Source: Gavia stellata
Taxonomy: Eukaryota; Chordata; Aves; Gaviiformes; Gaviidae
Direction: 5' to 3'
Assembly: GCF_030936135.1 (NCBI RefSeq)
Contig: NC_082632.1
Span: 419,661 to 483,660, forward strand
Length of the DNA stretch: 64,000 bases
This document shows positions 1 to 64,000 of the stretch, in pieces (position 1 is the stretch's first letter; the number at the start of each line of letters is the position of its first letter). A program made the translations under genes and the position numbers. The notes under the pieces are model-generated. The model saw only the letters and a list, made by a program, of their open reading frames with translations, was not told where the DNA came from and made no database searches.

Positions 1-3000
1 TGACGTGACACAGTGCCCATATCCCCGCTTCAGGGGAAAGCAACTCTTCCTCAGCACCGACTCCTTGGCCACCCCGACGGCCCACACGCTTTCTCTGCAG
101 ATCTCCACCTCCCAGCAGTGCCAACCCGACGCGAAGCCCCTCGAGCCCAGCACGCAGGGATGGACTTTGAACCTCTCCGGGTTGGAGGGCAGGTCCTGCT
201 CACAGCTTCTCCACCGCACCACCCTCCAGTCTTCGGAGAGGTAAAGTTTGGCGTTGGCCGTGTTCGGGTCCAGTGTCATCTGTGCTGGAGGTGGAGAGTC
301 AGGCTCATTGCAGAAGACTTTGGGGGGGCACAGGGCTTTTTCTCTCCCTTCCCGTCCATCCGATGCAGTTGGGACCCCTCCAGGCATTGCCTCGTGGTGG
401 GATCAGGATGGGAGAAGGAGGAACGGAGGCAGCAGAGGAGTTTAGGTTACTCTTTGGGGGCAGCAGAGCTTGTTTTACGATATTTTTTGTACTTAATATG
501 CTGGATTGGTTGGGCACGTGTTTGGTTCACTTACTTGTTAAAGGAAGTTTGAACTCCAGTGTGCCTAGAAGAAAGAAAATTGTGAGAGGCAGAAAGATTA
601 ATCGGTTTGATTCTGGATTTCTGCAAAAATCCAGAGAGTCGGGAACAAGCTTGGGGGGAATGTAGAGAAACTTGAGAAGGGAGAGGAGAAAAACAGGACT
701 ACACATATGAAATTCACCCACGCACAGAGGGGCTGCTCCAAGACAACAAATACAACGATGCCTTGGAGCGCGTCTGCGACGAGGAGCACAGGAGAACAGC
801 AAGACGCTTTCTCAGCGTAGTTAATGTGAAATATGTGGGACACAATGCAACAGGCAACAACAGCAGCAGGCAGGTAATACCGGACTAACGCTCGCTGCTC
901 ATTTGCAATCTCATTATTGGATCTTGAAAAAAATCCCTCATTCAACAACCAGGATGTAGTTCTTTCACATGGCTTCACTCCATCCCTCCCCACCAAGAAG
1001 CAGGATGACATTTTCCTTACTGGACCTGCGCACAGTACCTAGAAATTCCTCTGTGGCCTCCTTGACAGCCGAGATTTTCTCTGGGAAATCACAGAATTTC
1101 TCTTCCAGCTCAAGGGAAATATCGAGCGGCTCTGAGAACGTTTCCCTCTCGCACCTGGAAGGAAAGAGGGGATGTATTTACGCCTGGTTGTAGTTTGCTA
1201 CTCAACGTTTTGTCAGCAGGCAGAATTAGCGGAGGGAGGATGATGAAGGGTCTGCACCGTTATCGCACATCTTAGGCAGCAAATTACACCACATGATGAC
1301 GCATCGCTCTTGTAGATGTTTATTGATTTGCTTCAGCTGTGAAAGGATGAGGTGGTTGTGTCAGGGCCCTAAAGGGAATTAACGTCTCTGAGCAGACCCA
1401 CCTGGGACCCCACACCCCCACCCATGGTCCAGGGGCTCTATTTAAGCTCAGCCCTGAAGCATTGAGCCCTTTCACAAGCTGCTTTGGAGGAACATCTGTG
1501 CATGGCCACGGACCCTCCTGATCCACCCCATGGGCTGCCTTCTTGGCGTGCCCCCAGCCCTGCCTCCTGCCCAGGGACCTGATGCTCTGGTTGCCCCCAG
1601 CCGCTCTTCCCAGCCCTGCTTGGCTCTCCTTGCTCAGGTATGTGGAATGGGGCTATGGCTGGTGGTGTCTCCGCTCCCTGTGTGGTTGCGTGCAGCTCCG
1701 TAGGGAGCCACCAGCCCTTGCTGCACCCTGACAACTTGTTCCAGGGCGATGCTCATTTTTGTTACGCTGAGCTATTTCTTCAGCAGCGGCTTAAGACTCT
1801 TCCCCACGTGCCCCCACCAGATATTCCCTTTGAGAGGGTAGGAACCTGTGCCCTTCAGAAATGGAGCCCTGTCCTCCTCGTTCAGCTCGTGCAGGTGACT
1901 GGGCGGTCGGTTCCAGTACGTGCCTGAATTTATCATTGATTAAGTAGAGAGGAAGAGCCCTCCTTCCAAACCCCAGTGTCCTCAGTCAAGTCCAAAGGGC
2001 CAGCCTGTCCCTACATGATTTCTCCTGGTGTCCTGCCACAAAGCTTCTCTATTGTGGTGCAATTTTGATAGGAGAAGGACCACATACCTGCTCAAAGTGG
2101 TTTTGGTGTCCTAGATGAGAGAGAAAAAGAGACTTTAGTGACCTGGAATACCTCCCCTTGGAGTACCGGGGTCCCACTGTAATGAAGTCCCTCTTTTAGC
2201 ATGTTGGGGTATAAAAATGAGAGCTGGAGACCAAGCTGGTGCTCAACCAGTGCCTTCACAGCAACTTTGGGAAGCCTGGGGTCTCACCTTCAGGATTTCA
2301 CAGTCTGGCTGCTGGCATATGCTCTCCAACTCCCCAGTCGGCATGCCCAGGCTCGTGGTCTCCTCCAAAAGCCTGGTGAGGATTTCTTCATGTGCTTTCA
2401 TTATCTGTGTCCAGCTGGGCCAGCAAAAAGGACTCCTGCTCCTCCAGGAACTTATGCAGCTGCTTATATTCAGTTGCAATCTTCTGCTTTTCAGCTTCGC
2501 TCCTCTTCTGCCAAGGGCAAGCCAACGCGGGTAAAGGAAAGCAGGGAGCGGGACAAGAGCATCAAGAGTCAACGGTGGGTCATGCATTAGTGGGATCCAC
2601 CGAAAAGATGCATTTGGGGAGGATACAAATCCAATCCCCCTTCTTCACACCCTTTGAGCATCACCCACTCATGGGAGAGAGGAAGAGGAGATGTTCCTCA
2701 TTTCTTCCCCCATACCCTGCCAAGGAAAACTGACGGGCACCTACAGCGTAGTCCTGGGCTCTGTCTTCTCTATCCTTCACGGAAGATTGAAGCGCCTCTT
2801 GCTCTAATTTCAGAAGCCGCAGCTGGGTCTGAATTCGTTCCTGAGAGGAAAGAAGCAAGTCCCTTGTTTAATGGCATCGTTGTCTGGCATCAGAGGTAGG
2901 CTCTTTGCTATTGCAACACCAGTGGTGTGTCCTGGTCCACAGCTGGCTCAAAACTCATTCTGGGTCTTTCCAGCTTCTCTATTGCAGGAGGAAACTGATT

Positions 3001-4523
3001 TCAGGTTGGCCTCAGCTGCCCGCAGATGCGTCATTGCCGGAAAGTACCTCGTGAGGGGTGAAGCCAGGGTTAAAAAAAAAAAAAAGCTCAGTACAAAATT
3101 AGAGCCAGGCTCATTCCAGATTGCAAGAGCTTTCACATCTCATGCCAGCTGGTCCACAGCAGCAGGAGGCAGATGGGTCTGGCACCTGCATCTGCTGCTG
3201 ATGTAAGAAAGTTTCGGTCTCTGGAGGATGGCATTTTGCTGTGAGCAGGGCCGTTTAGCTGGGAGAAACACCACCTTCATTTGAAAAGTGGGGTTTTTTC
3301 TTAGCTTAGTCTTAGGTCAGATGCTAGTAATTGATGTAAAGCTTTTAGAATTTAAAAAAAAAAAAATAAAATGAGGAGCCGAGGGAAAAGATTGGGGTGG
3401 GGAAGTCAATTTCTTTGGAAATTCAGTCGGGGTTGCAGTCTCAAGGATTTTGGCATAACATGCCATGCTCAGCAGAAACAATGGGGAACTCTTGACTGCT
3501 CTTGAAGTAAGTGTTGGGAAAGTTTTGTGACAGCCATGACTGTTTCAATGCTATTAACCCCCCCTTTATATTTTTTTTTTCTTTAACCAGGGTCAAGGAT
3601 ATTTCAAGGAGCTGTGGGGTAAGAGAAGGGCTGAGGATATCCTTTTCTTTTTCCTACTAATCTTCAGCATAGCTGATCTTGATAAGGGACCCGCATCCTG
3701 GAGGAGAAAGCCATTTATGGCTGCTGGATAAACAAACCCTCATGCTGGATAACCCCATCACACTGGATAAACAAACCCCCACATTGCAAATCATGATGTT
3801 AAAAGGTTACATGGGAATTGTGGTGGTGAGAAATCGTTTCTCACTCTTCCCTAAACCTCTGCTCATGGCTGAACCCTGGGGGAGATGACCCTTTGGTCCC
3901 CAAGAGCGTGGTGCTCCTATGTCCACCTCTTCCTCAGGGCAGGTAATGCCACCTCAATAGTTGGTATCAAGAGACAAGGATGGGTGAGTCCACAGGTAGT
4001 TTATCCCACAGCCCAAAGGCTATACAGGTATCTGCACCCATCAAGAGCAGCACCACCAGGAACTTCTGGCTCTTTGTGCGTCCATGTGCCCATAAACTCT
4101 CACCTTGTACTCCTGGGCAGCCTTGTTCATGGGAACCACAAAATGGTTACGGTGCACCTTAGACCTGTTGCATACCACGCAGATAACCCTTTCCTCATCT
4201 TTGCAGAAGAGCTTCAGGGCTTTCTGATGCTCCTTCCACAAGTTCTCCCCTCCTTCCACCTCTCTGACTGGTTGCAGCTTCAAGCTCTTGGCTACTTCAA
4301 TGATGTTGGCCAACACCCAGTTGGGTCGGAGGCTCTGCTGAGGCACCATCTCCCTACACCGGGGGCAGAAGTTGTTGATGGTCAGTCCTTCCCAGTTCTG
4401 AGTGATGCATGCCCAGCAAAAGCTGTGCCTGCAGTGGATGGACACGGGGTCCTGGAAAAGTTCCAGGCAGATGGAGCAGGAGGCTTCATCCTGGAGTCTT
4501 TCCACAGATATCCTGGCTGCCAT
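1..4523 (-). pseudogene. TRIM-A: TRIM family gene (RING, B-box, coiled coil, B30.2), damaged, cut by window start
   Basis: Minus-strand exons are 4523-4104 (RING/B-box), 2840-2745 (96 bp), 2507-2288 (coiled coil), 2110-2088 (23 bp), 1154-1039 (116 bp), 564-535 (30 bp) and 284 to the window edge (PRY-SPRY). All have AG/GT borders and compatible phases. The RING shows CSIC, HCRH, CWAC and CPRC. The first B-box zinc ligand, normally Cys before KHQ, is Trp (LWKEHQ). The coiled-coil exon is 220 bp instead of 231; the missing 11 bp shift the frame between AQLD and QIMKAHEE and bring a stop soon after. The PRY part reads MTLDPNTAN and LGSRGFASG and is open. TRIM proteins with this plan are E3 ubiquitin ligases. 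Its position next to TRIM-B and TRIM41 suggests a relative of avian TRIM39.2/TRIM27.2. I call it a pseudogene or a null allele; a local assembly error is the alternative. Confidence 0.8.
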
Positions 4524-6336
4524 GGAGAATAACTGAGTTTGTTTCACTTTTGGATGATCGGGAAGGAGAGAGATTTCTCTTCCTGATTCTAAGCCATTGG
4601 TTAAACTGAGATCCAGCCCCTTTCTAGCGGGGCTTTACGCAATATATTCACTCGTATTGTTCTGCCGGTGCTGGGAAGTATCCGTTAGACAGCTGGGGAG
4701 GAAGACAACTGGAGCTGCCCATCCCATTTTTACCCTTTCCCGAAGGCACTGGGATTTTTCAGTCTCCAAAGCCTGTCCTTTGAATCACTGGAGACCTGTG
4801 GATTTGGTGACTCGACAGCAGCTAGAGCAGGACTTTCACACCCTACCAGCACCTAAGAGAGGTTCTGGTGCAGCTGGGGTGGGAGACAACCGCCGGCTGA
4901 AAATGCTTCTGAGATATCAGGAGTGACAGGACCTGGCCAGGGCTTGCGAAGGAGCTCAGCACCCTTCAGGACAGCATCTGTAGAGCTGTTTGGGAGGACT
5001 CCAACATCTCTTGGGTGTCCCTAAGGGTTCGAATGTATAACTGGCTGCAGGGCAGGGCCTTCCTGGCTGGCAGAAGAAATTTCTGCCACTCCTGACCCCT
5101 GGGACATCAGACTAACACCCTGCAAAGACTGCTATGGATCAAGGACACTCGCATGTCCCTGGAGATTGCTGGTGCCTCCAAGACCTTACAAGGTCCCAGC
5201 AGGTTTCTCCGGTCTGCAGCAACATAGCTGATAGTCTGGACTGATGCTTTTCCTGCTCTTTAAATGCCTTTACTTTCAAAAATTGTTGTCCCTTCTTTCC
5301 AGCATCATTCATTTGCCATTGTCTTTCAACTGTTTTCCAGTCCAGGTGGTTTTCAGGCACATAAGCAGGAAGAGTCATCGCTATTCTCTCCCATCACAGC
5401 TGTGATGAAGCAAGGAAGGTTTCCTTAAGTGCTTTCATTTGAGCTTTACAAGAAATGGGTCAAGAGAGGGCAGCAAAGCCACCAGGGTTTGCCATGCTGG
5501 TGGTGGCACAGCACCGTTTTCCCAGTTTCTCTCTAACAAGAAAGAGAAAACAGCCCTTGAAATATAGGAAGACACTTTAATACAGTCATTTTGCATATAA
5601 AGATCTGTATAAAACTGTTTACTAAGCTTCCTGACCTGAATGTATATATATAAATTGCAGAAAGGCAGAGGTCAAGCTCTTTCTGTTCATCTTTACTCCT
5701 CCAACCTCTGCTTTCTCCCACCCCACAACTCTGAGAAAGGCAGTTGAAATCCATGGGGTTCAAGACCAAAGCCTTAAAATGCATATGTTCTCACCAATAC
5801 TGTGAGGTTTTTTGGGCTCATAAGAGGTCTGGGTGGGAAAAGAGCAGATTTTACACTTAATTCAGTGGTATCCTCTTTTCCTTTATAGCAACTAAACCAG
5901 GAGCCAGAGCCAGCTTCTTCAGCCCTGCAGGAACGTCATTGTTGAATGTCAACAGTCAACATTGTTGAATGTCAAGGTAAGGAAAAATTGGAAAGCATGG
6001 GAGAAGAGTAGAAGGGATTAAAGCCGTGAAATTGGTGTCCCAGGGGCTGTTGTACAAATAGGCTTCATTTTCCTGCTCGTCCCAGGGTGGTATTCCCTAG
6101 CAAAATCTTGGAAAGTCCCCAGATGTTAAAAATCCAGAGGCCTGCCCAAGATGATCCCTTCTCAATCTGCTACTCTTCAACACCCCGTGAGAATGAGATT
6201 CAAAGTGGACACCGGGATTCATTTACTCCGCTTTATTCTCTACCATCCGTAGAGTCCCAAAATATAGTGTGGTTTCCTGGATCAAACCAAAGGCTTGTCC
6301 AGAGCGTGTAATGTCCATCTTGCTGCCCATGCTGTC
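4524..6336. other. Spacer between TRIM-A and TRIM-B
   Basis: This stretch holds the upstream side of TRIM-A and the 3' side of TRIM-B, and no coding exon that I recognise. It has a short repeat at about 5938-5977 (TTGTTGAATGTCAA twice around CAGTCAACA). The TRIM-B polyadenylation signal lies at its right end. Confidence 0.6.
6232..6237 (-). promoter_or_regulatory. Polyadenylation signal of TRIM-B
   Basis: AATAAA on the minus strand, about 100 bases beyond the TRIM-B stop codon. It is the nearest signal and fits a short 3' UTR. Confidence 0.6.
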
Positions 6337-9300
6337 TCATGGAGCCAGCTGGATCCTGGACTCCCAAACCCAGAAGAAAGGCAGGATTTTTTCTCCATTG
6401 AAGGAAGTCGGGGGAAAAGCAAAAGCCAAGGTCTCGTTATCGGCGTCGAAGAAAGCCACGTGTCCCTTCTCGTAATCCAGAGAGACACGGATAGTCCTTG
6501 GCCTCCCATTCAGAGGCTGAACTGTTTCAAAGGAGGTGAAAGCTTGAAACCTGTCCCCACAGATGCCAACAGCCCAAATCCCCTGGGAAGGGTCGAGGTT
6601 AATCCAACCCTTTCTCCACGCTGAGTCTCTGGCCACCCCCACAGCCCAAAATCCCCGGCTCCCCAGCTGCACTTCCCAGTAGTGCCTCCCTGCCGTGAAG
6701 CCTTCGCAACCCAACACGGAGCAGTAGGTATCAAATCTCTGGGGATTGTTGGGCAAATTCTGGGGCGTTTCATCCCACCTCACACTCCTCCGGTCCTCGG
6801 AGAGGACGAGGTGGGGGTTTGCTGTGTCTGGATCCAGAGTCACGTTTGCTGATGGGAAGGAAAGCATGAGAGAAGAAAAACAGCATGTTAGAGGGAAAAG
6901 GTGATGGATATTTCTCTCCATCTGCACCCTCCTGGCTTTGTCCAGGGATGAAACCTTGGCCTGACCGAAGCTGTTCAGTAAAGGCTTTCTCCATGAAATA
7001 TGCCATGCAGACCTATCTAAAGGCTCTAGTGATTTGTACCATTTTTAATTCCAGTCAAAGGGGAATAGAAATTCATCCTGCCAACCCACCAGGACAGTGT
7101 GAATTCCCTGCTTTTGCTGTCTTTTCTTGCTTGGGTTCCCTTTTTCACCCCAGTATACCTCCAGTCTCCCGCGACTTACCCCATTGCACATCCAGTTCAA
7201 CCGGGAGACTCTCTGGAAAGAGACAGGAGGAGAGAAGCGTTGTTAGTTTGTCTGGGGGGGAGAGGGAGTGTATTAGAAATGGGTAAATATGAGGACGTGC
7301 GCTTTTCCCCTTGCAACGCGAGTGAAATCACCAGGTGAACAAGTTCAGCTCGTGGACAGATGGACATTCAAACCCAATATGACCAGCTTGAAGGAGGCTA
7401 TTTCTTTAATTCAGAGTTGGCTGCACCAGTTACTCATTGGAGATCGGAGGAGGGAATGGGACAGTTATCTGGACATGGAGAACGGTCTCAAAATAGCTCA
7501 TTCAGGGCGTATCTATGTACAACCACCATGCGTTTGCAGTATGTTGACTTTGCATGTTGACTCCCTCGCGCATGACTAGATGTTACCTACAGCCTGTTTG
7601 GTTTAAATAGGCCCGGAATCAAGAATTTGATTCATTTCCTTCGTGTAGCTAAAGGGAGGGACTCGCTTTTGTCCTTCGCATTACTCAAGGGACGGCAGTT
7701 ACCCTCCCTTTTCCAGCCCCAGCCCCAGATAGGAGGGTTATTGAGTAACTCATCGTTAGCATTCCTTAACCGGGGCTTTATGCTGGTAATTGGCTCCTCT
7801 CCAGCTGGTCCACTGGTCCACTCCTCTCCAGCTGCAGAAGTGTGTTTAGCTTTTCCCCTTCCTTTGTACCTTTGAATTTCCTCAGGGCTTCCTTCAGAAT
7901 GATGTTTTTCTGAGATAAATCCTTGAGTCTCTTTTCCACTCTGGGAAACCTCTCTGTCAGGTGCTGGAAAGTCTTTGCTTCACACCTGGAAGGAGAAGAC
8001 TTTTGTATTCCTTCCTTGCTGAACGAGCTACGTAGAAACCCTGCTTGGAAAAGCTGCTGGGTGACCTTGTTTCTCCCCAAGCACCAGGTTGAGAGACATT
8101 GCTGGGCATATCAGTGGTCCCAATGTCCCTGTGGAGGACACCCACTTGCTCTGGACCTCCTCGATGGTGGCTATTGGCTTCCTCCAGCTGAATGGGGAAG
8201 GTGGTGGGGATGTGATCTCGCCCCAGAGCCATCTCCTCCCTAGCTTCTTCCTCACCCTGAGTGCTGGGGACCCTGGTAGAGAGGGCAACCCCTCCTGCTC
8301 CCCTATTCCTGTCTGCTTTGTGACACCGTGCTGGGGACAACCATCCCCTCCGGAACGGGAGAGCCACGTACCTGGTCAAGGCACTCCTGGCATCCTAAAG
8401 GAGAGAGAAGATGGCAATTAAACTTTGAGCGATCTTCAGGCCTGTTTATATCTCCTATCTTCCTCCGCTGTTGTTTGCAAGCACGCTTTGCTTGGTTTGG
8501 GTTTTCTTGTGCCAGCACAGAGCAAGGTCAGGGACCTCTTGTACTCATACAGTGGCCCATTTGGACCCTGGCTGGAAGAAATGCTCAAATACAGCTGGTG
8601 GAATATCACGTCCACTTCCAAACACTGCTTCTGCTTGTGTCCTGCCTGACGTGGTCTCTTGGGGCGGGAAAGTGTGGTCCTACGCTGGGTAGCCTCACCC
8701 TGGACTTAAGCCAGGATTCATTCATTAGCTCTTGCCACGGTCCTGCAAGACGTGCATCAATCTCCCTTGCTCTGCCTGGGGTTGGGAGGGAAAGAGTGGA
8801 CACCTCCAAGGTGCTGAAAGACTAATTCTGGGGTCCTCCTCCTCGTGGGTTGGCTATGACATGGCATAGCTCTTTAACGTTGACGTACAATGTACAATAC
8901 AGCTTCTTTGTGAAATGAGCATCTAAATAAACGACTCAAAATGTCAAGGCAAAGAGATTGGGGGGAGGGGGAAGAGACTACCACCTCAACGGCACATCTG
9001 GAGTGTTGCAAACGCCATTGCCCAACTCCTTGCTCTCACCTGCAGGGATTTATTCTCTGGCTGTGGGCTCATCCCTTCCAGCTCCTGGATGAGGTTGCCC
9101 AGGTGGGAGACCTCCATGGAGATCTTCCTATCGTTCTCGGTCTGGGTCTGCACTATCTGCTTCTCCACATCCTCCAGCCACATCAGGAGGAGACGTTCCT
9201 GCTCGTCCTGGAACTGGTGCAGCTGCTTAAACTCCAACATGATTTTCCACCTCTCGGCTCTTGTCTGCTGCTGCAAGGAAGAGATGGGGAGGGATGAGAA

Positions 9301-12300
9301 CAGGAGAAATCCGAAACCCACAAAACCTGGTTAAATAAAACAGGAGCAAGGACTGGTCTTTAGCCCTGAGGCCAGTCTAAGTCCATAGCACATGGCTCTG
9401 GGTCCTCTTTGAGCTTTACGTGATGTGATACCCTGTGGAGTCATAAAATACTTCTGGCCTTTTTGGGGGGTGGTTTTTATTTTTTCAGCTCGAGAAACAT
9501 GAGGGCGGTGTTGCGTCACGTTTTTCCCACAGCCTGGAGAAGACCAGGCGTTGCATGCAGGCATCTGTGAGTGTTTGATGGGATAAATCCTGCTGGGATG
9601 GAGTTTGAGGGTACTGGGGTGAGAGGAAGATTCACTGGGGAGATCCTGCGGAGGCGGTTGGAAGTGGTTCCCTGGCACGTGCAATTCCCCAAAACTCCCC
9701 GGTGTTGGCATTGAGGGCAGCAGCTGGATGGGACAGGACCGAATCCAGGCCAGGGACTGCGGCACAAGCAACCAGCAGCACGTTCATGGTGTTTTCCTTC
9801 CATCCCCACTTTATTTAGCAGGAAAACCATTGCCTGTCTCTGCTCACCTCCACCCCAGCAGCCTTCCCCGTTCTCATGACGCTGCAATGAAACGTGTCAC
9901 ACTCTCTGCTTCTGTTTTTGAGGAAATCACCATCTCTCACTTCCTGAGAGCTACGGATCCATCCCCCAACCTCTGGTAGCCCAAAACAGGGCTGGGAGGT
10001 GGTGGAAACATCTGGCGTGGTGCACTCTCCGAAGGAGATGTGTCTGCATCTGGATGCCCCAACGAGAGCCACCACCCTCAGCGGGACCCAGACGGCTACG
10101 CAGGAGTCGAAAAGCCCCATCAGGGTCCGAGTTGGACACCAGCACCCCCACGGACCTCGTGCTTGGTGTGGCTGACCCATCTCCAGGACCGGATGGTGGA
10201 AAGCAGCTCCTGGGGTGCAGCGGTCTGCAGCAGAGATGGAGAGGTCTTGGAGCACCATCCCACCACCCCATCGTGCCAGTCTCCCCAAGGGGACCCACAA
10301 GCCCGTCTCCTCGATCCGAGGGGTGCCTCAGCTAAGCTGCAAGCACCTCCCTTCAACCATTCGGAAACCACCTCGCTCTCCACTAGCGTTTTGTGGCTGC
10401 TGATTTCCCCTTGAGAAACATCTGCATTTCATTCACGGGTGCTTCACTGAGATGGAGCAAGTCCAAGAGAGGTGGGCTTATCTGGGTGAAGCAGCTGGAG
10501 GTGTTTTCCTCCTTCCTCCTCAGTCCAACATCTTTTAACCTGCAGACCAGACCTTCAGAAGACCCCTCCACGCAAACAGCAGCAGCGAGTACCTACCAGG
10601 TACTTCTGGCTTCTCTTCTCCCCAGTAAGTTTTAATCCTCGGAGTCTTTCTCTTTCATCCTTGAGGCTCTTCAGTTTGCTTTGGATTTGCTCCTGGGCGT
10701 TAAAAAAAAAAATAATATCAATCTGCAAGTTGTTGGGGAGAGGGATGCACGGCTTCAGTGTTGCTCTAGCTAATTCCCGGTGTGTTCGAGCATGAGACCA
10801 CCAGAACTTGGAAATATTTAAATATTCTTTATTCTGTTGCCCCTCTTCACCCCAGACCTTTTCTATGAAGCATCTTGTGAATGAAGAGTCAAACAAGGGC
10901 AGTATTTAATATTGCAGCCTCATTTACACCTCTATTCTGGTCTTTGCCAGTTCCTTCTCCCAGTGTATTTGTGGTCAGTTATTTTCTGCATTCACCATAA
11001 TCTGTTCTGCTTTGGTTGGCTCTTTTTATCCCCTCATAAGCATGACATCCAATTTTTACCCTCAATCAGGTCCCCCATATTGCTGCAACTTCCCCTCGTC
11101 TGCAGAATCGGCGTTTCCGCCCAAACTTGTCACCTTCAGCGCCTTCTGCAGACCGAGGAATAATGAATACGAGCAACGTCCCCGGAGTTTGTTTTTAGAG
11201 GTGAACTGCACCTTAGAAATGCCCTTTTTTTAACATCTACCCCTAAAGGACCCTCCCGTGACAAATGCCGACGGACGTTTGCAGCGCGCGCATCCCACCC
11301 TGACCCCCTCTTATTTTTTATCAGCTTATTTTCTCCCTCCTGCCTCTCACTACTCTTCCCCCCCCATCTTGTTTGGTGCTCACGGCATGACTAATGTCAC
11401 CTTTCACCTCCCCAATTCCCAGTCATTTCTTCCCCTGCGGGCAGGATGAAATGTCACTGAGCTTCCTCCGCACACGCACCTCCTCCTCCTCCTGACCCCA
11501 TCTTCCCCCAAGGGAATTAAAAATGCCTCCCAGCATCGTCGCGGTTATCCTGAGAGAGTTGCTCAGAAAGAAATTCCTTCGGGGAGAGATTTACAGCGGA
11601 AAGGACGACCCATCTGGGATTTCCAGGGCAATTCTTGCACAAAAATTAGCAGCAAGAGCCCTGCCTGTGCACAAGTGAGTGAAGGTGGGGTCCAGCTCTG
11701 CTAATTTGGGTATTTTCGATGAGATACCGGCCTCAGCTTCCTTTGTGGTCCCTGGAGAGGGTGACAGCAAATAAAGCGGTGGCTTTTTGTGAAGGCATCC
11801 GAGGCGACAAGGTCACCCTGAGAAGCTCAAACTGAAATCCCACTTCGGAGGTCGCGGTGAAAATCAGGCTTTAATAAATTCCTGCTGTCTGGGGGTGACC
11901 CTGAGAGGGGATTTTGCTGGTCTGACCCAGCACCCTGAGGTCTCTGCTCGCCCCTGCATGTCTGCGAGTCGGGCTGTGCCCCTCACTGTGCATCTGGGCG
12001 CCTGCAGACCGGGGTGGCTGCATCACGTCCAGGCAGGGCTGGAGCCAAGGCAGCGATGTGGAGCAACCCCAGCTAGATGATCTACCAGCTCAACCCAACC
12101 GGCTGCATCCCAAATCTTGGGAAATCCTATGGGACATCCTTCCCCATATCCTTGGGAAGGTGGAGAAGCCCCTGGCTGGCGGACCTCAGCCTCTGATGGA
12201 CCAAAAAAAACCAAAACGCACAAAATATTAGAGCAAAGCACTGCGCTTTGATTTCTTACTTTGCACTCCTGGGCGGCTTCTTCGATGGGGGCGACGGTGT

Positions 12301-12676
12301 GAGCGCGGTGAGCGTGGGAGCGGTCGCACACCACGCAGATGGCCGTCCGGTCCTCCTGGCAGAAGAGCTTGAGAGGTTCCTGATGCTTCAGGCACAGGCT
12401 GCCCGCTCCGGCTGCGTACCCTGCCCGTGAGTTCAGCTTCTTGGCGATCTCCGCCAGGTTCCTCAGCTCACGGTTTGGTCTAAATTTTCTTCTCTGGGCA
12501 ATTCCGCGGCACTGGGGGCAAGCGAACCTCCGGTCCGATTTTCCCGAGCATCGCGTGATGCAGTCCCGGCAGAAGCTGTGCCCACAGTTGATGGACACCG
12601 GGTCGCTGAAATAATCCAGGCAGATGGAGCAGGATGCTTCTTTCTGCAGGCTCTCCAGCGGGTCGCACTCAGCCAT
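6337..12676 (-). CDS. TRIM-B: intact TRIM27/TRIM39-like RING-B-box-coiled-coil-B30.2 protein
   Basis: Seven minus-strand exons: 12676-12260, 10692-10597, 9270-9040, 8394-8372, 7985-7870, 7212-7180 and 6848-6337. They sum to 1428 bp (475 residues plus stop) with every phase compatible. The start MAECDPLESL is the standard TRIM start. RING residues 16-58 show CSIC, CGHSFC, RDC and CPQC. The B-box at about 93-134 has [13 protein letters not shown] and ICVVC. The 96- and 231-bp exons give the coiled coil. The last exon gives PRY ([22 protein letters not shown]) and SPRY (GRHYWEV, FWAVGVA, LDYEKGHVAFF). The family comprises cytoplasmic E3 ubiquitin ligases whose B30.2 domain selects targets. Its position beside TRIM41 matches avian TRIM27.2 or TRIM39.2; I cannot choose between them. 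The first donor follows QECK where relatives have QEYK. Confidence 0.9.
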
Positions 12677-14234
12677 GGCTGAAGAAGAATGACACGATTA
12701 CTTTCGCTTCATTGAATTTTTATTTTTTTCTTTCGGCAGCAGCTGGGAGTTTCCTTCTCGATTAGCCTTTGCTATCTGATCGGGGAGGTCTTGTTTGAAA
12801 AGTGCAGCCTCGTCAAGGATGTAGAAGGAAGGAGGGGCGGAGAAAGGGGAATTTCAGGCTGTTTTCTGCGCGAAACGCAGTTTTGCAACACCCCTCTGAA
12901 ACCTGAGTCACTCCAAAAGGCGTTTCAAGGTCTTCAAAAGTTTGCTGCTAAAGATAGAAGAGGGAAAAGAAGCTCCTCATCCTGATCCGTGACCACCGAG
13001 TCCCAAATAATGAGTTGACGGCGGGGAGCATTTGGTAGAAAGAACAGCTCACGGACGCCACCGCTCTCTCCTTCCCCCTTGCCAGCATCTCTGTGCAGCC
13101 AAAACACAAAATTACGGGGAAAAAAACCCCTTTCTTCCCTCTTTTTCCCGGGTGTTTTTGAACCCAGCTGGAGAAAGAGCCATGGGGTTGATCGGCAATA
13201 CCCGGGCTCAGCGCTGCCGCTGGATGACTCTGTATTACAGAGCGCAGCATCCTCACCGCTCATTTAGGAGGTGATCCCACGTAACCGCTGGGACCGGGAA
13301 TAAACCCGGTCTGAGGGATCTCCAAGCTGAATCAGCTCGGTGTATATTTTAATTTCCAGCTGGGGCCGATCGGCCAAATCAGGCTACAGCCCTGCGATAC
13401 ATTCATGCATCGTCGTGTACCTCTTTCCTTCCTCCGTACGTGCTCAAGCCAAGGAGTCGCTGGTTTAATTGCAAATGAGTAAAATTGCAAATGAGTAATC
13501 TAAGCTTTGCTTTCTTCTTGGCCACCTCTGCAGCTGCAGCCTTGGCTGCGCGGGATGCCTGCAGCTCCCGAGCGGTGAGAAGTGACTCGACGGAGGAAAT
13601 GAATCACGCAGCACCGAGAAAAAATGAGAGAAGTGCTTCAGATGTCCTCGGCGAGATAAGTCAGGGCGTGCTGGGAGGGTCACTGCGGTCGTTCCCTGCC
13701 CCGAGGTCAGGCACCAGGATTGGACCCAGCCTGAAAGGATTTCGGCCGAGATGCTTTTATAGACACCCCCGCGCTCTTCTCCAACGGGCAATTCTCCACC
13801 CGGGGGAAAGGCTTTTCCCGTGCCAAAAATACTCCTGTCTATGTGTTCGAGCATGGGATGTGTATTCTCCGGTAGCAGATAAAGGTTCGTCTTGCACCCG
13901 CCCGTGCTGCTCACCGACGTGAGCTCCGATCCCAACCTTCAGCATCCTCCCCTCTGCATCCGACCTGCGAATCCAACAATCCCACCTTCTTCAGCCGAAG
14001 CTTTGGGGAAATATTTATTAACACCAGGCTCACGACAGGCTTATGCACAGCCCAACCCTTGGCAAAGCCACCCAGCTGGACGCCGGGTTCCAACGCTCAG
14101 CGTTGAATTACCAAGGGAATGAATGTAGAGGGGAATTTGCGCTGCAGTCCTTTCTGCTTCAAAAACGGAATAAGAAATGGGCCGTGATGGGGCCCCGATT
14201 CCCTGCGCGATGCAAACTGGGCTTGGAAAACATA
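12677..14234. other. Upstream spacer of TRIM-B
   Basis: No coding exon recognised. It should hold the TRIM-B promoter, but I see no clear core element. Short open frames occur on both strands and none resembles a known domain. Confidence 0.5.
13467..13498. repeat. Perfect 16-bp tandem duplication with octamer-like core
   Basis: AATTGCAAATGAGTAA occurs twice in a row. Each copy contains TTGCAAAT, one base off the POU octamer ATGCAAAT. A regulatory role for TRIM-B is only a guess. Confidence 0.5.
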
Positions 14235-15840
14235 TATAAAGGGAAAATGAGGGAAAACTGGCCATGATTAAAACTTGTATAAAGGAAAAATGATGGGAGA
14301 AGGGCTGTGATTGGAACTTATAGAAAGGAAAAGTGATGGAAGAAGGGCTGTGATTAAAACGGATAGAAAGGAAAAGTTATGGAAGAAGGGCTGTGATTGG
14401 AACTTATAGAAAGGAAAAGTTATGGAAGAAGGGCTGTGATTGGAACTTGTATAAAGGAAAAATGATGGGAGAAGGTCTGTGATTGGAACTTATAGAAAGG
14501 AAAAGTGATGGAAGAAGGGCTGTGATTAAAACGGATTGAAAGGAAAAATGATGGAAGAAGGGCTGTGATTAAAACTTAAACAAAAATGATGGGAGAAGGG
14601 CTGTGATTGGAACTCATAGAAAGGAAAAATGACAGAAGAAGGGCTGTGATTGGAACTCATAGAAAGGAAAAGTGATGGAAGAAGGGCTGTGATTTAAACG
14701 GATTGAAAGGAAAAATGATGGAAGAAGGGCTGTGATTGGAACTTATAGAAAGGAAAAATGATGGGAGAAGGGCTGTGATTGGAACTCATAGAAAGGAAAA
14801 GTGATGGAAGAAGGGCTGTGATTTAAACGGATTGAAAGGAAAAATGATGGAAGAAGGGCTGTGATTGGAACTTATAGAAAGGAAAAGTGATGGAAGAAGG
14901 GCTGTGATTGGAACTTATAGAAAGGAAAAGTTATGGAAGAAGGGCTGTGATTAAAAGTTAAAGAAAAATGATGGAAGAAGGGCTGTGATTGGAACTTATA
15001 GAAAGGAAAAATGATGGAAGAAGGGCTGTGATTGGAACTTATAGAAAGGAAAAGTGATGGAAGAAGGGCTGTGATTAAAACGGATTGAAAGGAAAAATGA
15101 TGGAAGAAGGGCTGTGATTAAAACTTAAACAAAAATGATGGGAGAAGGGCTGTGATTGGAACTCATAGAAAGGAAAAATGACAGAAGAAGGGCTGTGATT
15201 GGAACTCATAGAAAGGAAAAGTGATGGAAGAAGGGCTGTGATTTAAACGGATTGAAAGGAAAAATGATGGAAGAAGGGCTGTGATTGGAACTTATAGAAA
15301 GGAAAAATGATGGGAGAAGGGCTGTGATTGGAACTCATAGAAAGGAAAAGTGATGGAAGAAGGGCTGTGATTTAAACGGATTGAAAGGAAAAATGATGGA
15401 AGAAGGGCTGTGATTGGAACTTATAGAAAGGAAAAGTGATGGAAGAAGGGCTGTGATTGGAACTTATAGAAAGGAAAAGTTATGGAAGAAGGGCTGTGAT
15501 TAAAAGTTAAAGAAAAATGATGGAAGAAGGGCTGTGATTGGAACTTATAGAAAGGAAAAATGATGGAAGAAGGGCTGTGATTGGAACTTATAGAAAGGAA
15601 AAGTGATGGAAGAAGGGCTGTGATTAAAACGGATCTAAAGGAAAAATGATGGGAGAAGGGCTGTGATTGGAACTTATAGAAAGGAAAAGTGATGGAAGAA
15701 GGGCTGTGATTGGAACTTATAGAAAGGAAAAGTGATGGAAGAAGGGCTGTGATTGGAACTTATAGAAAGGAAAAATGATGGAAGAAGGGCTGTGATTGGA
15801 ACTCATAGAAAGGAAAAATGACAGAAGAAGGGCTGTGATT
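14235..15840. repeat. 43-bp minisatellite with 549-bp higher-order repeat
   Basis: About 37 units of a purine-rich 43-mer (core GATGGAAGAAGGGCTGTGAT, then TGGAACTTATAGAAAGGAAA). Rare variants recur exactly 549 bp apart: AAACTTAAAC at 14572 and 15121, and TTAAAAGTTAAAG at 14951 and 15500. A block of about 13 units was therefore duplicated as one piece after the units had diverged. The strand is strongly asymmetric (G and A on the plus strand). Confidence 0.95.
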
Positions 15841-16001
15841 CTCACCACTGGTTCCAGACCTTTTCCTTCCTTTCACAAAATCCAGCCCTTTGCTTTTAAT
15901 AAAACCACGAGGAGCTGCGGCTCAGCCGCTTTCCCGAGCGGCTTTTGGGGGGAGAAATGTAGTTTTGTGCCCGAGGGAGGGGGAGGAAAAAAGATGTGAT
16001 G

Positions 16002-16074
16002 CGCCCAACGTGGGGCTCGAACCCACGACCCTGAGATTAAGAGTCTCATGCTCTACCGACTGAGCTAGCCGGGC
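16002..16074 (-). tRNA. tRNA-Lys (CTT)
   Basis: A 73-nt minus-strand tRNA beginning GCCCGGCTAGCTCAGTCGG, with anticodon CTT in the loop ACTCTTAAT, the T-arm GGTTCGAGCC and a closing acceptor stem (GCCCGG with TTGGGC). The A and B boxes are intact, so it looks functional. No CCA is encoded, as expected in eukaryotes. Confidence 0.95.
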
Positions 16075-16349
16075 TGCTGGGAGCGAGTCCCCCTCCCTGG
16101 AACCGGTCCCCGGGAGCGGTGCGGGGTCCCGGAGCGATCGTGGCCGTTAAGGGCACCGGGAAGCGGTACCGGGAGCCCGCACGGTCCCGGGGAGCAGCGG
16201 CTCGATGGGGCGGGGGGGGACCCGTGTGTTACCCGGGGGCTGTTGCCCAGCCCTCCTGCAAGGGGGGGGCAAAGCGCTTGTGAGAGCTAAAAGTGCCGGT
16301 GTGGAGGTGAGGGAAAGGGAAAAAATAAGGAGGAAAAAGGGAATTCCGC

Positions 16350-16422
16350 TGTTTCTGCCCGGTTTCGAACCGGGGACCTTTCGCGTGTGAGGCGAACGTG
16401 ATAACCACTACACTACAGAAAC
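16350..16422 (-). tRNA. tRNA-Val (CAC)
   Basis: A 73-nt minus-strand tRNA beginning GTTTCTGTAGTGTAGTGG, with anticodon CAC in CCTCACACG and the T-arm GGTTCGAAACC. The acceptor stem GTTTCTG pairs with CAGAAAC. It lies between the two Lys genes in the same orientation. Confidence 0.95.
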
Positions 16423-16585
16423 GCCGTGCGAAGCGGGCGGCCCCGCGGGGCTACGGCCCTTGCGGGTCCCTCCGGTGCGGCGGACACCGAGGGCCGGAGT
16501 CCCACCGGCGGCCCCGCGGCTCCGGCGGAGGAAGAGTCCGGTGGGGCAGCGAAAAGAGACGTAGGGAGGGTAAAAAAATAGGAGT

Positions 16586-16658
16586 CGCCCAACGTGGGGC
16601 TCGAACCCACGACCCTGAGATTAAGAGTCTCATGCTCTACCGACTGAGCTAGCCGGGC
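16586..16658 (-). tRNA. tRNA-Lys (CTT), second copy
   Basis: Same tRNA body as the gene at 16002-16074, with anticodon CTT. The flanks differ beyond a few bases, so the copy is either old with conserved body or arose by a short transfer. It lies at the upstream edge of the TRIM41 CpG island. Confidence 0.95.
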
Positions 16659-16699
16659 TGCGGGGGAGCGCCCGCCCGCCCTCCAGGTGGCGCCCCGGG

Positions 16700-23924
<7,225 letters not shown>

Positions 23925-25031
23925 CCGGGCCATCCCGCGTCCTCCCCGCCGGCCGCCTCTACCCGTGCCGGATCCGGCCTCAAAAACCCTGGGATCCGGC
24001 CTTGCACACGGCCACGCTCTTTTTTTTTTTTGCCACCCCCTCCCTCGGATCCTGTTTTTTTGGGATCCAACGCTGCACTTGTCTTCTTGCACCCGCTTGC
24101 TCACAAGGCCTCTTCCCTCGCCCTCCTGCCGAGCTCCTCGCCGCCGCGCCGATCCGAAGCTGGTTTTGTTTGGAATAGGGAAGGATCTGCCCGGGAGGCG
24201 TTTTCACTTCGGCTCTCGCTGCTAGGAGCTCCTCTCTCCCTTTCCCCGGTCGACACCTAAAGCTTTCCGGCGCGCTCTCCGCCCATGTTGTGCCCACAGT
24301 TTGGTTTTGAGGTGCGTCTCTGCTCTTTTCAGACGCAGAGCTCAAGGCCTCGAGCTCCTGGGGGGGGTCGTACATCCAGGAGCGAGTCCTCTCGGCTTCT
24401 CGAAGCTCCATCATCTTTCCAAAAATCACCGGCTTTCGCATCCCGGTTGCACCGAGGCACCTGGATTTCTTGGGATTTCTTGAGCATCTTCAGCCCCCAA
24501 CTGGTGTTTGGACCCGGAGTCGAACCCATTTTAACCTGCAATCTTCTCCTGTTCTTTCCTCGCCTTCCCCGTCATTTTTTTTTTGGGGGGGCGGTCTCAG
24601 ATCTCCTAACTGCACCCCCCATTCCTTTCGGAACCATTTCTTGTGGGCCTGGCACTTTATTCGGGGCCGAGGAGGGTGCAAAGAGCCGGTTTCCTCCTCC
24701 GGAGCTGCCACATCCCAGCTGCGGGGGTAGGAACCGGCCTCCCGTTTTCCCCTTGCAGCTTGAGAGCTCTCCGAGATGGGGATATTTATTTTCTCTCCCC
24801 CTTTTTTTTTGTTTTCCTCGGCTGTTGTTGAGTTTCCAGCTGAATCCTGTCCCACTCGAGAGACTCTGACCGCACCGGTTGTGTTTTATTCTTCTTTTTT
24901 TTTGTTGGTGGATTGGTATTATTATTTTTTTTTCTGTTGGCATTACAGAGCTAGTTCAAAATATTTTTGGCTAAAATGAGAATTAAATGGAGATTTAGTT
25001 TTATGAAATGTCAAGAAATAATAATAATAAT

Positions 25032-25037
25032 AATAAA
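25032..25037 (+). promoter_or_regulatory. Polyadenylation signal of TRIM41
   Basis: AATAAA at the end of an AAT trinucleotide run, about 1.1 kb after the TRIM41 stop. It gives a 3' UTR that ends before the RACK1 3' end. Confidence 0.6.
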
Positions 25038-26041
25038 GAATAAGGTTGTAAACCCCAGTCTCTGGCTTACTGAGATCCCGGCGGAGGATTCAAAGATCTG
25101 GGAGCCGTTCCCAAACAAGTCCATCTTAAACTGCGCACGGGAATCGGGGTCCCGGTCCCCCCCAGCCTGCCTGGCCTGTTAGTGAATCGCCCACCAGCCT
25201 CCTGGTGAACAGATGTGCTTTAAATCTTGCCTCGTTAATCTTGACCTAATCCTTCCTAATTAGATTAGGTCAAACCCAGAGCTGTGTGTCCGATCCCTTC
25301 CCAAAGCAGCATCCAACAGCCGAGCTGGCGTCACTGAGGGACTAAGTCCCTCCCGGCTCGGTGACGCGGGTGGTTGGTGGGTCTGCCAGCCAGAAAGTAA
25401 AAAAGTCCAAAATCTGTAGAAAATGGCTTGTTTGTGCACAGCCCCGGTGCCTGGAGGCTGGTGGGTTGACAAGTTCCACGTGAAAACCTCTCCTCCGTTA
25501 GCGGCCGCTCCGAAAATCCAAGGCCTCACTTTTGTAACCACCACCGCTTCTCAAATGTATCTACTTTCTGGGTTTTCGCGGGGAATTGTGTTTGTTTTCC
25601 CAGGTCCCCAGGGCTTTCGCAGCAACGCCACGCACAGGAGAAGAAACACCGAGCCCCTCGTTAACCAGGTCAGAGAACGTCTTCCGAGTCCTACCAGGCC
25701 GCCTGCGATCACGTATTTATTTCCCTCTGCTACTATTTTTCTGCATCACGGGTTTTAACTCGGGGTTGTCTCCCGTAGCTCTCAAAGTTCTGCTGGTCAC
25801 CCCATCCTCATCCCCAAGCCCCATCCCACCACCGTGTCCCCAACCTTGAAGGTGTGGGGACAAGTTCTGGTGGAGATAAAGCCCTCCCCATCAGGGATGT
25901 TGGGTTTTTGCCTCTCCCTTGAGGTTCCTCGTCTGTGTCCAGCTGGAGTAAAGCTCCAACCCCAGATCTTCCATGAACCTCCAGGTTGTGGGATGACCCA
26001 ACAGTGGACACGAGGTGGCCAAGAGCTCGATAGAACGCTCT
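25038..26041. other. Spacer between the convergent TRIM41 and RACK1 ends
   Basis: No gene recognised. It contains two inverted repeats (25241-25273 and about 25319-25367) that could fold as hairpins between the two 3' ends. Confidence 0.6.
25241..25273. repeat. Perfect 11-bp inverted repeat with 11-nt loop
   Basis: TTGACCTAATC at 25241-25251 is matched by GATTAGGTCAA at 25263-25273. It lies about 200 bp past the TRIM41 polyadenylation signal. It could be a transcript hairpin or a factor site. Confidence 0.7.
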
Positions 26042-26047
26042 TTTATT
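26042..26047 (-). promoter_or_regulatory. Polyadenylation signal of RACK1
   Basis: AATAAA on the minus strand, about 45 bases after the RACK1 stop. This gives the very short 3' UTR typical of RACK1 and ribosomal-protein genes. Confidence 0.85.
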
Positions 26048-26091
26048 CAATTTTTTGTACAGAAAATTTATGGTTTCTCGTTACCGCGTCC

Positions 26092-33760
<7,669 letters not shown>

Positions 33761-33765
33761 TAAGG

Positions 33766-35154
33766 GAATAAAGCAATTTTAAGTTCCTGCATGTTTAAAA
33801 ATCCTGGTGCATAAGAAAATTGCTTAGAAAATAGACACAGCTCGACAGGCACGAACAGGCCTCAGGGAAAATAATTTGGCTAGGTAGTCCCGGAGACAAA
33901 AAGCCGTCCGCCATTGATTTTTCATAGCCCTTCGAGCCTGGCGTCTTAATTTTCAGCCCAGACATTCCTAACTGGTGTCATTCAGAGTCCTCAGATGCCA
34001 AAGGCTGAAGGCGCTTCAGCTTTTCACGCCGAAGAAATCTCTCTGGCTGTGTTGCCCGGGTTGCCTTTGGGGGATTTGCTTATCAACGCCGACGAGCAAT
34101 TTAGGAGCCCATGTCAGGGTGCGACTGGTGAGTAACTTCTTCAAAATGTCTTGGAGGTGCTGCTGACCTTCCTGGACATACATCGTGTCATGCTGCACGG
34201 TTTCTCTCTTGGCAGAGCCCCCGGGAGCATGCCGGTTATTTTGTCTTCTCCAAATGCCAGATGTCTTCTGCCAAAAAAGAACTGGCATCTCCTTCGCCGC
34301 GATCCCCTTTTCCCTTGCTCAGGTTTCCCCGAGACAAGCACCTTCTGTTTCTTTACCCCGTGGCAATGTTTTTTCCTCTTGCAAATCCAGAGGATTTAGT
34401 CACCGGAGTTTGGTGCCAGCTCACAGGCTCTTGTCCTCAGCTTTAACCTTAACCCTCGCCCTCTCCCATCCTCGGCATCGCCTGCCCTTTTCACGGCTTG
34501 AAACCAGGCCTGCCCGTGGAGCAATGCCCCTTTTTTTCCAAGGGAGAACACTCCTATGATTCCCCTTCTAGTATCACCACAAGCCCCTTCTCCTTCAGCC
34601 CGTGGCCTTTGGGGTTTGGAGATCAAGGAGGCCCCTCTGAATTTCACGTGTTGTTCCCGTGTCCTTAAGTCCTTAATTTTCAGGCTTTGCAAAGGAAGCT
34701 GCCAGCTTGTGTGTCTTGCAGACAGAGCTGCCGGCAAAGATACCGCGTCCTGGGTTGAAGAACTGACATCTACTTCTCCGAGGCACTGAATGAGGTTTGG
34801 TTTTTTTGTTTCAGCCCATTTTCTCAGCGTTTCTGGGGTGGGAAACATCACTTGGCGAAAGCCAAGCCCAGAATGCTCCTTCCTAGTTAGACATCTGCCC
34901 CAGTCTGGGTCATAATGCTCTGGAAATGTCTCGTTTGTTAACTGTATTGAGAGTTTAGGCAGCTGACTCGGAGACATCTGAGACAGATCAGGTGAACAGC
35001 ATCATCAAAAACTATTTTCTCTCTGTTGACTACCAAAAAAAGCACCGGGAGACTAATTCAGGGAGAGATCAACAATTTTAGATGTCTTTCACTAACTTCA
35101 CGCTGCTTTAAGCCAGAGTTAACGGGTGAAAATTAGTTTTCTAGGGATATATCT
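33766..35154. other. Stretch between the minisatellite and the first heptad exon
   Basis: No Ig, signal-peptide or transmembrane exon found on the plus strand, although a butyrophilin would need one here. A 193-codon open frame lies on the minus strand at 34977-34396 (start MSPSQLPKLSIQLTNETF). I recognise no domain in it and consider it doubtful. Confidence 0.5.
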
Positions 35155-38100
35155 ATGGGAGTGGCCTATGTTTTAATGCTTATTTGTCTGGTTTCAGGAA
35201 AACTTGTTGCAGAGCTTTGTAAAAAAAATCCCCTCCAGCAGAAGAAAACAAATTTTCACTTTCAAATCTGTGTCTCGTCACTATGGGGGAAGTGGGAGAG
35301 CTGTGTGTCTTTGAAGCAAGCCGAGATATCAGGGGAGAGGCTAAGCTGGATGCATTTCATGAGCTGGCTTTTTTTTTTTTTAAAAATAATCCAAAGTGAT
35401 GAGAAATCCTGGCCACAGGAGGAGATTCACTCTCGCTTGGTCCTGGTGAGCAGCAGCAACAGACAGAAAGGAGAAAAGCACGAGCTTATTTCACATCTCT
35501 CTTTATTTTAGGGCAACGCAAACCAGAAATCGATGCCGTCCCCCTTTGGAGAGGGAAGATTTCTGTGCAAACAGGAGCTCCTCGGGGTCACCACGCATCC
35601 AAAATGCTGGGTGCTATCCACACCGCTGTCTATAGGCGCTGAGCCCGCAGGTCCTCGCTCGCAGACCGTGTCCTCTAAACAACCCGTGGGAGATGCCGGC
35701 ACCTCTGGAGGGTGGCCCGATGTCACCAGGTCAGGCCTCTGTTTCTATTCCTCCTCTGGAGGATCCTGTTCCTGCCATGACTATATCGGGATCTTCCAGC
35801 CCTCCCTTCCATCTCGGCATTTAAACCAGCTAAAATTAGGCGGTGGGAAGGTCCCCTCCCCGCTGCCAGCACAGCTGTCGTGCCCGTGACGGCTCTTCCA
35901 GCTCGGTGCAGACGCACAGAGCCTCCAGCGAGTCTGGGTACCTGCTTCCCGGGGCACCGTGGTCCCAGGACCTGCCAAAATCTCTAGCACGGACAACCCC
36001 CGCGTACGCAACCATCGCAGCCCGCGTGCCCCGGGAGCAAAAGGGCCCCAGTTAGGCCAATTTCGGCATTACGGAAAATCAGCTGCAGGTCTTGGTAAGT
36101 CTTTCCACAAGCGCCGGAGAGGCGGGGAAAGCATAATTTGTGGGTATCCTATTCCTGGATGCCGGTCTGGCTGCGTGGGCTCTTTCGTGAAAGGCTGGGA
36201 GATACATTTAGAAAGCAGAAGAAACGCGATACGTTCGGGATAGCTGGAAGAAGCCTAGAACAAAATGATCTTTTATTCCTGAACATAAACCTGACGATAC
36301 TGAAAAACAGGAAAAGGATTAAAAGAATGAATGGTATTAATTTTTTTTTTTTCCTTTCAGGAAAGTATTGTACAGAAATGATTGGTGCCGCTTTCCTTGT
36401 TCTGTTTGTCTTTTTCTGCACAAAACCTGCGTCCCTTCACCCAGCCTACACCATCTCCCATGGCAATCCAATCTTTTTTTTTTTTAATTAATAAAAAGAA
36501 TCAATTCAAAACATTAGCGTGGACTAGAAATCACCGCATACACAGTGAGGAGAAACAGAGCGGTAACACAGCAGAGGAGGGAAGCTCTAAGGGTAATATT
36601 CAGTTTAAAACAAGTGCTGCTTTTTGGGCCAAAAGAGATGGTAGCACCACATCCTCCACGTGTGGGGCTGGTTCTCCTGGTGTCAACAGCAGTGATAAGC
36701 GTTATTATTAAATAATTTGTGAAACACGGAGAGGAAATTAAGCTCGTGCTACTTCATCAACTAAAATTAGATGTTTAAGACTGAGCTATTTGCCCTGGAC
36801 CCCTTCTGCAATCCGTGGGGTGATAGACGTTGATGGAGGTTCATCACACCTGTAGTAGATCCCTCTTTCCTACCATCCATCCAGATGTAGCCCAGAAAAC
36901 ATCACAAATAACGAAGTCTAATAACCAGGAAAAAGCCTCGGCGACTCCATGGATTTCTCCTTTATTGTGTTTACTCACATGGGCAGAAATATCCCAGGCA
37001 TCAGCACGTCTTCCCAGAAAACGCGTTTTCCTCCACGCTGCACCGCTGTGAAGGCCTGGTTTTCCCTGGATGTGACTTAACGATGTTCCCTCTCGTCCCA
37101 GCAGGTTGACAGAGCTCTCGGAGGTGGTCCCGGTTAGGAAGCAAACGCGATGATGGAGTCAGGTACCTGAAAACGTACTTATTAACAAAGCGCGTGCCAC
37201 GTCCTGGCTGCTTTGGCACCCAAAACCCAGCTTTGCCGTGCCTGCGGGTGTTCAGTCCTTGCTCTGCTCGCTTTCGGGCTGCTTTTCCGATGTTTCCCTA
37301 AGCCGGCTTTTCTAGTCTGATGCTCTTCTTGGCTGTCCATGAGTTGTGCTCATTCAAGAAAGGAAGGTTAATGTTTAACTCCGGAGGGATGCAGCTAGGC
37401 TAGGGAGCCACTCCAGTTGTACCCAGTGCGAGAAACATTTACCTATCTTTATTTTTTTTTCCCTTTATTTCTTTTTTTTTAAGGGAAAAGGAATGCGGAT
37501 CTTGGTAAGTGATTTTTTTTTTCTCTCCTTCTTCCATCAAAACAAGTCTCGTTAACATACATCTCCTGTGGGCTTTTCTTGGCTCGATATTTGCACTATC
37601 ATATATTTTAGACCATGTTAGATAAACTCATAATGGTGTAATTTTGGGAACATTATGGTCAATAAGGGGAAAAAAGTCAGTACATAATCATTTTTAAGAC
37701 AACAACTATAGTGCAAACCAAAAAAACCACAGAAGGACCCACTGGGGGCTAAATTCTCTCTCTTTCTCTTTTAGAAGAATGGGATGCAAAAATCAGTAAG
37801 TGCCTTTTTTTTTTCCCCCTCCTTCCTCCTGATGGGAAAACCTTGGTGCTAAAGGCTTGAACTAATATTACTTCATTTTAAGGGAAGTTAACGGAAGAGT
37901 TCGGTAAGTCGTTTACCTTCCTTCCGCATGCCTACGTTTGAATGCGCGTGTTTTTGTAGCTGTAGCGTTAGCAATGACCGACGCGTCTATGTACATTTTC
38001 TCTTTATTTCCTTTAGAAGAAAGCGACACGGAACTCGGTGAGTGGGGTTTTGGGGTTGTGTGTGGGGGGCTTTTTGCTGCTTCTGAAGATGGAAAATGTT

Positions 38101-41100
38101 CCTTTGTATAGAGGATGGGCTTCTTAAACCAGAAATGATCCTCCAGATCTTAAATTTATACCCAGAGATAGTCAAGATGTGCAATTGAAGGAGAAGGGAC
38201 CCAAACCACTAGCGCAGCATCATCTATCCCTGTTACGCTAGGCATCTCGCTTTGGAGGAGACGCGCTGTCTCCCCGCAATCCAGCGGCATTCCCTAATCT
38301 CTTCTTCGGGCTCTTGCTCGCTCGTAGAAGCATGTCGGAGGCGGAGAGCTCTGAGGACTGACCCGTATTTATTTCTCTATTATTTTTTTAGAGGAGTGTG
38401 ACACAGAAAATGGTAAGTTTTATCCTTCGATTTACAAGTTCTTCTAAATAATAGTGGTCCTCAAAACCAAACAGCCTCAATCACACATTGCTGGAATAAA
38501 ATACTTTTTGCAATACATACTTTTACAATACAGACCTTTTATTTTTTAAGTAAATGCTTTTCTCTGTATTTGGGAATTCTTACTGCCGTGCTCGGCGAGT
38601 CGTATTCCTTCCGCAAAGGCGTGCTTTGGGCAGGGCTGCTGAGCGCAAGTTGCAGTTTATGCATGTTTCTTCATTCCAGCTTCAAAAAGCGCAGAAGTGG
38701 AATGGTCTTAAAAAATAAAACTAGTTGGAAATGCCTGTAATAAATAGAATAAGTCCAGATAGAACAGAGATTATTTTGCATCTCTAATGTTAAGAACAAA
38801 ATAAATATACGGAAGCGGTGAAAAATAACTTAAAGCCATTTCCCTTCTCTTTCTCTTTTTTTTGTTTTTGGGGGGAGGGACACGAAATGCAGAAATAGGT
38901 AAGTATCGCTTTCTTATCTTTGTCAAATTGATTCTGATCAGGAAACTTCTTGTTTCATGAACCCTGCATGAGTACCCGGGATGCCACGTACGTCCACGGT
39001 CCCGTCCGCTCTGGGGTCTGCCCTTGAGCCTGTGTGGTTATTTGAATGCCCAACCTGCAAATGACAGGCTCGAGGGCAGCCAGAGGACAGATTCGAGCCG
39101 TCCTTTAACATGCACCCCCCTTTATTTCTCTGTTTGAAGGCGAACTTACAGCAGAGATCGGTAAGTCACATCTTTACGTCCCATCCGATATATTTCCGTA
39201 TAGTTTTGAGTCATGTTTTAGCTGATTTGCCTGGGGTTTATTCCCTCTCTCTTGCCTGTTTTTAAAAAAGCAGGAGGAATATTCATTTTTAACAAGAACT
39301 CGTATTAAAAAAAAACCCAAACCCAACAGTACAGAAAACAGAGGGCTTGCGGGTTGCTGTGTCTGGGAAGGCAGTAATAAAGAGAATAAAGGGAATTTCT
39401 GAGCCAAGGCCACGTACGAACACGGTTGATGTGAAGCCCTGCGATGCAGGACAGCGCCTTGGGGGATTTGGGGCCGTTGAGATCCGGCACGTGCAAAGTG
39501 CAAGACTTCACCCCTCTCAACATACTTAAATTTTGCAAAAACTCCTCTCCCGGTTCCGATTGTCCCCTCTTTCGTGGTAGATGTTGCGAACAGGGGAGAT
39601 GTGTCAAGTGTTAGGTGCAGGATAGCTTTATTTTCCAAGCAAAGGAAGGTCCAAATGGGGTATGGCACGTCCCTGGCATCCTTGAGAAAACCGGTATTTA
39701 TTTTTCTCTTTTTTTTCTTTTTTCAGACAGTCTGACTGCGGAGCTTGGTAAGTGATTTCCTTCCTTTTTGTCTTTATTTCACCACAGGTTTTTCGGGGAA
39801 AGAGGTGGTTATTCCCTCCACACATACATAACCCCACATATGTCCAAGCTGGGCTAGAAATAAAGTCAATTAATTTTTTTAAAAAGTGTAATTTCAAATG
39901 ATAATCACCAGTAAAATCAAAATTTGGAGGCGGAGGGTGATGTGAGGTTGACGAGCATGACGGAGAGCTGGCGAGCGCTTATTGACCATCGATATTTCCT
40001 CTTTATTTTCTCTTTTAGCGGAACGTGATCGAAAAATCAGTAAGTGTCGTTTTCTGTAGAAATAAAAGCCTGGGGCGATGCCGGATCACCCCGAGGGCGC
40101 CTGTGTGTTTCGGATCCGGTTGTTAAATTATTTTTTGAATATGTGGGAGGTTTGGGGTTTGCACCAAGCTGCAGAATTTGGGCTTTTTGGCTACGTGTCG
40201 CCTCTCTGATCTGTCTCCAGTATAAAGGCAGCCCCGTTTTTTCCTTATTTCCATCAGCGCCGAAGGTGCAGGGACCGATTCTTTACCCATAATTTAAAGC
40301 TGTGGTCAGCAATCCCGTCCCTGTTCTTAATTACTGGCTCGTTGGTCTCATTAGCATCACCACGGCGCAGTTATATTATAATTTGGCCCTGGGGAACGTC
40401 AAAGGTGGCGCAAGCCGGGTTGTGATCGCGGAGAAATAAAGGACGGTTTCAAGCTAATATTCACTTATTTCTTTTGGTTTAAGGCAAGCTTACATCAGAC
40501 CTGGGTAAGGAGTTTTATTTCCTTAAAACTAAAATTATCCTTAATCATACAAAAGTGCTGGGTATAAAAAATTTTAAAAATAGAATATTTTGTGGGGGTT
40601 TTAAGAATGGGTGGCTTATAGGGGGATTTCTTCCTTAACAAACGTTATTTTTTAAAAAATATTATAGGAAAAGGTGTCCGTGGCATAAAATTTCCGTCAG
40701 GTTTGAGTTTTATGACAGAGCACCGCGGGAGGGGGTGGGTGCAGGAGGAGTCGCTTTGCGTTTCTCTGTATTTATCGATTATTTCTTGGTTTTTAGGCGA
40801 ATGCGATGCCAAAATCAGTAAGTGCGATCGCTCTCGGGGTGGGTGCCGAGGAGCCTACGTGCCTGCTATGCTATCTGTGAAAATGGGGGTGGAGGGGGGG
40901 TCTCCTGCTGGAAACCTGAGGATTTCTTTTTGGAGATTGAGGAGCACTCGTAACAGCGTAATTTCAAAGTATAATTATCAGTGTAAAGGCAATACTGGGG
41001 GGAAAAAAGCGCTATTCCTGTTCTAAGCGCTCTAGGGATGCTATAGACCCAATACACAGAAAAGAAGGAAATATTTAATAATAATTTTTCTGATTCTTTT

Positions 41101-44100
41101 CTTTTTCCTCCCCTCCTTTTTCTTTCCAGAGGAACGTGATCGAAAAATTAGTAAGTGTCATTCTTCATTGTGCTTTTGGGGTAAAACCCCCTTGTTTTGG
41201 GGAAGGGGGAACCCCTCCGATGCCCCGTCCGTGAAAAGTGGCAAAAAGAACATTTATTTCTGATTTCCCGAGTTTCAGCCCGGGCTTCTGCATTTCCCGC
41301 AGAGAAAAGAACACCCAAATAAATACAAATATTATTTTTTCTCTTTGCAGCCAAGCTCGCAGCAGAAATACGTAAGTCCTTTTCTTCCTTTTTGGAACAA
41401 AAATGATGGGTTTAGGCTTAGAAACCTCTTTTCTAGGGTCAATTTTTGTTGCTTTACTTGAACTAATACCTTTTTTTTTTTCTTCTTACTTCAAAGGTAG
41501 ACTCACTGCCCTGCTTGGTAAGTCTAATTTTTTGTACAGAACCTCCTGGGAGGATTATTTTAATTAAATCTTTGCGTGATTTGATGGAATTAGGTTGGAG
41601 GAACCTCTGGAGGGCTCGTGCCGAGGCGAGACCACGTTGCTCGGGGCCAACCTCAGCTGGACGACTCCAGTTTCTCCCCAGACGGAGTCGGGCGTTTCCC
41701 TTGTTCCGTACAAAAATGTCAGCTCCGCGTGCAGATTTTATGGGTTTTTTTAAATAAAATGGATAAAATTTCTCATTAAGATAATTAGGAAAATGCGCTT
41801 TGCACAGAAGGTCTTGGAGCTTTGGCTTCAGACCCTGTTGGCCTGGGGGAGAGGCAGTGCTGTGTGAAAAGAACCACAAAAAAAGGCTCAATTTTAGCCT
41901 TTCTCTTTCTTTTTCATCCAGGGGACCGAGACTCGAGGCTTCGTAAGTGACATTCTCCTCCTGGCGCGTAAAATCTTGGGCTAAAGGTGGATCTTCCTCA
42001 GCGGGCTGGTGTGTTTCCAAAAGTCCGTCTCTCCTCCCGGGAACCTCATTTTTCCTGCGGTTTTCTCATTTTTCCTGCATTTCTGAATCCAACCCCTCAT
42101 ACCGCTCCTAAACGGATGTATTGCCAGAATCAGTGGTTTTCCTCACTATCATTTTTTATTATTATTTAAATTTTTAATTTTATTTTTTTATACATATATA
42201 TTTTGGAATATATATTTTCGAATATATATAATTTTTTTAATACATACATATTTTATTGGGGGGTTGGGGATTTTTTAAATTATTTTTGGGGTATTTGGGA
42301 GGGATTTTTTTATTATTTTGGGGGGTTATTTGGGGGAATTTCTTTAGGAATTTTTTTATTATTTGGGGGTTTATTATTTTTTTAATTTTATTTTACTTTA
42401 TGTATCACATATCACTATTACACCACATTATATTTTATTGTCTTATTTTATACTATCAGGCTATACATTTTTATTATCTACTTTATACTATAATAGCTAT
42501 ACATTATGTATACATTATATATACATTGTATTATTTTCTAATACACTGTGTAAGCTTAAACCAGAGAATTATTTACACTCTGTCCAGAGAGGAGAGAGAA
42601 ACATCTATTTCAAATAAACTTGTATTTCTCTTTTTTTTTGTTCATTAGGGAAACTCACTGCAGAACTTGGTGAGTAATTTCCTTTCCAGTATTACGGGGA
42701 AAAGGGGGAAAGAGCAGCCAGAAAATGGATCAATATCTATTTTTCTTTATTTTTTTTTTTAGCAAAATGTGATGCAACAATTAGTAAGTGACATCTCCTC
42801 CTCGTATGCCTCGGGCTGGTTTGGGTGGTGTTCCAGCGTTGAAGGGATGCTGGAATTTCGTATATCAAAGAAAATCTGGGAGCCTGAGGCCGAAGTTCAG
42901 GGGGAAAAAGGAAAATCTAACGGGGGAGAACTCCCGTGGGAAGAGCCGAGATGGGTTTGACTCGTGTTGCGTGTGGGAAATCTAACGGGAACGGTTGTTA
43001 TTTTCTGTTTTAAGGAATATTTACGGTGGAGCTTGGTAAGTCCATTTCCTCCCTTTTTGCATTTTTTTAATTAAATTTTTAAAATTCTTAAATTGAAAAA
43101 AAATTAAATTACAAAAAAATTCTTACATTGCAAAAAACCTGATTAAATTGCATTTAGAAAAAAGCAATTGTAAAAACAAAACCCAAACTTATTTCTGCCT
43201 GTTTTCCCTGTGTTTCATCTACCTGGTGAAAAACAGCATCTTAGAGGGAGTAGTAGAGAAATTTAAAACCCCAAAATAATTGGAAACGGGGGTAGCGTGG
43301 GTAGGAACAGGAATCGTCTTGTATTCCAAATTATGTGAGCAGAGTTCGCGATGTAACGTGTGAAAGGCAGAAACCATGAGAAATAACATGTGGTTGTTTT
43401 CTCCCTTATTTTTAGGAGAGCGGCACACAAAAATAGGTGGGTTTTACGTTCCTCTGCCCGGCAAATCTCTGGATGAATTTCTCGGGAGGAAATCAGACTC
43501 GGAACTCATCGGCCATTGCCTGAGCATTTACAGGGAAAGAAAAAACCTTGCCTTAAAACTAACTTTATTTCTTTTCCCCTCTTTTTTTAGGTGAACTCAC
43601 TGCGGACGTCGGTAAGTGATTTTCCCATTCGTCTTGGTTTAGGTGGCAATGATACATGAAGATAAGCACTGAGCAATGTCATCATCCTTTCCTTCTGTGT
43701 ATTTTTAGGGGACTGCAATAGAGAGCTTCGTAAGTGTCTTTTTTTAATCGTGAGATTTAACCCTGAGAATTTTGTCATCTGTTACATACTCGAGAAAACA
43801 TCATGAAATTCCTGTTTTGTTTTGTTGTTGTTTTCTCTATTTCAAGGGAAACGTGCGGCAGAACTTGGTAAGGAATTTCCCTGCTTTGCTCAAAATGGTT
43901 TATTTTTTTTTTTTTTCAGTTTTCTCTGCATATCTGAAGTTTTTAAGGGGGTAATTCCTGTTTTAATCAAGTTTAGCAGATGCATGCGAAAGCTAAGATA
44001 GAATATATCCTATTATAATAGAGATTATACGATGATAGAGATTATACGTATAATATAATAAACATGCCACAAAATACAATTTCCAAGCAACGTTATAGAT

Positions 44101-47100
44101 AGAAAACCAGCCCCAGAATAAACCCTTGGCAGAGCTGGACTTCAAGGCTTATAGAACACAACTACGCGCTAATTTATTTTTATTTCTTTATCATTTTTAG
44201 AGGAACGGGACGTGAAAATCAGTGAGTATCACCCCGCTTTGCGAGCCACACGGCTGGGCTCGATGTTATCCCGGCAGCTCGTTTGCTATTTTTGTGGATG
44301 AGCTCATAGGCAACACGAGCATGTAACTACCCAGGAGGAAGGGAATAAATATAAAATATTGGCTGCAGAAAGCAACAACCAAATCTGCAGATGAAAAACC
44401 CGAGCGACAATCAGTATTTGCGCCTTTTTTTTTGCCAGATACAGCATTTTCTTTCCTCTCGTGAAAACCCATTTGGACACTTATTGCATCATATTTGAAT
44501 TTGTGGCGTTGCTCAAGCCTGGTTTTCACCGCAGATATTAATTTAGCCGAGGCTAGCTGCATTTTTAAGCAGAAGGCAGTGATGGTGGTGGAAAGAATAA
44601 AGTCATTTAAAGACCCAAAATATTGCACTGCTAATCTAGGGACACGACGTGAAGACAAAAGCGGTGGTTCCTTGTCATTTATTCCCTTTTTTTTTTTTTT
44701 TCTTTTAGGGGAAAATGAAGCAGAGATAAGTAAGTGTCATTTTCCATACTCCGTGGGCTGAGGGGGTCTCTTGCTTAACCCAAACGCTGGACGAGAGTCG
44801 GTTTAAAATCCAATAATCAGAATAGAAAAAGGGGTTTTTTTCCTGCGGAAATTCCCTCCGAAAGCCATACACAGGAATGAGAAAACCAAGAGTTTGTGGC
44901 TTGAATGGTCCAGGCTGTTTCAGTTCCTTGCTAAAGAGTAAAAGTGAATGGGAAGAGGGGGAAAAAAACCCCAAAATTATGATTTTTCCTGTGACTCGGT
45001 TGTGAGATGGCGTTGGGGCTGCACAGGGGACCCCGAATTTTGCCGCTGTCAAACTGGCTTCGGGGCTCAGCTGGGGGACGACCCCAGCAGGTCCCTGACC
45101 TTTTTTGTCTGTATTCTATATTAATAATATTTCTATTTCAGATGGTACATTTATGTGTTATGCTTTTATATTTTAAGTATGTATCATTTACATAGTATAA
45201 GCGTATAACTATAAATCATTTGTATATTATAAACATATAATTAAAACAACAATAATAACAATAATAATTTGTGTATTGTAAATATATAATTATAAATAGC
45301 ATAATATATATAATTCTGGCATTAGAAAGTTCTGCTTTGAGCTAATATGTCTTTCTTTGCTTCAAGGGCGCCTCACTGAGCTGCTCGGTAAGTGCATTTC
45401 CTTCCCCTCCCCATCAATAAATTCAGCGTACAGAGAGTGCAGGCGCTGCCCCGGCTGACTTGGTTGCACCGATGGCTTTTTGTATCCCTTTTAGCAGAAA
45501 TACTGCTATGCCAAAGGCAGCCAGAGTTATCAAAATGTAATTGGGGAAAAATAACAGCTAGGAAATACATAATTTTTACTCTTTTCCGTTTGCAGAGGAC
45601 CGGGATTCGGAAGTTCGTAAGTCTATTTGTGCGTCTCGGAGAAGTGAATCCTCCGTGGGAAGCGGGATCCCCTAAAATGAGTTGTGTTGGTGCTCACTTT
45701 CACCAAAGAAGTATGTTTGATTTATTCTTAATTCAAATATACACATGTATTTGGAGAAAATACTCCATAAAATACATCAGGTATTAGAGGAAAATATCCC
45801 GGAGATCTGATTCTCTGTCCCAAATTACTCTAAGAGTTTGTTCATTTTTTATTTGCACGGTTTGATCTCGGAGATTTTTTTTTTTTCTTGCCATTCCATG
45901 GAGCGATACGCATAAAATTTTGGAGTCCCCTCCCGGCAAGTGCCCTTGATGCAAAAATAAAAAGAGAAATATCCGTAGTTACGTGTGCGTAACCAGCGCT
46001 GTTTTGCCAAGCTCGGTGACTGTCTTCTGCAGAGCTTGTAATGTAGTAAAAACCTAAAATTGGAGAGAAACAGGAGTTATGAACTTCTTTTTTTCTCTTT
46101 TTTTGTTTATTTTTAGGAAAGCAGGATGCCGTCATTAGTAAGTGTCTTTTTCTGAGAAACGCAATCCCTGGGCTGCGTGGGGGTCACAAGCAGGGTGATG
46201 TTGCTGCTCCTGTTTTTGCTTAGTATTTTGGTCGAAATACCGTAAATTCATTGAATTAAGTTAAAACAAAAAATCTAATTAAGAGGCATAAAGTATCTGC
46301 CCATCTTAGAGGATTTGGGTACCTTGAGTTCCCCCGTCACGACCCTCTCGCGTCCTTGGGAAGGAGACGCACCGATTAGAACGAACTTTATTTTCTCCTT
46401 TTTAAGGAAAATTGGCGGAAGAGCTTGGTAAGCCAGTTTTATTCCTCTCACAAAACTGATTTGGGGTTCTTTGGGGGGTTTTGGGTTTCGTCTCGTGATT
46501 CGGGTTGGCTGGTTGTGTATGTTTTTGAGATAACTGTAGCAGATGGATAAAGGGCGAGTGCAGATGACTTTTAAAAATAAAATAGTAACAGTAACGCACA
46601 GAAAAAAATAGCAATGGAAGAGAAACGAGCTTCTATCCCGATACAAAACTCTGGGGTATGAAGGCAAATCTGTGCTCCACCTTTTTCTTTCGTCTCTTTT
46701 CTTTCTGTTAGAGGAATTACAGGATCGGGAAGGTGGTGAGTGCTATTTTCCTTCCCCTTTAAAAAATGTAGAAAGTTGAAGGGAGTTTGTAAGTATATAA
46801 AATATTATTCATATATGGGGCTGTGTATATATATTAAAAAATATCCGTGTGTGTACGTACAAATAAATATATATACACACGTATATTCCATGCTAGAGTC
46901 CAGACTAAAAATCTAATTTAATTATGGGACTGAAACAAAATCTGTGGGAGTCAGGATTATTTTTTTTAAAACACCTTCTAAGCGGTAGGACGTAAAACGC
47001 CGGGATGAAGGTGTGTTATCTGGGGCTGGTGGTGCAAACTCATTCTTCTCCTTCCTTTTGCAGGTGGATCTTCTGAGGAGCTTGGTAAATCTTTTTTCCT

Positions 47101-50100
47101 TTTAATTTGATAAAAAAGGGATGGATCAAGTTTTGTGGTATAAATCTTGTCGCGTGCCCGTTAGGTTGATGTGGCTGGATTTTTTTTCTGTTTTAAAAAA
47201 AATAAATGGTGCGTGTTTGTTATAAGTTGCAAACTCATTTCAAATCATAGTAACGAATGCAGATAATGTCTGGAAGGGGATGCCGCTAAAATGATAGAAG
47301 CTAAGAAGAATTCTGATTTTTTTTCTCTTTTTTTCCTCTTTTTTGTGTTCCCAGAGGAGAGTGATCTAGAAAGGGGTAAGCATCATCTTCCTTCCCGCCA
47401 AGGCTGAAAAACCCTTGATTTGAAGGAATGGCCCTTAATTAATTAATTCACATGATGAAAATTTTCAATTTTTCCTCTCTTAAGGCGAACTCGCCGAAGA
47501 ACTTGGTAAGTCGTTTCCTTCCTCTGCCAACAGCAAATACCCAACATTTATATTCAATGTTTTTGTTGAATTTGAGTTTGGTCAGAAGCTTTCTGGTCTG
47601 TTATCACCATAAATAAGTGAGGCAAACGTCAGCAAAGTTCAATACTGAAAATTTTAAAAAGCAGCCGAATTTTACGTCATCATCAGAAGCAGCTTTTTAC
47701 ATTTCTCCACAACTTCACTGTAAAAGTGGAGGAAATTTGGGTCTTCGAATAGTGAAGGAGATTGATAATAGTAGAGAAGGAGAAAGTATCTGGGGAATAG
47801 ACAGATTCTAATGGAAATCCATGTTTTTCTCTCTCGTAAGACGAAGTCACTGAAGAACTTGGTATGTGATTATTTTCTTCTTTTTCACCTTAACAAAAGC
47901 TTTTCTGAAGCTTTCTGAGTTTTCTTTGTTGCCCAGATATTAACTTTAACATAACAAGAAATAGAGGCTTGGGTAGAGGGAAATGCGAGCCAACAGCAAA
48001 TGAGATTTCAAATAACAAATTACTAATAAGGCAGCGGTGTTTGGGGAAAAGTCCTGTCTCTGATACAACATCAACAGATACTTTTACATTATTTTAATCT
48101 TGGTTTTCTCCCTTGGTTTTAGGGGAACGTGATAAAAAAAGAGGTGAGTTTTGTTCTCATTTCCCAGGTCCTTTCAGGCACGTTTGGGTGCTCTGGGTGG
48201 GTTCGGCGCGGAGGGATGCTGGCTGTGTAATCCCAATCCCCGGAATCGCCGAGGGAGCTGCTTTTCCACCCCTAAATACCAAGTTTGTTTGAATATTGGG
48301 AGAGTTCATGAGATTTCTGTTGAGATCTTGTATTCTTTCAGCCCTCCCGAGGTACCAATTGAGCAAAGAAATCCTAATTATTTCATTCATTTCCTTCCTT
48401 TTAAGAGGAAATCGCTGAAGAGCTCGGTAAGTCTTTTCTCCTTCCTTCCTCCCATGCTTTTTCCTCCCTCTTACTCTTTTACATTGTTTTGAGTCTTGTG
48501 TTTTCTTTTTTGTCTCAGTTCAGAAAAAAAAAAATCATGGGTAAAGTAAAAATAATAATAATAACCATAACCAACAATGTTGCGGGGAAATTGTCAAGGT
48601 GCAGTTTGTAGGTGATGCAAAACCACGAAAAATTATGGGGGGCATTTTTAAGGTTTGTTTTTTCCTTTCTTTCCCCTTTTTCAGCGGAACAGACCGCACG
48701 GATCGGTAAGCCTTGTTATCTCCACGAGCCTTCTGCCTTTAATAGGAGGGGAGGGCACGTGTGGGTGCAAATATTGCTCTGAAACAGTTGTCTTTTCCTG
48801 TAATATGAGCTGAAACGACTGTTCAAAAACTTCACATCCGTTGGATGCTACTTGTTTGCTTCCCTCTGTTCTCCCTGGGCAGCCCAAATGCCCTTCTGTC
48901 TTACGTTTGGGATTATAAGGAGATATTTTGGGTTGGTTTTCTGTTGCCGAGTGCTCCCTTCAATTCAGTGTTGCTTAATTCTACTGAGAGCAATTAAAAT
49001 TAAAAATCCGTAAACGTGTTCTTCAAGAGGAACATAGAATCCCCCAGTGAACCATTTAGTGCGTATCTGTAGGGAAAAAAATATGCATCGTTAAAACCAG
49101 TTTTCCTTTCGTTCTTTCTAGGTGAACTCACTACAGAGCTGGGTAAGTCCTTTAAAAAAACAAGAATCAAATTTCTGGAAGTATCTTGTTTATATTTAGT
49201 TTGGGGTTTGGTAGGAGCAAGTCATGATCTTTGCTTTAAGATGAGGAAAGTCAGTTGGGGATGGGTTAATCTATATAAAATCAGAAGCAAAATGCAAATT
49301 ACAATTATAGTTCTCTATACGGGACAGAAAAATATCAGATTTATCTCCAGTTGACGAACACACACAGCGAAGGGGAGAGTACTTAGGAATAACTTTTTTT
49401 TCCCCCGTTTCCTTTCTATTCTTCCTTATTTAGGAGAACGCGATACCAAAATCGGTACGTGTCCATCCCCTTCCCGAATCCCATGGAACGCGGTGCATGG
49501 AATCATGACTTTTCTTTCAATTATAATAATGATAATACTGAAAAACCAGTATTTTTTTTCTCTTTTAAGATGAACTGTCTGCAGAAATCGGTGAGTGTTT
49601 TTTCTCTGCCGTCCAACAAAACAAATATACGCAGTTTCTGATCTGTATTTTGGTATTATTTTTTATATAAAGGAAAAAATAGATTACAAAAACTTTGATT
49701 TTTTTATTTTTCTTGTTTTCCTTTATTTAGAAAAACGCGATAGAAGAATTGGTGAGTATCAGACTTCTTCCCGAGACATGAACTGTGGGTGTTTGTAAGA
49801 TCCGTATGATCGCCTTGGCGTGAATCGTAATGGAAATCCTTTCTTTTTTTCTCTCTTTTCAGATGAACTCACTGCAGAGCTTGGTAAGTCACTTTGATTG
49901 CAGGAAAGAAAGATACACAAGTCTATGTTTGTCTCCTGTATTTTTTTTTTTTTAATTTCTTATGCCTTTTTCTGAGCTACTTTGGGGAATTTTGTGGAAA
50001 CCTGGGCTAACGGGGATAAAGTCAAAAGATGCATATGCATTAGAATTATAGTTATATGTATAATTATTATATATTTTATATACAATTATAATTGTGATGC

Positions 50101-51722
50101 ATGCAATCTAAGATAATTATAAAAATATATAATGGTTTTGTAATTATCTATGACTATATTGCATATAGTAATAGATTATTAATACAGTTATAATCAAACA
50201 ATAATAATCACTAGGCGCAGAAATATATTTTTGCTTTGGGAGCCACGAAAGTCTTAGAAAGTCATAGCACAAAAAGGAAGAGAAATGTGCAAATAACTGT
50301 TTCTATCGCTTCTCTTTTCAGAGGAATACAAAGCAAAAATGCGTGAGTGTCCTTTTCCTCGCCTTCTGGAGCAGCAAAAGATGCGTGAGGTTTTGGGGGC
50401 ATTTTGCAATAGGTGAGATTTTTGTATTGGTAACCGCGGTGGGCCTCAGCGCCGCAGAAATTGCCCACGGAAGGTGAAAATACGGGTCATGGCTTTCTGG
50501 AGCGCCCACGCACCTTCCTCCCTCCACAAACTGGAGAAGCGATGCCCTCTAATTGTAGCAGAAATTCCTGGTATGACCTATTACAGCTTTTTTTTTTTTT
50601 TCTGTGCGGTGACTTCTGCCTGTTAGTTTAAAGCAGCTGTATTTTTTTTTTTCCTGAGGTTTAATCTAAATGGCAAGTCATGTTACAGACACAAGTATCA
50701 ATGAGGCCTCATTTCACAACAATTTGGGGGGGGGGAGCACTTTTTTAGGGGAAGGAGGGGAATAAAAAATTAGCATGAACTGGAGGCATCTTTGGAATAA
50801 AAAACCCCTCATTAAAACTACTTTTTTTTTCTTTTCTTTTAAGGAAAATGCATTGAAGAGCACAGTAAGTGCATTTTTCTCCCTTCTACAAATACCTGTT
50901 TGGCTTTTGGGTTTAAGTTTACGTCACTGTTAATAACTTATCTTTTATTGTACATTTTTAGGGAAAGAGGAAGAAAAAATGGGTAAGTAATTTAGAGAAA
51001 GATGAAGAAAAAATGGGTAAGTAATTTGGTACTCTGGTTTGCTGAAAGGTGTCACGTGTATGCGTAGGGAAAGTCGCACGAATTATCGAGCCTTGAACTA
51101 CGGAAAGACAAAACGCCCTATTAGATTTCCAAGAAGACACCGGTCCCTGGACAAAAGGCAGGTTAAATAAGTTTAATTCTCTTTCTCACCCTCTTCTTCC
51201 TCTTCCACAGCAAACGTGACGCTGGACCCAGAGACAGCCCACCCCCGCCTCATCCTCTCCAAGGATCAGAAGAGTGTGAGATGGGAATACATGCTGCAGG
51301 AGTCTCCTGACAGCCCCGAGCGGTTTGATGCCGATCCTTGCGTGCTGGGTTGCGAAGCCTTCACCTCCGGGAGACACTACTGGGTGGTGGATCTGGCAGA
51401 GGGACAGTACTGCGCCGTTGGGGTCAGCAAAGAGTCTCTGCAGAGGAAGGGACCCATCAACTTTAATCCCGAGGAAGGGATCTGGGCAGTGCAGCAATGG
51501 GGATTTAAGAACCGCGCCCTCACCTCCCCTCCAACCCTCCTTAACCTGCCGCGGGTCCCCAGAAAGATCCGCATCTCTCTAGACTACGAATGGGGAGAGG
51601 TGGCGTTTTTTGACGTCGAGAACAAAATACCGATCTTCACTTTTCCTCCGGCTTCCTTCGCTGGGGAGCGGATCCGGCCGTGGTTCTGGGTGGAGTTGGG
51701 CTCGCTCTCTCTGGTCCGATGA
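35155..51722 (+). CDS. BTNL-D: butyrophilin-like coiled-coil protein, 45 heptad micro-exons plus B30.2
   Basis: A string of 21-bp exons, all AG/GT bounded and in phase 1, ends in a B30.2 exon at 51211-51722. Exon starts: 35198, 37484, 37775, 37883, 38017, 38392, 38878, 39140, 39727, 40019, 40484, 40797, 41130, 41351, 41497, 41922, 42649, 42763, 43015, 43416, 43591, 43709, 43847, 44201, 44709, 45367, 45596, 46117, 46407, 46712, 47064, 47355, 47485, 47841, 48123, 48406, 48685, 49122, 49434, 49570, 49731, 49863, 50322, 50844, 50962. Each adds one heptad (EERDRKI, GKLTAEL, GELTAEI), giving about 315 residues of charged helix, most likely a coiled coil. The B30.2 exon reads ANVTLDPETAHPRLILSKD to LSLVR. 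Such tails are known from BG and butyrophilin genes, which carry Ig domains; none is visible here. An ATG at 35155 with a hydrophobic lead into the 35198 heptad gives 499 codons in frame; this start is a guess. Confidence 0.8.
35512..35532 (+). pseudogene. Relic heptad exon without a donor
   Basis: TTTATTTTAG precedes 21 bases reading GQRKPEI in the array's phase, a good match to GTRNAEI at 38878. The next bases are ATGCCG, so the GT donor is lost. Confidence 0.5.
36074..36094 (+). pseudogene. Relic heptad exon without an acceptor
   Basis: Twenty-one bases reading GKSAAGL are followed by a perfect donor (GTAAGTC). The acceptor position is ACG instead of AAG. It resembles GKLTAEL. Confidence 0.45.
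36361..36384 (+). other. Possible 24-bp heptad-type exon
   Basis: A strong acceptor (TTTTTTTTCCTTTCAG) precedes 24 bases reading GKYCTEMI in the array phase. The following GTGCCG is a weak donor. It may be a used, an alternative or a dead exon. Confidence 0.35.
38680..38700 (+). pseudogene. Relic heptad exon without a donor, between heptads 5 and 6
   Basis: TTTCTTCATTCCAG precedes 21 bases reading ASKSAEV in phase. The donor position is AATGG, not GT. Confidence 0.45.
42170..42560. repeat. AT-rich low-complexity stretch inside the array
   Basis: Runs of TATA, TTTTAT and TTGGGG-type words separate heptads 15 and 16 and account for the largest intron of the array's middle part. No coding signal is visible. 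Confidence 0.75.
44535..44555 (+). pseudogene. Possible relic heptad exon with a GC in place of the GT donor
   Basis: GGTTTTCACCGCAG precedes 21 bases reading (D/N)INLAEA in phase, followed by GCTGCA. A GC donor needs a strong consensus around it, which is absent. Confidence 0.3.
50962..51016 (+). repeat. Fresh 34-bp duplication of a heptad exon and its donor
   Basis: The last heptad exon (50962-50982, GKEEEKM) is followed by 13 bases, GTAAGTAATTTAG, then a second 21-bp copy (50996-51016, EKDEEKM) with its own GTAAGTAATTT. Thirteen bases are too short to be an intron, and reading through meets TAA. The copies can only be used one at a time. Confidence 0.85.
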
Positions 51723-54700
51723 CCCTTGCGTTCCTCCTTGTGCAGAGAGCTCAGCGCCGGCGGTGAGCGGGTGGCCTGAGGGGCAGGAGGAGTGGTGGAA
51801 GCACCTTACTCCATCCAGACACCGACAGCTAGGTGGTTAAGAGCAGCAGGATAGAGACCAGGATAGAAATGCTCTTGGGAAGAGCAGCGTCAAACCTCAG
51901 TTTCCCCCATTCCCAGTCGAGTGCTCCAACTGTCATCGTGCAAAGGAAAGGCAGCCCATCCTGCATGTCCTCAACATAAGGTGGCAGAAGGTCTGGCCAG
52001 CCTCAGCCCTTGGCCCAATGTCTCATAGTTGTAGTTCCAGCACACAGGAACACCAAGTGACCCGCAGAGAGATGTAGGCTCCTCCTTCAGTTGATGGAAA
52101 GAGGTGGGCAGCAGGGTAAGTCACTGTTCACACTGCCTGCATCACCCGAGTGGGAGTCCGGGCTCCCACCAGCATTTTCTTCTCGTTGGTTGGTGGTTGA
52201 CGTGTAGATTTCAACCGTTTGAGCCGCTTTTATAGTAGGCAGAGGGAAATAAGCACTTCTGGTGGGCAACTCATCTCATCTAGACATAGACATCGAAACA
52301 GGACAGGCAAATCGTGCTTTCCGTGTGCTTATCTCTCTTGGTCAACTGTTGAAGGACTCTCTTCATCAACTGTTGAAGACGTCTACACTTGGAAGAGATT
52401 AAACAACTCGCCTTTGCCCAACCTGCATACAAATTCAGGCTCTTGGCCCTTGGCCAGAGAAAGGACGTGGCAAACCCTCCGCGCTCATCCTCAGAGCTCC
52501 AAGGCACCTGGTCAAGGCTGTCAGCTTCATGCACCAACACCTCCACGGGTTTCTTCCCCAAATGCTCCGGCCACTGTGCTGCTGGTCAAGGCATTGCTGC
52601 TGTAATCCTTTATACCAGAGCTGGACGCAGCCATGTCCTCCGGCAGGACTAAATTTGACTCTAAACCTGGCCTGGGCAGATGATCTTATTCCAGCTGGGT
52701 TAGCCAGAGCCCGTGAGTTTAGCTCAGCCTTTGGGAGAAGAGAGAAGCTGGGATTCAAGACCAAGCTGGCATGATGCCCTCAGGTGAAAATCGGGGTGCC
52801 AAACATCCAGACCACATGGATGAACGCTTTGAAGAGGCTCAGCCAGCATGGAGCTCTGCATCGTGTTGCCATAAAGCTTCCAGTAAGGTACTGGGAGCTC
52901 TAAAAATAGATTCATGGAGGGGGTCAAGCCAGTGCTTGAGATCAGCATGGGGCCAGCCGTCCGTGAAGGCAGGCGATTAGGGACGCCACCGAAGCTGCTA
53001 GAGGGGATGGACACCATGGTCTTCACCTTTCACGACATCTCACTGCACTTTGGTAGCACTGATGAATTCCTCGTTAATCCCTGCTTGTTCTTAGCCACCT
53101 GTAAAGCCATAAATCTTGTCTCTTGTCCCACCATGGGATGGCCAACTGGTAGTTCCCGTCTGACAATAAACCACTTGAGACTCTCCAGAGCATTTGGTTT
53201 CTTTTCCCAGCCAGTTCGACGTAGAGCCCCCCTGGCCCTCTCAGGTGATGCCTGCAGCCCCTACGCTCTCCCCTCGCAGCATCTTGCTCCGCTTACCCCC
53301 CTAAACATGGGGGGCATTTGAGGTGGATCCCACTGTGTGATCCCGTTAGGGAGGGATGCTCTCATCTCCCACCCACGAGCAACGGCTGGAGCGTCTCAGG
53401 GGCTCAGTCCTGCGGTCTTGAGTTTTTCTTTCGGCAGTTCATCAGGCCAGAAACCTTCGTTATTGCCCTTGCAACCCACATTGTGGTGGCACCGGGGCAG
53501 GGTAGGCAGGAGAAGACCCAAACAGGGGGAAGAGGGAGGGGAGGGACAGACTATTCGTGTCTGAGGGCTTCAAGATGCTCGTGTGTTGGCTAAGGAAGTA
53601 CGCTTGCTGTAGCAGCTCAAAATACCATTCCTTCGACAGAAGGAAATTTCGCAGACAGAAGCAGACAGAAATTTGGGGGGAAATAGATAATAATATGCAA
53701 TAATTAAAAAAAAAATCCTCTTTTCTGAGTAACTATCAATATGGGAAACACCACAGAGGAGAAACTGCCCTTCCTCCGCCCTGGAAATCACCACGAGCGA
53801 CTTTGAAGCGCGAGTTTATAAAGCTGCGTTTGCTATAATTAAAACATTGCAATCCGGAAGGTGTTCCTGTGCTGCTTGTAACCCATGAAGGAGGCTGGAC
53901 ACAAGAGCTGGGCAGCTTTTTCGTCTTTATTTAAAGCAGCTGGATGACCACTGTACTTATTTTTTGCCCTGGTGACGGCCAAGGCGGGTGGTGAGCCCGC
54001 AGGAGGTGGCTGTGCTTGGATGGTCGCTGCCTTGCATGGTGGCAGATGCCCCATCTTGCCCAACGGCCAAAGATCTTTTATCCTACAGCTGAAAATGATG
54101 AGGTATTTCCAATCCAAGCTTTATCTTGGTTTGAAAAATCCAAGTTGGGGACGCTGATCCGCAGATGGACGTAACTGAGCTTCTCCTTGGCAGGGAGTCA
54201 TCGGGCAGCGCATTCCTCTCCGTGTTTCCTTAAATAGGGCTGATACTTTCCCTCTGTCCTCCATGTGATCTGACTCCGAGCCTTGTGGCTGGAGAAGAGC
54301 CCCGTGGACTAAATCACCCCACGCTTAAAAAAAAAAATTCTTCAAAGACCTTGTTCTGCTGCCTAACGGGTAAGTGTCTCTTTTTGGGATGGTTGGGGAT
54401 GTCCCGGCAAGGGGAACCGGCAGCGTCCCAGCCACCCTGGCACCGCTGAGATGTTTTTCCAAGTGTAAAGATGAAGGGCTGTTAAATTTGGGGTTGCTGT
54501 GGTCTGTCCGTACAGTGCGAGCTGTCAAGGCGAGGGGGTCATGTTGCTGAGCCTGTTTCGGGCACCCTTTCAGGCTCTGCATTGGCTGCGTAGATAAATG
54601 AAAATTGGTTCCAAGTAAAAGGAAAGCAGCAAGAAGACATAAAAACTGCTTTCCACCACGGTTTCTGAGCACGCGTGTACCATCGGAGGGTTTCTGCATT

Positions 54701-55136
54701 GGCAAGTGCACCCCAAGGCTTCGGGCCATGCTTTGAAGGGTGGGGAGCGGACACGGGGGGACACCAGGTCGTGTACCAGCAAGGGAGGTTAGATCCTGAG
54801 CTTTGGGGACGAAATGACAGCTCCCACCAGGAGGGAAGAAGGTTGGCTCCTTCTCCTCTGGCTGTCCCAGGAGTGGAGACGCCAACCTGAGATGTCAATG
54901 CCCATGGTGCAGGCTTGCACGTAGGCGAGAGAAACCTCAATGCCCGAGAGCTGGACGTTAAAGTCCAAGCCTTGCTAGAAGGCAATTCATCCCTTCCTAA
55001 AATTAACGTCTAAAAGAGATTAAAGCTTCCCTCTGCTGCTCCTCCTTCCTCTACCCATGCTGAGACCTTTTATTTGTTCACTCCGCTGCAGGCAGCAAGG
55101 CGACGAGGAAGAAGAGAGGCTGGAGAAGCTGCTGCC
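51723..55136. other. Spacer between BTNL-D and TRIM-E
   Basis: I recognise no gene. An AATAAA at 53165-53170 on the plus strand could end a long 3' UTR of BTNL-D. Open frames in both directions are short and unlike known domains. Confidence 0.5.
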
Positions 55137-58136
55137 ATGGCCTCCGGTTCATCTAGAGCAAGGGAAGGAGGAGAAGGAAGCTCCCACCATACTGTCCTGC
55201 AGCATTGGCCGGATCCTGGGTACCTGGGCTGTGACTCTACCAGCTGCGGAGTCAGCACAGCCCGATCCTGGCCGGAGCGAGGAAGGCTTGGAGATGCCGA
55301 GGCAGTCAGCCACCGAAGCCGGCTCAGGAAAGGGAATTTCCAGCCAAAACTGCATTTGGAGCATTTGGAGGAGAAGCTGAAGCTCCTGGGTCTGGAAGGA
55401 GGCAGGGAGGAGAAGGAGCATCTCTGCTCCTGGCGCAAGAAGACGGTCACCTTCAAGGGTGGTGCAAAAGCATCTGCCTCCAGCCGTGATGGACCAAGGG
55501 CTCGCGGAGGTCCCACGACAGCCTACATAGAGGAATCTGCCCAAGAGGACAAAGTCAGGTCCATGACCAAGTTTGGGTTATTCCTTTTCTGAAATTCTTC
55601 TGACCACCTTAAGGGATGCTGTAGTTTCTTTGAGCTTCTCGGGAGCACAGGCTTCGAGCCACCTGGAAGTTCTCTAAAATTGTTTTTTCCACCAAGAAAA
55701 TAAATAAATGGAAATAACTGGGGAGAGCTAGGAAAAAAAAAAAAAAAACCAAAACAAAACCAGACAACTCTTTTAGTTGGGCTAAAAAGATGAAAATAGT
55801 ACTTTTCAGACTAAACCCTTTGCCCCAAATCAGTCAACAGGTATTTTCCAATTTGGTTTATGTGAGAATGAAACGGGCTCCTCTGTTGTCCTCCCATGTC
55901 TTCTCCATCCTCATGCCCACGCTGCGGTATTTTTTTTTTTTTCCCAAGTGGTGGGGGGAGTGTTTCCAAGCATCCCATCCCTTCCCCACTCCCCCCTAGA
56001 TACCCTCACAAACCATTTTTCTTCTTCCAGGAGCAAATACACAGTGACCTGGAGAAGCTCGAGAAACAAAGGGAAGAGATTTTGGAATTGAAAATAAGTG
56101 GAGAGAGGCGATGCCAGGACTTTTTGGTAAGTAGCTGTTGCCATCACCCAGAAAAAACAGAGGTGTTGGACCAGTATGGTCCATGGTGTTGTCTTTCCGT
56201 GTCCTGCAGACGCAGACGGAAGTCGAGAGGCAGAAGATTGTGTCCGAATTTCGGCAGCTGCGCCGGTTTCTGAAGGACCAGGAGCTCGTCCTCCTGGCCC
56301 GGCTGGGAGAGCTGGACAGAGAGATGATGAGGAGGCAGGAGGAAGAGGAGACCAAGATGTCAGGGGAGATTTCACTCCTCGATGTCCTGATCTGCGAGAT
56401 GGAGAAGATGCTTGAGCAACCTGCGAGGACATTCCTGCAGGTCGGATGCTCTACCGGGCAAGACGGAAGAGGGTCCAGCGTCACCGTGGCTGGAGTCTTC
56501 CCCCAATTTTGGGATGGGAGGCTGAGACTTTTTCCTCTCTTTCTATTCCAGGATGCCCGAAGCACTCTGGACAGGTACGTGCTCTTCCATCACCCACGTC
56601 TCAATGGTGGGGGAAGGCTGACAGGCAGCATCCCCGTGGTTTCTGGAACAGAGGTGGAAATTTTGGCAGTTCAGGCAGGGCTTGAAGTGAGGCTTGGGGA
56701 GGTGTGGAGACAAGAAGGTGCCCCTGAACCCCAATGTGGGGATGCCATGAGAGAAAGCACCCCAAGACCGGAGGTCCTCTTGGCCATCAGGGCAACAGGG
56801 ACCCAAGTGTCCTCCTGTACAGAGCTGGTTGGCATCTCTGAGCTTGGGACAGAGGGACACTTTGGGGACAGCCAGCTCACCCACCATCCCCAAGTCACCC
56901 AGGGTGCAGGGGGAGGAGGGATGGTCCCAGCGTCTCATGGCATCACGACGAGTCCCGTATCTAAGGGGAAAGGTTTGCATCCAGGTGGGAGATGGGCAGC
57001 GCTCGGAGGGTGATGGAGACCTTCTCAGACCTGGAGCAGAGGCTCCGTGTCATTTCTCGACAAAATGATGTCCTCAGAGAGACGCTGGGAAGATTTCAAG
57101 GTACCGTGGAGCGTGACTGGGTCGAGGAGGGGGTATTTTCTTTGCTTGGGGTGGGGGCAGCTCTGTCTGCTGCTGTTTTTCCTGTTTTCCCAGGAAAAAC
57201 ACGACAGCAGCAAGAGTGAGCAGAATTACCAGCTGGAGAGTGTGATGTCCAACCCTTCTTCTTCATCCCCTAGACATTTTGCCATCTGAGCTGGAGAAAG
57301 AGCAAGGACCATCTCTAGGAGGAGATGGAAAAGGTGAGGCTCTTTTGGAAGAGCAGCCACGAGGGAGGGCTCCGGCAAAGTGGTTTTTAGCTAAAATGGT
57401 GCTTAAAATGGCTGGGAAATGAGGGGTTGAGCTCGCTTTGGGGTTCCTGAAGATACAAAGGAGCTCTGCCCAGTCCTCCAGCATGAGGCAAGGCTTTCCC
57501 AAGCAGGAAGACGTGGAGATGTCTCCGCTCCCGTGATGCTGGGGCTTGTCCCAGCTGGAGCAGGGCTTTTTTGGAGGGTCATGTCCTCCTCCAACACCCA
57601 TTTCTTCTCCATCCCGGGCAGCATTCGTGACTCTGGACCCTGACACTGCCAACACCCGGCTCATCCTGTCCCGGGACCGGCGGGGGGTGAGATGGACGGA
57701 TGTGGGGCAGGATCTGCCCGCCACCCCCCAGCGATTCGATGCCTCCTGCTGCGTGCTGGGCTGCCGAGGCTTCACCGTGGGGAGACATTGCTGGGAGGTG
57801 GAGGTGGCCGGAGGCAGGACCTGGGCGCTGGGGGTGGCCCGATGCTCCGTGCCCAGGAAGGGCTGGCTTGAGTTTCAACCGGAGAAGGGGATCTGGGCGA
57901 TGGGGCGGTGCGGGAATCAGTACCGCGCCTTCGCTTCCCCCATCACCACCTTCCCCGCCACTGGGGAAACTGGGAGGGTGCGGGTGGCTCTGGACTATGG
58001 AGGGGGGCAAGTGGCATTTTACCTCGCCGAGCGTGAGCCCCCCATCTTTACGTTCCAAAAAGCCTTGTTCGGTGGGGAGAGTATCTTCCCTTTCTTCTGG
58101 GTGGGGAGAGGCTCCCACCTCCGCCTCTGCCCATGA
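55137..58136 (+). CDS. TRIM-E: TRIM-derived coiled-coil/B30.2 protein with degenerate RING and B-box
   Basis: Seven plus-strand exons: 55137-55553, 56031-56126, 56210-56440, 56552-56574, 56985-57100, 57274-57333 and 57622-58136. They total 1458 bp (485 residues plus stop) with all phases compatible. Exon 1 has the same length (417 bp) as in TRIM-B and still aligns: WPDP at the RING DP, GNFQPKLHLEHLEE at the linker and IEESAQEDK at the end. Of six RING ligands checked only C32 and C37 remain (H17, V20, S34 and S40 replace the others). The CPQC pair is gone and the B-box keeps only LC. The B30.2 domain is normal ([35 protein letters not shown]). It cannot be a RING ligase as it stands; it may be a scaffold or decoy, or a gene in decay. 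The exon 1 donor (GTCAGG) is weak. The start has a good context (GCTGCCATGG). Confidence 0.75.
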
Positions 58137-60417
58137 GCTTTCCCTGCTCTCACCAACTCCAGCTTCGGGGTGTGTTTTTCCGCTCGTTGTGCACCTTTTT
58201 CCTTTTTTATGATGTTGCAAGAGAATCTCTTCTAGGAGAATTTGCTCAAAAAAAAAAAAAAAAAAAAATTTGGAATTTTCTATCCTTGTTTAATGTTGTC
58301 TGGCAGCTCCTGGGGCTGTGGGAAGGGCCAAGCCCTGGGATGGCTCCAGGCAGGGACTGGGATCATGTCCCCCTTTTTTCCCTAAGGAAAAGCGGGACTT
58401 TCCTCTCACCAGGAAGGATGGAGCAGAATATGCTGTGGCCCCTGCAAGAGAGCAAAGGGACCTGGGGTGGAAACGCAGGGAGTTTGCATGCCCCACCGTC
58501 GCCTCCGTCCTTAGAGCAAGCCACGGCGTGCAGCAAGAAAAGGGGTGCAGGTACTTGCCCCCCAGCCGTGGGGACCCGGAGGGCTGCAGGCAGGTCCGGA
58601 GCAGCTACAGGGTGACAGTGTCTTTCTCCCAGCCCCATCTGGCCGCGGCGTCACAGCCCTCAGAGTGGCTCTGGGAGCCTTTCACCGGGGCGCAGCTGCC
58701 GTTGGTGGCAGAGCCCAAGTTGGGGAACGTGCAAGAGGGGAGAGAAGGTCTCTGTCATTTGGGTGGAGGACAGAAAAAGCTCCTGGAGACCCCCAGGAGC
58801 AGGACCCAGACTGGCTTTTGGGAAGGCAGTGGCTTGGGGACAAACCCAAGGGATGCACTGGACTCGGTGTCCAGCACAGAGCCGTCCAGCTACATCCAGG
58901 TGACCTTGTCCGGCGCACTGTGAGCCCAATCCAGACGTTGTGAAGGCACTGGGCACAAGCTGCGGAGCTGCCAATGGTGCCGAGGATGGGACCTAGCGCT
59001 GTGTCTGGAGTTGGGAAGAGACCTCTTCCCAGGTCCGAGCAGCTGGACCTTTGCTTTGGCTTTGCTTCTTGCGCCGTAGGAGACCTGGCACGTTGTCTGG
59101 AAGCATCAGGGCTTCTCGGACAAAGACGGGTCGGTGCGGAGACGCTGCCTTGAGGCTGAAGCTCGGTCTTCCTCTGCCAAGCTGTTTGACGGGAGACCTG
59201 GGGTCATTTGGCATCGGCGCTCTCCGGTTCCTGCGCAAGTTGGGGTGGTTTTGGTGGTGTGAGGAGCGTGTGCCGTGCCCGGTACCACAGCCCCTTCGGG
59301 ACCTGTGATGTGTCTGGTATCGGAGCGTAGAAAGAATTTCCCAACCTGGGGCTATTTTAAATCAATATTTAGCAATAACAAGTGTTGCTGCTGCTCCAGG
59401 GTTTGGTTTTGAACCGGGGGCAGGATGCTGCTGGGGCCAGGGTTGCCCCGGGGCTGTGTATAGGACCACCCTGCTGCTCCTACCCAGGTGGGGATGGGAC
59501 CCCCTCTGCTCCTCCTGGACCACCCCCCCCCGGGGCTGGGTACGTGCTCGTTAAAACACCTCGGGGTAGAGACGGGCTTCCCCCGGTCCCCCTCCCCAGG
59601 TTTGGCTGTGGAGCTGCGTATAGCCCCTCCAGCACCCCTGGTACCCATACCCTGCTATGGGTACAGCCCCTCGGCCCCCTGAACCCCTTCTACTGGGTAC
59701 GGATGAGGATGGGACGTTGGGGACACGTCCTCCCCAGGGCTCTGAGGTCCACAAGGTGACAGGGCAAAGGGACAGGGCACAGCTGGGACGTCCCGTCATT
59801 TGAAGCCCCCCACCCCATCTTGTCCCCTTCTCCCCGGCTCCACGCCAGCTCCCAGCCGTTGCAGGGACACTGCTGGGTCCCTCCCGGACGTCCAAAAATC
59901 ACGGCGAAGCTCGAAGCTTAAGCCGTTGGCGCGCAAATGCACATCATCTTCCTTCCATCCGTCCTTCTTTTTCCTTTTTTTTTTTTTCTTTTTCACGGTG
60001 TAGGGTGTGATGCCTGACGTCAATCCAAAGCCCATAAAGCCGCACCCTGAACCTGGGCAAAGGTTAGAGGAGTCGATACAGCTTCGCGGCTCGTAGCCAT
60101 CCGGTCAGTGACTTTCCTTTCCGCAGGGGATTTAGAGTATTTATTTAATTTAGAGTCTTGTAAGGGGTTGAACTGGTGAGGGGGAGTGGGGCAGCGCTGG
60201 GGGCTGTGCCAAGGAGCTGCGCATGGTCCCGTCCTGCCCTTGAGCAACAGTTTCTTCCAACCTCAGGCTGCTCGTGCAGGTGGTTTGGTGGGATTTCCGG
60301 ATCCTCTTTCCGGGGCAGGAGCAGTCCTTCTTCCCCATCGCCTCTGCGGGGCTGCCACCCCCCATTGCCTTCCCTCTGCCTCCCTTCCCACCCTCTTCTC
60401 CAGCTCCGGACACGCAG
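58137..60417. other. Spacer between TRIM-E and BTN-F
   Basis: No coding exon recognised; it includes a run of about 20 A near 58250. It contains one copy of a duplicated segment (58934-59317) whose twin lies inside BTN-F. Confidence 0.55.
58934..59317. repeat. Duplicated segment, copy 1 (twin in BTN-F intron 2)
   Basis: About 380 bp closely matching 61548-61945, in the same orientation, from GACGTTGTGAAGGCA to about TGTGTCTGG, with a few small insertions and substitutions. The twin is intronic, so this copy marks an earlier duplication of a butyrophilin gene whose Ig exons are not visible here. Confidence 0.9.
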
Positions 60418-63400
60418 ATGCGGTTCCCCGCCAGCCCCGGGGGCCTCCTGAGTTATTTCGTGGCTCTCCATGTCCTCCGGCTGGGATCAGGTAGGGATCC
60501 TGCAGGGCTGGGGGGGCTTTCGCCCGCTCCGGTGGCAGATGTGGGGCAGGGGAGCCGCCGTGGGGCGGGGGGAGCCGAGCCCAGAGCTCGGCTGCGGATG
60601 GGTTTCACTTTCCCTTGGGCTCTTTGTGCCATCCGTCCCTTGCCCTGGCTACGTCGTCCGTCCCGTCCTGCAGACCTTTGTCACTTCTACCAGGGCTGGC
60701 TGGGGTGGAGGCCATTTTCTGGAGCAGGTTCCCACACCCGGGAAACCTCCTTCTCCTTCGAGTCCTCCTACTCCCTCTCCAGGTTCTCAGGGTCTTTGGA
60801 CCGCGGGGAGGGCAAAGCAACATCCGTGGGATGGAGCGAGCACCGCTCACGCCAAGCTCGCCCCTTGCCATGCCATGCCGTAAATTAACGTAGGCGCAAT
60901 CTCTGTCTCTCTGTGTCCTTCTCCATCGCCAAGCGGACTTCAGAGTGGTGGGACCAGGCCACCTTCTCCATGCCACCGTGGGGCAGGAGGTCGTGCTGCC
61001 GTGTCGCTTGTCCCCCAGCATGGACGCTCGGAGCTTGGAGATCAGGTGGATCCGGTACCTGGTCTCCGAAACGGTGCACCTTTACCAAAACGGAAAGGAC
61101 CTGTACGGGCAGCAGATGGAGGAATACGGTGGGAGGACAGAGTTGGTCAGAGATGGTCTCTCCAGCGGAAGCCTGGACTTGCGAATCACCGGGTTGAGAC
61201 TGTCTGATGCTGGCCAGTACGTCTGCACTGCGCAAGACGGTGCCTCCTATGGAGAAGCTGCGATGGACCTGGAGGTGACAGGTTTGTAGCCGGTGCGCTG
61301 ATTCCAGGGATGGTGCAGGTGTCCCTGGGTTCGTGTGTCCCTCCCAGACCTCTGTCCACCCTCTCGTCCATCGACGAAGTGCCGAAGGACAAGAGCCGTC
61401 GAAAGAGGTCGGGTCCCAGGGGCTCTTCCCATGGGGCCCTGCCCAGGAGGGAGCACGCAGGGGGTGCTGGAGGGGGTTTGGGGGCAGAGCTGCACGGACG
61501 CGGTGGCTTTGCTGGGCCTCCATGATGTCCGTACAGGGTGTCCTCGAGACGTTGTGAAGGCAGAGGGCACAAGCTGCGGAGCAGCTCCCTCGGCTCACAG
61601 CCCGGGCTGCCGACGGTGCCAAGGATGGGACCTAGCGCTGTGTCTGGAGTTGGGAAGAGACCTCTTCCCAGGTCCGAGCAGCTTTGGCTTTGCTTCTTGT
61701 GCCGTAGGAGACCTGGCGCGTTGTCTGGAAGCGTCAGGGCTTCTCGGACAAAGACGGGTCGGTGCGGAGACGCTGCCTTGAGGCTGAAGCTCGGTCTTCC
61801 TCTGCCAGGCTGTTTGATGGGAGACCTGGGGTCATTTGGCATCGGCGCTCTCCGGTTCCTGTGCGAGTTGGGGTGGTTTTGGTGGCGTGAGGAGCGTGTG
61901 CCGTGCCCGGTCCCACAGCCCCTTCGGGACCTGCTGTGTGTCTGGCGTGGGGTTCGGTCTTCGCCATTGAGTTGAGTCCATCCCTACCTCACCGCAGCCA
62001 CGGGCTCTTCCCCCAGCCACAGGCTCGGCCCCTCAGCTCTCTCTGGAGGCTTACGAGGACGGAGGCATCCGGGTGGCGTGTCGATCGGCCGGCTGGTACC
62101 CGCAACCGGAGGTGCTGTGGAAGGGTCCCAGCGGGCAGCATCTCCCCTCGGTCTCCCAGAGACATTCCTCTGATGAGAGGGGCCTGTTTGAGATCGAAAA
62201 CATCATCGTCGTGGCCGGGAACGGAGATGGGAGATGGTCCTGCGTGGTCAGGAACAGCCGCCTCAACCAGGAGCAGGAGTCATCCCTGCAGATCTCAGGT
62301 GCAACGACGGCAGCCGGCCCCTGTGGCGCTGGCAGCAGGGCTGGGGGTTGCTGCCTTGCCCTTTTCCTGACACTTTTTTCTTTCTCAGCTCCCTTTTTCC
62401 ACAATGCCCGGCCCTGGATGGCAGCTCTGGGCGTGTTCCTCGTGCTTTCCGTTGTGTTATTCGGCCTCAGCGCTTACCTGTTCAGAAGGAAAGGTGAGTT
62501 TGTGCCAGAAGAATGTTTTGCCTTCGTTAAAAAGCTCTTTGGGCAACGGAGGGAAGGGGCGGAGGACGCGGGCGGTGGGAGGACAGGGAGCGTGGCCGTG
62601 CGTCTGGCTGGCGGGGAGGTCCCAGGACCCTCTTGAGATGTTCCCGCTGGTGAACCACGCTGCTCTCCTGACCGCCTCTTCCTCTGCCTTTGCTTTCCAG
62701 CGGCGCAGTCCAGAGAGCTGGGTGAGTCCTTCCAGCCCCTTCCACCGGCAAAACCTCCTGGCACAGGAGCCCCCTGGGAGGGACGTGGCTTTGGAGGGCT
62801 CCTGAAGTCCGGATTAACTGGACCTGGGTGGGCTGTGGGGGGACAAGCTGGCAGGGAGCCCTACCCGGGAGCAAGGCGCTCGTGTCCCACTCCCCAAAAA
62901 GGAGAGTTTGGGGTCCAAGCTCTGCCTGCTCCTGCGGGAGCAGCCGTGGGAGGAGAAGCTGTCCCCTCTGATCACACATTGCTTTATTTTTACTTTTCAG
63001 CGGAACGAGATAAAGCACTGGGTGAGTCTCCGTGAGTTCCAGAGCCCCTGGGCACCGGCCGTGGGACGTGTCCAGGCTGGCAGGGAGCCATTCCCGGGGT
63101 TTGGGGGTCTTTTCCCACTCCACAAAAAGGAGTAGTTTGGGGTTTGCCCAAGCTCTGCCCGCTCCTGCGGGAGCAGCCATGGGAGGAGAAGCTGTCCCCT
63201 CTGATCACACATTGCTTCTGGTTTTGCTTTCCAGGGGAACGAAATGCAGCACTGGGTGAGTCTCCGTGAGTTCCAGAGCCCCTGGGCACCGGCCGTGGGA
63301 CGTGTCCAGGCTGGCAGGGAGCCATTCCCGGGGTTTGGGGGTCTTTTCCCACTCCCCCAACAGAAGGAGTTTGGGGTTTGCCCAAGCTCTGCCCGCTCCT

Positions 63401-64000
63401 GTGGGAGCAGCCATGGGAGGAGAAGCTGTCCCCTCTGATCACACATTCTTCTTATTTTATTTGCCTTCCAGAGGAACAAGCTGCAGCACTGGGTGAGTCT
63501 CCGTGATGTCCAGCACGGCGTTGGGTCCTTCCCCGGTGTCTCTGTGCTCGGCCCTTTCCCTCCTTGCCCGTCCTCTCCATCCCTGTGTCCCCTGGGTTGG
63601 GAAAGCCCAGGGGATGTGCCCGGGAGGGAGGGCAGCTCGGGGAGACCAGCCCTGGGGTTTAGGGGTCTTTTCCCACTTCCCAAAAAGAAGGTGTTTGGAG
63701 TTGCCCAAGCACTGCCCGCTCCTGCGGGAGCAGCCGTGGGAGGAGAAGCTGTCCCCTCTGATCACACATTGCTTTATTTTTACTTTTCAGCGGAACGAGA
63801 TAAAGCACTGGGTGAGTCTCCGTGAGTTCCAGAGCCCCTGGGCACCGGCCGTGGGACGTGTCCAGGCTGGCAGGGAGCCATTCCCGGGGTTTGGGGGTCT
63901 TTTCCCACTCCACAAAAAGGAGTAGTTTGGGGTTTGCCCAAGCTCTGCCCGCTCCTGCGGGAGCAGCCATGGGAGGAGAAGCTGTCCCCTCTGATCACAC
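60418..64000 (+). CDS. BTN-F: butyrophilin/BG-type membrane protein, 3' end beyond window
   Basis: Plus-strand exons: 60418-60490 (signal peptide, MRFPASPGGLLSYFVALHVL), 60934-61281 (IgV, 348 bp), 62017-62298 (IgC, 282 bp), 62389-62493 (transmembrane, 105 bp), then 21-bp heptads at 62701, 63001, 63235, 63472 and 63791. All are phase 1. The IgV has VVLPCRLSPSM, IRWIRY and SDAGQYVC; the IgC has VACRSAGWYPQPEVLW and WSCVV. The transmembrane segment is WMAALGVFLVLSVVLFGLSA, then YLFRRK. The heptads read AAQSREL, AERDKAL, GERNAAL, EEQAAAL and AERDKAL. Butyrophilins are surface proteins that regulate lymphocytes; several have a cytoplasmic B30.2 domain, which would lie past the window. The IgV exon has unusual borders: an acceptor ending CCAAG and a weak donor GTTTGT. 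Confidence 0.92.
61548..61945. repeat. Duplicated segment, copy 2 (BTN-F intron between IgV and IgC)
   Basis: Twin of 58934-59317. It sits wholly within the intron between the IgV and IgC exons of BTN-F. It contains a block near its start (AGCTCCCTCGGCTCACAGCC) that the other copy lacks. Confidence 0.9.
62905..64000. repeat. 790-bp tandem duplication carrying heptad exons
   Basis: The sequence from about 62907 recurs, nearly base for base, 790 bp later (heptad 63001 against 63791), continuing to the window end. Each unit contains three heptad exons spaced 234, 237 and 319 bp apart whose flanks also resemble one another (GGGAGGAGAAGCTGTCCCCT before each acceptor). This is a nested, recent duplication. 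Confidence 0.92.

Follow-up and report, generated by a model that had tools for sequence, protein, structure and literature searches.

The window, a stretch of 64,000 nt from the genome of the loon Gavia stellata, contains a gene of heptad micro-exons with a terminal B30.2 exon, adjoining the immune gene (MHC) cluster. A small coding start exon, 43 supported exons of 21 bp and an exon for a PRY-SPRY (B30.2) head make up its coding part, and no Ig domain, transmembrane segment or RING is encoded in the product. The gene is single-copy in the loon and is kept across birds, from rhea to passerines. The product is probably a cytosolic coiled-coil rod with SPRY heads, a scaffold derived from a butyrophilin, with some heptads skipped between isoforms. 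The features are listed below; all numbered heptads were found by the scan and have orthologue counterparts unless stated otherwise.

29976..30175, +, presumed 5' UTR exon at a CpG-rich promoter facing RACK1, donor GTGAGT, 5' end uncertain
37150..37162, +, start exon, coding part, MMESG, phase 1, in-frame stop at 37135
37484..37504, +, heptad 1
37775..37795, +, heptad 2, NAGNAG acceptor
37883..37903, +, heptad 3
38017..38037, +, heptad 4, NAGNAG acceptor
38392..38412, +, heptad 5
38878..38898, +, candidate heptad 6, probably unused, counterpart in 0/17 orthologues
39140..39160, +, heptad 7, missing in one quail model
39727..39747, +, heptad 8, missing in one guineafowl model
40019..40039, +, heptad 9
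40484..40504, +, heptad 10
40797..40817, +, heptad 11
41130..41150, +, heptad 12, conserved block begins
41351..41371, +, heptad 13
41497..41517, +, heptad 14
41922..41942, +, heptad 15
42649..42669, +, heptad 16
42763..42783, +, heptad 17
43015..43035, +, heptad 18
43416..43436, +, heptad 19
43591..43611, +, heptad 20, conserved block ends
43709..43729, +, heptad 21
43847..43867, +, heptad 22
44201..44221, +, heptad 23
44709..44729, +, heptad 24
45367..45387, +, heptad 25, missing in one guineafowl and one quail model
45596..45616, +, heptad 26
46117..46137, +, heptad 27
46407..46427, +, heptad 28
46712..46732, +, heptad 29
47064..47084, +, heptad 30
47355..47375, +, heptad 31, missing in some gull models
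47485..47505, +, heptad 32, counterpart in 8/17 orthologues
47841..47861, +, heptad 33, missing in some gull models, counterpart in 5/17 orthologues
48123..48143, +, heptad 34, counterpart in 8/17 orthologues
48406..48426, +, heptad 35
48685..48705, +, heptad 36, first in public Gavia model P0001
49122..49142, +, heptad 37
49434..49454, +, heptad 38, counterpart missing in Gallus P0143, present in P0142
49570..49590, +, heptad 39, missing in one gull model
49731..49751, +, heptad 40
49863..49883, +, heptad 41
50322..50342, +, heptad 42
50844..50864, +, heptad 43
50962..50982, +, heptad 44
50996..51016, +, duplicate (34 bp) of heptad 44, at best an alternative to it
51211..51722, +, PRY-SPRY (B30.2) exon with stop (Pfam: PRY 5.7e-22, SPRY 1e-15)
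53165..53170, +, possible polyadenylation signal AATAAA

Micro-exons were sought in the region 35000-51210 with a pattern of acceptor, 21 nt and donor. The scan gave 45 matches, of which that at 39731 is a register shift of 39727, leaving 44 candidate exons (37484-50982). With identical thresholds, the window's first 35 kb yielded five matches and the reverse strand of the region four, and 200 dinucleotide shuffles gave a mean of 2.25 matches (sd 1.44, maximum 6) against the 44 candidates. All 44 are 21 bp long and in phase 1, and the joined frame has no stop, against 7 and 29 in the other two frames. The introns measure 87-706 bp (median 270). Pairwise identity is 0.47 among the micro-exons and near chance among the introns; the exons have therefore been held since old duplications. 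The heptad array is real. For exon 38878 (heptad 6) none of the 17 orthologues offers a counterpart, and its acceptor scores lowest of the 44; 43 heptads are therefore supported. An earlier note on this DNA had proposed 45 stop-free heptad exons in one phase; array, phase and frame stand, with the count reduced to 44 candidates and 43 supported exons. The duplicate at 50996-51016 is hardly spliced in addition to heptad 44, because it lies 13 nt behind exon 50962 and has a poor acceptor (-6.7).

The coding start ATGATGGAGTCAG at 37150-37162 (+) reads MMESG in phase 1 and is preceded by an in-frame TAG at 37135, 12 nt before the start codon. Of 19 aligned orthologue models, 14 have the same M(M)xxG immediately ahead of heptad 1, and in four of these 14 the model starts further upstream. 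This start exon was missed in the earlier note, which let the array begin at 35198. The sequence 35198-35218 was rejected as first heptad: its donor is weak (0.5), it lies upstream of the start codon, and in orthologues keeping the M(M)xxG start the KRNADL-type heptad 1 has no other heptad before it. Degenerate heptad-like pieces occur at 35198, 36074 and 36361. Transcription probably starts at the CpG-rich promoter (CpG o/e 0.99 at 30000-30249), and translation starts in the small MMESG exon. The 5' UTR exon as read in the loon has a donor score of 9.2 and resembles the leaders of pigeon, hoatzin, pelican and flamingo models.

The B30.2 exon has an uninterrupted frame up to its own stop and an acceptor score of 14.5, in agreement with the intact closing exon reported earlier. 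Like butyrophilins, the product carries a PRY-SPRY domain (Pfam) preceded by heptad micro-exons. By score the nearest solved B30.2 is that of TRIM10, slightly above BTN2A2; in the B30.2 tree an 11-row avian clade is supported at 100/100, and BTN and TRIM descent of the head are not separated. In a falcon orthologue, the match to solved structures runs on for about 40 residues within the juxtamembrane coil of BTN3A1/BTN2A1 at full length. The lack of an Ig exon, also noted earlier, was borne out: tblastn over the window found exons like the Ig, signal-peptide and membrane exons of the neighbouring butyrophilin only in that downstream gene (best other match E=0.28), and Pfam found no IgV or IgC in the loon product and three orthologues. 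The 19-residue hydropathy maximum is 0.75, against 2.44 in the neighbour's membrane segment used as control, and does not indicate a transmembrane segment. RING and B-box were not found by Pfam in the loon product, P0121, P0142 or P0144; as a control, both were found in TRIM41 and in two TRIM-type genes of the window. Of the features that define BG (single IgV, transmembrane segment, long heptad tail, no B30.2), only the heptads are present.

Counterparts of 43 of the 44 heptads occur in 5 to 17 of 17 bird orthologues, where a counterpart has at least five of seven aligned letters, a definition that takes in a few non-homologous model ends (e.g. P0124). Identity ranges from 0.65 to 0.91 in the stalk and from 0.69 to 0.99 in the B30.2 domain; the passerines P0158 and P0159 (stalk 0.59 and 0.51, B30.2 0.58) were left out of the counterpart count. 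Many of the models are automatic predictions, some with retained introns. Eight orthologues, each with 33-42 heptads, were compared by position: the corresponding loon heptad was the unique best match in 16-33 cases and tied best in 4-15. Judged from these alignments, each heptad keeps its own identity across birds, and heptads 12-20 reach an identity of 0.90-0.97 at every one of the seven positions, those on the surface among them. The loon gene shares start, heptad order and B30.2 clade with this orthologue group. Annotated models within gull, guineafowl and quail differ by 1-2 whole heptads, some with a retained-intron insert as well. The earlier proposal that any subset of exons may be skipped thus holds insofar as whole heptads can drop without frame loss; given their individual identities, interchangeability of any subset is not supported.

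Spliced joining of heptads to B30.2, as the earlier note expected, is supported in a near-chicken orthologue: P0142, 426 aa long, comes from a contig no longer than 1963 nt and therefore derives from spliced RNA or a retrocopy. It differs from the Gallus model P0143 by three substitutions, one heptad and the first Met. P0143 and the chicken entry A5HUK7 (P0155, 312 aa) are orthologues of the loon gene and, from position, would be BTN1 of the galliform maps. In the loon the first coding exon of RACK1, identified by a match to solved RACK1, lies upstream in the opposite direction, and the gene order in the Mikado pheasant MHC is TRIM41-GNB2L1-BTN1-BTN2-BG1 (PMC5941149). This shared place beside RACK1/GNB2L1 suggests that the loon gene is the BTN1 locus. 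Among the genes quoted, the partial BTN1 of black grouse was the one with the highest 454 coverage (34.6); one of its 14 exons was verified, and the reads show a 3' bias (PMC3500228). BTN1 of Mikado pheasant and that of chicken are given as 57% identical with a dN/dS of 0.84, termed comparatively high (PMC5941149), which speaks against strong constraint in galliforms unless short, differing exon models account for it. The public Gavia model P0001 contains 9 of the 43 heptads, beginning with heptad 36 (48685). This conserved avian gene seems to have received wrong models and wrong names (BTN, TRIM, RFP, golgin) owing to the scatter of its coding sequence across some 43 micro-exons.

By the scan, the four classic butyrophilins read in tandem downstream contain, besides one distinct 21-nt unit, similar heptad exons numbering 24, 16, 10 and 9; they have B30.2 domains of their own. 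Their tails consist mostly of ERDKAL/ERNAAL/EQAAAL-type repeats, unlike the stalk; these heptad exons are young and vary in number. Young variable arrays and a fixed stalk provide a built-in contrast between neighbouring genes. TRIM-type genes lie on both flanks, and the coil exons of the downstream TRIM-like neighbour, read by eye, are larger than 21 nt.

The stalk of 43 unbroken heptads (301 residues) contains no proline. Position a (codon 7) is hydrophobic in 39 of 44 heptads and position d (codon 3) in 25 of 44, with frequent Arg or Cys at d. Modelled as an in-register parallel homodimer, 3 of 42 g-e' pairs are attractive and 13 repulsive, which together with Arg/Cys at d speaks against a simple homodimer of parallel helices; the poor pairing may point to a heteromer or to a different arrangement. 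One continuous helix would measure 301 x 0.1485 nm = 44.7 nm, close to the 45 nm given earlier, when about 315 residues had been counted. From its heptad pattern the stalk should form an oligomeric coiled coil of up to about 45 nm. Neither acidic nor charged residues show a tropomyosin-type period (p=0.41 and 0.92 at 39.3 residues, p=0.89 and 0.47 at 19.67 residues).

The gene most likely descends from a butyrophilin that gained further copies of its juxtamembrane heptad exons and lost those for the signal peptide, the Ig domains and the membrane segment. The 43 phase-1 micro-exons would encode a coiled coil and the last exon its head; the rod would oligomerise and show its SPRY heads to a conserved intracellular ligand, the fixed central face (heptads 12-20) binding itself or a partner. 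Annotated isoforms differ by whole heptads skipped at scattered points along the stalk, and such skipping may shorten the rod. A split butyrophilin, in which the heptads putatively pair with BG/BTN surface tails and B30.2 is given in trans, above all to chicken BG, is less likely: the 21-nt exon unit is in common, as is the chromosomal neighbourhood in galliforms, weak g-e' pairing leaves room for a heteromer, and whether orphan B30.2 domains bind BG tails is a question posed in a review (PMC8813856). The loon, however, retains the gene beside butyrophilins with B30.2 of their own, and their tails are unlike the stalk. The wider idea that avian butyrophilin function is split, surface BG/BTN heptad tails signalling and the rod docking by putative coiled-coil pairing to bring B30.2, with its reach set by heptad splicing, is more doubtful still.

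A TRIM-like factor without RING, serving as SPRY receptor or decoy, oligomerising like TRIM and unable to ubiquitinate, is improbable. Many public names of orthologues are TRIM10/15/39/7-like, and nearest solved head and flanking genes are of TRIM type, but RING and B-box are absent from all four products scanned and the 21-nt stalk exons are those of BG/BTN, not the larger coil exons of the neighbour. Restriction factors are also fast-evolving, whereas this B30.2 is well conserved. Tropomyosin has about the length of 43 unbroken heptads, and a cytoskeletal rod would have a precedent in the zipper protein of chicken, a BG tail for which action on actin-myosin and displacement of tropomyosin are reported (PMC4046983, PMC5938342); with the tropomyosin-type period missing, this is quite improbable. 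It is very improbable that a complete butyrophilin was overlooked, its Ig and membrane exons missed or added by alternative splicing, as the locus name BTN1 and the splicing variation of BG genes (PMC5938342) might suggest: such matches, including the signal peptide, fall in the downstream gene, RACK1 points away upstream, and M(M)xxG stands right before heptad 1 in most aligned orthologue models, preceded in the loon by an in-frame stop. Decay of a butyrophilin, to which the degenerate pieces, unsupported exon 38878 and the high printed galliform dN/dS (PMC5941149) might point, is scarcely credible unless expression was lost in the loon alone: reading frame and splice sites are complete across all 43 exons, the gene is kept in birds as far apart as rhea and passerines, and there is expression evidence in galliforms. 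If the architecture of the SPRY scaffold holds at the protein level, a butyrophilin derivative has turned cytosolic; as the orphan B30.2 partner of BG tails raised in the review it would be an obvious candidate, and its gene would offer a natural test of splicing across dozens of consecutive 21-nt exons.

Among known systems, TRIM proteins share coiled coil, B30.2 and many database names; the loon product differs in lacking RING and B-box and in the construction of its stalk. The zipper protein of chicken is likewise a soluble heptad protein without Ig (PMC4046983, PMC5938342), but it is the tail of a BG protein, and BG molecules as described carry no B30.2. Chicken BG has the long heptad tail of 21-nt exons, with 13-36 in one haplotype (PMC4046983) and 37 in another line (PMC5938342); it differs by one IgV and a transmembrane segment, by the absence of B30.2 and by tails variable within and between haplotypes. 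The galliform BTN1 locus agrees in position and strand beside GNB2L1/RACK1; in Mikado pheasant it is given as an 8-exon butyrophilin of 309 aa (PMC5941149), in black grouse as one with 14 exons (partial; PMC3500228), and neither a 43-heptad array nor missing Ig/membrane parts are described for it in the available text of these papers. Variation in heptad number is also reported for squamate butyrophilins (PMC12841164). Butyrophilins, including the loon tandem neighbours, likewise place a B30.2 exon after phase-1 heptad exons of 21 nt; their IgV, IgC and transmembrane parts set them apart from the gene described here, which lacks surface parts and has 43 individually conserved heptads.

The window was scanned for AG + 21 nt + GT units with simple acceptor and donor scores taken from frequency tables. 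The + strand yielded 58 such units and the - strand 10. Region 35000-51210 contains 45 of these, of which one is a register shift, leaving 44 exons; at equal thresholds no other exon length between 15 and 39 exceeded 10 units there, and 200 dinucleotide shuffles gave a mean of 2.25 and a maximum of 6. The earlier note had proposed about 45 consecutive 21-bp exons followed by a B30.2 exon. The array stands against the shuffles, and the count becomes 44. Exon 35198, which had been included, has a poor splice site, lies 5' of the start and is removed from the gene. Pieces 36074 and 36361 were also rejected, being without a good donor or acceptor and likewise 5' of the start. The 44 exons read without a stop when joined in phase 1, and the remaining frames contain 7 and 29. 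The introns between them are 87-706 bp long (median 270).

The start was placed by comparison with 19 orthologues chosen for alignment, 14 of which have M(M)xxG immediately 5' of heptad 1; four of these 14 models begin further upstream. The loon sequence at 37150-37162 is ATGATGGAGTCAG followed by GT, which encodes MMESG in the correct phase, and an in-frame TAG at 37135 precedes it. A start at an ATG in the RACK1-facing exon, spliced in phase 1, was dropped since orthologues have the M(M)xxG start. The hydrophobic stretches read at 35149-35164, 36653, 37231-37240 and 36363 were by judgement not accepted as signal peptides, since a polypyrimidine tract gives a hydrophobic reading. The pigeon, hoatzin, pelican and flamingo models have leaders that resemble a reading of the loon sequence between 29976 and the donor at 30175, within a CpG-rich stretch facing RACK1; in the loon this reading hits a stop and is therefore taken as 5' UTR. 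Directly 3' of the RACK1-facing exon, a G-rich 50-bp unit is repeated about 72 times in 30201-33750, an array that would fall in the presumed intron 1. Each unit has several G runs, and G-quadruplexes are possible.

Counterparts of the heptads, defined by at least 5 of 7 aligned letters, were counted in 17 orthologues, excluding the two passerine sequences P0158 and P0159. They were found for 43 of the 44 loon heptads, each in 5-17 of the 17; exon 38878 has a counterpart in none of the 17. The predicted loon protein would thus have 475 residues: MMES, 43 heptads and B30.2.

The B30.2 exon matches the public Gavia stellata model P0001 at 100% identity; this model holds 9 heptads, and its start reads as intron sequence. 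The next best of 42 B30.2 matches in the loon genome is 59% identical. A search with the joined protein, capped at 8000 candidates, listed the best 120 of 329 matches, among which full or partial orthologues came from shag, duck, falcon, hawk, gull, gannet, hoatzin, kagu, guineafowl, chicken, quail, rhea, pelican, parrot, pigeon, cuckoo and passerines; their database names include TRIM10-, TRIM15- and TRIM39-like, RFP-like and golgin-like. The stalk core alone (residues 56-185) matched 43 of 7851 candidates, made up of 41 named bird entries, the near-chicken orthologue P0142 and one metagenome protein (33% identity). Within this search by shared words and a length window, the specific stalk is known from birds only.

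The neighbourhood of the gene contains the following features (C39, contig holding the window; L015-L018, downstream loci of the loon genome G000).

1-279 (C39:419464-419939), - strand: B30.2 match in two overlapping pieces, possibly a pseudogene
4041-12697, - strand: TRIM-type genes with RING and B-box exons in 4.0-4.6 kb and 12.0-12.7 kb and a B30.2 within 6.3-7.0 kb
14227-15840: tandem array, 43-bp unit, about 38 copies, 382-bp higher-order period
16001-16658, - strand: tRNA-Lys, tRNA-Val and tRNA-Lys beside TRIM41
55098-58136: coiled-coil and B30.2 gene, exons by eye, PRY-SPRY by Pfam
60412-64000 and G000:C39:479661-522999 (L015-L018), + strand: tandem classic butyrophilins (IgV, IgC, TM, heptads, B30.2)

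Further + strand B30.2 matches continue to C39:579698. In galliform MHC maps BTN1 lies between GNB2L1 and BTN2 (PMC5941149), and by position the loon locus is this BTN1. The gene at 55098-58136, in which three scanned stretches gave no RING, B-box or Ig family, occupies the place of galliform BTN2. A review of the chicken MHC gives two tRNA-Lys and one tRNA-Val, and assigns a pair of B30.2 genes (B30.1 and B30.2) to the galliform BTN1 sub-region (PMC4988538); our guess is that these are BTN1 and BTN2. The stalk and the missing Ig and membrane parts are undescribed in the accessible parts of the literature searched; the original chicken reports (Shiina 2007, Ruby 2005) may say more.

P0142 is a 426-aa orthologue, complete at both ends, on a contig no longer than 1963 nt with 71 member sequences and the source label lgn. 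Three substitutions, the first Met and one heptad (EEHDARI) set it apart from the Gallus model P0143. Start and stop codon of the loon gene lie 14.6 kb apart, and a length of 14,220 bp is given for chicken BTN1 (PMC8414643), so the contig derives from spliced RNA or a retrocopy. Black grouse BTN1 (partial, 1 of 14 exons verified) has a coverage of 34.6, the highest among the genes quoted, with a 3' bias (PMC3500228). The gene is real, conserved in birds and expressed in galliforms; its architecture is well supported, and we infer its mechanism. Whole heptads are present in some annotated models and absent from others in gull (EESDLER, DKVTEEL, DELSAEV), guineafowl (ERLTAEL and one further) and quail (GELAAEI and one further), and some of the models carry a retained-intron insert. 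In the gull models heptads 2 and 4 vary by one residue, which fits NAGNAG acceptors that the loon also has.

Codon 7 encodes a hydrophobic residue in 39 of the 44 heptads and codon 3 in 25, which fits positions a and d. The 301 stalk residues contain no proline, and their rise would be 44.7 nm, in agreement with the rod of about 45 nm suggested previously. For an in-register parallel homodimer, 3 of 42 g-e' pairs would be attractive and 13 repulsive, which speaks against this simplest dimer. The stalk showed no tropomyosin-like period; tests of 10 periods by two measures gave p 0.015-0.048 at 14 and 21 residues, not claimed as signal. The Pfam ATG16 coil model matches residues 114-197 of the joined loon product with 58.5 bits (cut-off 33.7) and three orthologues with 37.8-38.4 bits; this may be a coiled-coil look-alike.

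The gene is a variant of the butyrophilin kind, yet its domain set is not that of a butyrophilin. Descent from a butyrophilin and from a TRIM gene were considered. A falcon orthologue's match to full-length BTN3A1 and BTN2A1 extends about 40 residues into the juxtamembrane coil, and in two turtle butyrophilins that have Ig and TM, 7 and 9 related heptads (GKLTEEV, GKRDLEI etc.) precede B30.2. In the B30.2 tree the 11 orthologue rows form a single clade (100/100), and the tree gives no choice between BTN and TRIM ancestry. With the tree neutral, the coil match and turtle heptads make a butyrophilin that lost its surface exons the likeliest origin, still unproven.

Among themselves the heptad exons show 0.47 identity (0.28 expected), and intron flanks are near the identity expected from base composition, indicating old exon duplications after which introns drifted to saturation, with exons and splice sites kept. 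Identity is 0.90-0.97 at each position of heptads 12-20, those on the surface too, and heptads 29-36 are the loosest across orthologues. In eight orthologues compared with the loon, the mean match is 0.68-0.92 for heptads at the same position versus 0.22-0.26 at other positions, so the stalk is not a set of interchangeable spacers. No clear higher-order repeat of heptads was seen in 12 lags (lag 4, p=0.052). The values printed for Mikado pheasant BTN1, 57.26% amino-acid identity to chicken and a dN/dS of 0.8357, among the comparatively high values (PMC5941149), speak against strong constraint in galliforms. As galliform sequences align to the loon with 0.77-0.84 identity in the stalk and 0.86-0.87 in B30.2, differing short exon models are suspected behind what is printed.

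The four downstream butyrophilins read as 24, 16, 10 and 9 heptad exons in the scan, each series followed by one distinct 21-nt unit, and the IgV of the other three is 95.7-99.1% identical to that of the first. Their heptad exons (0.75-0.79 identical) and introns (0.51-0.59) are still alike, whereas the introns of the studied gene are saturated. Compared with BG tails, for which 13-36 (PMC4046983) and 37 (PMC5938342) heptad exons are published in these sources, the studied gene is longer, with 43.
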